From Hysterangium stoloniferum (lineage: Eukaryota > Basidiomycota > Agaricomycetes > Hysterangiales > Hysterangiaceae), in NCBI GenBank assembly GCA_015178975.1, contig WHVD01000128.1:62001-126000 (forward strand): a stretch of DNA of 64,000 bases, written 5' to 3'. Each line of letters opens with the position of its first letter. Position 1 is the first letter of the stretch. Below the pieces are notes generated by a model. The model was not told the origin of the DNA, did no database searches, and saw nothing but the letters and a program-made list of their open reading frames with translations. Shown here piece by piece: positions 1 through 64,000 of this stretch. The position numbers were made by a program, and so were the translations under genes.

Positions 1-750
1 GGTCTGTGTTTTCTTGAAGGCTTCTGCGAAGGGGTGACCATCAAGGTTGTGTACCCATGCCTCATTTCCCTGTACAGAACATTTTAGAAGTTATACACAG
101 ATTCTAAAAATATATATATATACAATGAAATTGCACATGAAATCTAGAGTGAGGAAACTTTTGAGCATTTTGTTCTCTTCATTTTTCAAAAGACGGTAAC
201 ATGTGACATACCAGCTTTGCCAGCATACAGCAGTCTAACCCCCTTGTTCAAAAGTGGAATGAGCAATTCAGCCACATTGTGCACAGAATCACCCTGCAGC
301 ATACACGTGAGATTTACTTCTATATTACAGTCTGAAAACCAACAGGGAGAGTAGAAGAAGGTCGGACACAATAAACTGAGTGTTAACTTTACAGGATACA
401 TACCCTCAATCCTCATAGCATGAGCTATCTTTCTTCATGTTGCATGTATGCCTGACATCATATGGGTTAAGACCTAGGTTTAGGATTGGTGCGAACATTT
501 GATTGTTGCAGTATAGTTGAGCTGGCACACTGCAAAGATAATTAGAGACAGATGTGGGTGTACAGATAAACCACTGAAACCACTTACCAAACCAACTTTG
601 AATTGAAGGAGTAACAAGCCTTGACGAGAGTTTGACAAATCGAGGCTGTGCTAAATAACAAAGTACACTCAGGTCCTTGGGGATCATCATAGAGAGTGTA
701 GGGTCCTTCATAAATGGGTTCATTATTATCATTGTCATGTAAAATGATGA
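1..750 (-). pseudogene. Serine carboxypeptidase (peptidase S10), C-terminal half, 5' half missing
   Basis: Secreted or vacuolar S10 carboxypeptidases remove C-terminal residues with a Ser-Asp-His triad. Five exons are readable on the minus strand: about 588-745, 404-529, 212-331, a 20-nt microexon 124-143, and 1-69 running off the window. They encode family landmarks in order: EGPYTLYDDPQGPEC, KACYSFNSKLVCVPAQLYCN, LNPYDVRHTC, LQGDSVHN and YAGKADFMCN, then GNEAW. The catalytic Asp sits in the microexon (KADFMCN). The His would lie left of the window. The half carrying the Ser (usually GESYAG) should lie above position 750, but that DNA is repetitive and no such motif is visible, so the gene is probably truncated. 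Junctions are GT/AG and phases agree. The upstream edge of the 588-745 exon is uncertain. Confidence 0.75.
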
Positions 751-810
751 TGAATGCAAACTATGTATAAGTAGATTAATTGCTGTAGAAGTCAACGGGA
801 CTCGACATGT

Positions 811-1059
811 TGTGGTGTAAGCCTGGTGCCCCAGGCATACCAGTGGACCTTTAGTTACTTATGTAATCATCCTGTTTTTCTCTGCTGCCCAGCCATGTAT
901 CCTGTTCGTTAGTTCATCGAGCAATACACCGTGGTCATATCAACCCATGTGACCTGGACCCAGTGAGCCTATTTGATGACAGGCTTCCATGTGGTTAGCC
1001 CAAAATGGAACCCCTTAGTAAAGGTGTCACACCGCAGCCCGTTTGGGAGGTACACCACA
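811..1059 (+). mobile_element. Candidate short solo LTR (TGTGGTGTA...TACACCACA)
   Basis: The segment starts TGTGGTGTAAGCCTGG and ends TACACCACA, so its ends are inverted repeats of each other with TG...CA termini. A diverged relative is at about 50808-51070; both share the opening TGTAAGCCTGGTGCCCCAG and a later block around CAATACACC(A/G)TGGTC. No clear target duplication flanks it, so the ends are approximate. It abuts the broken edge of the carboxypeptidase. Confidence 0.4.
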
Positions 1060-1672
1060 ACCTGAATTGGATGTGGGAAACTGCAGGTTTTTCACCATTT
1101 GATACCTGGTGATGTCCCTCACTGGAAAAAAAATTCCATGACAGATAAATTCTAACAAATTTGGGTAAAGCTAAAATGTATCTCAGTGATCAAGATAAAA
1201 TCTCAGTGAAGGGCCATCAGACAGTATTTGCAACTAATGAAACTGAATTGGTTCCTGATATTCATATCAGGAACACCATTCAGTTTGCTAATATATATTA
1301 GTTGCAAATACTCTCTTTTAAAACATTTCAGTGAGTCAGAAAATTAAAGTAAATTCCAGTAAAATTCTGATCAAAACAGTCTAGTCATTCAAAGCAATCC
1401 AGGAAATTTAGATAAATCAAAGTCAAATAAATTCCAAAAAATTCAAGCTTTCAATTGATTCCAATAATCTCACAAAGTGGACCAATTCCAAGACCTACCA
1501 CAATCACAACTGCTTAAATCCAATCCAAATCGAGTACATATCATTTCATCAGCAACCCTCATACCTAAGTTCATCCACTCCTCCAAATGGTATATCCACA
1601 GTCTTTGTAGAATTGGGATCTGACTTTCATACATTCAGTGATATTTTCTACATCCAACCATATGAAGCCATA
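1060..1672. other. AT-rich non-coding stretch
   Basis: No gene recognised. The only structure seen is the 90-bp hairpin at 1223-1312, listed separately. Confidence 0.5.
1223..1312. repeat. Foldback hairpin, about 90 bp
   Basis: The outer arms AGTATTTGCAACTAAT and ATTAGTTGCAAATACT are exact reverse complements. Inside them AAACTGAAT pairs with ATTCAGTTT and GTTCCTGATA with TATCAGGAAC, leaving a 4-nt loop (ttca). It resembles a foldback or MITE remnant. No flanking duplication is obvious. Confidence 0.6.
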
Positions 1673-2286
1673 TGTTACAACCAGAAAACCTGCTGGACTC
1701 CAGGCAGTACCCTATATGCACCTGCATCCTACATGCACCAGTTATCAGTTAACTGGAACACCCACCAGGACCTGGACATCAAACCTGCCCATGTCTGACC
1801 TTCGTTGTCTCATGAATCTGTCACTGGAATACCCACCAGGACCTGTGCATGTCATACATGTATGTACCTGTCTATCTCTGACCCTGTCCCATGCATCAGT
1901 CACCAGACTCTGCTTGGAAAACCCATCAGCTCTCTAACTGAGCCCCATTCCCATTATGGTCAAATGACTGGTCACATTTCAGACTCCACACCTGCCCTGT
2001 CCCCATTATGGTCTAATGACCTGTGACATTTTGGACTCCACCCCTGTTCCATTCCACTCCTAACACCTAATTTGGTGTTTACTTATCTTGTTTCATGATT
2101 ACTAGTTTGAATTTCATTATTACTAGATTTGGTATAACATACATTCCACAGTCTATATAGTCTGGCAGATGTTGTACATACAATCCAGTCAGAAAATCAG
2201 CTTAGATTCCCCCCAGTAATCTCAGGACATTTTCCACTCTGTTCCTCTCTTTGAAACACACCACTAATTACCTCATTGGAGCCCAC
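1673..2286 (+). mobile_element. Solo LTR (LTR1 family), 5' part; 3' part is at 5366-5624
   Basis: It opens TGTTACAACC and follows the LTR1 pattern: GGACTC repeats, the AACACCTAATTTGGTGTT palindrome, a TATA box (TCTATATAGTCTGGCAG), then GGAGCCCAC. The rest of this LTR resumes at 5366 and ends TTAACA at 5624. The outer flanks 1668-1672 and 5625-5629 are both CCATA, a 5-bp target duplication, so the two parts were one solo LTR of about 870 bp that was later split by the element at 2287-5360. Fossil. Confidence 0.8.
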
Positions 2287-2357
2287 TGTTAAATTGCATG
2301 CACAGAGCTTATAGGAGGGTTTCCAGAGAAACCTGTGGGAAAGCTGGTAGGACTTGG

Positions 2358-3176
2358 TGTTAAGGTGCATACACAGAGGGTTTCTGGAGAAACCCATGGG
2401 AAAGCCGGTGGGACTTGGCTTCAGCTTATAGGCTGCACCCTCACGAGATTGTCTTGTCCAATTTCAAATGGGCAGCGGGAATCCCTGGAAGTCTGGGCAG
2501 GGTTCATGGGTCGAGAGGTCATGGGTCAAGAGGTCGGGGAGTTGAGATAGATAAGTTGGGGATTGAGTGATAGATGGGTCAGAGCCTGTGGGCTCTGATG
2601 AGTAAGAGCAGTGTGTTTCAAAGGGGAATTTAAAGCAGAAAATATACTAAGATTACTGGGGGGAATCTAAGCTGATTTTCTGACTGGATTGTATGTACAA
2701 CATCTGCCAGACTATATAGACTGTGCGATGAATAACATACCAAATCCAGTAATAATGAAAACTAAACTAACAAACATAAAACAAGATAAATAAACACCAA
2801 ACTTGGTGTTAGGAATGCAGAATGGAGCAGAGTCTGAATCGTGACAGGTCATAAAACCGTAATGGGAATGGAGTGGGAGCGGAGTCCAAATCGTGACAGG
2901 TCATTTGACTATAACGGGAATGGGGCTCAGTTAGAGGGATGATGGGTTTTCTGAGTGGGGTCCAGTGATGGATGTGTGGGACAGGGTTGGAGATAAACAG
3001 GGACGGAGTCTGGCAGGTATTCCAGTGACTGATACATGAAGTAATGAAGGTTGAATGTGGACAGGTCTGACATACAGAGTCCAGTGGGAATTCCAGTAAA
3101 CTGAAAATTGGTGCATGCAGGGTGTGGGTCCATATAAGTTAGTGCCTGGAGTCCGGCAGGAATTCCAGTTGTAACA
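2358..3176 (-). mobile_element. 3' LTR (LTR1 family) of the nested gypsy fragment
   Basis: On the minus strand it starts TGTTACAACTGG at 3176 and ends CCTTAACA at 2358. Immediately upstream (3177-3190) is the polypurine tract AAAGGGAGGGTAC, which marks it as a 3' LTR. The palindrome and TATA region are present. A further 71 bp of LTR 3' end (2287-2357), of a slightly different version, lies beyond it, so the end carries a partial duplicate. Confidence 0.75.
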
Positions 3177-3249
3177 GTACCCTCCCTTTATGCCGAAGTC
3201 CCAAAGAGGCTCTAGAATTTGATAAGGTTTTGTTGGCTACGTGCATGTG

Positions 3250-4240
3250 TCAAAACACTTTCTTCTGGGAATTGTCCCACAGAGTCCCTGGGTAATAAGT
3301 CCGGGGAAAGTTCTGACAGAATGCATACAAGGAGATGTAGATTCCAGAGTTCCCGTGGGAGTTCTGGGAATCGAGTGTGCAGACAGGCAAGAGGAGCAGA
3401 GACTGGATTAGGGGTGTAACTTGTTTGAGATTGAAACTGGATTCTAAGTACATGAATATAGCAGACTTATATAGACTTCGAAATGTAATAATACCAAATC
3501 TGGTGTTAATGAGGGGCAGAACTATTAAACATAAAATGAAACAAGTAAATACCAAACTAGGTATTAGGGATGGAACAGAATGGGAGCGGAGAACGAATCA
3601 TGACAGGTCATTAGACCATAACGGGAACAGGGCTCTGTTAGAGGGGTTCTTGGGAGTCCAGTCAGGGTCCAGTGACTGGTCTGTGAGATATAGAGTGTCG
3701 GGTGTATATAGGGTGGAGTTCGGAGTCCAGTGGAATCCGATGACTGGTACATGAGACACATGACAGACTGTTTGACCATAACAGGAGCAGGGTTCTATGC
3801 CTTGTTAGAGGGATTCCAGGAGTCTGGTCGGAGTCTGGTGATGGGTACATGAGACACAGAGAGTTGGGATAAGCAGGTTGATGTCCGGGTCTGGCAGAGT
3901 CTGAGGACTGGTGTATATGACACAGTGTCAGGTATAGACAGGTTGAGGTACAAGTCTGGTGGAGTCTGACAACCAGTGCATATAGGTTGATGTGCAGGTT
4001 CCGGGACTCCGGTCGGAGTCCAGTTCGGGAGATGACCAAGAACATGTAACAAAGTTAAATGTCAAAGTGCAGAGTCCAATGGATTCCGGGTCATAACAGA
4101 AGGTGTCTAGTTGGGGGCAGACAGGGTGGATACAGAGAGTCAGGCATAAACAAGTTGATGTGCAGGCTCTGGCAAGAACTCCAGTTGTAACTATACAATA
4201 TAGAGGGTCAGGAGCATGTAGGATGGGGTCTGGGAGCCCA
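3250..4240 (-). repeat. Diverged LTR1-like block
   Basis: On the minus strand this block repeats the LTR1 plan with different sequence: GTTACAACTGGAG near 4190, GTTATGACCCGG, many GGACTCC motifs, a palindrome-like AATACCTAGTTTGGTATT and a TATA box (TCTATATAAGTCTG) near 3460-3475. The ends were not resolved. It is probably a solo LTR of a sister family. Confidence 0.45.
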
Positions 4241-4611
4241 GAGGCTGGCGTGTTTTCTGGTTCCTGACATAGATGTTCAATGAAATCTATAGAGATGGAA
4301 TTCCATGGGTATTCTGGTACCGGGAGTTGTTTCAAAAGGCTGTATGGCTTGTGTCACTGAGATTTAGAGCGTGGACAAGTAGTGCAAGATTTACAATAGT
4401 GCTTAATGAATCCTCGGAGTTTGGGCCAAGTGTATTCTCTTCTTATTAATGATAGAGTCTTGTTGAACCCGAAATGTCCAGAGAGTGGATGATCATGTTC
4501 ATACTGAAGGATCCTGAGGTGGAGGCTGTTGGAGTCCAGTACATAGATGTGATCGTCAAGTCTAATGAAACCATGCTGGTCGAGAGACCACTGGGGTTGA
4601 CCGGGGTCCAT
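4240..4611 (-). pseudogene. Gypsy integrase remnant (zinc-binding N-domain)
   Basis: On the minus strand a fragment reads HDHPLSGHFGFNKT...CKSCTTC, the HHCC zinc-binding domain of a Ty3/gypsy integrase, followed by the start of the core (PVPEYPWNSISIDFIEHL). The better preserved equivalent is at 12645-13745. Fossil. Confidence 0.75.
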
Positions 4612-4934
4612 GTTACGACTGTGTCACAACTGTGTCGCAACCTGACAGTCCCCGAGGTTATTGCCACCTATTGATGTTTCAATTTATTGATCAAGTCATC
4701 ACATCGGAAACCGTCGGTCACCTGATGCTGATGTATGCTTTCATGGCAATCAAACCCCATTTACACCCCTGTCAAATTATACTCGTACTATCTGGTTATA
4801 CTCTGATACGTCCCTTTTTATTATGATGATCTGTTCTACATTATGTTTCACATATGTCTGTATATACTTGTAACCCATGGACTATTTCCTTTTCTCATAA
4901 TTCCACTCTCGGTTAAATCACAGCCTCCAAAACT
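4611..4934 (+). mobile_element. Part of an LTR (LTR4 family)
   Basis: It begins TGTTACGACTGTGTC and matches the reverse complement of the full solo LTR at 16700-17490, including GACAGTCCCCGAG and the later TGTAACCCATGGACTATTCC-like stretch. Only the first 320 bp or so is present. It sits inside the integrase remnant. Confidence 0.65.
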
Positions 4935-5360
4935 TATCAAAACTAAACTAGCAAACATAAAATGAGATAAATAAACACCAAACTTGGTGTTAGGAATGGA
5001 ATGGAGTGGAGTGGAGTCCAAATCGTGACAGGTCATAAAACCATAACAGGAATGGGGTGGGAGCGGAGTCCAAATCGTGACTGGTCATTGAACCATAATG
5101 GGAATGGGGCTCAGTTAGAGGGATGATGGGTTTTCCAAGCAGGGTCCAGTGACTGATGTGTGGGACAGGGTTGGAGATAGACAGGAGTGGAGTCTGGTGG
5201 GTATTCTGGTGACTGATACATGAAGTAATGAAGGTCGAGCATGGACAGGTCTGATGTACAGAGTCTGGCAGGATTTCCAGTAAACTGATAATTAGTGCAT
5301 GTAGGGTGCGGGTGCATATAAGTTAGTGCCCAGAGTCCGGCAGGATTTCCAGTTGTAACA
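4935..5360 (-). mobile_element. Partial LTR1, 5' end of the nested gypsy fragment
   Basis: On the minus strand this is the first half of an LTR1, starting TGTTACAACTGG at 5360 and running through the palindrome AACACCAAACTTGGTGTT. It is followed by CCCAC, matching the flank at 2282-2286, so it is the outer end of the nested element. Confidence 0.7.
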
Positions 5361-5365
5361 CCCAC

Positions 5366-5624
5366 AGGCTCCGACCTATCTATCGCTCAACCTCTGACCC
5401 ATCACCACCCGACCCCTCGACCTCCACAGGATTCCCACAATTGACCCTCCAACCTCTTGACCCACCAACTACTCCTGGACTCCCCAGGTTTCCCATCTGC
5501 CTGTCTGAAATTGGATGCCACGATCTCATGAGGGTGCAGCCTATAAGCTGATGCCAAGTCCTACTGGATTTCCCATGGGTTTATCTGGAAACCCTCCAAT
5601 AAGCTCCACACACACTCCTTAACA
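5366..5624 (+). mobile_element. Solo LTR1, 3' part (continues 1673-2286)
   Basis: It reads AGGCTCCGACC..., then GAAATTGGA, GCAGCCTATAAGCTGA and a terminal CTTAACA, the LTR1 3' end. It is followed by CCATA, matching the flank before 1673. Confidence 0.8.
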
Positions 5625-5722
5625 CCATATGACAATGACATCAAGGTCTACCTGTATCAGTTTGATTTGTGCATCATGCATTATATCCATCACAAGATGA
5701 ACCACAGCAGTGGTACTATGTA

Positions 5723-5993
5723 CAGTAGGGGACAAAACTGTCCCAATGTTTTGTTAATTCTGATTAAATGGTTTATTACTGGTTGACTAAATTTCCTAAA
5801 ATTGTGGAAGTATTTCCAGATATACCTGAACATACTAACCCTCACATATCCAAAGAACAGAGGTGATTTGATGTATGTATATCCTCCTTTAATCAATAGG
5901 GGAAAGCTTAGAAGGACATCTCCTTTCAGGTTTTATTTGTCCATGTCCATCTCCTGACCAATTCTACTTATTAGTAGACTTGCTAAGACCTAT
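5723..5993 (+). mobile_element. End fragment of a Tc1/mariner element
   Basis: After a TA (5721-5722) the sequence CAGTAGGGGACAAAAC closely matches the terminal inverted repeat of the Tc1 element at 23115 (CAGTAAGGGACAAAAC). No transposase is recognisable. The fragment stops where LTR sequence begins at about 5994. Confidence 0.55.
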
Positions 5994-6156
5994 TTGGGTA
6001 TTCCGGTGACTGAAACACAACGTAACGAAGTTGAACGTAAACAAGTCTGATGTACGGAGTCCAGTGGGAATTCCGGTAAACTGACAATTGGTGCATATAG
6101 GATGCGGGTGCATATAAGTTAGTGCCCAGAGTCCAGTGGGAATTCCGGTCTTAACA
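5994..6156 (-). mobile_element. Shortened 3' LTR (LTR1) of element B
   Basis: The first 160 bp or so of LTR1 on the minus strand (TGTTAAGACCGG at 6156), preceded on that strand by the polypurine tract AAAGGGAGGGTAC (6157-6170). Confidence 0.75.
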
Positions 6157-6364
6157 GTACCCTCCCTTTATGCTGAAGTCCCAAAGAGGCTCTAGACCTT
6201 GATAAGGTTCTTGTCAGCTACATGCATGTGTCAAAAGTCATGTCAGTTACAGGTATGTGTCAAAGAGTCAGGTGATCTGGAAGGTAAGGTTCAGATGTGA
6301 CGAGCCTATATAAAAATTTGAAAAAATGAAATTTCTTCTTCTTTATTTCCCCCATCATCGAAAA

Positions 6365-6641
6365 ATGGGTCCAAAACTGATGCCAACCGCTGGGCCCTCC
6401 ACAGGCAACATCTATCGGGCACTGCTCATTGCTGCCCAAATTTTCGTGCAGCAGGAGGAGCAACATCGACAATGGGAGGAGGCTGAAAAAGATGCCAGGG
6501 AGGTCGAGGAGGCCCTGGATAGGGAGTACCAGGCAGCCTTGGCTGTGGAGAAAGCGGCAGAGGAGAAGAGGAAGAGGGATGAGGAAGAGGCTGCATGGGT
6601 TGCCGCAGAGAAAGTGTGGGTGGTTGTGGAGAGGGCCGCGG
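6365..6641 (+). other. Antisense ORF of element B, coiled-coil part
   Basis: This ORF runs against the gypsy element, between the 3' LTR and the end of gag-pol. It starts MGPKLMPTAGPSTG and then has a highly charged Glu/Lys/Arg/Ala stretch (EEQHRQWEEAEKDAREVEE, EEKRKRDEEEAA) that should form a coiled coil. A homologous ORF sits at the same place in element C (11218-11433). Just after 6641 the reading is interrupted by a solo LTR. Known parallels are antisense ORFs in some plant gypsy elements; its function here is unknown. Confidence 0.6.
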
Positions 6642-7258
6642 TGTGAGGAGTATGCTTTTACCACAGTTTCATTATGGTAAAACACTCCTTTTATTTTATT
6701 TATATTTTACACATTTTATTCATATTTTTCTATTCTTTATATTCTTCAAATATTGCACCATTTCCTTAGTTCGAAGCTTTGTGTATATTTGTGGGTGCAC
6801 TCAGCACCAAATGAAACTCAGACACTTTTACCCCACAACCACGACTTACCCAGACACCCAGTTAGTGTCCTGTAAGTTGTGATTGGGGTATCATCTTGAC
6901 CGTCACAGATGGGCTTTAACTATCCATGCGATCAGAGTTTTGAACTGTACCAGTCGAAACTCCACCTATATCTCAATCCGTGCAGACCACATCCACGCTA
7001 CTCTACTATTTGACTCTCTCGTTACTCTTTTCTACACTCGAGCAGTCATTCAGAATCACACTTAACAGTCAATTCCCTTTATTCGTTTTAGCTCTCTACT
7101 TTACTTTAGGTAGCTACTTCACTCAATTGTATTGAACTAAGTAGTCAATAACTGTTCAGTCTGTATTAGACTTAGACAGTCAATACATCTATGTGTTGTA
7201 CCTAAATGGTCAATATTCTTTGTATATAGAACGGTTAGAACTTCCACCACTCTTCACA
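6642..7258 (+). mobile_element. Solo LTR (LTR2 family) with CGCGG target duplication
   Basis: It starts TGTGAGGAGTATGC and ends CTCTTCACA. It is flanked by CGCGG at 6637-6641 and 7259-7263, an exact 5-bp duplication. It matches the 5' LTR of the plus-strand gypsy element at 18535-19161 (shared blocks include GTGTCCTG(T/C)AAGTTG and TTGGGGTATCATCT). The TATA-like TATATAGA lies near its end. Inserted into the antisense ORF of element B, so younger than it. Confidence 0.85.
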
Positions 7259-7292
7259 CGCGGTAGTTGCGGGCAAGGTAAGTCCCAATAAT

Positions 7293-7936
7293 TTGACTTG
7301 TCGTTTTTTTCTTTTGACCTGGAATTTTCAGCACAAGGTGACAGAAGTTGAAATGGAGTCTGAGGGGGAGCCGGAGAGCCCCAACAAAGTAAGTCTCGTG
7401 TCCATGGGAGATCTGTGGGAAACTGACCATATCAACAGAAAGCAAGGAAAGTGGTACCAGTCCATCTTCCTATGCAGAATGACCTGCGGTGTTCTGGTTG
7501 CAATGACCAGAACATGGAGTGTAATTGGAAGTCCAGGCAGGGTCCAGGCTGTTACCAGTGTGTGCACCTCAAGGTGAGGTGCCCATTGGTTCACGAGCAG
7601 GCCACAGGGTCCAGAGCATGGGATATTAGCGGGTCGAATGGGAACTCCAGTTTGGAAGAGGTTTTGGGATGGATCGCTGAGGGCATTGAAGCCCAGAACG
7701 AGTTGCTCTGGAAGAGCAACAAGGTGCATGTGGTGATGGCCACCAATCTCCGCACACTCCACTTGGAACATTACAAGTTCCTAGTGGAGTATGCCGGTTT
7801 TGTTTATGAGGAGGCGGAGGCCAGGAGTTCTGAGGACACCAGGTCGGATGAGGACCGGGTGCCCGCAGAGATAGCGGAGCTACCTGAGGAGATGGCTGGG
7901 GCAGGGAAAAAAGATAGCCCCATAAATGTAGATTGA
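7293..7936 (+). other. Antisense ORF of element B, Zn2Cys6-like part
   Basis: The main open stretch, 7451-7936, encodes a cysteine cluster with spacing C-x2-C-x6-C-x9-C-x2-C-x6-C (CSGCNDQNMEC, then CYQCVHLKVRC), which fits the fungal binuclear Zn2Cys6 consensus. An acidic tail ends the ORF (KKDSPINVD). GT...AG intron-like gaps lie upstream (for example GTAAGT near 7278 with TTTTCAG near 7331). Element C has an eroded homologue at 11743-12117. It may be an element-encoded DNA- or RNA-binding protein; the other Zn2Cys6 proteins known are transcription factors, but these short forms lack the usual middle homology region. Confidence 0.6.
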
Positions 7937-8184
7937 ACATAAAAAAAATAAAACTTGATAATAATTTTTGAACATATAAAAGTAAAGCATGAAAAAACAT
8001 AAGAATCAAAGTCTGCGGAGAATCCGCTTAAGGACTTGAAAAACATGTCAGAACCTGTAAAAGCAAAGAGAGACATAGGGTGACAGGGAATAATGAAAAT
8101 GAGTCCAAATGTAACACAGGGTCCACGGAGTGTGGTCAGAGAGATGATAGTGGTCCAGGTTTGAGTGGGTAAGCTGTGTGAAAG

Positions 8185-8427
8185 TCAGTAATGATTTCCA
8201 CATGGGAAACAGATGGATAAATTACAAGCTTGGGTGACAACCGAATTACTTGTGCCATCAAAGAGGTGGAGGATGATGGGATTTATCAGATAAGTTGACA
8301 ACAAATTTTTTTGTGTGAATTTTGTATCTAAAAAACAATGAGTCAAGCCGGAATCTATAAGAGCTGAAAAAACAAATTTTGGAATCATATTAGACATAAG
8401 TTTAACAAAAAATGAATTGGAATGCAA
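8185..8427 (-). pseudogene. Gypsy aspartic protease, start only (element B)
   Basis: Minus-strand fragment with ALIDSGLTHCFLDT, the DSG active-site loop of a retroviral-type protease, following gag. Fossil. Confidence 0.65.
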
Positions 8428-9796
8428 AAGAGTGGATGCATTGAGGTGGGTAAACTCTTGAATGTGCGGAGAGGCAACGCAACCCCCAACCCATGCAGAG
8501 TCTGTGGGGTTGCTTACTCTTTTTTCGAGTTGGAAGCCAGTTTATCCTTCGATGGGGTTTCCGTGGAGGTCTTGGCTGTTCAACCCTTTGCAGAGTTTGC
8601 TTTTGCCAGCAGACATTCCAGGACTCGATGACTGGGTTTCCTGCACAAGAGACAGAGGTTATTGTCCATATGATGTTGTCTTTCCTGGGGGTCAATTTGC
8701 CATCAGGTCCGAGTTTGCTTGTGAGGTCAGGTTTTCCGGCTTGCTTGCTGGACTGTTGACCCTTGTTGTTGTTGTTGTTGTTGTTAGAAGACGTTTTATC
8801 GTTCTTCTTGTTGGATTGCGTGGAGTTTTGGTTGCTGGTTGACGAGTTGTTGTTGTTGGTTTTATTGGCCATGGACCTGTTCACTTTGTCTGCAGAGGTC
8901 TCACGGGCAACTTCCACGCAACATTCCCAATAATGTGTGTCTGTGTTTTGAGCTTTGAGGCGCATACAGGACAGGGTTTTTGGCTTGCCATCTTCTCCTT
9001 TCGAGACTTCATCTTTAAGGCGGGATGGCAGACCGGCATAGAATTGGTGGCAGAGAGTGGGATCACCCCACTGACAACAAGCTGCAAGATTATTGAATTG
9101 GACGATGTAGTCCATGATGCACTGCGTGTCCTTCATACAAAAATTTGTGAGACTGTTCTCAGCTTCTCCTGTCAGGTCATATGGGCCAAAGTTGGTTTCA
9201 AGCTCCTCAACAAAAGCATCCCAATCTTCAAGCCAAAGTGGCTCTTCCTCAGAAAGCCCACTAAAAGCCAGTTCAAACCATTTCAACGCGGATCCTGACA
9301 AGTACAAAAGTGCGTAGTTGACTTTTCAGGAGTCTGTGGAGAATGCAGCGGATTGATTGTGGAAATTGAAGCGACATTGCATGAGGAAAGTAGAGAGTTT
9401 GTTTGGGTTGGAACCTGTGAAGGGTTTTGGAGCATTGACTTTTGACCACAGGGGTTCCGGATCTTTCTTTTTGCCTTCTCCAAGCATAAGATTCATCAAC
9501 CTTTCTAAAGTCATTGCTAAATACTCAGAGGTGGGATCTGAAAATGGCAGTTGATCGCTGGATGGAGGATTTTCGACACCTTTGCCCTTGTCAGGGGCCA
9601 CGGACCCATCCTCATGCTCGGATTCATCCTGGTTTTCCGGGACTTCTTCAATACGGACTTCTTCCATGGCTTCTGATTGGTTCGCAAGTGTCTGGCTGGT
9701 ATACAAAGTTAACAGGGAATGAAGAGTCGATGGTCCAGGTAATGATGCCTGTGTGTGCACTTTTCTTCTTGGTGGCATATTGAAAACAATCTGCAA
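8402..9796 (-). pseudogene. Gypsy gag (element B)
   Basis: Minus strand. The N-terminus reads MPPRRKVHTQ. A retrotransposon gag core follows (KPFTGSNPNKLSTFL, LSGSALKWFELAF, LEDWDAFVEELETNFGPYD, FNNLAACCQWGD, FYAGLPSRLKDEV). Then comes a long Asn/Ser/Gln-rich linker and a CCHC zinc knuckle (CLLCRKPSHRVLEC, near 8600-8650). The reading is broken. The order and the poly-Asn linker match the gag of element C at 18060-18534. Confidence 0.75.
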
Positions 9797-9814
9797 GTCT
9801 TAGTCAGGAGATAC

Positions 9815-10624
9815 TGTTAGGGTATGTAGACAGCGAGTTTCTGGAGAAACCCATGGGATATCTGGTAGGACTTGGCTTCAGCTTATAGGCTGCACCCTCA
9901 CGAGATTGTGTCGTCCAATTTCAGACAGGTGGATGGGAATCCCAGGGAGTCCGGGCGGGGTTTGTGGGTCGGGGGGGTCGTAGGTCAGAGGTTGTGAGTT
10001 GAGATAGATAAGAGAGATAGATGCGCTGGAGCCTGTGGGCTCCGACTAGCATGAGCGGTGTGATTCAAGTAGGAGTTTAGAGTGGAAAATGTATTAGATT
10101 ACTGGGGGGAATCTAAGTTGATTTTCTGACTGGATTGTATGTACAACATCTGCCAGACTATATAGACCGTGGAATGAATGACATACCAAATCCAGTAATA
10201 ATGAAATGAAACTAGCAAAACATAAAACAGGAATAGTAAACACCAAATTTGGTGTTAGGAACGGGATGGAACAGAGTGGAGTCCGAATCGTAACAAATCA
10301 TAAACCATAATGGGAAACGGAGCGGGAGTGGAGTCTAAATCGTGACAGGTCATTTGACTGAAATGGAAATGGGGCTCTGTTAGAGGGATGATGGGTTTTC
10401 TGAATGGGGTCCGGTGACTGATGTGTGGGACGAGGTCAGACATAGACAGGGATGGAGTCCAGTGGGTATTCTGGTGACTGAAACACAATGTAACGAAGTC
10501 GAACATAAACAAGTCTGATGTACGGAGTCTGGCAGGAATTCCGGTAAACTGACAATTTGTGCATATAGGGTGCGGGTGCGTATAAGTTAGTGCCCAGAGT
10601 CTGGTGGGAATTCCGGTCATAACA
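9815..10624 (-). mobile_element. 5' LTR (LTR1) of element B
   Basis: On the minus strand it starts TGTTATGACCGG at 10624 and ends CCCTAACA at 9815, about 810 bp, with the AACACCAAATTTGGTGTT palindrome and TATA box. It lies inside the 5' end of a Tc1/mariner copy (10625-10880). GTCAT follows at 10625. Confidence 0.8.
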
Positions 10625-10880
10625 GTCATGTGATCTGGGCATAGAGATATGATCAATTTAAAACAGCAATACTATGGAAAGGGTTTTTTCACTTTTGAAC
10701 TGATGACTAGGATCTCAGTCAAATCATAAAATAATGGCCATTATTTGTTGGTACAAACAAATATATACATGTAAATAGTATTTCTGAGTTTAAAAAAGTT
10801 CCCACACTTCTTGATTCCTAACCACCATCATGGTCAGATCCCTCTTTCTTACTCAACAAAACACCATCCTGAGAACAAGG
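10625..10880 (+). mobile_element. 5' end of a Tc1/mariner element (type B)
   Basis: GTCATGTGATCTGGGC, AGATATGATCAATTTAAAAC and GGAAAGGGTTTTTTCAC match the terminal region of the element at 62731-64000. Further on, ATGGTCAGATCCCTC (MVRSL) matches the start of that transposase. Sequence after about 10880 is unrelated LTR material. Remnant only. Confidence 0.7.
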
Positions 10881-10884
10881 GGGG

Positions 10885-11000
10885 TCTGGTATGTCTGGGT
10901 GGGGTCCAGTGCATTGTTCATATGATACAGAGAGTTGGCATATATAGAATGGGGTCAAAGTCCTGGCAGGTTTTCCAGTCATAACAGTATCCTCCCTTTA
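10885..11000 (-). mobile_element. 3' LTR remnant and polypurine tract of element C
   Basis: On the minus strand TGTTATGACTGGAAAACC begins the LTR at 10985. It is preceded by the purine tract TTAAAGGGAGGATAC (10986-11000), as at 3177 and 6157. Only about 100 bp of LTR remains. Confidence 0.6.
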
Positions 11001-11217
11001 AGGCTGAAGTCCCATGGAGGCCTTAGAGACTTTGTCAGTTACACTTATGTATGTATTGTATGTATGTGTCAAGATGTCAGGTGATCTGGAAGGTAAGGTT
11101 CAAATGCAAGGAGCCCATATGAAAATTCAAAATATAAATTTTCTTCTTCTTTCATTCCCCCACATTGTCACTGTGAGACCAAAACCAATTCCATGAAAAC
11201 CAACCACTGGCTCATCC

Positions 11218-12117
11218 ATGGGCTCCACCTATCAGGCACCTCTCACAGCTGCTCAATTGCTTGAGCAACATCACCAGCATGAAGAGGCCAAGAAGAAGGC
11301 CAGGGAAGAAGAGGCTGAGTTGGAGAGGGAGTACCAGGCAGTGGTGGCCATGGAGCAAGAGGCAGAGGAGAAAAGGAAGAAAGATGAGGAGGTGGTGGCC
11401 CAAAAAGCAGAGGCAGAAAAGGAGGTGATATGAGTTGCTGTGGAGTGTGCCAAGGTGTCCATGGTGGCTGTGGGAAAAGTAAGTTATTTTATTTTATATT
11501 TGAAGTTTTATGCTGACTATTTCAATAGTGCAAAGTGGCTGAAGTTGAGTCAGAGTCTGAGGGAGCCCCCAAAAGGTAAGTGAGTAACCCATGGAAAACT
11601 CCCATGACTAATTTATGCTTGACAGAAGACTCAGAGGAATGGTCCAGCCTGCCTGGAGACCAAGAACAACCTGCAGTTCTCTGGTTGTAATGACCTGAAT
11701 ACTGAATGTTACAGGAAGTCTGGTTGGGGGCTTTGTGCACACTTGAAGGCCAAGTGTTCCCTTGTGCAAGATGCATCAGAGTTCAGGTCACAGGAATCAG
11801 GAAGTCATGCAGAGAAACCAGGAATCATTGAGGAGGTACTGGGACAGATTGCAATGGGCATCAAAGTCCAAAATGTCTTGTTGCAGGAGGGCAACAATGT
11901 CAGAAAGACACTGGTGGGCAGTTTTCAAGAGTTCTATGGACTCTTCCAGCAGTTCATGGAGAACTACAAGGGTTATGAATGGCCCGATGCCGTAGAGGCC
12001 AGTAGTTCTGAGGGGACTGAGGGTGCCATGGGGTCCATGGAGCTTAAAGAGCTTCATGAAGAGTTTTTTGAGGTTGGGAAAAAGAAACCTAGCCTACCTA
12101 TTGAAATAGAAGATTAG
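11218..12117 (+). other. Antisense ORF of element C (coiled coil plus eroded Cys cluster)
   Basis: The plus strand runs against the gypsy pol. The first part (11218-11433) is a Glu/Lys/Ala-rich coiled coil homologous to that at 6365-6641 (EEEAELEREYQAVVAMEQEAEEKRKKDEE). The last part (11743-12117) is homologous to 7451-7936 and ends in the same acidic way (EIED). GT...AG intron-like gaps lie near 11479-11526 and 11575-11623. Some cysteines of the Zn2Cys6 cluster are still visible around 11680-11765. Broken copy. Confidence 0.55.
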
Positions 12118-12299
12118 AATTAATATATTTCTTTTTTTTAATACTTTAATGAAAAGCATGAAAGATTAGGAATATCTGCAGGATATCCACCTAAGACAAA
12201 AAGAGACAAGTCAAAAATCTGTAAAAGCAAGAGAGACATAGGGTGACAAGGAAAAATGATATGAATCTGAGATATGTATGGCATCCACAGATAATGCAG

Positions 12300-13745
12300 T
12301 CAGAGACATAATAATGGTCCTGGTTTGACTGGGTAGGCTGTATAAAAATCAGTAATGATCTCCATGGCATTCCTGAGTTCCATGGCCAACATCCAAGAAG
12401 TTTCTTCATCTGTGCCTTCATAACCTGCCTCCTTGACCAAGTAGAGCAGTTTACAAGTGCATCAACAATTATCTATTTTTAAGTCTAGAATTTGTGAGAT
12501 TTCAAACTCAGGTTCTCCATCTATAATGAACAGAGGGGGCAGAGGTTGCACATGGTCTGGGATAGTGTTAGCAGTACATGGTTCTAACATAGAAACATGA
12601 AATACCAGGTGAACCACACACATGCTATCTGGAAGCTGCAGGGTCTATGATACAGAGCCAGCTTGTCCTATAATTTCAAATGGCCCTAAATACTCTTCAG
12701 CAAGTTTTTTAGAAGGATGGGTAGTCCAGAAGAATTGAGCTTCAACAAAAACATGGTTACCAATCTTAAGATTAGGTAATGGAATCCAGGTCTTGTCCAC
12801 TGAACATTGATATTGTTCTTGGGTGGATGTTATTGCTTTCCAGAGTTCTTGATGGAGTTCATTGAGGTCCATGACAAACTCTTGAGCATGGGCAGAGACC
12901 AAGTTCCATTCCAGGTGTACCATGATATTGGGATTATAACCCTTATTTGCAAAGAAGGGGGATACACCATTAGTGGCTGAGGGTGCATTGTTGTATGCAA
13001 ATTCTGCAAGGGGTAACAGGGATTTCCAGTTATCCTGTTAATAGTTACAATATACATGGAGGTATTATTCCAGTGTCTGATTGACATGCTCAGTGGTCCA
13101 TCACCTTCTGGGTGGTACAGTGTAACTTCATGTCCAAGGATTTTCTGAGGGATCTAAAGAAGTGAGATACTAACTCTGATCCTCGATCAGAAGTTATGTG
13201 GGATGGGACTCTGTGCCTGGAAAATATGTGGATAATGAAATGTTCTGCTAACTGCACAGACATAATGGTGTTATGTGTTGGGATGAAAATACATTGCTTG
13301 GAGAATCTGTCAACAATGACTAGAATGGTGGAATAGCCTTCAGAGTCCAGTAGGTGTTCAATGATATCCATAGAGATGGAATTCCACAGGTACTCTGGTA
13401 CTGGGACTTGTTTCAGAAGGCTGTATGGCTTGTGATGCTGTGTTTTGGAGTGTAAACAAGTAATGCAAGATTTACAATAGTGCTTAATGAAATCTTGGAG
13501 TCCAGGCCAAGTATATTCTCTTCTTTTCATTGATAGAGTCTTGTTGAGCCCAAAATGTCCTGAGAGTGGGTGATCATGTGTGTACTGGGTAATTCTGAGA
13601 CAGAGGCCATCAGAGTCCAGTACATAGATATATGATTGTCAAGTCTAATGAAACCATGCTGGTCTAGAGACCGCTGGGGTTGACTGGGATCCATGGGGTT
13701 GTCAAGATGTGCCTTGGTTACCAGGTCTAGTGGAATTGCCAATAG
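12300..13745 (-). pseudogene. Gypsy integrase and chromodomain (element C)
   Basis: Minus strand. The zinc-binding domain (CKSCITCLHSKTQ) is followed by an integrase core (PVPEYLWNSISMDIIEHL, LVIVDRFSKQCIFIPT, ITSDRGSEL) and a C-terminal barrel (WIPLPNLKIGNHVFV, KKLAEEYLGPFEI). The chromodomain tail is near 12300-12460 (YLVKEAGYEGTDEETSWML). The chromodomain places the element among the chromoviruses. Broken. Confidence 0.8.
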
Positions 13746-14200
13746 AATATCTTAATGTAATTTCTCAATATCTATAATGATAATTCCACACCTGCCTGGA
13801 TGAATAAGGTAAGTAGTCTGGACTGATGTGGTAAGTTGTGAATTCATGAATATTGGTTTCAAGTTATGTGAGTTTACTGTGGCATAATTGTTACTCCCCT
13901 CTTTGGGATAGACATCCCATTGTCTAGTCAAAGTGTCAGGTTTTCTCCCAAGGTAGCCAGGTCAAACGTGGATGATCATATTAAAGGCAGATAGATATTC
14001 AGACCACCATGCTTGCTGGTAGGTCAAAGGTTTCATGGTCGAAAAATATTCCAGGTTTTTGTGATCTGTTACAATATCAACTGGAATTTCTGTGCCCTCC
14101 AAATAGTGTCTCCACACTTTGAAGGCTTCAAAAATCATGAGAAGTTCTTGTCATGGATGTTGTAATTGAGCTCTGGTCTGGTAAAAATCTGGGAGAGAAA

Positions 14201-14759
14201 GGAGGATAGTCATAATTCATTGAATATACAAAATTTTATGAAAACTCCTCATATTTTTAAGTGAGACTACTTCCGCTGGCTATGACTACATGTTTTAGGG
14301 GTTTATATTTAATTACCTGAAATTTCATCTTTAAAATATGCATGGCCTTTTAAAATACACACAAATGACATAGTTACACAAAATTATTTGGGTTAACCTA
14401 GATTATTTGGGTTAACCTAGATTATTTGGGTTATGACTTAATCTTTGGGCTATGATGTATTCTCTTGTATACAAGCAAACTTTCAAATATATTTCATATA
14501 ATTTAAATTTAGTTGGTTTAGAGAGTCAACCAGAACTATCTGGGGTACCAATCTCCATTGTGCAATTTATTCCAAAAGAATAATCTACAGATGATTGTTT
14601 GACTAAATTTTGTCAGATATAGGATAAATATTAATATTTTTGCATTCTTCAGAGTGATACCTAATCAACTGAATTTGATTAAATATTAATTTACAAAAAA
14701 CAATATAAATATATATATTTTAGTGGATGAATAACTTTTAAAGTTTTGGGTTATCCTCC
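14201..14759. mobile_element. MITE-like insertion with GGAGGATA ends
   Basis: A 559-bp AT-rich, non-coding block starts GGAGGATAGTCATAA and ends TTATCCTCC, giving an 8-bp inverted repeat. It interrupts the RNase H region of element C. Part of a second copy in reverse orientation is at about 28235-28422, ending at the same GGAGGAT tip. Inside are three near-perfect copies of ATTATTTGGGTTAACCTAG (14384-14435). A 3-bp AAA may be the target duplication. Confidence 0.55.
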
Positions 14760-15853
14760 AAAAGTGACAGGGTGAATATCTCCATTGGAGTCCTGGATTG
14801 ACAAAATGGCTCCTAACACATAGTCTGAGGCATCTGTTTCAACAATGAGTGGGAGGCCTGGCTTCCAGTGCAAAATAATGGGAGCTGAAGAAAAAGAATC
14901 TTTTAAAAGATTAAAAGCAGTATGACACTTATCATTGAAATTCCACAGAGCATCCTTACAAGTAAGACAAGTAAGGGGGACTGTGATCTCAGAATATTCA
15001 TGGATAAACTGCCAGTAAAAATTGGCAAATCCGAGGAAAGATTGGATATCTTTAACGTTTTGGGGTTCAGGCCAATCTTTGATGACTTGTACTTTGGCCT
15101 TGTCCATCTGGAGTCTATTGGGTCCCATAATAAAACCCAAATATTCCACAGAGTCGTGTCAAAAGTACATTTTTTACTGTTTGTGAATAGACCATGTTGT
15201 CAGCATCTCTGGAGAACCTCATGGACCTGTTCATTATGTGCCACAAGATCCTTGGAGTAGATAAGAATGACATCCAAATAAACAATGACACATGCATCAA
15301 GCATGTCAGAGAAAATATTGTTAATAAAACATTGAAAAACAGATGGAGTGTTGGTTAGCCTGAAGGGCATCACCAACCATTCAAAAGCTCTGTAACAGGT
15401 CTGGAAAGTGGTTTTCCACTCGTCTCCCTCAGCATTCCAGACCAAGTGGTAGGCATGTTTGAGGTCTATCTTGGTATAGATCTGGGCATTCTGTGGAGCA
15501 TTGAGTAGGTTGGAAATAAGCAGGAGCAGATACTTGTCTTTCCATGTGACAGCATTGAGTCCACAGAAGTCAATGTACAGTGTAAGGGATCCATTCTTTT
15601 TTCTGACAAAAAGAATGGGTGCTCCAAAAGAAGACTTTGATGGCCAGATAAAACCTATGGACAAGTGTTCATCCAAGAAATCCTGTATGGCAGAGAGTTC
15701 CATGGAGGACAGTGGGTAAATATGTCCAAGGGGTGCCCAGCCCCCATCTTCAAGATCAATTTTTAAGTTGTACTGTCTGTGGGGGAGAAACTGGTCAGCT
15801 TTTTTCATACTAAAAACATCTGTGAAGTCATAATATTTCTCCAGGACTGTCAC
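14760..15853 (-). pseudogene. Gypsy reverse transcriptase and RNase H start (element C)
   Basis: Minus strand. Motifs include FGAPILFVRKKNGSL, YIDFCGLNAVT, IYTKIDLKHAYH, VMPFRLTNTPSVFQ and the region around the catalytic motif (VIVYLDVILIYSKD). These are followed by VEYLGFIMGPNRLQMDKAKV and ETDASDYVLGAIL at the start of RNase H. Family assignment to Ty3/gypsy is secure. Broken. Confidence 0.85.
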
Positions 15854-16223
15854 AAATGTACAAGCTCAACTTTTGATAATATTCAATTTAACTTTCTTCA
15901 ACATTCCTTCGACATTCCTTTGACTTTCCGACTCAATTTCTGACTCAACTTCCAATTCAACTATTCTTCAACAATATCTTCAACTTGTCTCAGTTTGATG
16001 TCATTGATGATTTCACTTTGATATCATATTATCATCATAGGTAAATGATACAGTATATAGTATATAAGGGCAATGATAGGAACAAAGGAAGTCAGTCAGA
16101 AAACCTGTATCTTAATCTGTATTATTACTATTATATTAATATATTTGACTTCTATCTAATATTTCTTCAACATAATTATTCATGAGCCTCTGTGTCCTAT
16201 ATTTGCCTCACATTTTATCAACA
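15848..16223 (-). mobile_element. Probable solo LTR (LTR6) in element C
   Basis: On the minus strand the block starts TGTTGATAAAATG and ends TTTGTGACA (TG...CA), 376 bp, and interrupts pol between protease and reverse transcriptase. Flanks (AGGAC and GGATG) do not form a clean duplication, so the exact ends are uncertain. Confidence 0.5.
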
Positions 16224-16699
16224 GGATGAATTAATACTTCATCAAATAAGGTATCTGTATTTGATATTGTTGAATGTTCTTCAATTGTTTATTTGCCTTT
16301 ATTGAGTAAAATTTGATTCGTGACAAGGACACCTTCTAGGTCAGTGATGTGCTTGGAATCCAGAGTCACAAAACATCTGGTTGCTTCATCAACTTTCAAA
16401 TTGATTGTGAACACCTGGGATCTGTCCAATTTTGTAGCCCTAATAAAAGCTGCTGCATTAATGAGGGAAATGTATGGGATTACTGTGGGTTCTGGTGAAG
16501 CCAAAGATGCCATAGGGAAATATCCAGGGCCAATACAGTTATATTGGGTGCTGCAGGCATCTGGAAAGTAATACTGCCTGATACCCAGTCAATCAACAGA
16601 TTGTGTCAGGTAAGCCAGTTATGTCCTAGGATGACTGAGTAACTTGATTCCAACTGCATCACATAGAAAGTGACTGTCTGTAATCTGATAGGTAGGTTG
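16224..16699 (-). pseudogene. Gypsy protease-to-RT linker region (element C)
   Basis: A minus-strand open stretch (16289-16513) reads VIPYISLINAAAFIRATKLDRSQVF, typical of the region between protease and reverse transcriptase in basidiomycete gypsy elements. Fossil. Confidence 0.6.
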
Positions 16700-17490
16700 T
16701 GTTAAGAACAGAAAACTGACTGATGTCGGTAGACTGACGGGGACTGAATGGAAGGACCTGGCTTCAGCTTATGTGCTGCGCCCTTGCAAGTTACCATCAG
16801 GTGTCCTTAAATTTCAGGTGGGTGGAAACTAGTCCTGTGGAGTAAACCTCTTGGTAAACTACCGATCAGAAACCGAAGGATAAGTCGAGGGTTGGGTCAG
16901 AGAGTCAGAGACTGAGAGTTGGAGATTAGAGGTTGAAGTCGTAAATGTAGGTTGAATCGTAAATTGGATGGAGTCGGAATGTGGTGGTCATGAATAGATA
17001 ATGGAGTCAGAGATTAGAGGGGTATCTAAGTCGATATTCTGATTGTCTAGTAGTTACATTACAGTGGGTCTATATACAAGTTATTGGTGTCTAGAAACTA
17101 CTAACTAAAGGAAGAGTAGAAACACTATTTGACAAATAGACTTGACTAGAAACTGGAAGGTTACAATAAGATGAGAAGCCATGATTTAGTTGAGAGCGGG
17201 ATTACGAGAAAAGGGAATAGTCCACAGGCTACCAGTAATACAGGCATATGTGAAACATAAAGTAAAATGGATCATCATAATGAAAGGAAATGTATCAAAG
17301 CATAACCAGATGGTATGAGTATATTTTGACAGGGGTGTAAACAGGGTTTGATCGCCATGAAGGTATACATCAGTGTTGGTGTTCTGACAGTTTCCGAAAT
17401 GATGACTTGATCAATAACTTGGAATGTCGATAGATGGTAGTATTCTCGGGGACTGTTGGGTTGCGACATGGTTATGACACAGTTGTAACA
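16700..17490 (-). mobile_element. Solo LTR (LTR4 family) with GGTTG target duplication
   Basis: On the minus strand it starts TGTTACAACTGTGTC at 17490 and ends GTTCTTAACA at 16700, 791 bp. GGTTG flanks it at 16695-16699 and 17491-17495. A partial copy in the opposite direction lies at 4611-4934. Inserted in the protease region of element C. Confidence 0.85.
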
Positions 17491-17495
17491 GGTTG

Positions 17496-18534
17496 CAAGC
17501 TTGGGTGATAACTGAATTACTTGTACCATCAAAAAGTTGGAGTCCAACCAGGTTTATTGAATAGGTTGACAACAGATTCTTTCAGGTGAATTCAATATCT
17601 ACAAAGCAATGGGTTGAGCTGGAATCCAGAATCACAGAAAAAATGGAGTGCAGGATCATATCACAAGTAAATTTTACAAATAATGACTCAGAATTCAAAA
17701 GAGCAGATGCATTCCCCTGACACAGCACTTTCTCCCACACTATCCCCCTGCCTCCAGAGCTGGGACCCACAAACAAATCATCAGTGACTTTTATGGCACC
17801 ACACTAACTTGCACTACATAGACTGCAGCTCCAGCTCACAGCAGGCGGAAGATCTTGTTGACACAGGAATTTGAGAAGATACACAAAGAATTCTTCTGGG
17901 TTTTGCTCTTTCATCATCAAGAATTCCTTGCATCCTTTCCAATGTGAGACTTGAACAGGTTACTGCCTTATTGGAATACGAGCATTGGCATCAAGGAGGG
18001 GTGAATGAGGGGATCAGCTGTTAAATATTTTAGTTTAGAATTATAATTGACATCCCAAGATGGGTGAACTCAAGAATGCATGCAGAGTTAACACAACCCT
18101 CAACCCACACAGAGTCCAGAGGGTTGCTTACTCTTTTTATGGATTGGAAGCTGGTTTCTCCTTCAATGGGACACTGTGGAGGAAGTATTGGGTGCATGAC
18201 CCTTGGCAGAGTTAGCTTTCACTATCAGGCATTCCAGGACATGATGACTGGGTTTTCCACACACACAACACAGAGATTGTTGTTCATATGATGCTGTCCA
18301 TATGATGCTGTCTTTCTTGTGGGGTCAATTTGCCATTGGGTCCAAGTTTGCCTGTAAGATCGGGCTTCCAGTGGCTTTTACAGATTGCTGACCTTTGTTG
18401 GTATTACCAGAGTTGTTGTTGTTGGAAGATTTCTTGTCATTCTTCTGGTCAGATTGCATGGAGTTTGAGTTACTGGTAGATGGGTTGTTGTTGTTGGTTT
18501 TGTTTGCTGTGGACTTGTTGGATTTGTCCATCGG
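17496..18534 (-). pseudogene. Gypsy gag and protease remains (element C)
   Basis: Minus strand. Protease-like THCFVD near 17590-17640, then an Asn-rich gag linker at 18325-18531 (NNNNPSTSNSN) like that of element B. About 345 bp at roughly 17713-18057 has no counterpart in element B and is not recognised. Gag is cut at 18535 by the plus-strand gypsy element. Broken. Confidence 0.65.
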
Positions 18535-19161
18535 TGTAAGAGGTACCCTTCATAATGGGAATGTGACTACTTTATCAGACTATATTCTGCATATTTTTCC
18601 TTATTCTTTACTATTTTTAAAACCCACATTTACATTAGTTCAAAGATCTATGTACACCTGTGGGTATATAGACCTTATAGCACTTATGCTCACTTACTGT
18701 ATACTTATTTACATTAGTGGGTGCAACAAGAAACTCAGAGACTTTTTACCCTGTAACCACAACTTGCCCAGACACCCCTTTTATTGTCCTGCAAGTTGTT
18801 ATTGGGGTATCATCTCAGCCATCTCAAATGGCTTTCAACTCAAACTTGCTACAACTGTCTGGCTTCAAACTGCATAGTTGAAGCTCAAGCTATCATTGGC
18901 GTCTACTTGCATCTCACACTACTTGTATCATACTCTATCCTCATAACTCCTTACTTCATTAACTCGCATTTAGAATTGTACTGTAAGGTCGATCCTATTC
19001 TCCCTTAGTTGTCTTAGTTATCCTATGGCTACTTAAGTCAACTAACATTATTCTACTATGTACATATATTGTACTTCAATAGTCAATATATTTTCATGTC
19101 ATACCTAGACAGTTGATATTCTTTGTATATAGAGTGGTCAGAACTTCCATGACTCTTCACA
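18535..19161 (+). mobile_element. 5' LTR (LTR2 family) of gypsy III
   Basis: It starts TGTAAGAGG and ends CTCTTCACA, 627 bp, and is homologous to the solo LTR at 6642-7258. TATATAGAG near its 3' end may be the promoter. ATCGG precedes it, but the partner flank is lost. Confidence 0.8.
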
Positions 19162-19162
19162 G

Positions 19163-19181
19163 TGGTGATCGAGGCTGGACC
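19163..19181 (+). promoter_or_regulatory. Primer binding site
   Basis: TGGTGATCGAGGCTGGACC follows one base after the LTR. It starts TGG, complementary to a tRNA CCA end, and its reverse complement looks like a tRNA acceptor arm ending TCACCA. The tRNA was not identified. Confidence 0.6.
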
Positions 19182-19194
19182 ATTCTTTTCCTAT

Positions 19195-21750
19195 GAAGAA
19201 AATGTTTATTAAAAGAAAGGAAAAATATACATCTACTTCTAGGTACATGAAATGACCATGGGCAAAGAACAGGTCCCAACATCTTCATCAGCACTGAGCA
19301 GTTCTCTCCCATGATGAAGACCTGCTAACCTTGAACTGCCTGGCAATGTCACAGTGAGAAAATCCTCATTAACTCTACAAAAACAAGCATCCATTGCAGG
19401 TTCACCCCAAACTGAAGCTGAACCACCAATGAGTGCCTCCCCAGGTCAAAGAGGACAATATGCCAGAATGGAACAACTGAAAACACCAGGAGGGAACAAC
19501 CCATTCATCAAATTCAATGAGGGTCTTTTGGAATACCTGCCATACCAGGTAATGCTTCAATGTGCATATCAGGGATAGCTAGTCTATGATGAACCTGTAA
19601 ATGACAAATGGAACATGTATTATTCCTCTTAAATCTCTGAAGAGGAAATTTTAGCTGTTGCACAAGACTACAGGACAAGATATCCAGACATACCTGCAAC
19701 AATAGCAGTCTGGCTGAGTAGGTATCATGGAATTATCACCACACAAAACCTCTTCATGCAGTCAGGAACCTTGGATGACTTCACTAAATCAATCCCTGAA
19801 TGGTCTGATGAGCCTACAATTCTGCTGGAAAGGGAGAGGAGAGTGATCAAGAAGGACCTGTTCATGCAATTAGTTGAATTATTGAGCATACATGATGACA
19901 CAATATAGATCTTACATGTGTTGATTGGATATAACTATGCCATCCCAAAGGTCGATTACCACTACCTGTATATCCGAACATTAGAGCATTCCCTCTATGA
20001 AAGGTTGTCCAACATACCCTTTGCATACTTCGGCCTGAGGTCAGACTGTCACACAATTGAGAGAAATGTGAAAGGATGATGATGGAATTGCTCCACTTCT
20101 ACAAGAGGATGACACAAGTACCCTCATCTCTGGCCTTGATGACTGAGTTCTTCATTTGAAGGCTCAGAGGATCCCCTGACACCTGTTTCCTCCATTCACT
20201 CAATCACCCATTAATCTTAGAGGACTTCCCACTGGACATGAGAATCAAAGTGGAGGACCATTTACAGGGAAAGGACATTCATATCAGTGTTCCCTTCCAT
20301 CAACCACAGCCATGTCACCTTTTCAGCATGGCCAAACTGGAGGAGGAAGCTTCAAGGGAAAGACAAGTAACCTTTGACACTCTGAACCCTTTCAATGACT
20401 CCCATCAGATTCTGGACAGACTGATTTCCAATAGAGGTTGACTGTCCTTTTCAACTGCATTTGTTGAAGGAATAGTGGGTCAATTTTTTGGTTGAGGATT
20501 GCTGAACCCAGACGAGAGTTGCCATCCCTTGCCCATAAGGATGAACCCTTTCCTTCCCCCAGGAGGAGAACTGAGCACCTCATCTGGAAGCTCAGATGGT
20601 TTTGATGGTAATAAAAACCAGGGACATGGGAGGCAGAATCCTAGAACCTCCAGACTTCCAAGTTTGTCTTGGGGCTGGCACTAAGAGCAATGAGTTACCT
20701 AAGGATAAGGTGCTCACTCTTAACACTAACAACATCAGGATCAAATGGTCACACCTCCCTGAATATGTATGATGGAAGTCATTCCAAAGCATTAGAATAT
20801 ATCCTGCATATTATGAGTCTTTCAGAAATATCAGAATCAATGAGCTTGCTTCTAGGGGTCACTCTTCCCAGATGACTCATGGGCAGTACTCAGACTTGGT
20901 AGAGTACTTTGGACCATAAGTATCATACTGAATTTAGTTGATCTCACAGGTCCTTCCTCTGGGGTATCATTGAAGGTCTGCTTGGAACTAGATGGCATGA
21001 ATCTCTGGTCTTGGAATGGGAAGAAATGAGGTTTCATCAGCCCCATCACAATTGCAAAACTCCAGTACAGTACATCCAGCAAAGAATTAAACTGTATTGT
21101 TTCCTGTATGGGTTTCATCAAGACTGAAAGGAAGAAATGCATCATTTGATTCTTACTCTACCCATGGAATGACTTTACCTGCTGCAAGGCCAACCCATTG
21201 ACAATATCATGGGACTGCAAAGCTATGCCAACAATCTACAGGACACTCTGATCAATGCTTGGAACCAGATGCACCAAGAACACTATCAATTTCAAAAACA
21301 CAGAGTAATAGTTGCGGAATGAGAGGAATCAGGTTTCAAAACTGAAGAGGAGTCCTCAACTAGGGATGAACTAGCCACTCGTAGCCATATTCTCATCAGT
21401 GAGACTGGAGACAGAAACACTACAAGGAAGCCAAACCCAGCACAAGGCAAACAGCACAGGAAATTCTTCTTTAAAAGGAGTGACAAGAAAAGCATCACTA
21501 AGCCTTCTAAGGAGTGTTGGATTTGTGGGAGCTTGGAGCACTCTAAGATTGACTGCCCCCACATGGGCAGAATGTCTCACTACATTTCAATCAACAAATG
21601 CTCTGCACAGAACCCAGTTGAGGAAGTAGAAGATCAGAGGTTATATGAAATGGTCTATGGATTAAGCACACAAGGACAAGTAATTAACATTGATAACAAA
21701 TCAATTCTTAGTTCTGCTTATTCCCCTCAATTATAGGACAATGTCATCTT
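19195..21750 (+). pseudogene. Gypsy III gag
   Basis: Plus strand between the primer site and pol. A CCHC zinc knuckle CWICGSLEHSKIDC lies at about 21517-21558, preceded by a basic stretch (KPNPAQGKQHRKFFFKRSDKK). The remainder is recognisable only by position. Broken. Confidence 0.6.
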
Positions 21751-22169
21751 AAGAATGGAATTGAACTCGAATGTGAACAATGTATCAGAAGTACTGTATA
21801 TGTTTCAATATTGGACTATGACTTCCTTGGGAGAGGAGACTGGCTGAGTGCCCATAGTCAAGACCATAAGGGTCTAACAGGTAAGGATGGCTTGCCACAA
21901 TATAAATCACCAAGCATAGAGCAAGTCATTGATGAAGAAGTATAAATCAATTGGTCCAGGAATATCAGTAGGGAATTTATCATAGAAGACCCTCTAGACT
22001 AGAAGGGATGGAAAAGGAAACCTTTTGATCCAGGATCATTGCCTACATTGATACCATTAGAGGATTCAGACTCAGAAGATGATGGCCTTTCCTTGGGGAG
22101 AAACCATTGGATTAATCCCCAATGCCAATAAGTGGGTTCAGAAACCTTGATCTCTAGCCAAAAAGGAAG

Positions 22170-23112
22170 CTATGCAATCAATGGGAACTGAAATTGCTCA
22201 CCTCATCAAGAGTATCTCAAAAATTGAGGAGGAGCACATTCTTCACCCCCAGTTGTTCAAGTCATTCTTTGAACAAAAAACAGTAGATGATTTCGACCCA
22301 GTGGGACTGAAAACCTCTGAAGTTGCCACTATGGAGAAGCTCCAATTTGGAGGATCTCCAGAAAATAGTTAATTTAGAACCTGATATTCCCACTGACATT
22401 TCACCTTGTTTCAATTCTATACTGACTAAGAATGTTCAAGCTTTTGGAGTGGATGGACAACTAGGACAAGTGGATGTTGAAGTTACCATCCTGTTACAGA
22501 GTGGCATGCAACCAACCTTGGTGCCAATGTTCCAGACCTCCACCGCTAACAGGAAAGTCATTGATGAACAGATGGATACCTGGTTTCAGCAGGGAGTCAT
22601 TAAACCATCCAAGAGCCCTTGGGGAGCCCCAGCCTTTGTCATTTATTGCAACAGGAAACTTTGAGTAGTAATTGATCATTGAAAGCTAAACAACCTTACT
22701 GTCCCCAACAAGTTTCCATTATCATGCCAATTGGAAATAATGCAAGCTTTAACCAGATCTAATGTTTTGTCTTCCTTCAACACATTAGCAGGCTTCACCC
22801 AACTCAAGATACTAGAAGAAGACAAACCAAAGACTGCTTTCAGATCCCACAGAGGACTGTGGCAATTGAAAAGAATGCCATTCAGATTAAGGAATGGGCC
22901 CTCTGTTTTTCAGAGAGTGATGCAAGCTGTACTCATCCCTTTTATATGGATTTTTTGCCTGGTTTACATGATGACATCATGATCTTTTCTAAGACATGGA
23001 AGGAACATCTGGAACATTTGGATCAGGTTTTACAAGCTATCATTGCAGCTGGCATAACACTTTCCCCCAAAAAATGTTACATCAGGTACAACTCAATCCT
23101 GTTACTCAGACA
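22170..23112 (+). pseudogene. Gypsy III reverse transcriptase, first part
   Basis: Plus strand. Motifs QMDTWFQQGVIKPSKSPWGAP, FNTLAGFTQLKI, KTAFRSHRGLWQ and RNGPSVFQRVMQ belong to a gypsy reverse transcriptase. It stops at the TA where the Tc1 element is inserted and resumes at 24918. Broken. Confidence 0.75.
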
Positions 23113-23561
23113 TACAGTAAGGGACAAAACCCTTCCAATGATTCTTAGTTGTGCAAATATTCTTGAATAACTCAAGAACCACTGTAGATAATGACCTGAA
23201 ATTTGGTGGTTGGTTAGGTCTGTATGTTATCTATATGCCCTTAAAATATTATGATATATGTAGTATTACCCATGCTATAAACAAAATAATAACAAAATCA
23301 CATTGGAAGGGTTTTGTCCCAGTCACATCATTAGCACAAAACCTTATTGATTATCTGCAAATAAGGTTTTGTTTAATCATGTAACCTGTCAAAATTAGAT
23401 ATATATATAGTTGTTCACTTTCTAGTTCACTTTCTAGTTCAACAACATCCCCACAACTCAATATTCTGTTGAATGAGTAATGGTTGACCTGGATATATTA
23501 ATATCTTACTGATGACTAATCATCTCAGTAGTAACTGGTTCTTAATAGAACTACTTTTAAT

Positions 23562-23641
23562 GGCCTGATAGCTCAGGAGTTAAGAGCACTAGACATGTAA
23601 TCCAAACTTAGTGGTCGCTGGTTCAAATCCAGCTCAGGTCA
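23562..23641 (+). tRNA. tRNA-Thr(TGT)-like sequence inside the Tc1 element
   Basis: GGCCTGA pairs with TCAGGTC (7 bp, one G-T) to form the acceptor stem with discriminator A. The D arm is GCTC/GAGC with loop AGGAGTTAA. The T arm is a perfect GCTGG/CCAGC with loop TTCAAAT, and the variable loop is TGGTC. The A box (TAGCTCAGGAGTT) and B box (GGTTCAAATCC) look usable. The anticodon arm is odd: CTAGA-CATGTAATCCAAA-CTTAG, about 6 nt too long, with A instead of T before the TGT anticodon and imperfect stem pairs. It may be a pseudo-tRNA or hold a tiny intron. No CCA is encoded, as in eukaryotes. Confidence 0.55.
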
Positions 23642-23683
23642 ATATTTTCAGCCTGCTTATGTAATTCTTACATATTCTACACC

Positions 23684-24700
23684 ATGAAAGCTCTTATTCC
23701 TGCTCAGGTTAGCCACACACTCACTTTGCTCAATAAGGGCAAGTTTGCTTCTCAGATCTCTGTAATCACTGGCAGAGGTCTGTCTACTATATCCAGAATT
23801 TGCTTTATCCATTGCCCATCACTTGTCAAAGCAGCTGGTGGCCATCCATGTAAGCTTTCTCCCTCAGGTATTTATTATTCCATCCAACAAATCACTGCTC
23901 AGAAGGCCGAACATGCCACTGAGGTCACCAAAATCCTTCAAAATATGACTGGAGAGTTCATTTCAGTGAAGACTGTTCATAGAGCACTCAAGAAGGCTGG
24001 ATTGAGGGCTGTGGTGAAGAGAAAAAGACCTTTACTCACTCAGAGGCATAGGAAGGCAAGGATGGACTTTGCTCTGGCATACAAGGACTGGGCTGTGGAT
24101 GATTGGAAGAGGGTTGTTTGGTCAGATGAGACAAAAATCAATCATTTGGGATCAGATGGGGAGGAAGTGGGTGTGGAAAAGGGCAGAAGAGGGGCTCAGT
24201 GATAGGGTGGTTGATGGTACAGTTAAGTTTGGAGGAGGAAATCTGATGTTGTGGGGCTGTATGTTGTGGGAAGGACCAGGATCCTCCACCAAGATTGATG
24301 GAAGGATGGATGCTAACCTTATGTTAGTATTCTGGAAGATGAACTTCAAGCAATTATGGAGTATTATGGCAAGAACACAGAAAATGTGGTCTTTCAGCAA
24401 GACAATGACCCCAAATACAAGAGCAAGAAGGCCATCAATTGGTTTAAAGACAATGGATTTGTGGTCATGGTATGGCCACCTCAGTCTGCTGACCTTAATC
24501 CAATTGAACACCTCTGGTATTACCTCAAAAAGAGGCTGGGAGAGTATGAAATGGCATCCAAGAGTATTCATGAGTTGTGGGAGAGGGTTCAGACAGAGTG
24601 GGAGAAGATCCCTGTCTCTACTTGTCAGAACTTGATAGAGAGTATACCTAGAAGGGTTGAGGCTGTTTTGAAGGCCAAGAGAGGCTATACCAAGCACTAA
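23684..24700 (+). pseudogene. Tc1 transposase (DD34E), two frameshifts
   Basis: The N-terminal helix-turn-helix half begins MKALIPAQVSHTLTLLNKG. The catalytic domain has WSDETKINHLGSDG (first Asp), VFQQDNDPKY (second Asp) and SADLNPIEHLW (Glu), with 34 residues between second Asp and Glu, so DD34E, the Tc1 group. The C-terminus ends KRGYTKH. The reading shifts frame near 24160 (an extra G in ATGGGGAGG) and again near 24330, so this copy is probably inactive. Length without the shifts would be about 340 aa, normal for Tc1. Confidence 0.85.
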
Positions 24701-24917
24701 ATTGTTTGATTTGTGTTCTTTTTATACCAGGGACAAAACCCTTCCAATGTGATTTTATTAGTGTTTTGTTTATAGTGTGTGCTTATGTCATAATATTTTA
24801 GATAACATATTGACCTAACCAACCACCAAATTTCAGGTCTGTATCTACAGTGGTTCTTGAGTTATTCAAGAAGCTTTGCACAACTAAAAATCATTGGAAG
24901 GGTTTTGTCTCTCACTG

Positions 24918-25386
24918 TAAGGTGTCACAACTTGGTTTCTCAACCTATCAAGAAAGCATTGCTGCTATATTAGAACTAGCTCAAGCCAATAAGTTAGGAG
25001 AGTTACAGTCCATCCTTGGAATGGTCTTATATTTTTCAGCTTATATACCATTCTACTCCTGGATAGTCTCTCCATTATTCAATCTCTTAAAAAAGGGAAC
25101 CCACTGGACCTGGAACTCCAAACATACCAGAGTCTTTGAAGACATCGAGGTCACATTGAGTTCTGCTTCTGTTTTAGGTCACTCCATTAGTGGAATACCC
25201 TACCATCTGTATACAGACACTTCCAATTTTGCCCTGGGATGCTGCCTCCAACAAGTCCAGAAAACAACACTACAGGATTTAAAGGACACCACAATGTATG
25301 CTCAAGCAAGATCCACTTTTGAATAATCACAAGAAGTACCTGTCTTTGTTACTTGGTACAAAACCAAGGAACCAGAAGTCACCTGG
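24918..25386 (+). pseudogene. Gypsy III reverse transcriptase/RNase H, middle part
   Basis: Plus strand. KVSQLGFSTYQES, LGELQSILGMVLYFSAYIP and YTDTSNFALGCCLQQ are the end of a gypsy reverse transcriptase and the start of its RNase H. It lies between the Tc1 element and the nested LTRs. Broken. Confidence 0.75.
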
Positions 25387-27050
25387 TGTTATGACTGGAA
25401 AACCTGCTGGACTCCGGGCACTACCCTATACGCACCCACACCCTACATGCACCAGTTATCGGTTTACCAGAATACCTGTGTTATGACCAGAATTCCCGCC
25501 GGACTCTGGGCACTAACTTATATGCACCCACACTCTATATGCACCAATTGTCAGTTTACCGGAATTCCCGCTGGACTCCATACATCACACCTGACCACAT
25601 TTGACTTCATTACTTCATGTATCAGTCACCGGAATACCCGCCAGGCTCCATCCCTGTTTATCTCTGACCCCATCCCATGCATCAGTCACTGGACCCCACT
25701 CGGAAAACCCATCAGCCCTCTAACTGAGCCCCATTCCCATTATAGTCAAATAACCTGTCATGATTCAGACTCCGCTCCCGCTCCATTCCTGTTATGGTTT
25801 TATGACCTGCCATGATTCAGACTCCACTCCGTTCCATCCCATTCCTAACACCAAGTTTGGTGTTTACTTACCTTGTTTTATGTTTGTTAGTTTAGTTTTC
25901 ATTATTACTGGATTTGGTATGTTATTTATTCTACAGTCTATATAGTCTGGCAGATGTTGTACATACAATCCAGTCAGAAAATCAGCTTAGATTCTCCCCA
26001 GTAATTTTAGTATATTTTCCACTCTAAATTCCTCTTTGAATCACACTGCTCTTACTAGTTGGAGCCCATGGGCTCTGACACATCTATCACCTGACCTCCA
26101 ACTTATCTATCTCGACTCCCCGACCTCTCGACCCACGAACCCTGCCTGGACTTCCCAGGATTCCGGTCCACTCGTTTGAAATTGGACAAGACAATCTCAC
26201 AAGGGCACAGCCTATAAGCTGAAGCCAAGTCCTACTGGCTTTCCCACGGGTTTCTCCAGAAACCCTCCGTGTATGCACCCTTAACAACCCACCAGACTCT
26301 GAACATCAGATCTGCCCATGCTCGACCTTTGTCACTTCATGTATCAGTCACCAGAATACCCGCCCAAACCCACACCTGTCTATCTCTGACCCTGTCCCAC
26401 GTACCAGTCACTGGACTCCTCTCAGAATACCCAACAGCTCTCTAACTGAGCCCCATTCCCATTATGGTCAAATGACCTGTTACAATTCGGACTCCACTCC
26501 TGCCCCATTCCCATTATGGTTTAACTACCTGTCACATTTCAGACTCCACTCCACTCCATTCCATTCCTAACACCAAACTTGGTGTTTACTTATCTCATTT
26601 CATGTTTACTAGTTTAGATTTCATTATTACTGGATTTGGTATGTTATACATTCCACAGTATATATAGTCTGGCAGATGTTGTACATATAATCCAGTCAGA
26701 AAATCAGCTTAGATTCTCCCCAGTAATCTCAGTATATTTTCTGCTCTAATCTTCTCTTTGAAACACACCGCTATTTACCTCGTCGGAGCCCACAGGCTCT
26801 GACCCATCTATCACTTGACCTCTGACTCATCACTGCCTGACCTCTCGACCTCTGCAGAATTCCCACAGTCAACCCTCTGACCTCTCAACCCTCCAATTAC
26901 TCCCAGACTCCCCGGGATTCCCATCCACCTGTCTGAAATTGGACAACACAATCTCACAAGGGCACAGCCCATAAGCTGAAGCCAAGTCCTACCAGCTTTC
27001 CCACAGGTTTCTCTGGAAACCCTCCTCTAAGCTTCGCATGCAACTTAACA
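25387..27050 (+). mobile_element. Solo LTR1 containing a second solo LTR1, CCTGG target duplication
   Basis: The outer LTR starts TGTTATGACTGG at 25387 and ends CAACTTAACA at 27050, flanked by CCTGG at 25382-25386 and 27051-27055. It is split after 92 bp by the inner LTR at 25479-26286. Both carry the AACACCAA(A/G)(T/C)TTGGTGTT palindrome and TATA box. The inner one must be the younger. Confidence 0.85.
25479..26286 (+). mobile_element. Inner solo LTR1
   Basis: It runs from TGTTATGACCAG to CACCCTTAACA, 808 bp. Flanks ACCTG and ACCCA agree in three of five bases, compatible with a decayed duplication. Confidence 0.8.
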
Positions 27051-27700
27051 CCTGGGTGGACTCTTGGGCCTCAGACTTTGACAGCACTAGCATCACTGTT
27101 GAACATGTCATCACCTACTGGAGCTATACACTTAAGAAGGCTGAATATAACTACTCAGCTATGGAATGTGAAGCATTAGCAGCCAAGGCGGGACTGGTTC
27201 ATTTCCAACTGTTCATAGAGGGTGAACACATACTACTCATTACAGATCATGCAGCCTTGCAATGGGCCAGGTCATATGAGAACACTAATTGTAGACTGGC
27301 CACATGGGGGGCAGTATATGCTGCATACCCTGGTTTAGAAATCTTACATTGTGCAGGAAGAGTTCACAGTAACATGGATCTGCTATCCAGACTTCTGCAT
27401 ACACCTGACTTCATGAGTCCCATCAGGGATGATCTACCTTCTATAGCATCGAGCTCCCTTGAGAAGGACACTAATGAGAAGCTATGGGATGACAAACCAG
27501 CTGAAAGAGCAGTCTTCATCACCTAATGTGAGCTAGTAGAACCTTCAGAATGGGAAAGGACATTCTCCCAACTGAATGGGACATCTACAATCTTCCCAGA
27601 GATGATGAAACAGATGAATGGAGCTTCATAACCCTGAACTCCCAACTACTCCTAGAATTAATGAGGACTATGTGAAAGCATTTTGTGATGGGTATGATAC
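27051..27700 (+). pseudogene. Gypsy III RNase H, later part
   Basis: Plus strand. YWSYTLKKAEYNYSAMECEALA, LLITDHAALQWA and HCAGRVHSNMDLLSRL are RNase H motifs of Ty3/gypsy. It is followed by unrecognised coding remains up to the LTR3 insertion. Broken. Confidence 0.75.
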
Positions 27701-28217
27701 TTAGCTGAATCAACTGGATGGTTGAAATGCTAAGGATCATGGGGATAAGAGCTGTGGCTGGCTAACAATGTCTTTAAGAGAATTAGGAGAAAGCAAAGGG
27801 CTTCAAAACAAAAGAGGGTAATCTAAGTTGATATTTGAACTAGAAAACTATAGCATACATAATAGGGTCTTTATACAAAAGTGTAATGGATGATTGCAAG
27901 GTCAATCAAGGAAGCAAGAAGTCATGATGGGTTGAGAAAAGCAGGGAAAAGGAACAAAGAACAAACTAAAACTAAAAGTGATGAAACACAAGTATTCTAA
28001 AGGTTGTGAGGTGGCAAATAATCTTTACATAGAACAGGTGATGGGAGAGCATTGGGATGGAGACAGGACAGAATGACCCAAAGGGTAATCTACAGAAAAC
28101 CAAGTGTCAGGGTGTTGCAGGTGGTGATACCATGGTCAGAGGTACTTATAGTGGAGTGCTAGAGGGTTATGAGAGTAAAGCCAATTTGCAGGGGTCCAAA
28201 TGATAGGGAACATAACA
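27701..28217 (-). mobile_element. Solo LTR (LTR3 family) with GATAC target duplication
   Basis: GATAC flanks it at 27696-27700 and 28218-28222. On the minus strand it starts TGTTATGTTCCC. It is homologous to 52760-53277 through shared blocks such as GGGTAATCTAAGT, GTAATGGATGA and GAACAGGTGATGGGAG. The distal end is eroded. Confidence 0.7.
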
Positions 28218-28234
28218 GATACCAAATATCACGT

Positions 28235-28422
28235 CATAACCCAAATAATATTGTTTAACCATCACATTTGTACATATTTTAAAGGGCATACAAGTATTAA
28301 AGATAACAATTTGAGGGTAATGTAATATAAATGTAGTCATAGCCAGAAGGAATTGTCTGACTTAGAGATATGAGGATTTTTCAGTAGAACTTTGTATATT
28401 GAAGAAGTTGTGACCATCCTCC
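28235..28422 (-). mobile_element. Second copy (partial) of the MITE-like element
   Basis: Reverse-oriented match to 14201-14480: CATAACCCAAATAAT, TGTAGTCATAGCCAG and TTTGTATATT are shared. On the minus strand the end is GGAGGATGGTCAC, close to the GGAGGATAGTCAT tip of the other copy. Confidence 0.5.
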
Positions 28423-29587
28423 ATTATGGAAGTAGCCAGTAGTACCAGAAAATGTACCAGTCACCATTCATACACCATAGGAAATTATATACAATAGATT
28501 ATATTAAATGGCATTGTGTAGGATGTAATATGGAGAATATGAGAACTATTTACTTCCCACAATTTGTTTAACAATATTGGAGCCTCCCAATAGATATCAT
28601 TATTTAAATAATGAGTTTTTTTTAGCAATATAATTTATGTTAGTAAACATCTGATATTATGTTAATTGCAGACATGCTCCTGACTCATTTCTTCATTAAT
28701 ACAATATTTTTCACAGTTTCTTCTGAAATTCCCATATTCCAAGCACCTGCTTAATTACTTCTTTCCTATTGGATATTTGCCATGTAATTCTACACAGCTT
28801 CTCTCTTTATTTTTCACAGCCTTGCAAATATTATTGTTGCATGATTATTGTGCCATTGCATGTACTGTACATATTTGGTTCTACTTATGTTCCCCTTATG
28901 TATATAAGGGCTCTCTTTTCCAAATTGTTGAGCAAGCAACTTGTTATATCTCTCATTCAAAGCTCATTCCTAAGTCAAGTCCTAAGTCTTACTTTTACGG
29001 CCACTTAGGGATATTATCATATCACTTTCTGTTGAGGTTTATACATGTATGCTCTATGTCATCAGCCTTATGTCAGCCTTCTATTTGTATCTACATCCAC
29101 ATCATACTAATCCTACCTTTGGCCTTATTCATGGTGTATATTTGGTTGTAGACTAACAATACTAACAACTGTGTTAACAATCATTTCAAAGACTCAGCCA
29201 TCATACACAAGTTATTAAGGATTATCCTAGTAACAAAATTACAGCAGAATGAAAGGAACATACAGTATGACCTTAAAAATAATAAGGAAAAGGAAACAAC
29301 TACCAAGATATTAGGAGGATACAACAAGACAGAGGGAGATGTGAAGTGAAATGAGGACTACATACAATAATATCCATGGAGCAGTCACTCTGGCAGAATT
29401 GTAAGTCCAGGATACATGAACAGAGAGACAAGAGGGGCTGAGGTTGAATATGAGGTGCAGAGGACCTGAAAACTGTATACAAGGTCTGCCAGGTCCATAA
29501 ATGGGATATTCCCTTACATTATGCATCTTTCAGATAAATGGAGAAGTTGAACTATTACATCTCATAGATGTCACCCTAACCACACAT
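28423..29587. other. AT-rich stretch without a recognised gene
   Basis: A TATA-like TATGTATATAAGGG lies at 28896-28909 in sequence that resembles an LTR promoter region, but no ends were found. Nothing else recognised. It separates the transposon pile from the NLR gene. Confidence 0.4.
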
Positions 29588-32500
29588 TTACACCTCCCCA
29601 TCCAACCTTTTCAAAGCCTCCTGTGTGGATGTTAAATTTGCCATTGCCAGGAGAGAGTCTGGATGTTGTGGGCCATGGAGCCTTGTTTGGACCTCTAGGA
29701 CATATATTTCCAACTTTTCAGCTTTTTTCCACTCTCCAACATCTCCATAGCTACAAGCCAAGTTGGCCATTGATCGTAGGGTGGCTGGATGCTCATTGCC
29801 TAATTTCCCTTGCATCCCTTCCATTACTTTAATCTTCAATGCTTTTGCTTCCTCAAATCTACCTAGATCCCTGTAAATGGATGCCAAGTTGCCCATTGCC
29901 TGAAGAGTATTTGGGTGCTCTCCACCCATTACTTTCCCCAGATAGGTACATAAATCAATTCTTAAGGCTAATGCTTTGTCCCATTGCCCCAGCTCTCGGT
30001 AGGTTGCAGCCAAGTTATTCATGATCCATAGTGTATTTTGATGTTCTGTACCTAGCTCCCTCTTCCAGACCTCAAATACCTTTTTCTCTAACATCTCTGC
30101 TTCTTGCCATCTTTCCAACTCACTATATGTGAAAGCCAAACTTGACATTGTGAACAGAGTGTCTGGATGATCTGGACCAAGAATTTTCTGCTGGACATCC
30201 AAGACCTGTGCCTTTAATACTTCAGCTTTTTTCCATCTTCCAAGACTGTGCTGTGTGTTTGCCAAATTGTCCATTGCAACTAGTGTATAAGGGTGTTCCA
30301 ACCCAAGATTCTGTTGTCGAGTAGTTAATACTACTACCTCCAGTTCTTCTGCCTCTTTCCATTTTCCCAGCTCTGTGTAGGTAGATGCCAAATTGCTCAT
30401 TGCCTCCAATGTATCTGGATGCTTTGGACCAAATCTAGCCTTTCGGACTTCAAAGACATCTATCTCCAGTGATTCAGCTTCTGTCAACTTTCCAAGTTTT
30501 CTGAATGTATGACCTAGCTGGGCCATTGCTACCAAAATAGTGCCATCATCTTGACTTAAGAGTTTTTTTCGAAGCCTCAATACTTCCATCTCCAATTTTT
30601 CAGCCTGCAGCCACTTTCCAAGGTCTCTATAAGTCGATGCTAACTGAGCCATTGCATCTAGTGTTGCTGGATGTTCTAAACCAAGTTTTTCTCTTCTCCT
30701 CTCCATGTTGGTTGCTAACAAAGTCTCTGCATTCTTCCATTGACCACATGCATTCAACACTTTGGCAAATCCCACAGCCAAGTCATCATAATGATCCCAT
30801 TGAACCTTTGTAGTAGTATACTCTTGGAAGGCCTCAATATGGGGGCTGAGTTGTAGATGAAATGAGACATCATCCATAATGTTCTCAGGAGTGATGCAGG
30901 CCACTAACAGTGCTCTAGCTGAGGGTATATAAAGCAAGGCATCTGTCTCTTTTGCCTTATATCTAGCCCATAAATGAATGATAGGATGCAAAGTCCATGA
31001 CAAGGATTGTGTGGTAACTCCATCTGTAGATACTAATGAGTAATCATAAAGAACCTTCATCCCTTGTCTGAGCCGTGTATTGTCCCATCTATTGTACTCA
31101 TCATCACATTCAAGTAGATTGGCAGGCAGATCAGGAAATGTCATTTTCAATTGATTATCATATGTCTTAGGTAGGGCTGCTGTAGCAGCTTTTTGAAATA
31201 TATCCTCCATGATGTTCTGGTGGTGAAAGAAGCCTAGAATTTTAAGAAGGAATAATGCATCTGCTGCTTCCTCTGATTTCTTTGCTAGTTGCTCAATGAT
31301 ATTGTAGGACATATTCAGAGCACCATAAACACTGGAGTTATAGCCTAAAGCCCCTTGCATAGATTGGTCCTTTCCCTTCAATATGGCTGACATATACTTT
31401 TCATGGATTCTTACATAGTCTTGGGATATGCAGCGACCTGTATGTATTGTTGCTGCCGCAATGTCCACAGCAAGGGGCAGATACCCAAGTTTTTTTACAA
31501 TCTCTTCAGACATTGAATCTTTTGAAATATCAGAAAGACCACTGTGTTCCCTTGGATACTGCAATAGTGCAAGGGCATCCTTTTTGGACATCGGCTCCAC
31601 TTTTATGGCTTGTGTCACAGCATTTGTTAGCGGCGTGTTGCGAGTAGTAATAAGCACATGCTTTTTGGCAAGTGGCACTAGATATTTTTGCACTTCCATA
31701 TTTATCCCATCAGCATTGTCAAAGACCAGTAGGCAGGTGTTTTCATTGTGTTTAATCCAATTTATGATGGCCATATCCGATTTGTCAATATCCAGTGCCT
31801 TTGCAGCAGGATCATCAGCCATACCAGCAAAGCTGGCAGCTAATGTGTCTGAGCTTGTAGCATCAATCCAAAAAATCCGCCAGTAGCTGAAAGGAAATCC
31901 CAGGTGTTAACTCAATAGCAGTTCCATTGTCAGGTTACCAACTTACTGATCCAACATCCCTTCAATAAATTTCAGACTGATTTGGGTTTTACCAACCCCG
32001 CCCATCCCATGCAAAAGGAAGTGCTTCCATCTTGCATCGGGCTCATGCCGAGTGAAGAACTCCCTCAATCGTTGAAGATATTCTTCCCGTCCTATAAACC
32101 TTGGACTAGGTCGGAGCCTGGCATTATATACTACTTCTGTTAACTTGCCCCCTGCTGCCAGATGAGATAATATACCATTGGAATATCAGAGTTGATCCAT
32201 ACCATCCTTCTTATTAAACTCTATCCACCTTGGCGTAATGACACCTGGTGATTTAACAGCCATGTCATGCAAAACCCCCCACACTATCTTAAAATCATCA
32301 TCAGTCACCGAGGCAAATTTTGACATCCCACTATGGTCCTTGCGCAAGCCTATTCCTTGTGCATTAACGGTACCCGGGACCACAGCAGACACTTGGGGAA
32401 CAATCTAAACAACGGTGTGATCAGATATCTCTTCGGAGTTGCTGTCAACATACAATTTTGGTGCTGCCATCAGGAAGTACAGTTTTTATATCTTCATAGA

Positions 32501-33379
32501 AGAACACAGTGCGGAAAGACCTGCTGATGGGATTATAATCAGAGAGTTGTTGCTGTAACCACTCAGAATTGGAATTGAGTGAGAATGATCGGGCAGATGT
32601 TATTGTGTCACTGCCTTGATGTGGTGTGCCCAGGAAGAGAATACCATAAGTTGACAAGGCTATCCATTTGTGCTCAACAAGATGGTCCACAGTAGCATTG
32701 TTGGCTTGTATCAATGCCTGTGATCAATTAGTGATAAGCCCACCGCTATTAGGACTGGACATACACATTTGAGAATAATGCCCCCAAGGCAGTGTGCGAT
32801 GAAAATAATGGGCCGGTCCTGGAGTGTATGTGGGTACAAGCATGGAGGAGTGATCAGTGTCACAAACCGTAGTCCTAGTAATCCCCCTTTCAATGGATAG
32901 ACGAGCAAGGAAGTTCTGTGCCTGGCTATGCAACGTCAGCTCCGATGTGACCGCTTCGTCACCGGTGGATGCATCATAGCCATATGTTAAGATTCGGGCA
33001 TGAGGAATGCAATTTGGCAAAAAATCCCTCAGCCAGAGCTTTCCGTTGTCAGCTGTCCATGATCTCTCCCGATGCCCATCAAGGCCATGTATTGCGACGA
33101 TACTGGAAATGTATGATGGGGTGGTCTGTCACATGGGGGAATGAAATTTGATTTCCTCACTCACTCAATAGTGGGCGAAACTCCAGGGACAAGCACTCCA
33201 AATCCCCGATCATTATATTCGTTCTCTCGACTGCCAGACGCGGATGCACTGTGCTCTTGCTCGACTTCACTCCCTACATGCTGAGAATTTGCTAGAATCC
33301 CCGTCGCTGGGGGGGAGAGTCCCCTTTCGTCGCATGGGTCCCATAAGGCTTCCTTGATATGCTTGAAAAGAATGTTCAT
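29588..33379 (-). CDS. Fungal NLR: alpha/beta-hydrolase (SesB/PGAP1-like) - NB-ARC - TPR
   Basis: Predicted cytosolic receptor of the fungal NLR class, thought to act in non-self recognition. Seven exons fit GT/AG introns of 47-62 bp: 33379-33165, 33102-32868, 32818-32765, 32717-32454, 32404-32203, 32154-31947 and 31886-29588. They total 3477 nt, an in-frame 1158 aa. Residues about 70-385 form an alpha/beta hydrolase (DIVAIHGLDGHRERSW, RPIIFIAHCLGG, YGILFLGTPHQGSD, KDHSGMSKF). The usual nucleophile elbow HSLGG reads HCLGG, so Ser is replaced by Cys. NB-ARC follows with Walker A GMGGVGKTQ, Walker B CLLVFDNAD, HVLITTRN and GYLPLAVDIAA. About nine 42-residue TPRs of the kinesin-light-chain type (EHPxTLxAMxNLAxxYxxLG) end the protein. 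The intron at 32155-32202 removes an in-frame TGA. No break seen. Confidence 0.88.
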
Positions 33380-36300
33380 TGTTCACAGCTCAAAGGCAAA
33401 GGACTAACAAAGGGTAGCGGGATCAAAGGGCGTGCACGGTAAACGAAAGACTGCTCGCGATAAGCGGACGCCCGGTACACGTGCACCGCAACTCTACTTG
33501 ACTTCACAGTCCGCTGTCAACTTGAAGATAAGGGAATGCTTTGATGGACGGTGGTATAGTAGAATCATGAGGACATATCTGTTTTATTGAAAATATTCAG
33601 GAATTAGGAAAACAATATAAATAACCCCCGGACAGCATGACTGCAATTCGTGCACGTCACCATAGATATTGTCTTAAATTCTAAAACTCACGGCAATGTG
33701 AACAAGATCAACTGAACCGAACAAGACTCATTGAATAACACTCAAGACCGAATTGAGCAAGATTATATTAACCAGACCACCACATGACCCCACAACGCTT
33801 GGCACGATGGTCGGCTACAATTTCAACAATGGAGAAAGGGAAAGGACGAGACAACATGTGTAGCATTGAGTGGATAAAAGCGCTTTACAAAGAGGATATA
33901 GGTGACGGCAGTTGTGAAAGCTGTGCAACGGCTTACCCACGAAAGTACCAAGTGGCCTTCCAACCCCAAAGCCGTGGCCCGCACACCCAAAGGTGTGTGC
34001 CTTAAAAGCTCTGGCTGGGCCTGTCCAACTATAAGATCTCATGTTATCCCATCTTCCGCTTCGTCCGAGTCGAAAGAGATGGTCTTTGTATGGTGACGAG
34101 GACACCATAGGGACGTCGTAGCACCCACAGCGCTTACAGAGACCTGGGCAAATATTACCGAGAAAGACTGTAGCAAACCGAACTAAAAAACGAGGCGCGT
34201 GTGTGTCGTGACAACGCGAATATGCTTGTCTCCTCATCATGGATGGTAAATATGATTGGGCATCAAGATAGTACATGGTTGGTAGAGTATGGACCATAGA
34301 CGAGGAGAAGATATGCGCCGAATGATAATGATCAAGCATGAAACACGCTTGAGAACCACGAAGCAGCGGATCTGCCAATACGATAGAACGTTGTGCCGTA
34401 ACTTGTACTTCCTTCTGAACGTGCACCATTCATCACTCGGCCATATTCGGATCCATGTAGGCTTCGTACATCGTAGCGCTACGAAACGAGTTATGCCCAA
34501 GATGCTGGTGGTGCTCGGTGCCTGAGCGAATGTGAACGAACAACCTGCGGTGTTGGATGCGGATGTCAAGCGCCTTTCGGGCGTCGTGAAGACCTGGGAG
34601 GAGTCTTCCAGTGCCGAGTGTGATCCAATTCTAATCAGCTATGCCATACTCAATGATCGCTATACGGCACAGAACAAAGAAGCAGATCCGCGTGTCCACG
34701 CTTACATCCACCATCCACACAAATACTGAACCGCCAGTACGCGGCGCGAAGTACCCAGACTGTAGATTAAAGGCAAATATAAAACAAGCACTGAGCTGGA
34801 CGTTAGCTCCGCATCTGTGTTAATTCCTGAACGGGATGCGCACTTGGAGTCTGTGTTAGGGCTGTCGATTGATGATAGAAAGGCACATGAGCCACATGGA
34901 TGAAATGAGCAACGGATGACGGCATTGTGGGGCTATCGAATCATTAAGATATTTAGTGTCGGAGATAGTGCAGATGGTGAATATCAATAGTGAGTAATGA
35001 CCAGGATGATGCCATGGAAGTATCGTGGGCATGGGCCTGCTTGTAATTGGATCTGATGGAGGCTACGAAGTTGACATGAAAGTGCTGATGTGCTGCTAGC
35101 TTATGACGACCACGCAAGCACGTAACAGGGGCCCCTGAGCTTCAGCAAGAGTGCCAAGCACAAATTCGATGGGGAAGAGAAATTTTCGTGCTGAACACAA
35201 TCATGAGCACCTGGAGCCGATACGGCAGAGGCTGTCGTCAGTATAGATTCGATCAAGGCTACCTTCGTCGGAATGAAACACGAAGATCGCTACTGGATCT
35301 GCTAATTCCATTCCGGTCTCTTTATGTGTGGCCGCAGTATTCTATGCCACGGACGTAGCTCAGACAATTAAATGCGCAGTATCGGGAGAGGTTCACGTGA
35401 AATAGCTAGTTCAAAGGTGAGGCCTTGAGACCCAAATGTCGGCCACCGTTTCGGGACATGTACGATAACGATGAAGAACCATTTGCATTTTGACTCATGA
35501 AAGTATTGACTTGGATTGGAGGGTCGCTATGGCTAGCTTGGACTGAGAAGACTTGTATGTGTAGCGTGTGGAATCGATGGACGTACGGCTTTCAACAGCA
35601 TATTTAGTCTTCTACACACAGGTCATCCAAATTCGAAATCCCATCGTAATTGGAGAGAGTAGGGAGCGCATAATGCTGAAAGTCATTATCCGTAATGTAT
35701 GTTCGTACCGTATTGCCGCTACTCGACGAGTTCCGTTTATACTGAGTCAAAATTGAAGACGTGACCGTCACCATGTCACATCCATGACCCGCCAAAATTA
35801 AATTATTATTATTTAATACGGCAATACTTCTGCCTTGAACTAGCTGAGAAACCGCCGCTGGAGTTTTCCATGTCGGCGGGTTAAAATCAGTTCCACAGAA
35901 AGCTCGGAATTGCGATTTAATCTCGTTGTATCCAATGTGTAAATTGTGGTGGGTTTGATTATTGCCTAATTTGAACTGGTTATACAGGTTTATCGGTGAA
36001 AGAAGAAAATCAAACATACTCTCTCGTGAGTATGTCCCTTCAGTAAATGTTCCTTTTCCTTCAATGCGCATTCGTAGTGTCTTTGTGTTCGCATATATGC
36101 ATGGCGACGAGAAAATGGGTACGATTGAGTCAAATCGAGCAGAAGGACGAGAAACCGTGGTCAGCGAGCTATGCCTGTGACACTGTGTTCCGAGAATCAT
36201 TATGACATCATATCTGAAGCTACGAAAATAGTGTGGAACATGCGTGCCACCAAATCATAATAAACAAAGGGACTACTGAGACCTATCCATCATAATTGCT

Positions 36301-37075
36301 TAAGCCACAATAATAATTTTCATCCTTCCTCCAAAAAAAGGCACGCTGTTTTGTTAACCATTTTGAATTACTATTTATAACTTACAGCTTTAAAACCTCC
36401 AGTGTCGCAGCTATCCCTCGGGATAATTCCCTTCCCTCACCTTCATCATCGAAGAGTGCTTCAGACCTTTCCACACCTTCCCACTTTGCAACATCCCCCA
36501 CCCAATCTTCTTCACTTTAGTATACACCCAGATCAATTCCTCAACAACTACAACAACTAGGGGGCTTAGCACCTTCCTTCGGAAATCTTACCCACGATAC
36601 TATTGATATTTCCCACTTCCGTCAGTGCGTAAAGACATACACAATCCCATGCACCCACCCTCACGAACTTACATAAACTCGTACTCTCCCCAGGTTACCG
36701 ATCTCGTGCCACTTCCACAATAATCACCTCCAATTTGTGGGTGTATTTTTATTCATACTATCACCTATGGTTCTAGTGGTGTGTCACTGAGTGGGGTGTC
36801 GTTGGTGGCACTGGAAAGCGTTGTGGCTCTTATATTCTTAACGCGAATTTCGCGTATACACATGGTGGCCTGTCTGAAAGACTTCCCTTATTTCAGTCTC
36901 TGCTATAACCCCCCCGGGTTCGAGGTATTCACAATAACTATGACGCCAGGCGACATAACCTGTGGTCTTTTCTGCTTTCCATTGTACTTTAAATTAACCA
37001 CCATGTGCTCACATCTCCTTTACCCCCATAGCGTGATTCTATACAAAGTCATTTTGTTATCTTTCCTCCACAACA
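33380..37075. other. No convincing gene
   Basis: Mixed-composition sequence with no recognised transposon. A 198-codon minus-strand ORF at 35604-36200 has no recognisable motif and is the only long open stretch. Position 33380-33560 would contain the NLR promoter; no clear TATA box was seen. Confidence 0.4.
35604..36200 (-). CDS. Unrecognised ORF, 198 aa
   Basis: A single open frame with no homologue recognised. Composition is ordinary (N-, S- and T-rich), with no signal peptide, membrane segment or repeat. It could be an exon of an unknown gene or chance. Nothing in the neighbourhood suggests a role. Confidence 0.2.
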   Translation of the reverse strand: MILGTQCHRHSSLTTVSRPSARFDSIVPIFSSPCIYANTKTLRMRIEGKGTFTEGTYSRESMFDFLLSPINLYNQFKLGNNQTHHNLHIGYNEIKSQFRAFCGTDFNPPTWKTPAAVSQLVQGRSIAVLNNNNLILAGHGCDMVTVTSSILTQYKRNSSSSGNTVRTYITDNDFQHYALPTLSNYDGISNLDDLCVED

Positions 37076-37705
37076 ATGCCCGCCACGTCGCCCTCGTCCT
37101 CTAGCACCAGATCTAATATCATACCCCCATATTCAAAGTTCGAACATCCTAGTAGACATTTTGAATCAAGTGCCGCGTTCACCACATCTCTGAATTCTAA
37201 AAAACCCGATCTTCGACCCTTTATCGAGCCATGTTACCAGAGTTCCCCGTCTCACGCGACCGAAAACCACCACTCACCACCTCCGAGGGCAAGCCATCGA
37301 TATATACACCCTCATCCTTCACCTCCACCAATCCCTGTCCGCCCTTCACCACAATGCCATAGTGCTGTTAAACCTCGAAAATCGCACCAGAAAGCTGCTC
37401 GTGAACAGGCCACGCGTCCGTATTCACACAATGTATCCCCGGTAAAGAGACCGCCCTGCAGGGGCAACTTACCACCAAGGAAACGCGCTCTCCCACCATT
37501 GGCTCTCGAAGAAGGGGAGAAAGCGCGTCGGGGGTGTGGCGAGAAACCCAACGAATGCGGTGCTGGCGTGGGGTCGGTGGATCCGAATGTAAATTGTACT
37601 GCGGCTGTGAGAGCGCTTTATCCTCCGACCTTACCCGCGTTTGCCGGGAGCTATGCGGCTGTTACTGGGATGATATACGGAACGCAGAGGAAGGCGAGGA
37701 GGTAG
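37076..37705 (+). CDS. Possible small basic, Pro/Ser-rich protein, 209 aa
   Basis: The ATG sits in a good fungal context (CACAACAATGCC) after a pyrimidine-rich stretch. The product is low-complexity: Ser/Pro/His-rich in the first 110 residues, then Lys/Arg-rich patches (KPRKSHQKAAREQATR, PPRKRALPP) and a basic C-terminus (YGTQRKARR). It is probably disordered and possibly nuclear. No domain recognised. GC content is higher than in the flanks, which supports coding. It could be a single-exon gene or part of one. Confidence 0.4.
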   Translation: MPATSPSSSSTRSNIIPPYSKFEHPSRHFESSAAFTTSLNSKKPDLRPFIEPCYQSSPSHATENHHSPPPRASHRYIHPHPSPPPIPVRPSPQCHSAVKPRKSHQKAAREQATRPYSHNVSPVKRPPCRGNLPPRKRALPPLALEEGEKARRGCGEKPNECGAGVGSVDPNVNCTAAVRALYPPTLPAFAGSYAAVTGMIYGTQRKARR

Positions 37706-39604
37706 AATTTAGGGCAGCCCTTATGCATGTGTTGTTTAACGAATTGTTGCTTTTGGGCTCAAGTAATTTGGCGCCTTGTACTAGAATACCTCATGGGGCG
37801 AATAAAAATACAGTTTTCATTCTAAGTCTGTGCTGTGATTCATTTGGGTGTTGGACTCGAGTCCAACGCGTATGTCTATGTCTCCTTCAGTCAGTGAGGT
37901 GATCGTGTGCTCAGTCCGTTTTCAATGCCTTACGTGAACTATTTGTCCTGGTAAGTATATCTCACATTAGGTCAAGGTGCTCGACATAAACACAATAAAC
38001 ATGACAATTCTTCTTGAACATATCCTCCAGTTCAAAGAGTCGAACAAGATACAAGGTCTGCTAAGGCTATTAATCTGATTCGGATCCTCTTGTTGTCTCT
38101 AGTGGCTGTTATCAGGAATATGTTCCGTCCGAATTAGTTGTTCGGCTTTCAAAAGGTCATATTATAATGCCTATTCACTACACAGTCTCAATTTTTTTTA
38201 AAAAAAAACTAATATTCGTAAGACATCAGACCTCCGTGAGAAACACTAATGGGAACTTAGTCTCCATACGCTACATTGAACTGCTAACAAATCGAATTGG
38301 AGATATCGATCATTGGATCCATGCAATATTTGTCACTCACCCTGACTTTGGGAACAGGAGGAGGGGGGAGAAATTTATTTCGATTAATCTACGCACGAGG
38401 GACAATATGTAAAGGTACTAAAAGGTCCCGTCATCGTGAGTTGATAATCACTATCTGCAACATATATGCCCTCAGCTACATTTCAAATGTTCTCTTCTTC
38501 GTCAAAAATTGAGAATCATAGTCCAGTTCGTCCATGTGGCTACAGCCAGTCGCGTTTCCCAGCCCGGAGAATTTCCAGTACATGTGTTCCAGGTTCGCAA
38601 GTTATTAATATCGGTATCGTTTTCTTTTCTTTAGTGACTGACTGGTGTCGCACCAGTCACCAGAATGGATACTTGGTTCAGGCTTTCAAAAGCAAGCCGA
38701 AATAGGTTGCAGACTGATGAGAGATACGGTGGGACTCCCTTTCAAAGCTGTAGATGACAAGCTTGTGGGCTAAACGCTTGAGGTGACCTAATATTATTAT
38801 TTTCATTTTCATTTTAAGGGCCAACAGCAAAGCCATATCTTCAGTTACTGCGCCTATGCTGCTGCTCTTCGATCGAGCTGATGCGTGGGTCATTTTGGGG
38901 AGAACGTCAATACTGTAGACACTGGAAGAACGAGTCTCATGGAGTATCTCATTGTCATTGTGCGTTGGGGATATTCTGATCTTTCACACAAATGAACCAG
39001 TGACATCATGGGTATTGCTGGATACTTTTCCTGGGAAACGAGGGACATTCCAGCAGACCTCTTCCGACAACACGTTTAATGATGTAACACTGTCAGGAAG
39101 GCATTATAAGGAAATATTAATAAAGACGATTTCAGGTGATAATATATGATGAATGTTCCCACTAGACTTCTGCACTGTCACCGGATTTTACGGTCATCAA
39201 CTGGCACCTGTTACCCTAACCAATCCCACTTCCCTGTTATATTTCTAACGAATAAACAATGCTCAAGAATCCATCCAAAATTCACGTTCGACGGTTTCGA
39301 ACATTTGTATATGTAGTGAAGCACGAGGTTTCTACAAAATATATCCAAATTAAAATGGGGGCCGCTTCCTATTGAGCATGCATAGGTTTGAAAATATCTC
39401 AAGTCGTCATAGTACTATTCCAAGAAAAAGGAAATGGCTTATGAGCTAAGTATACTAAACCGATAGGGGCAACCGGAGAAATAGATTACCCAGTTAACCC
39501 CCGCCACATCAAGTGGAGTGTGACTCGGACGACATGCCAAATTGCATAAAAGGCGAACCGCTCTGCGTAGAACCATTATCCTTTCTATCTGCATTGTAAC
39601 TACC
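37706..39604. other. No gene recognised
   Basis: Only short open stretches; no repeat or transposon match to other parts of the window. Confidence 0.4.
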
Positions 39605-40135
39605 ATGATACCTCATGAGGTAAGGCCTCCTCGTCACGATTGAGTCTGTTAAATGTATGGTTAACCTTTTACAGTACGTTCTTCCATCTTTGCCATGCCC
39701 TTACAATGCTCTTGAACCTTTCCAATGCGAGGAAATGATGTTATTACATTACATCAAACATCAATCCTATGTAAACGGTCTGAATTCCGCTGAGAAAACC
39801 TACGCCCCATCATGCACACCTAAAGAGCTTATTGGTCTCCAAGCCATGTTCAAATTCAATGGTGGCAAATCAACCTGATATCCTGATCAAAAGAATATCA
39901 AGGATAAAATTCACATAAATCACTTGCCTTTCTGAACAAAAAAAAACATAGTACCCCCTTCAGAGAAAGGTGGTAACGGGGGTGTTCTCAAAGATGGTCC
40001 GCTCAAGGAAGCTATCAATCGTGAGTTCGGCAGCCTTGAACATTTGAAAAAAGAAAAGAATCATTTTACTGCTGGAATACAGGGTAGCGGTTGGGGATGG
40101 CTCGTGGGTGTTACTCGTTGGCCCATTTAAAAATT
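39605..40135 (+). pseudogene. Manganese superoxide dismutase pseudogene
   Basis: MnSOD converts superoxide to peroxide with His/His/Asp/His metal ligands. A 15-nt first exon (39605-39619, MIPHE) and an intron to 39674 lead into [29 protein letters not shown] and [15 protein letters not shown]. Later come HINHLPF, SEKGGNGGVLKDGPLKEAINREFGSLEHLKKE and TAGIQGSGWGWL. The first two His regions can be seen. A stop follows KFNGGKST (39877), another follows HLPF (near 39937), and the product ends after GWGWLVGV, so the DxWEHAY half with the Asp and last His ligands is missing. Truncated and disrupted; probably a duplicate of a working gene elsewhere. Confidence 0.85.
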
Positions 40136-42290
40136 GTTGATATGTTTTTATCTCGGTTTACCTTCTATCTTTATTTACCGGTAGGGTCTATATCCGAATA
40201 AACAGAAGTCAAAAGTTGTGACTACGCTCTATCAAAACCTTCTTCTCTGTATGACACCTTTTCCTTTATATGTATATGTATCCAACATTCATGTGTTTCT
40301 ACAGCCCATCAGGGATTTGGAAATGTCTACACCCATTATGTAGACTCCCTAGATCTATAGTAAGCTGTTATACCGAGTCTAGCCGAGCTAGCTAGCTCTC
40401 CTAGATGGCTCTAGACAATATAGACGGGAGACCTACTGATCTTCCCACTTTCCTGATGCCCACCAACGCTGCCATCATTTGGCATCGACATCTGGGAGCA
40501 TGCATTTACAATCAGTACAAGGGTATGAATCTTGGTGAAAAACAAGTTGTAGGGGTCCAAAGCAAAGCAATAAGATACTAACACATACTGTCACAACATG
40601 TATGTCTGTTCTCTTTGTCTTCAACCTTCTGCCTTACTGTCTATAGTATCTTAACAACATTTGGAATGTGATTCACCTGGAAAGAAGCGCTTCTTGGAAG
40701 CTAGAGGCAAGGTCTGAAAGTGTTCAGTAAATCAGCCACATGAGTCTAATTATCAGGGGAGATATTTTATTTCTACATATTGGTCAGGACAGGATCCCGT
40801 TGTGTTTTACCAGCTGAAGACCAAAAACATTACATGTTTTATACATATTCCGGCATTGACTGTTGGATTTCGAGCATCATACAAACTCATGTTCCTTTGT
40901 TCCCTTGCCCTATTGTCCCATTATCCCCCTTTTTTCATACTCCCATTGTCCTCGGTATTTAGAGTTCTATTGTTCTTAGGGTTTATATACGCAGTTACAT
41001 GCGAATACAGCTTCTTGAGCGATTGCGAGGGTCTCCTGCTACTCGAATACGTGATAGAGACACGCGTATTTCATGGTCGATTTGGGAAGTATACGGAGAA
41101 TTCCTTAAAATCTATTAAATTTCTGATGCATTTTCAAAAATTTGAATATTCTTTTGCAAAGTTTATATTCTCTACGAAATTTTAAAGAATATCCAGAGAT
41201 AATGAATTTGAGCTCCATCCCCACATGTCCTTCTTTCCCCCCCGACCGATAGGTGCTCTTTATCTGTGTTAGCCCCGAAAAATCTATAATAAACTACGAA
41301 TACCTTGAATACCATAACGAACTTTTTCTTAGTTCCTTTTTTTCCGAATCAGAACGAATGGAAGAGGAGAAATAAAGCAGGGATAAAACACTGGTTATGG
41401 ACAGCCAGGCATTTATTCACCTACGCTGCTCTCAGAGGCAGTGGGATATGACTGAATTTCTAAATGGCAGTACAGTTAGGGAGGTTATGGGATTCACGGC
41501 CTTCACACTGCCACTGCACGGCGATATTTGACCCAAGTCGACTCTCCAAACAGGCTGACCTGACCGGCTGCATGATAGCGGAAAAAAAATGCGTAGCATT
41601 GGAAAGCAGAGTCTAACCTGACTGTGTCACTGAAAGTCTGTCCGTATGATACTGGGCGGTGACGCCGCGGCCGGGGTATGGCAATTATCCATGGTCAGAC
41701 GCTGGTAGCAGGGCTCGTTGATATTCCCCACATACTTCCGTGACCACAGAGAGGGAAAGAGAGAGAGAGAGCTTAATTTAGGTGCTAAAAGCGCTAGTGT
41801 GTTGATGGTGTACCACATGGTATTTACATATGGGCCACTCTAAGGCGACTGCGTGTCATGTGGAGAGGTGGAACAGTAAAGTAGCAGAGGATGCATATGG
41901 GTGACATTACTGGGATGTGCTTGCCCCTGATGGGGCAGTTCACGCGGTTCTAAACCTGCTGTCCTCCTGTGGTTATATGTAACCATGGACAGAGTTCCTT
42001 GTGACGAAGGAAGCCCGTCAGCGATGTACAAAACTCTCCGCATCTCCAACACAGGGCCTACGCGGTCGGAGTATATGATGTGTATGGTATGAGGGGAATT
42101 TGCGGTATTTTATAGGGAAGAGTGTGTGGGTGCAACAGTGACAGAAAGACTGGAGTGTAGGCCGGGGAAGCGTGGAACGAGATTTGTTCCAAAGTGGGAG
42201 GTATCGACTTAACACGAGCGTCGATATGATAGTGGTTTCGTAGGCAGCATGGGGCAATGCGCAGGGTGACGCTAGGGTACCGAGGAGGGC
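40136..42290. other. No gene recognised
   Basis: No motif found on either strand. The part next to 42290 may be the 3' untranslated tail of the LINE remnant that follows. Confidence 0.35.
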
Positions 42291-42663
42291 ATTAGAGCTG
42301 CGGTAAGGCGGTGGGCGGCAGAGGGGCGACGTCAGTGTAATCCCTAAATCTGGCGGCGTTCGCGAGGTATTTGAGAGTATGTGGGATTGTTTTTGGATGA
42401 CTGAGGAGACGGGTCAAAAGGGTGCGAGGCTTTACCAGCAGCGCGGCGCGAAGGCACGACAGTCATCTACATAACAATCGCAGTGCAGGAGGTAGTCGGC
42501 CACCATGTCGGGGGTTCGACATCTCGTACAGAGGGGAAGGCTGTGTCTGTAGCTCTGAATTTTCGTAGAAAGTTGTTGAGAGCGACGTGACCCATTCGAA
42601 GCTGGATGAGTATGGTGGTGGCTCTGCGTGACAGATCAACGAGCATCTCGTAAGTGCGACGAC
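42290..42663 (-). mobile_element. LINE (non-LTR retrotransposon) C-terminal remnant
   Basis: Minus strand. LIQLRMGHVALNNFLRKFRATD, then in another frame CTRCRTPDMVADYLLHCDCY, then LKYLANAARFRDYTD. This is the Cys/His region and tail that end many fungal LINE polyproteins (LRTGHxxLNxFL, CxxC...HxLLxC). At least one frameshift. The 5' side stops at the P450 fragment at 42664. Confidence 0.65.
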
Positions 42664-43140
42664 AAGGTAGCGTCACACAGGGCACAGATTTGGGAGTCTT
42701 CGGGAATGTGTTCGTGTGATCACTTGCCGTCTGAAATAAGTCTGATCCTATGACCACTATAGCGCCACTTTCGGCAGTGGTGTAAGAGGTTGTATTGGGT
42801 AAGTCCTTTTGTTTCAATATTCACCGCGACACCTACGCTGACCCGGCTCATCTGCAGATAGAAGTTCGCGTGAGTGACGTTTGTCCTCCAGCCTGTGCAA
42901 GGGTGAATATTTATTTGGGAGTAGCGTCATCGAGATGCAGGCTGTTCTGATTGAACTTTTGGACAATTTTGAGTTCTCCCCTCCTCCAGGAGACGTCAAG
43001 ATCCTACGGGCAGCAGGAGGGATAGTCAGCCCTATGTAAGTGGTCTTTCTATCATTGTCCTCGCAGCAAGTTAATAATGGGTTCGACGCAGGGTCGAGGG
43101 ATCCACCGATAAGCATTCAAAACTTCCTGTCACAGTCACT
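42664..43140 (+). pseudogene. P450 3' end fragment
   Basis: The last exons of a P450 closely related to the gene at 54777-57141: GSVTQGTDLGVFGNV, the heme loop FGSGVRGCIG (intact Cys ligand), then VIEMQAVLIELLDNFEFSPPPGDVKILR and a further C-terminal exon (GFDAGSRDPPISI, 43074-43140). Intron positions match the full copy. Everything upstream is missing and LINE sequence abuts at 42663, so this is a truncated duplicate. Its 3' flank (43190-43380) matches 57290-57480. Confidence 0.8.
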
Positions 43141-43580
43141 TCAATATGAAATCAAGAGATACGGGTGCGTTGCGTTTTTACCATGGATTGGCCGATACTG
43201 GATATAATAAGCTCCATCGAGTATGGAGCTTACGCCGTGATATGTTAGGAGACCGAGTAGTCCACAACCTGAACTACCCAAATTTTTCTATAGTCCGTTT
43301 TCCAAAGAATATTTGTCAATCAAATTTTTTCTTGGAAAGCCTCTTCTATTATTAGCTATAACCTCACTGAGATGCTCAAGAAAATGCGCACTCTTTGCAA
43401 GGTAGCTATTTTATAGACCGCTCTGTATATAAATTATCGGAGATATAGCAGCACTGCAGGTCAATGGTCTCCTGTAACCATGACCGGTTTATTCCCTGAA
43501 GGATGAAGTCCGTAACAAGCTCGAAGCTGGCATCTACAGCAGCATCATTGAGGATGCAAATAAGGAACAGGGTCACGAGG

Positions 43581-44127
43581 CAAGGCTCTCTTGTTCCGTG
43601 ACCACCACCTGCCTCTGGGGTTGGGGCCCCCAGTGCTCGTGGTGAGGGGCGGAGAGGCGGATGACAGTGAACAGGTTTGGGGACCTCTGAATTCACTGCT
43701 CTGTCAAAGTCGGCAGCCTTCAGCCGCGCACCAGTGTCGTCTGCGGAACGTCACTGGCACCTACCAACCATGACTGTTGCCTGGCAGCGGTCTACCCTTC
43801 CTACCCACCTCCGACTCCAGCATTCACCTATGCACTAGCAATGCAAGACTTCGGTGTGCCTGCAGCCCTTGTCGACGCCTGCTAGCAGGATCTCGGGCTT
43901 TTCTTGGGGCTTCGGCCCAAGGCCTCAAGGCCTCAGCTCTCTACCATGTATATATCAACATGCCCCCCCTTTGCTTACTAAAATCCCTTCCGCACACGTA
44001 GCTCACTCGGAACTTCGTACCACCGTAGCATAGTTTCTCTGGGGGCCTTTTCACCCCCTAGCCGCAGTTAGCCATTGTTGCTTGAAGCGGGATACAAATA
44101 TATCAAAAAAAAAAAAAAAAAAAAAAA
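43581..44127 (+). mobile_element. LINE/SINE-type insertion with poly(A) and target duplication
   Basis: AACAGGGTCACGAGG occurs at 43566-43580 and again (sharing the A tract) at 44126-44140. Between them about 545 bp ends in GATACAAATATATC plus 23 A. That is the signature of target-primed reverse transcription. CTTTTCACCCCCTAG near the end matches the minus-strand tail at 49064-49150. No coding domain, so it is a 5'-truncated LINE end or a SINE. Confidence 0.8.
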
Positions 44128-44140
44128 CAGGGTCACGAGG

Positions 44141-46854
44141 TGTCACAATCCATGGGTCATTCTACCACCTCGCACCAGATGTCACGTCGGGCCTTTTTTG
44201 GTTTTACAAGAGCAACGATTCCTTACGCAACTCATATTTCTGGTTGAATATCCGACCCGAGAGCGCGTACATACCATCATGCACTCATGTTAGCCCGACA
44301 AGGAGCGCATGTCTACACCCACAATGCGCTGCGCCGTCTGCCCGTACGAGAGGCGTGTTTCGACATTCGGCACAGTATTGTCGGATCACTTCCCGGGGAA
44401 GAGGGCAAAGATTAGGTCATGACAATGAACGGACACAGTGGACGCCGGGCCGCCATACACTCTGCATGGACAGCAGCACAGCTGAACTTGCAGTGGGGTA
44501 TATGCTCAGGAGCAGGGTGCAATGTATGTTGCTATAGAGTCACAGTTTCATGACGAATTGGCACAATCATAGGGTGTCACATCAACTGGTCTCTGGGTTC
44601 CATCTACTGAGTCCTGACCACGGACACAAGACATTGGAGTTAATGAAGACAATGCTGATGAAATACCAGATTATTTTTATTTTCTCTCATTGTAAGCTTC
44701 CAATGTCTTCCCCTGCCTTCATTCTGATTTATTGGGCAAAAAGTAAACATGTGTTTCTAGTGAAGGGTTCTGACTGAGGAAAAAAGCAAAACAGGGAAGG
44801 TGTAATCCCGTCGTCAATTGGGATCACTGGCGGTCACACAAGTTGACAGGACCACGGTGTATTGTCCAGAGCAGAACAAGATACAGGCAAGTGCAGCGTA
44901 CGGTAAGATCTAAGGTCCTGAAAACTTCCCGGCTACTTATACCGTACAACACGGTGATTATGTAATCACGTAAAACTAAAGGGTCCGTGCGTAAGACTGG
45001 GGGCACCATACAGAAGGCGTACAAACATCAACAAGCACGCCGACTGGTTCACAGTCGGCAATCGCGATTGGATACCCGCAAGTTTTCGCATGGGTGGCAT
45101 GGTGAGCTCGGAACGCATTTATCCCTGGTTTCTGACGGGTTACTATTAAGATGTTATGATTACTTATGTATGATGGTCAAGCCTTACTTGATGCATCATT
45201 TTCATATTATTTGCCACTTTATTTATCTGGGGTAAATTGGAACCCAATGGATCAGGACATTTCTGCAGACCTTTCAACATATTCAAAATGATCATTGTGT
45301 GTGTGGGGAGTATAGCTGAAGTTTTCATGGTGCTGTTCCTAGTCCAAATAACTTTCGGTTTGTCTGGGTGAGGTGACGGTACTCGTTGGAAACGGAAAAG
45401 GACTAAACATTTACAAATAGACTTTATATAACCAAACTTCGCGGAAATTGACGCATCATTCCAACGCCAACAGGTAGTCTTTCGGTGTGATGAAGAATAT
45501 ACAGTGAGGATATCCAAAACACTGAAATTGACATAATGTGATTCGTTAGCATTGTGATGTTTATTTATTTATTTAGTTTGAGTCAGCTGGCTTGCCAAAT
45601 ATGAATATTAGGGCCCTATGAAGAAAAGAACAGCTACAGGGTGCCTCCGGGCCGCCGGCAACCTCAACTTCTATCATTAAAACTTCTCGCATGCCTGGCC
45701 GTGTATCCGTTCAGGATTATGGCGTGCCGTAACCCCGTCCAGGAAGCTATGAATTTGCTGACACACTACGGATATCATGTGGGACACACAATTCTGTTTG
45801 CTAATATAATTTGACACTTCACTCAAACAAAAGCATACTAACAGAATTTTAATAGATTCAAAGGTTCGGGTGAATTGACAAGGCTTGGCAGCCACCCCGC
45901 GCATCCCACCTCGAGTACTGAATTTAATCAGACTAGCGTCTACGCTCTCTGCTACAATCATCAACAATTGCCGACAGAACTAGGTTGGAGTCGCATCGTC
46001 GTTCTCATGTCTAATTTTAGGACCCACAGCAGTACTAAAAACTATTTTGGAAAGGGCTACTATTTTGGAAAGGGCTTAGTCAATAGTCAGCTAATACTCG
46101 CTCATCCAAGGCAAATTCAAAATATTTTGAAAAGTACTGGTGAATTTTGAAAATTATATCGTTCGCAATATTTAACTACATCTTCTGTCGAGGTGCCTAT
46201 TGAAAGCCTGCAAGAACTTCTTCGGGGAAGGGAGCGACAAAGTCCCTTCTATATTTCAACCAATAACTACTGCTTTACTTCAAAAGCGGAAGCACAATAA
46301 ATCGGGAAACAACGCAAAAAATGGGGTCTCCCTCAGAGTGAATGTGCAACTCTTAAGGAAATATCATCAAACTGAACGGATTCCTGATGTTCATATGAGG
46401 CAGTTTGCTTGTTATTTTCCAACACACTCTAATAGGAGTAACCTTAATATTTCAGCAGATGCACAGTAAAGTGGCATGTCTCAACGGCTATGCAACATTA
46501 ATATTTTTAAAGAAGTCACAAGTCGATACGCATCTATTATTGTACAAATTGGGCTGCGCCGATGTATTAGAACCAGTGGGTTGTTTACCCTACATCGGCT
46601 GGAATGCAACGAACTGCTCCCGAGGAAGACGTTATCGATCAAAATTATGTCAATGGGAGCAATCCTGAGACACAGCAACATTTGAATTCCATTTTAAAAG
46701 TAAAATAAAATAAACCATTTATCTTGTGAATCATGTGTCACGTCCACAACCAATTTTATTCCATTCCAGGATTAAAGTGCCCTCCTTACCCATGATTATC
46801 ATTCTCAGTTGCTAAAATATATTTTAATAACGCAAAACAACAATTTAATATAAA
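44141..46854. other. No gene recognised
   Basis: Short open stretches only. TTTATTTATTTATTTAG at 45558-45575 could be another retroposon tail. No homology to the rest of the window noticed. Confidence 0.35.
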
Positions 46855-48769
46855 TCATAATTCTCTCCGATGCTGATTAGCACTTGGGACAAGCTTCCAT
46901 ATCATGGTCTGGTGTGCTCCGATCTTCACATTCGCAATACTCCCTTGCATAATGCCGAGGCTCTTTCCCCACTTCCCAGAGCCGTCTTTCTGCCAGAGAT
47001 CGAATACTTCATATAGCGCATTTTGCGCGGCAACCCCCTAGGTCGGCCGTGAGTGAGTAGAATATAGGTGGACGTATGAGCATCAGAAATCACCTGATCA
47101 ATGAATATGTCGCTCATGAGAACGCTGATTGTTTGGGATTTGGGGCTCGTGTTCATCAGTGCCGCGAGAAAGGAACTAAAAGGTTCGCGAAACATCAGGC
47201 TCATTGCCCACTGTCAAAAAATTAAACTCGACAGTCACTTATTGCTAAGGCCAGTACCCCACAGTGACAGATCACCACTACTGCCAACCACTCCTCGTTT
47301 CCAAATGCGATTAGCTGGAGGGGCATTCGGATCTTGATTGACATTAATGATTGCGTCGTTTGTGATTATTGACAGCGTCTCGTTGGTCTATGAGGTTGTG
47401 TAAGCCTAATGGTGGCAATAATCTCGAACGGGATGCCAACTGTAAAAACACACCATACTTGTCACATCATTTCCGAGAATAAGAGGGCTTTTCAAAATGG
47501 CCCACATGGACATATGAGTTACTTCAAGGTAAGAATGAGCATCAATATAAGGTTGAGCTTCAGTTCCAGAAAGCTACCATATTCATCATAGTTCATTCCT
47601 CCATTTCCAACTTCAAGCATGTCCAAATCGTTCCACTTTCCTTGGCCTGCCTTTTGCCCCAGGGGAGCGGCGAAATCTATTATCCGGGTCATTGCACAAT
47701 CTGTTGGTGATAGTTGTGTGAAATCAATGGACTGTAAGAATGAGGCAAAAGGACCGACGGAATCCGGGCAGTTTACAGTCTATGACAGATGTGCAGGGAC
47801 AACGATCATCGAATCGGTCGTAGTTCTGAGGAAGGAATGTTAAATGTTGACAATAACAACTGGTTTACGGGACGTACGTCGACGATATCACCCGAAATTC
47901 GCCAGCTGTTTGCAATAGTCTGGTAGAATAAACAATGTTGATCTAAAATATTACCCAAAGAATACGTACAACTGCGAAGTTCCAGGGACCATCTTCACCC
48001 CAATTGCACATCGAGTAAAGAATGGGACGTCCAGTGGCGTTCAAGGCTCGTGACATATTGTTATACCGTTCATAGGACAGCAATGGTGTTCCAGCACGAC
48101 CTTGATTGTAGCAATTGTCATACTCTGGCGGTAACGTGAGGGTTGAGAGCGCGTTAACGAGGTAATGAGGAAGGGGATACATACTCAAGTAATCGACACC
48201 CCAGGAAGCATAAGTCTTTGCATCAACTTCCTCGAAGTCCAAGGATCCAAATCGTCCACCGCAGGTATATGTTCCGGCGCTACTATATATTCCAAACTAT
48301 GGCGCTTGAGCGGAAGAATTAATAGGTTGCTGATTTAACGCACCTTCAGACCCATTGCGTGGATCTTGTCAGCTAGGTTCTTCACGCCATTAGGGAACTT
48401 CTGGGGGTCAGCGACGGGCGCACCCGTAGAGTTGTCCCTTGCTGGAGCCTGCCAACCTAGTCAAGCCATACGTTCAGCCACCGGCCGCCACTCAACACCT
48501 GGAAAACTCACAATCATCCATGATGATATCTTCCAATATTTTCGTGATAAAATTGATCATCAATATGGGCCACACTCACATTGATATCCAAGTTTATCCA
48601 GCTTATTGTCGACAACTGCTTGGGCAGCACTAATAATAGTGTCTTCGCTGATAGAACAACCAAAATGATTCCATGTGTTCCAACCCATTTGAGGAGTCAG
48701 AGCGAGGCCATTGTTGTATGACCATGCCACGGAATATAGCAAAGACAGTATATAAAATAACTTGTACAT
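46855..48769 (-). CDS. Alpha-galactosidase, glycoside hydrolase family 27
   Basis: Secreted enzyme releasing alpha-1,6-linked galactose from galactomannans and raffinose sugars. Twelve exons fit, all with GT/AG introns: 48769-48580, 48529-48512, 48456-48344, 48296-48185, 48124-47973, 47919-47878, 47825-47759, 47700-47578, 47521-47454, 47387-47239, 47175-47094 and 47037-46855. The total is 1299 nt, in frame, 432 aa. A signal peptide (MYKLFYILSLLYSVAWS) precedes LALTPQMGWNTWNHFGC. GIYSSAGTYTCGGRFGSL follows. The catalytic nucleophile lies in YLKYDNC, formed across an intron. SWRISGDI holds the acid/base Asp region. QGKWNDLDMLEVGNGGM and ILKSPLILGND are present, and the C-terminal beta-domain ends HRREL. 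Length is normal for fungal GH27. No lesion seen. Confidence 0.93.
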
Positions 48770-49063
48770 TGGGAATTGTTAAAGAAGGAAGCTGTCGTCT
48801 TCTTCGTGTCAGCCGCCCGTCAAATAAGTAGAGTCGAGCTAACCGAGCAGTTGGCCCTGTGATGCACGTCAGGTGCACCCAAAGAATCGCCTGACCACAG
48901 AATCTCGGGCTGTCCACATATTCTGATTAGAATTCATATGACGTCTAGGTAGAAACTGTAAGTACCAACGAAGGAATCGGAACGAGATCAGCCAGGTGGC
49001 CGATACGTCATTAAGGTCGCTTATCACGTGATATGTTGTATGTTGACCTCGTGACTTTCTTTT
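48770..49063. other. Upstream region of the alpha-galactosidase gene
   Basis: About 290 bp between the gene start and the LINE tail; no clear TATA box or other motif was picked out. Confidence 0.4.
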
Positions 49064-49150
49064 TTTTGCTATTTTTTCTTTTTTTTGATATATTTGCATC
49101 CCCCTTCAATAACTGCTAGGGGGTGAAAAGCGTGATTTTCTATTGGGCCA
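49064..49150 (-). mobile_element. LINE 3' tail
   Basis: On the minus strand CTTTTCACCCCCTAGC, then GGGGGATGCAAATATATC and an A-rich tail. It matches the 3' end of the insertion at 43581-44127. Immediately after the tail comes GTCACGAGG, the same 9 bp that follow the poly(A) at 44132-44140. Only the last 90 bp or so is present. Confidence 0.65.
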
Positions 49151-49690
49151 TGGGAAAGTGCCGCGCAGGGTGTCGCGACTGCCGCGAACACCTCAAGATA
49201 CCCTCAAATATGCACTTAACTAGTATGAGATAGATATAGTTTGTATATATTCTTCATAATATATCAATCTGTGTTGGATAACACCATTGAAACTTCTCAT
49301 ATCCATCAGGAAAATGTTTTCGGTACTTGATCTCCCTTATTGCACTTAATCATATTCAAGGTAAGTAAGGTGAATAAGCCAGCATTTCGCACTTGAAATG
49401 CCCTTGAAAATTTTTACTGCAAGTACAATTCATGTAATTTAAGGCAACATACTGATTTCAAGGGCTTCAAGCCGGAGTAAGAAGAAAATGGCAAATAATG
49501 TATATTTGATATGTAAGAGTGCTCAAGTACAGGTCTAAGGTAGAAGTTCAGGACTCATCAGCATGCATAAGGTATGTAAGTATATACATACAAAAAGGTA
49601 TGAAGGATGTTCACCCAGGTCTAGACCATGAAAACCAGACCAATCCAAACATCTACAGACACACACAGTCAAAGACTGAGCATTGTCAAA
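49151..49690. other. No gene recognised
   Basis: AT-rich; nothing identified. Confidence 0.35.
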
Positions 49691-50290
49691 GACATATATC
49701 ACATGCCTCCATCTTTTTATTATTATTTTAATACATTTATATACCGCATCACATAACTAAGATACATAGCATTGGGAGAAAAACTGGGGGGGTGGCAGGA
49801 TATGTATATAGCTGGTTGGTATGGGCAACAGGGTCAAATGTAGGGAAGGGGAGGGCAGGGATGGTGGGCCAGTTATGCTTTCCGGCAAGCATTGGAGGCG
49901 GTGATGAACTCAGCTAGGGCTTCAAGGCCCTTGTGGGTGCTGAGGATAATGGGGAGTGATATGTCTTGAGAGGCAGTGTGGAGGGTGTGGCAGTGTTCCT
50001 CGTTAAGGGGGCACTCAGAAAGGATGTGGTGTGGGACTGGATGTCTTCTGTGCTGCAGGGGCAGGAGGTGGGGAGGTCAGGGAGGAAACATTGGTAGTAG
50101 GCTCCAAAGAAGCCATGGCCCAAGATGGCCTGGATGACGTGTGTGTGGATGTGGCCGGGAAGAAATGCAGTGACGCAGACCCAATGCGGGTACTGTGGGG
50201 CTCCATGCCAAGTGCAATACCCACTAAAACTCCCTGGTGGCTTTGTGGGATTTTAACCCACTACCTGAACAAGTGGTCAGCATAATGTGA
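49690..50290 (-). mobile_element. LINE C-terminal remnant (second type)
   Basis: Minus strand. ILGHGFFGAYYQ, FLPDLPTSCPCSTEDIQS, then in another frame RDHILSECPLNEEH, DISLPIIL and ALAEFITASNACRKA, the end of an RNase H-bearing LINE polyprotein family common in Agaricomycetes. At least one frameshift. An A/T-rich tail lies near 49710-49735. Confidence 0.7.
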
Positions 50291-50427
50291 GACCAGGATT
50301 GACAACATACGCCACTCAGCCGTTGCACCTCTCTTGTTTGATATGCACCTGACATGTCTGAGAAGATGTATTATAAGAAAAGGAACAGATGGTAAAGACA
50401 AGGATGCTTACCCTTCATTCATGATCA

Positions 50428-50578
50428 TTGACTGCTCCTGTAGTTTTGAATAATAAGTGAAAGGAATGAAGGGTCGACTCAAACGATACTCACATCATTT
50501 TTGTTCCTTGTTAGTTGGTTTCCCTGTAGTTTTGAACAATAAGTGAAAGGAATGAATGGTCAACTCAAAAGATACTTG
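50428..50578 (+). repeat. Direct repeat, two units of about 56 bp
   Basis: CCTGTAGTTTTGAATAATAA (50428 onward) and CCTGTAGTTTTGAACAATAA (50523 onward) start two units that stay alike through GTGAAAGGAATGAA and CTCAAA(C/A)GATACT. They lie upstream of the broken P450 copy. Confidence 0.6.
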
Positions 50579-50807
50579 CCTTTTTTTTTGATCCATTTGG
50601 TGAGCTGCGAAGAACTACATGAGTAGGGAATATATTAGCACGACGACTTCTCACATTCAACAGGTTATGGACCCCGCCCACGAAGGTGTGGCTCGACTTG
50701 ACCAAATATTTACAGAATATGATCTGCAGATTAATAGTTAGTGTGATATTTTTTATGTGTTTTTGTCAAGATATCAATATGTAAATTACAGTCATACTCA
50801 TGTCAGC

Positions 50808-51070
50808 TGTAAGCCTGGTGCCCCAGTCTTATGCTTTCACTCATTGTTCCCATTATGTGTTCACCCTTTGTTTCTTGTTTCCTTTGTTCCACTCCTTTTG
50901 TTCTGGCATGTGACCACAGCATACATGTATATAGCCTAGGTAGTTTTCTCTCTCTTTCCTTACCATATGCTGTAACCTCCTGTATCCTGTCTCAGTTCTA
51001 GACAATACACCATGGTCCTGTCAACTTGTGTGACCACCAGTGATCCCATCGACAATGGGATTCCATCAAC
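50808..51070 (+). mobile_element. Candidate short solo LTR, relative of 811-1059
   Basis: It starts TGTAAGCCTGGTGCCCCAG and ends near ATCAACA. GTATATAGCC inside may be a TATA box. It lies just 5' of the P450 copy. No clear target duplication. Confidence 0.35.
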
Positions 51071-51468
51071 ACAATCATGAATAAGAGAGGGCAGCACTTC
51101 TCATCTCTTCATACCCTCAAGCCTTTACAACCAACTACTATGTTTATTATCTACATGACAGCTGCAATTATCCTCTTTGGCACTCTCACAGTTCTCCATA
51201 CGATGTTCAGATGTATTAGGTCAAGTTCAATTGTGCACCTTCATGGACCGAAATCAGAGTCATGGCTTGTTGGTATGTGTAATTTCAGCTTGCATTTTAT
51301 ATTCTTTCCTAACAGAATATAACACCCAGGGAATCTTCCTGCCTTTGTATGGCCTCGAGAGGCTGGCAATGTGGATTTTGCTTGGATGAAAGAATTTGGG
51401 AACACATTGGCGATTAAGGGGGTTATGGGAGTATGTTGTCCTATAATTTAAATGCAATACAGTGTTTC

Positions 51469-52519
51469 TGTTACGACCGGACAATCCCGCCGGACTCTGG
51501 GCACTAACCCGTACGCCCCCACGCGCTACAAGCACCAATCGTCTGTTTATAGGATTTCCCGCCCGGACTCCGTTATGTCAAGACTCGTTACGTTTCGACC
51601 TCATTACGATACATATCAGTCACCGGACTTCCCCCGGACTCCGTCTCTGTCTATGTCCGTCTTCGTCCCACGCATCAGTCACCGGTCCCCGCTTAAGAAT
51701 CCCGTTACCGCTCTAATCGAGCCCCATTCCCGTTTTAGTCAAATGACCTGTCACGATTTAGGACTCCGCTCCCGCTCCGTTTCCCGTTATGGGTTATGCT
51801 TTGTCACGATTCGGACTCCGCTCCGTTCCGTTCCGTTCCATTCCGTTCCGTTCCGTTCCATTCCGTTCCGTTCCGTTCCATTCCGTTCCGTTCCGTTCCA
51901 TTCCGTTCCGTTCCGTTCCGTTCCGTTCCGTTCCGTTCCGTTCCGTTCCGTTCCGTTCCGTTCCGTTCCGTTCCGTTCCGTTCCGTTCCGTTCCGTTCCG
52001 TTCCGTTCCGTTCCGTTCCGTTCCATTCCGTTCCGTTCCGTTCCATTCCGTTCCGTTCCGTTCCATTCCTAACACCAATTTGGTGTTTACTATTCCCGTT
52101 TCATGTTTTGTTAGTTTCGTTTCGCCATTACTGGATTTGGTATGTCATTCACTCCATGGTCTATATAAACTGGCAGATGTTGTACATACAATCCAGTCAG
52201 AAAATTAGCTTAGATTCCCCCCAGTAATCTAATACATTTTCCTCTCTAAACCCTACTCTTATCAGACCGCTCACACTAGTCGGAGCCCACGGGTTCCGGC
52301 ACATCTAAACTCTCTCGACCATCTCGACTCACAACTCACAACTCACGACCTACGACTCACGACCCATGAACCCCTGCCCGGACTCCCCGGGACTCCCGTC
52401 CGCCTGTCTGAAATTGGACAACACGATCTAGTGAGGGCGCAGCCTATAAGCTGAAGCCAAGTCCTACCGGATATCCCGCGGGTTTCTCCGGAAACCCAGC
52501 CTGTGTGTGTATCCTAACA
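51469..52519 (+). mobile_element. Solo LTR1 with GTTTC target duplication
   Basis: It starts TGTTACGACCGG and ends ATCCTAACA, flanked by GTTTC at 51464-51468 and 52520-52524. It has the usual palindrome (AACACCAATTTGGTGTT) and TATA box (TCTATATAAACTGGCAG), plus a long CCGTT array. Its sequence is less decayed (more CG pairs) than the other LTR1 copies, so it is likely the youngest here. Confidence 0.9.
51816..52070 (+). repeat. CCGTT pentanucleotide array in the LTR
   Basis: About 50 pentamers. The outer parts show a 20-bp rhythm in which every fourth unit is CCATT; the centre is pure CCGTT. Other LTR1 copies have only 2-5 units at this position, just before ATTCCTAACACC. Confidence 0.95.
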
Positions 52520-52759
52520 GTTTCACTGACACAAAGTCTTGTTACCACCTTTCCAGGAAGATATACTGATAACAGTGGATCCCAAGGCATGTGTGATCAT
52601 GTTCATAATAGCCAAATATATGGATTAAAATATATTCTATAGGCAATGCAATACACCCTCAACACCTCAGGGTACAATTTTGCAAAACCACAGTCCACAA
52701 ACTGTAAGGTGCTCTGGTATTTCAAACAGAACAGATAGTACAATAAGGACTAAAGACAA

Positions 52760-53277
52760 CACTTAACTTGCTTGACCAGAGGGGCAAAATGCTAAGAGTT
52801 GTGGGGTAAAGAGTCATGGCTTGCCAATGACATCTTCAAGGGTATTGGAGAGGGAGTAAGGTGACTGAAGACTAAATGGGGGTAATCTAAGTCAATATTA
52901 GAACTGAAGAATAGTAGCATACATGGTAGGAACTTTATATAAAGATGTAATGGATGAGCAGAGGTCCAATCAAGGAAGTGAGAAGTAGTGACAGGTCAAA
53001 AGAAACATGGATAGGGGTAAGGATCAAACTACAAGTGAATACAATGTGATTAGGGCATACTAAAGGTATGAGGTGACAAGATATCATTTACACATAGAAC
53101 AGGTGATGGGAGGGCATCATGATGGAGATGGAATGGGATGATGAAAAGGGAAAGCTACAGTGAACCAAGTGTCAGAGTGCTGTGGTGACACCATGGTTAG
53201 GGGTACCAATAGCAGGACACCAGAGGGTGAGGAGGGTAAAACAAGATTGCAGAGGTTGAATGACTGGGATCCTAACT
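52760..53277 (-). mobile_element. LTR3-family solo LTR, second copy
   Basis: Homologous to 27701-28217 over its length. The ends are eroded and no clean duplication was found. Confidence 0.55.
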
Positions 53278-54716
53278 GGGCTGAGCAATTCTATTTGCTA
53301 CAGCTCCTGAAAGTGGTTTTCCCTGATTTTTCATCATTTCAGAGGGCCAGGCTCCAGGTGCAATGGCATTGACTTGGATTGGAATGTCTTGTCAAGCCAG
53401 TTTGGTGGTGAGCATCATCAAGAGGTGGGATGCAGCAGCCTTCTCAGAGCTGTATGCAAACTGAAAAATTGAAGTCATGTACATCACCAACAGCACTGAG
53501 AGGTAAGGGTGAAGAATTCAACGCATAATTTCGGGAGTGCGTACTTGTTTGGGAAAATGTGAAGTCTCTGCTCTTTCTTCTCTATTTCTTTGACAAGTAC
53601 TAAAATGCTTTGATTATCTGTCACCTCTGCAACAAACCTACCAAAAGATGACTTTCTATTTCCAAGAGCTGTATAACGGAAAAATTCTCACGAAAATATT
53701 GAGCCAGAGAATCCCATTGCATTACTTTCTTCCACGACCTTACCTAACACATTTTTCCTTCATCATGTGATATATACGCGTGCACCATTACTCGCCAGAC
53801 CTCTCACAAATTGGACACCCCTATCCGGCGGCCATGAGGGAAATGGGATGATCAGTAAGTATGCGTATATATTGTCTACAGTCATCTAGGAGAGCTCGCA
53901 AGCTCGACGTGACTCAGTTAGACACCCTACCATTTCAAGATCCCTATTTGCTAACCGATATGGAGCCTTACTATAGAATTAGGTAGTGTGGGGAGTCTCT
54001 GGTAGTCTACATCAAGGGCATAGAGACCCCCAAATTCCTGATGCAGACCACAAAAAGTACAACCGAAATAGCGGAGCATTCACAGCGGCGTCGAAGCAGG
54101 GAAGAAGCTTGAATTTCCCGCTGTTCGGATCGTGTGTAATCAAACAACGAACATGTGATAAGTAGAACTCCCCAATTCCAAGGACATGTGATGTGTGCCC
54201 AAGCAATAGGCCTGCAAAAAACGGTAATGAAGCCCCCTCCAGACGACAGGTCGGGCCTAGCGCACGAGTTGATCCTACGAAGACGGTAATGAGGCAGACA
54301 CCCGATGTATTTATCCTGGCGAGCTTTCTTTTCAGATTCGTTGCTCACTGTTATCTGGGAGTCTATTATTTTCAAAGACAATATTCGGACCGAAATTCAA
54401 CCGAATCCGAGCAGAATTGTGCTGCGGAGATGTCGATTCTTTCATTTTGCCACTGTAGCCTCTTTCCATTACATAATTCACCAATTCGAGACACCGCCTT
54501 CGGCGGAGGGTGATGTTCCTACTTTGTCACGGCCCTCTTCCCACAATTAGTTCATCTTACTTCCCAAACTGGACCAAATTTGGTTCCGGATGTCACACCC
54601 TATAACAGGATGGCAGAAACGGCATCTTATCATGATCGCGGGATAGATACATTATTCAGTTTTCAAGATTTCAGCGATGTTACGCCGTGCTCGCGTCAGC
54701 GCGCAATCTTGGATAA
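53278..54716. other. No gene recognised
   Basis: Nothing identified on either strand. The last 60 bp (54717-54776) is conserved with 51080-51139 and is the P450 leader/promoter. Confidence 0.4.
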
Positions 54717-54776
54717 GAAAGGGCATGGCCGCACTTCTCATCTTTTGATACCCTCAAGCCTTGACAACCTACTACG

Positions 54777-57141
54777 ATGTTTACTGTCTACGTCGGAGCA
54801 ATTACACTCCTTAGTGGTCTAATGGTTTTTCGCTCCGTGTTCAGATGTATTAGGTCGTATTCGATTGCACACCTTCGCGGACCGAAACCAGATTCGTGGC
54901 TTGTTGGTAAGTGCGATGTCATCTTGCACTCATGTTCTTCCCCAACAAACATGCCACAGGGAGTCTTCCTGCATTGACGCGTCCTCGAGAGGTTGGTGAT
55001 GCTGATTTTGCTTGGACAAAAGAATTTGGGAACACTTTGACAATGAAAGGCGTTATGGGAGTAGGTTGTCTTATAATACAAATGCAATACGACGTTTTGT
55101 TGATATGAAATGTTGTTACCATCTTTCTAGAAAGATATACTCATGACAGCAGATCCCAAGGCATGTATGACCTTGTTCGTAATGGTGGGACATTTGAATT
55201 TAAATATGGTTTCTAGGCACTGCAATACATCCTCAACACCTCAGGATACAATTTTCCAAAAACATTGGCCGTAAGGAGACAAGCCACACTCACAACCGGC
55301 CATGGAATTGTCTGGGCTGAAGGTCATACTTCTGTGTTTAAATTGCTATTGTGACACCTACGGCTTTATTTGAAGGTACTCAGCATGCTCGTCATAGGAA
55401 GATCATGAATCCTGCGTTCTCTTTTGGTGCATTACGTATATTTCTCCCTTTGTTTAGGCATACTTCCCAACGGGTGATTTCCTGTTCTCCAGCTACCCCG
55501 ATGCGTATAACTTCAGTAACAATTTACGTATGTGTAGATGGTGGTGAGTTTGGAAGCAGAGTTATCTAAATCAAATCGAACATCGTCGGTCTTCGACATT
55601 ATGCCTTGGCTTAGCCGTACAACCCTTGACGCCATTGGTGTCGGTGAGCTGACATTGTTTTGTGATTCAGATTCACATAAACAATTCTTATCCACAATCC
55701 CATTTAGCCGGGTTTGACTACCAATTTGGTGCCATTGAGCAAGGGCACACAAACAAGCTCGCTCAGGCATATGATAATTTATTGTTATTACATCTATCTG
55801 TTTAATGGATTGATTGTCTATTAACACGAAAGCCATGCAGCGTGGATACCTGGATGGAGCGTCCAGACTCAATGTTAGTCTGGGGAGACGCGCTAGATTG
55901 GGTCCCCCAGTGGATGGCAGCACTGCTCCTCAATCTGCCAAGTGCGTCCCTGAAGAGACTCCATAGCTACATGGAAATAGCCCTCGGCGTCGCGAAAGAT
56001 ATAGTTGACCGCCAGAAGGCCATCCATGCCTCGGGGAAGGAAGGTTCAAAGGACATTATGAGTATATTGGGTGGGTCTTCCTGTAATATCATATCACAAC
56101 GATTACCCTGACTCTATTTTAGTCAGAGCCAATTTGGCCGAGAATCCTAAAGACAGGCTCAGTGAGGTGGAAGTGCTCTCGCAATTGACGTTCGTCGTAT
56201 TATTTCCTTCTTACGTGTCATTCAAGAGATAGTATCGTCCAGGACACTGTTCTTGGCTGGTCATGAAACCACGGCAACCTCGCTTACGTGGGCAATCTAC
56301 GAGCTTGCAAGGAACCCCCAATATCAGACATTAGTTAGGGATGAGATCAAAGTGACTCGTAACCAGGCCACACAGCGCGGAGATGATGAGCTGTCAGTCG
56401 CCGACCTTGACTCCATGAAATATCTCCTCTCATTGATGAAGGTCTGTACCGCTCATCTACGTCGCTATCTGAGGCAGGAACTTTTTATAGGAAACCTTGC
56501 GCTTCCATCCCATTGTTCCAATGATCTTGCGTAAATCAAAGCGGGACGACGTCATTCCCCTGTCTACGCCTATAACGACGAAGAAGGGAGAAGTCATTAC
56601 AAATGTTGCCATCCCTGCAGGACAGAAAATTATAATATCCATTAGCGCATATAATAGGTTTGCTTCCCGATATCTTATCCTATTCCCGCCCTCTCACGAA
56701 TTTGTCCAGGCTTAAATCCGTTTGGGGTGACGACGCCGACGTCTGGCGGCCAGAGCGTTTTATTGACGGTAGCGTCAAACAGGGCACGAATCTAGGAGTC
56801 TACGCGAACCTGTTCGTATGAACACTTCCTGCCTGAAATAAGCCTTACTTTATACACAATATAGCGCCAGTTTCAGCAGTGGCGTAAGGGGTTGTATTGG
56901 GTAAGTCCTTTCGTCTCAATATCCACCGGGACACCTAAGCTCACTTGCCTTATCCTTAGATGGAGGTTTGCGTAAGTAGCGTTTTATCCCTGTTTCTCTG
57001 CCAGCCTGAATGTTTCTTTGAGGTAGCGTCATCGAGATGCAGGCTATTCTGATTGAACTTTTGGAAAAGTTCGAGTTCTCTCCTCCTCCGGGAGACGTCA
57101 AGATCCTGCGGGGATCAGCAGGGGTACTCACTCCCATGTAA
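54777..57141 (+). CDS. Cytochrome P450 monooxygenase (basidiomycete type)
   Basis: Membrane-anchored heme monooxygenase. Exons fit at 54777-54906, 54960-55060, 55131-55160, 55217-55322, 55376-55473, 55538-55643, 55708-55783, 55841-56070, 56123-56189, 56243-56441, 56491-56657, 56710-56811, 56865-56900, 56960-56971 and 57027-57141. They total 1575 nt, in frame, 524 aa. An N-terminal anchor is followed by RKIMNPAFSFGALR, VFDIMPWLSRTTLDAIG, the I-helix AGHETT, the K-helix ETLR, PERF and the heme loop FSSGVRGCIG with its Cys ligand. The third intron is GC-AG (AAG/GCATGT) and exon 14 is only 12 nt. The reading ends LTPM-TAA, though TAAGT there could be a splice donor in relatives that have one more exon. 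Several donors are unusual (GTTATT, GTTCGT, GTCATA). Substrate unknown. Confidence 0.85.
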
Positions 57142-57289
57142 GTCACCATTCTCGTATCGTCCTCGTGGCAAATCAATGAATAGGTTCGGCACAGGGTCGA
57201 GGGAAGCACCGATCGGCGATCAAGACTTCCTGTCACAATTACTTCAATTTGAAATCTAGCGAGCGGGGTATACTGCCTTTCCGCCATGG

Positions 57290-57500
57290 ACGTGCCGACA
57301 CTAAAAATAATTAATTCCCTCGACTATGAATCCCACGCAATGATATATTAAGAGACCCGAGTAGTCCACAGCGTGAAGTTCCTGAATTTTTTCTGTTGTC
57401 TGTATTCCACAGAATATTTATCAAATTTTCTTTACGAATGCCCATTGTGTACCACTAGCCCTCGTCTATTACTAGTTAAAACGTCATCGGCCGCCCTGGT
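57290..57500 (+). repeat. P450 3' flank, duplicated
   Basis: GAGACC(C)GAGTAGTCCACA and the following AATATTT region match 43190-43380. A third copy is at 57835-57990 (AAGAGACCTG..., TTGTCCATTTTCCACA). These mark the ends of P450 duplications. Confidence 0.6.
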
Positions 57501-58035
57501 ACTTGGGTGCTCTGTGCAAAGTAAGTGTTTCACAGCCAGCTCCGTAGATGATCTATCAGAGATACGATCATTTACTACAAATTGGGGAATACAGTCAGAC
57601 ATATCTGGAAAATGTTTCTGAACAAAGAATATAATATACCAGCAAATGAATATGTATCAGTTAACTAGGTGAGATGCCATTTATGAAACAAAGGGATTCA
57701 TCATCGGAATATCCTGGGAACTGAATAACATGGAACATGGATCAGAAACTGATAATATCTGAACAAATACTAACAATGTGCTTGTGCAGCCTTTTTATTG
57801 TGGACTAGCCAGTGCTGATAATAATCAGTTTCTTCAAGTATGAATTCTACACTGTGACATGTTAAGAGACCTGACAACCTGAAGTTCCTGAATTATGCCT
57901 GTTGTCCATTTTCCACACAATGTTTGTCAAGAAAAAAATTTTTTGACAGCCCTTTGTGTGCCATTAGCCTTTCTCCACCATCAGGCATAAGATTACCACA
58001 AAGAGCCAGTAATAGCATGGTCTTTGTAAGATAGG
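57501..58035. other. No gene; contains third copy of the P450 3' flank
   Basis: 57835-57990 repeats the P450 3' flank. Otherwise nothing recognised. The target TTT of the next element is at 58036-58038. Confidence 0.45.
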
Positions 58036-58038
58036 TTT

Positions 58039-58540
58039 CACTGGAGGCACCCCAAGATTTTTGGAGTTGGAAAACCTTCAGAAAATCTTGCTATTTGGCC
58101 AAATTTTCTAAGCATTTTTTGAACACAAAATCTGTTTGAAAATTTTGAGTATTAGCAGGTTTTTCTGAGGCCAAAAATTGTATCTGAAAATCCTAAAAAT
58201 CTGCATCAGGAAATTGTAAGGAAACATTGTTAGAAATAGCCTATTTTTTATGGATTTTATGAATGAGAAAACTCTTAAAAAACCCTGTATTTTGTTAGGG
58301 TTTTTCCACCCTACATAATCCTATGAAAACTGTAATAATGTGCCTAGAGAAATTAATTAAAAACTACATATTTCTACTCAATTTTGCCCCTCAGGGAATT
58401 GAGTGAAAACTGTGATTTCCTGTCTGAAAAAATCTTGTGAGAAGACAAAGTTTTCTTAAAGTTTTGTCAAGGGGAAAACCATAATGAAATTTAAAATTTA
58501 ATGATGTGAGTTTTTGTGACACTTTGTGACTTTTTGCGAC
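58039..58540 (+). repeat. Left terminal inverted repeat
   Basis: Starts CACTGGAGGCACCCCAAG and is AT-rich, with many short T and A runs. Pairs with 61965-62464. Visible differences include GAGTATTAGC against GGGTATTAGC. Confidence 0.9.
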
Positions 58541-59745
58541 TTTTTGCGACACTTTGCGACTTTTTGCGACACTTTAGCGACTTTGTGTGACACTTTGCGA
58601 CTTTGTGTGACACTTTGCGACTTTGTGTGACACTTTGTGACACTGTGCGACTTTTTGCGACACTGCAAGACTTTTTGCGACACTTTGTGTGACACTTTGC
58701 GACACTTTGCGACTTTGTGACACTTTGCGACTTTGTGTGACACTTTGCGACTTTGTGTGACACTTTGCGACTTTGTGTGACACTTTGCGACTTTGTGTGA
58801 CACTTTGCGACTTTGTGTGACACTTTGCGACTTTTTGTGACACTTTGCGACTTTGTGTGACACTTTGCGACTTTGTGTACTTTGCGACTTTGTGTGACAC
58901 TTTGCGACTTTGTGTGACACTTTGTGACACTGCGCGACTTTTTGCGACACTGCAAGACTTTTTGCGACACTTTGTGACTTTGTGTGACACTTTGCGACAC
59001 TTTGCGACTTTTTGTGACACTTTGCGACTTTGTGTGACACTTTGCGACTTTGTGTGACACTTTGCGACTTTTTGTGACACTTTGCGACTTTGTGTGACAC
59101 TTTGTGTACTTTGCGACTTTGTGTGACACTTTGCGACTTTGTGTGACACTTTGCGACTTTTTGCAACACTACGCAACTTTGTGACACTTTGCGACACTTT
59201 GCGACACTTTGTGACTTTGTGTGACACTTTGTGACTTTGTGTGACACTTTGCGACTTTGTGTGACACTTTGCGACTTTGTGTGACACTTTGCGACTTTGT
59301 GTGACACTCTGCGACTTTTTGCGACACTACAGCACTTTGCGACTTTGTGACACTTTGCGACTTTGTGTGACACTTTGCGCGACACAGCGACTTTTTGCAA
59401 CACTGCAAGACTTTTTGCGACACTTTGTGACTTTGTGTGACACTTTGTGACACTTTGCGACTTTTTGTGACACTTTGCGACTTTGTGTGACACTTTGCGA
59501 CTTTGTGTGACACTTTGCGACTTTGTGTGACACTTTGTGACTTTGTGTGACACTTTGTGACACTGCGTGACTTTTTGCGACACTTTGTGACTTTGTGTGA
59601 CACTTTCCGACACTTTGCGACTTTTTGTGACACTTTGCGACTTTTTGTGACACTTTGCGACTTTTTGCGACTTTGTGTGACACTTTGCGACTTTTTGTGG
59701 CACTTTGCGACTTTGTGTGACACTTTGCGACTTTTGCAACACTTT
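58505..59745 (+). repeat. 20-bp tandem array, left block
   Basis: About 60 imperfect copies of GTGACACTTTGCGACTTTGT. Variants are mainly TTTTTGCGAC for TTTGTGTGAC and GTGAC for GCGAC. Because 20 is not a multiple of 3 and no stop arises on the minus strand, all three minus frames stay open, encoding Lys/Ser/Val/Cys/His-rich repeats. Confidence 0.95.
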
Positions 59746-60165
59746 GTGATCCACCATCGTCTTGCTGTATGGACATCGACAAATCCGATCCAGTAAGGAA
59801 ACTTGCTGGCCTCGGTACTCGCTCCCAACCGTATACTACCCACCACTGGGTCACCAAGATTCTCAGAGTTCGATGCACGCGTAGGTCGGCACGAATCGTC
59901 TATCTTATCACTCCCTTTGGACCAGGCTCAGTAGTAGACTCCTAATTAGTAATTCTGGATGGGCGAAACGGTCGGGGTAGCTGATGAGAGCTCTCGTCGG
60001 CTCGAAACCGTTACTATCCCGTTTCCCCTAGCCACCCTCTACACTAGCTGACAAAGTTCTATCTTCGGAGACAACTGTTTGCGGCGAGTGATAAGGTGGT
60101 GGTCCGCCCAGCGGCGCTCTGGTGGACGCTGGTGACCATTGCGTTGTCATGGTCACCTGGCTAAC
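59746..60165. other. Non-repeat insert 1 in the long-TIR element
   Basis: Higher GC than the arrays, sharply bounded by 20-bp repeats on both sides. On the minus strand the stretch STRAPLGGPPPYHSPQTV leads to a stop after SASVEGG (60028); it could be the end of a captured host exon. Not recognised. Confidence 0.5.
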
Positions 60166-60660
60166 TTGTGTGACACTTTGTGACTTTGTGTGACACTTTG
60201 CGACTTTTTGCGACACTGCAGGACTTTTTGCGACACTTTGTGACTTTGTGTGACACTTTGCGACTTTTTGTGACACTTTGCGACTTTTTGCGACACTTTG
60301 CAACTTTGTGTTACACTTTGCGACTTTGTGTGACACTTTGCGACTTTGTGTGACACTTTGCGACACTGCGTGACTTTTTGTGACACTTTGCGACTTTTTG
60401 CGACTTTGTGTGACACTTTGCAACACTCGCGACTTTTTGTGGCACTTTGCGACTTTGTGTGACACTTTGCGACTTTTGCAACACTTTGTGACTTGTGTGA
60501 CACTTTGTGACTTTGTGTGACACTTTGCGACTTTTTGCGACACTGCACGACTTTTTGCAACACTTTGTGACTTTGTGTGACACTTTGCGACTTTTTGTGA
60601 CACTTTGCGACTTTTTGCGACACTGTGCAACTTTGTGTTACACTTTGCAACTTTTGTTGT
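60166..60660 (+). repeat. 20-bp tandem array, middle block
   Basis: About 25 copies, same unit and orientation as the left block. Confidence 0.95.
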
Positions 60661-60919
60661 GAAATGAGGGCTTACGCATGCTCTAAGATGTAATACCATT
60701 GGGAGTCAGTGAGAAGCATGTGATTTATGGGTATCATCCAGAGACATATAAATACACTTAAAGTACCAAGAGCTACCTCAGTCAATTCCTATCTACCTGT
60801 CAACTGAGATATAATGATTGTTACAGGTATAATGTAATAGGGTTTTGATTCATAATACTTTTTGTGACACTTTGTGACATCCCACACACAAAGTCACAAA
60901 GCATTTTGTGACAAGGCAG
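60661..60919. other. AT-rich spacer
   Basis: Unrecognised sequence ending in a short inverted pair: TTTTTGTGACACTTTGTGAC and GTCACAAAGCATTTTGTGAC at 60859-60913. Confidence 0.5.
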
Positions 60920-61837
60920 GCTGGGGTGGGTCTATAGGTACAGGTAGTTGAGTATCAATACCAGTATCATCAGGCACAGGATATAAACGAGACATTAAAC
61001 ATATTAGGTAGAATATACTTTTACTTGGACAAATCTTGAAAGCTGGCGCAGCGCTGGCCGGGGCGGGGTGACAAGACGGGGAGAGGTGGTGTGGGCATGA
61101 TGATGCGATATAATATGGTGAGCAAGAAAAGGGGAATCGAAGTCGAAGTGTAGGTAGAGAGGACAGGAATAGAAGTGAGGGGAGAAATAACAAAAGGGAG
61201 CTGGCCAGAGGAGACGATGGTGAAACGATCCCATTCATATCTCCATTTTCATCGTCCGCATACTGCTCCACAGACTGCCATGCTGCACATTTGTGGGGAA
61301 CAGCGCAAGCGTGGTCCCCAGGCCCGACAGGTGCTGGTACGACTGGCGCGTCGTCGACGTGTACAGGTGATATGAGCCGGTATACGACGTGTGGTGGGAG
61401 TCGTACGCCTCCCCGCGTGCGTGCGAGAAACAGCCCGGCCCGGCCCCCGATCCACCCCCCGCCGCACCACTCCAGCTCGTCGTGGTGGTGCTCGAGCTCG
61501 ACATGGTCGGCGAGCCCCGAGGGCCCTGGGAGAAAACCGGCGCCGTCAGCCTCCCAAACCCCGGCGCGCCGCCCTCCCCTCTCCGCCGCTGCCGCCCCCA
61601 CTGCCCGTGCCCGTGTCTGTGTCCGCCACCGCCACCGCTGCTGCCACCGTGTGGCCCGTGCGGGCTGTGGCCGCCGTACGTGTGCCCCAGCTTGGGGAAG
61701 GTGGGGCTCTCGAGCTTCGCGGAGGGCGGGAAGGCGGGGTGCCATGTCGTGGCGGGGGGGAAGTGGTTGTCAGGGTCCGCGTAGATGGCGGGTCCGTTCA
61801 GCGCGGGCACGGCATCTGCGTAGTGGTGGCTGAAGTC
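60920..61837 (-). other. Non-repeat insert 2: GC-rich, probable captured host gene fragment
   Basis: 61290-61837 is strikingly GC-rich. On the minus strand one frame has G/C in most third positions and reads HHYADAVPALNGPAIYADPD, FPKLGHTYGGHSPHGPHG, then Gly/Ser/His-rich sequence and SSSSTTTTSWSGAAGGG. This looks like the disordered part of a host protein. It begins directly at the edge of the right 20-bp array and lacks a start of its own. The AT-richer part (60920-61290) could be the 3' untranslated region or an adjoining exon. Not identified. Confidence 0.55.
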
Positions 61838-61995
61838 TTGCAGTGTCGCAAAAAGTCGCACAGTGTCACAAAGTGTCACACAAAGTCGCAAAGTGTCACA
61901 CAAAGTCGCAAAGTGTCACACAAAGTCGCAAAGTGTCACAAAGTCACAAAAAGTCACAAAGTATTGCAAAAAGTCACAAAGTGTCACAAAAACTC
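61838..61995 (-). repeat. 20-bp tandem array, right block (inverted)
   Basis: About 8 copies in the opposite orientation (CAAAGTCGCAAAGTGTCACA), continuous with the right TIR. Confidence 0.95.
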
Positions 61996-62464
61996 ACATC
62001 ATTAAATTTTAAATTTCATTATGGTTTTCCCCTTGACAAAACTTTAAGAAAACTTTGTCTTCTCACAAGATTTTTTCAGACAGGAAATCACAGTTTTCAC
62101 TCAATTCCCTGAGGGGCAAAATTGAGTAGAAATATGTAGTTTTTAATTAATTTCTCTAGGCACATTATTACAGTTTTCATAGGATTATGTTGGGTGGAAA
62201 AACCCTAACAAAATACAGGGTTTTTTAAGAGTTTTCTCATTCATAAAATCCATAAAAAATAGGCTATTTCTAACAATGTTTCCTTACAATTTCCTGATGC
62301 AGATTTTTAGGATTTTCAGATACAATTTTTGGCCTCAGAAAAACCTGCTAATACCCACAATTTTCAAACAGTTTTTGTGTTCAAAAAATGCTTAGAAAAT
62401 TTGGCCAAATAGCAAGATTTTCTGAAGGTTTTCCAACTCCAAAAATCTTAGGGTGCCTCCAGTG
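61965..62464 (-). repeat. Right terminal inverted repeat
   Basis: Inverse of 58039-58540; ends GGGTGCCTCCAGTG, followed by TTT. Confidence 0.9.
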
Positions 62465-62730
62465 TTTACTACACAGTGCTTCACAGACTGGCCACAAGGG
62501 ACATAAGATAACTGCAGGTTACAGACTTCCCTAAGTTGGATGACCCTGATGACCCCCTCCACACACTGCTGTGGTGCATCCCTGTTGGTGAACTGCAAAT
62601 CTTTTTCAAGGAGATGAACTTTAAGAAATGAATTTTATTTGTACTTTATTTGTACTAAATATGACTAAAACCATAGGTTTTATATCATACAAAAGCAAAT
62701 TAAAGACATGTTTGGTTTAGTTTGTCAGTA

Positions 62731-64000
62731 CAGTGACTCTAAAAACCCTTTCCATACTAACCCCAAATGCAGTGTGTGAAGTGCACCACCGTACAGCATG
62801 GGAATTCCGCTTAGCTTTGGTGGAGTCATACATAGTACATACCCTTGGCTACAGGATTGCTCCCTGGGTCATGTAATTTGGGCCACAGGTTGTAGAGATA
62901 TGATCAATTTAAAACAGCAATACCATGGAAAGGGTTTTTTCACTTTTGAACTGAAAAGGGTATTTGCATATTATCAGTACTTGGTATAACCACCTTTTGC
63001 TTTAAGCACTTCCTGAACCCTTCTAGGCATGCTTTCAATCAATTTCTGACACTCCTCAACTGGTATTCTATCCCACTCCACTTGAACCCTTTCCCACAAT
63101 TCATAGATTCCATTGGGGGAACTTTCATGCTCTGCAAGCCTTCTCTTTAGACAACCCCAGAGATGTTCAATAGGATTCAGGTCTGGAGACTGTGCAGGCC
63201 AAACCATAGTCCTGAATTCTTGCTCCTCTAGCCAGTTCTTGACCAGCCTGTATGCTTAGGGTTATCCTGCTGAAAGATGATGTCAGGAGGATTGAGACCA
63301 TAATACTCCAGGGTTTGCTGGAGCTCATCCTTCAAATTTTGAAGATAGAGGTCCCCATCCATCCTACCATCAATCTTGCTAGCAAAGCCAACTCCCTCCC
63401 AAGTCATACAGCCCCACATCATGAGAGAACCTCCTCCAAACTTCAGAGTTCTCTCTACCAGCCTATCATTAAAGCCTTCACCTGCCCTTTTCCATGCCCA
63501 TTTACATCCATCTGACCCTAGGTGATTGATTTTGGTTTCATCAGACCATATGACCTTCTTCCAGTCCTCCATAGTCCAATCCTTGTGAGCCTAGGCAAAG
63601 TCCAAGTGAGCTTTGCATTGCCTGGCAGAAAGAAGGGGGCATTTTGACTTGACCACAGCCTTGATACCAACTTTCTTCAAGTGGAGGCAGACTGTATTGG
63701 CAGAGAGGGGCTGGTTGATAATGTTGGTGAGGGCTTTGGTCACTTGGACAGCATTTTCAGCTTTGCTAGAGGTGATGAGATGATGAACATGTCAGATATT
63801 GGTAGGGGAAAGCTTTGAGGGATGACCCCCAACAGCTTTGGGAAGGAGAGAATGTTGTTTGGAGTGAAGTTTGGATATGGCAGATGGGCTAACACCAGTT
63901 CTCTTGGCAATGGCTTCACCAGAGTGGCCAGAATCAAGCAAGGAAAGGATGGTGTTTTGTTGAATAAGAGAGAGGGATCTGACCATGATGGTGGTTAGGA
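62731..64000 (-). mobile_element. Tc1/mariner element (type B), runs off the window
   Basis: After TA (62729-62730) the left end reads CAGTGACTCTAAAAACCC. A subterminal block (62871-62960: AGATATGATCAATTTAAAAC, GGAAAGGGTTTTTTCAC) is shared with the 5' end of the copy at 10625-10880, so the inverted repeats are long (about 200 bp or more). The transposase is on the minus strand; the right end lies beyond 64000. Confidence 0.8.
62974..63986 (-). pseudogene. Tc1 transposase (type B), disrupted
   Basis: N-terminus MVRSLSLIQQNTILSLLDSG with a helix-turn-helix (GEAIAKRTGVSPSAISKLH). Catalytic motifs are WSDETKINHLGSDG, IIFQQDN and QSPDLNPIEHLW; C-terminus VLKAKGGYTKY. Stops occur after LSPTNI (63792) and in the LDFA/AHKDW region (63594), and the frame shifts around 63230, so it is inactive. 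About 30% or more of residues differ from the transposase at 23684, so it is a separate lineage. Confidence 0.85.

Follow-up and report, generated by a model that had tools for sequence, protein, structure and literature searches.

Do retrotransposons of the chromovirus type carry, on the strand opposite to gag and pol, a gene of their own, and what might its protein do? The question is raised by a window of 64,000 nt from Hysterangium stoloniferum (GCA_015178975.1, WHVD01000128.1 positions 62,001-126,000, forward strand), in which plus-strand ORFs lie opposite gypsy gag/pol in two elements, where a sequence-only reading had placed them. That reading took both ORFs to follow one plan, a charged coiled coil and a C-x2-C-x6-C-x9-C-x2-C-x6-C cluster, and suggested a regulator of the element or of host genes. 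LTR elements have long been seen to bear accessory antisense genes to which no function is assigned (PMC7264820). The window holds the following features.

5995..6156, minus strand: truncated 3' LTR of element 1, whose sense is minus (blastn with the LTR of L034, 88%)
6157..6172, minus strand: polypurine tract of element 1, adjoining the 3' LTR (sequence; same place in L031)
6307..6313, plus strand: TATA box of the antisense gene, copy 1 (sequence; kept in 27/28 family-1 copies)
6365..6641, plus strand: copy 1, exon 1 before the inserted LTR, with the start codon ATG at 6365 and the charged helix (tblastn with L031 exon 1; sequence)
6642..7258, no strand assigned: solo LTR of another family within exon 1, duplication CGCGG at 6637-6641 and 7259-7263 (ends read in sequence)
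7278..7331, plus strand: copy 1, intron 1, GTAAGT...CAG (sequence; kept in relatives)
7332..7388, plus strand: copy 1, exon 2, acidic, 57 nt (sequence; L031 model)
7389..7438, plus strand: copy 1, intron 2, GTAAGT...CAACAG (sequence; kept in relatives)
7439..7936, plus strand: copy 1, exon 3 with Cys6 cluster, helical part, acidic tail and stop TGA (homologues, tblastn, sequence)
8139..8682, minus strand: pol remnants of element 1 with an internal deletion, chromodomain end at 8139-8201 (tblastn)
8517..9793, minus strand: gag of element 1, Retrotrans_gag PF03732 (Pfam, tblastn)
9844..10624, minus strand: 5' LTR of element 1 (blastn with the LTR of L034, 88%)
11173..11460, plus strand: copy 2, exon 1, codon 1 being GTG (tblastn, sequence)
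11626..12117, plus strand: copy 2, exon 3 including the stop, having lost Cys1 and Cys4 (tblastn, sequence)
12303..18335, minus strand: pol remnants of element 2 in several pieces (Pfam RT, RNase H, integrase; tblastn)
18131..18537, minus strand: gag remnant of element 2 (tblastn)

The common plan is borne out, since exon 1 (6365-6559 in copy 1, 11179-11460 in copy 2) and exon 3 (7439-7933 and 11626-12111) each align between the copies. The helix and the cluster, previously read as one ORF, in fact occupy separate exons, 1 and 3, of a spliced gene whose exon 2 is acidic. Both copies are damaged. Exon 1 of copy 1 is split by the 617-bp solo LTR (5-bp duplication CGCGG), 6815-7259 of which gives an 87% match to the sequence upstream of the L060 gene. 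The cluster spacing ascribed to both copies holds in copy 1 (7439-7933) and not in copy 2, which reads QFSGC...GLCAHLKAKC, lacks Cys1 and Cys4, and has lost its ATG. Among the nine relatives of copy 2 that were fetched, four (L060, L063, L065, L066) retain the whole set of six cysteines in a stop-free stretch, L064 has all six with a stop among them, and the other four (L061, L062, L067, L068) have lost at least one.

The gene model comes from a young copy in the same genome, L031, with LTRs identical over 821 bp, a 5-bp target duplication (GCTGA) on both sides, a gag frame of 438 aa and a pol frame of 1304 aa; a further copy, L057, has frames of 441 and 1302 aa and LTRs identical at 99.9%. 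The C-terminus of L031 pol matches the chromodomain PF00385 (E 4.4e-07) and PF24626 (2.9e-21). By their sequence, the host elements qualify as chromoviruses, with a chromodomain at the pol C-terminus, two LTRs, gag and pol, and a target duplication. Between pol and the 3' LTR of L031, on the opposite strand, lie a TATA box, an ATG and three exons separated by two introns of about 50 nt, giving a spliced coding sequence of 294 codons with no stop. The encoded protein runs from a charged helix through an acidic linker and a Cys6 cluster to an acidic tail, and a basic stretch, KRK...KKARK, spans the exon joins.

Searches of the fungus's own genome (111 Mb) returned 1149, 503 and 927 candidates in overlapping sets. 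The 150 that were scored of the 1149 candidate homologues all had E <= 3.9e-63 and, by our own count, 99 of these 150 are stop-free. The plan is common to three diverged chromovirus lineages. Downstream of the gene and antisense to it, the pol C-terminus is found in 26/30 family-1, 20/20 family-2 and 8/10 lineage-3 loci, counts that take in L001 and L059, the copies of the window itself; in the loci read, the homologues are therefore not mainly free-standing host genes. Of the family-1 loci, 28/30 have LTR sequence upstream. Across 28 family-1 copies the TATA box and the ATG are each kept in 27, donor 1 in 25, acceptor 1 in 28, donor 2 in 27 and acceptor 2 in 28, and the stop codon is also conserved. 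Indels divisible by three make up 32/44 in exon 1 and 21/29 in exon 3, as against 12/82 in intron 1, 1/33 in intron 2 and 38/114 in the 3' flank. In family 1, dN/dS is 0.215 in the gene frame (377 pairs) and 1.03-1.37 in four of the five other frames; the fifth, the mirror minus frame, gives 0.33 and contains 140 stops in 7921 codons, compared to 31 in 7955 in the gene frame. Family 2 gives 0.207.

Because its splice sites are intact and its dN/dS is 0.215, the antisense gene is, as judged from these comparisons, a selected gene of the element, and the data demonstrate purifying selection on a Pol II-like layout placed on the strand opposite to gag-pol. The supposition that the ORF truly belonged to the family, conserved among its other copies in this genome, is thereby upheld, and the observation is larger than had been supposed. 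A chance ORF, or a host gene fragment carried along, could be entertained because the intact copy has several frames here that are open for at least 110 codons; however, this account is refuted by the purifying selection, the preserved splice sites, the occurrence in three lineages and at least 150 scored homologues, and we attach almost no credence to it. It is also quite improbable that the antisense transcript rather than the protein acts, by pairing with genomic RNA and feeding or blocking RNA silencing. A convergent promoter would yield double-stranded RNA, and such a role has been discussed for plant antisense ORFs (PMC7264820), but dN/dS and the triplet exon indels speak of selection on a protein, as do six cysteines kept at 172 of 174 codons. 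As a sole role, the transcript is refuted by these selection data.

The cysteine count comes from 29 copies chosen without reference to the motif (0.99 retained, whereas the remaining residues of exon 3 reach 0.72); in alignment A1 the six cysteines look invariant in part because a cysteine pattern had served to select the sequences. The full cluster is present in 28/30 family-1 and 20/20 family-2 loci, with a middle gap of x9 in family 1 and x10 in family 2. Fungal Zn2Cys6 factors such as Leu3 and Gal4 have the spacing C-x2-C-x6-C-x5-12-C-x2-C-x6-8-C, within which the clusters of both families fall. Zn_clus (PF00172) matches 16 of 20 members (best 16.4 bits, E 0.01), although the gathering cut-off of 21 bits is reached by 0/20. 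Where the match is placed, its halves are swapped, the front half of the cluster aligning with the back half of the profile and vice versa, and the long helix stands before the cluster, not after it as in those factors. A PDB profile search gave no significant match; its top match was the Leu3 zinc cluster (E 0.085), and four of the seven matches up to E 10 were Leu3 or Pho7 chains. The cluster resembles Zn2Cys6 only below the Pfam cut-off, and the protein is a putative DNA-binding one. An AlphaFold single-sequence model of the window protein (mean pLDDT 37.8) was useless for the fold. As for the helix, a heptad signal is absent (period 3.5 was equalled by 592/1000 shuffles), the only periodicity is 11/3, which leaves pairing via a classical coiled coil conjectural. 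No relatives were confirmed among 46 pattern matches in viral contigs and 66 in prokaryote genomes, and TRP28 (PF04195) was not among the Pfam matches listed for the proteins scanned.

Antisense genes of LTR elements elsewhere offer partial parallels. HBZ of HTLV-1 is a bZIP protein with a coiled-coil-type domain and a proposed antagonist of the HTLV-1 sense programme. Like the present gene, the HBZ gene lies antisense at the 3' end of its element; its product is a regulator with a nuclear role (PMC11963269). The HTLV antisense promoter is placed inside the 3' LTR (PMC7264820), whereas the present gene has its TATA box within the element and encodes a Cys6 cluster. The plant antisense ORFs of Grande and Retand share the place and orientation seen here and occur in most copies of their families, the Grande gene being transcribed from an upstream promoter into a nuclear protein and Retand TRP28 being predicted to bind DNA; the domains named are TRP28 or SMC, and neither text contains the word "intron" or "zinc" (PMC7264820, PMC11963269), in contrast to the two introns and Cys6 cluster of this fungal chromovirus. 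A spliced zinc-cluster version of an antisense element gene was not found in print. The host fungus also differs from that of brtn, namely Botrytis cinerea, an ascomycete. Likened by description only, brtn, the additional antisense gene of Boty-like retrotransposons, similarly lies antisense in a fungal chromodomain Gypsy element (Zhao 2011; cited in PMC7264820, PMC4227169, PMC8365987).

A regulator of the element, rather than of host genes, is what we infer from the two options of the sequence-only reading: since a gene for a probable DNA-binding protein has been retained by selection, such elements may come with a regulator of their own. We give an even chance to the specific proposal that the gene encodes a nuclear DNA-binding regulator of the element's own LTR. 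Transcription would start from the TATA box that belongs to the gene, the U3 of the 3' LTR serving as upstream sequence, and the introns would persist through retrotransposition because the sense genomic RNA holds only their complement; antisense-intron reporters, which measure retrotransposition, are paralleled by these natural antisense introns. The protein would pair via its long charged helix, enter the nucleus by its KRK...KKARK stretch and bind U3 through the Cys6 cluster. The identical U3 of the 5' LTR would drive gag-pol, and, U3 being common to both LTRs, one protein would set the expression of the element and its own. Since the 3' end of the RNA is the template for U3 in both LTRs, the regulator would be passed on along with its target. 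For the effect itself, we lean towards activation or anti-silencing over repression.

Repression of its own element, as copy-number or latency control with old defective copies still making the protein, seems unlikely to us. The antisense position, long charged helix and convergent transcript would fit an HBZ-like role (for HBZ, PMC11963269), and copies mostly without pol can retain the gene sequence, as does element 1 of the window, but the gene of that very element is split by a solo LTR. We also have little expectation of a function outside transcription, e.g. in entry into the nucleus, in the assembly of Gag or in the choice of integration sites. The basic stretches that span the exon joins and the long charged helix are compatible with it, as are the plant parallels, in which the Grande protein is nuclear and the Retand TRP28 domain is only predicted to bind DNA (PMC11963269). 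However, pol already has a chromodomain (PF00385, 4.4e-07), and such a function would give no reason, linkage apart, for gene type to track U3.

This tracking, which bears on regulation of the LTR, emerged from comparing the histories of gene, pol and U3. The gene is much more diverged than the adjacent pol (internal tree length 1.02 vs 0.17), and the gene and pol trees reject each other. With pol held constant, gene divergence across 13 copies tracks U3 (partial Mantel 0.48, 14/2000) and not R-U5 (0.04, 739/2000), although L036, with an L031-like U3 and a gene of another type, breaks the correlation, and linkage alone can explain it. A plain rate difference is an unlikely cause of the divergence step, given terminal branch sums, obtained by subtraction, of 2.19 for the gene and 1.51 for pol against internal sums of 1.02 and 0.17. 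By these trees, the gene types are older than the pol now accompanying them. In 0/231 pairs was the gene closer than pol, which fits a sweep of pol across gene types at least as well as cassette exchange. What appears new here is a gene far more diverged than its adjacent pol, with conflicting trees and a gene type that tracks the LTR U3.

No target motif in U3, whether a CGG dyad or a repeated 7-mer, held up. CGG-N3-CCG occurs 4 times against 0.28 expected in family-1 U3 (0/300 shuffles) and was dropped, as it points to no target because pol of both families is also enriched (family 1, 11 vs 0.94; family 2, 12 vs 1.04). The commonest U3 7-mer occurs 4 times each as GGACTCC in L031, L018 and L036 and as GAATTCC in L034, a count reached in 9/200, 6/200, 3/200 and 6/200 shuffles, respectively; L007 (74/200), L057 (200/200) and L058 (52/200) gave nothing, and these repeats are a weak lead.

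The antisense gene and U3 might together form a swappable self-recognition module, in which a type-specific regulator is matched to LTR sites, many old types persist, and a younger common gag-pol backbone has spread by recombination; we regard this as possible but doubtful. VANDALs, which are DNA transposons, offer a comparison, and to our knowledge VANC proteins have no zinc cluster. These anti-silencing proteins of Arabidopsis elements are likewise element-encoded, and related ones act on completely different element sets, targets varying between relatives (PMC5735166). If the module existed, each retrotransposon lineage would be set apart by a transcription system private to it, in the way that VANC distinguishes VANDALs, and the regulator would be an intron-bearing gene that only the antisense position permits. 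One genome supplies a very large natural series, with an intact spliced model, its own TATA box, purifying selection and a gene history unlike that of pol, and the question of private transcription factors in retrotransposons becomes testable by ordinary binding and reporter assays.

The antisense gene is intact in the family-1 reference element L031, a young copy, since its LTRs (956-1776 and 8238-9058, coordinates local to the locus) are identical, GCTGA flanks both sides, and the minus strand holds gag (438 aa) and pol (1304 aa) frames. These two are open in different frames and overlap by 187 nt (6909-7095), which suggests that pol may be made via frameshifting.

L031, about 1926, plus strand: TATA box of the antisense gene, between 3' LTR and pol
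L031, 1987, plus strand: ATG
L031, 2314-2362, plus strand: intron 1
L031, 2420-2468, plus strand: intron 2
L031, 2967, plus strand: stop

Both introns sit between codons, and the spliced frame is open over 294 codons. Exon 1 would, by composition, be a charged helix (A/E/R/K/Q/L make up 94% of residues 28-104; P and G are absent), with a hydrophobic period near 3.67 that 2 of 1000 shuffles equalled (four periods tried). The coiled coil proposed in the sequence-only reading found no support in exon 1 at the classical period of 3.5, which 592 of 1000 shuffles equalled. Exon 2 is acidic. In exon 3, the six-cysteine cluster is followed by one more segment and then by an acidic tail. Families 1 and 2 share a GTGTCA...GTCATGTGA stretch 5' of the TATA box (L031 1829-1898, where it is partly doubled; L044, around 900-940).

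Family-1 copies retain the signals of this gene: among 28 (the 29 aligned minus L030, whose 5' part is absent), TATA and ATG are each kept in 27, donors 1 and 2 in 25 and 27, and both acceptors in 28. Relative to L031, indels of triplet length account for 32/44 in exon 1, 21/29 in exon 3 and 0/2 in exon 2, against 12/82 in intron 1, 1/33 in intron 2 and 38/114 in the 3' flank. The median pairwise dN/dS of the antisense frame is 0.215 (here and in the other pairwise measures, pairs share copies and counts are not independent), while the other frames give 1.04 and 1.12 on the plus strand and 1.03, 1.37 and 0.33 on the minus strand; the last is the mirror frame, which carries stops at 140/7921 codons versus 31/7955 in the gene frame. 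Selecting loci through exon 3 similarity biases the set towards copies with an open exon 3, but exon 1, free of that choice, has a value of 0.203 and stops at 24/2790 codons. Family 2 exon 3 yields 0.207 (15 pairs, about 83 codons). For the pol C-terminus the values are 0.262 (family 1) and 0.103 (family 2), so that constraint on the gene is about equal to that on pol in the former and weaker in the latter. Among the listed own-genome matches, TGA predominates among the in-frame stops of decayed copies, in line with CGA decay at CpG sites.

In 29 copies picked independently of the motif, the six cysteines are retained at 172/174 codons (L023 and L012 each lack one), a rate of 0.99 versus 0.72 for the remaining exon 3 residues. 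Since 46 of 166 exon 3 positions, including four of the six cysteines, are invariant across all copies, the cysteines are not alone in full conservation. The full cluster occurs at 28/30 family-1 and 20/20 family-2 loci. Matches to PF00172 are weak (16/20 members, best E 0.01, all below the 21-bit cut-off), and the Pfam scan gave no Zn_clus row for L015, L041 and L044. Among members whose best stretch was displayed, the cluster's first half falls on positions 16-34, the second half of the profile (L016, L019, L027, L029, L031, L036 and the window copy), and its second half on positions 2-18 (L007, L021); because each half aligns to the opposite half of PF00172, the two may be swapped. A profile search of PDB chains returned Leu3 at E 0.085, with one talin and one transporter chain at similar E-values.

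Antisense accessory genes are already known: passages of PMC7264820, PMC4227169 and PMC8365987 cite brtn, an antisense gene of Botrytis Boty elements. A figure legend in PMC2864245 marks an 'add. ORF', function unknown, among drawn elements of fungi and a spikemoss, its text giving neither element nor strand. The words antisense and ORF are absent from PMC5689174, on Boletales elements. A literature search whose coverage left out most subscription papers found no match to a spliced zinc-cluster antisense gene, and this version may be new.

The two minus-strand gypsy remnants of the window do carry plus-strand ORFs, as the sequence-only reading stated; the intact cysteine cluster that it saw in both holds for copy 1 and fails for copy 2, where Cys1 and Cys4 are gone.

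From 6365, plus strand: copy 1 exon 1, interrupted by a solo LTR
6642-7258: solo LTR, 617 bp, within copy 1 exon 1, 5-bp duplication CGCGG
7278, plus strand: copy 1 donor 1
7332-7388, plus strand: copy 1 exon 2
7439-7936, plus strand: copy 1 exon 3
From 11173, plus strand: copy 2 exon 1, codon 1 GTG
11626-12117, plus strand: copy 2 exon 3, Cys1 and Cys4 of the cluster gone

Six cysteines in an open stretch are found in four of nine copy-2 relatives (L060, L063, L065, L066); L064 has all six with a stop among them, and at least one is missing in four of the nine fetched. Elsewhere in the window, a second, distant gypsy-type pol remnant lies in opposite orientation (22473-25248, plus strand; 29-33% identity to family-1 pol). 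At 51469-52519 (minus strand) lie two pieces of LTR sequence with 93-95% identity to the LTR of the young copy L031, apparently a solo or interrupted LTR of recent origin. G+C at 61001-62000 is 0.598, versus 0.436 and 0.357 in the adjoining kilobases.

Searching this one genome (111 Mb, 554 contigs) gave 1149 candidates, 150 of them scored, and 503 for family 2 and 927 for copy 2, overlapping sets that are not additive. The host is probably a basidiomycete, to judge by its intron style and element type. The pol C-terminus lies antisense downstream at 26/30 family-1 loci (absent at L003, L010, L024 and L025; shifted away by insertion at L014 and L029), at 20/20 family-2 loci and at 8/10 loci of lineage 3, that of copy 2 (exceptions L066, L067). 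LTR sequence lies upstream of the gene at 28/30 family-1 loci (exceptions L024, L030). The three-exon plan recurs in family 2 (one copy, read by eye), where exon 1 is open in L058 and a full-length copy, L057, has LTRs that are 99.9% identical; adjoining that element is a 197-aa ORF (L057 101-691, minus strand) with an apparent resemblance to a Tc1/mariner transposase. Median identity between families 1 and 2 is 28% in exon 3 (72 pairs) and 76% in the pol C-terminus (78 pairs). A number of the young, near-identical copies sit no more than a few kb from a contig end, probably where the assembly broke in recent repeats.

The gene is, judged from these sequence comparisons, older than the pol backbone now carrying it. 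Between L031 and L036, the difference per window is 3-9% across gag and pol, 6-14% in the LTRs and 21-27% in the gene (three windows), with transversions at 6-14% in the gene versus 0-2% in pol and gag. Across 22 copies, gene divergence exceeds that of the adjacent 3' 1 kb of pol, to which pol comparisons were limited, in 231/231 pairs; median transversion differences are 0.074 and 0.013, and the two distances are nearly uncorrelated (rho 0.13-0.16). Relative to L031, the high-divergence block runs from the ATG to near 3090, about 100 nt short of the pol stop, and the leader, TATA and polypurine tract outside it are conserved; U3 1580-1740 is also highly diverged in 7/9 usable copies (exceptions L036, L007). 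For the 22 copies, gene and pol trees reject each other (AU p 5e-4 on gene data, 7.5e-53 on pol data). The L036 gene groups with L015, L018 and L022 (support 92-100), and its pol with L031, L016 and L030 (split support 86, most pol supports being low). Post-insertion decay or a local mutation rate would not easily produce the divergence step, since internal branches sum to 1.02 for the gene versus 0.17 for pol (terminals, by subtraction, 2.19 versus 1.51).

With pol held constant, gene distance in 13 copies tracks U3 distance (rho 0.48, 14/2000 permutations) and shows no tracking of R-U5 (0.04, 739/2000); pol distance shows none of U3 once the gene is controlled for (-0.17, 1702/2000) and leans to R-U5 (0.26, 67/2000). 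In retroviral replication, the RNA's 3' end is the template for U3 in both LTRs and its 5' end the template for R-U5, and linkage along the RNA thus explains the gene-U3 correlation too. CGG-type sites were rejected as evidence of a U3 target because pol, the control, was enriched for them too. Over L031 7856-8450, which takes in the 5' leader and the N-terminal part of gag, divergence from L034 is 19-20%, versus 5-14% for the remaining gag/pol.
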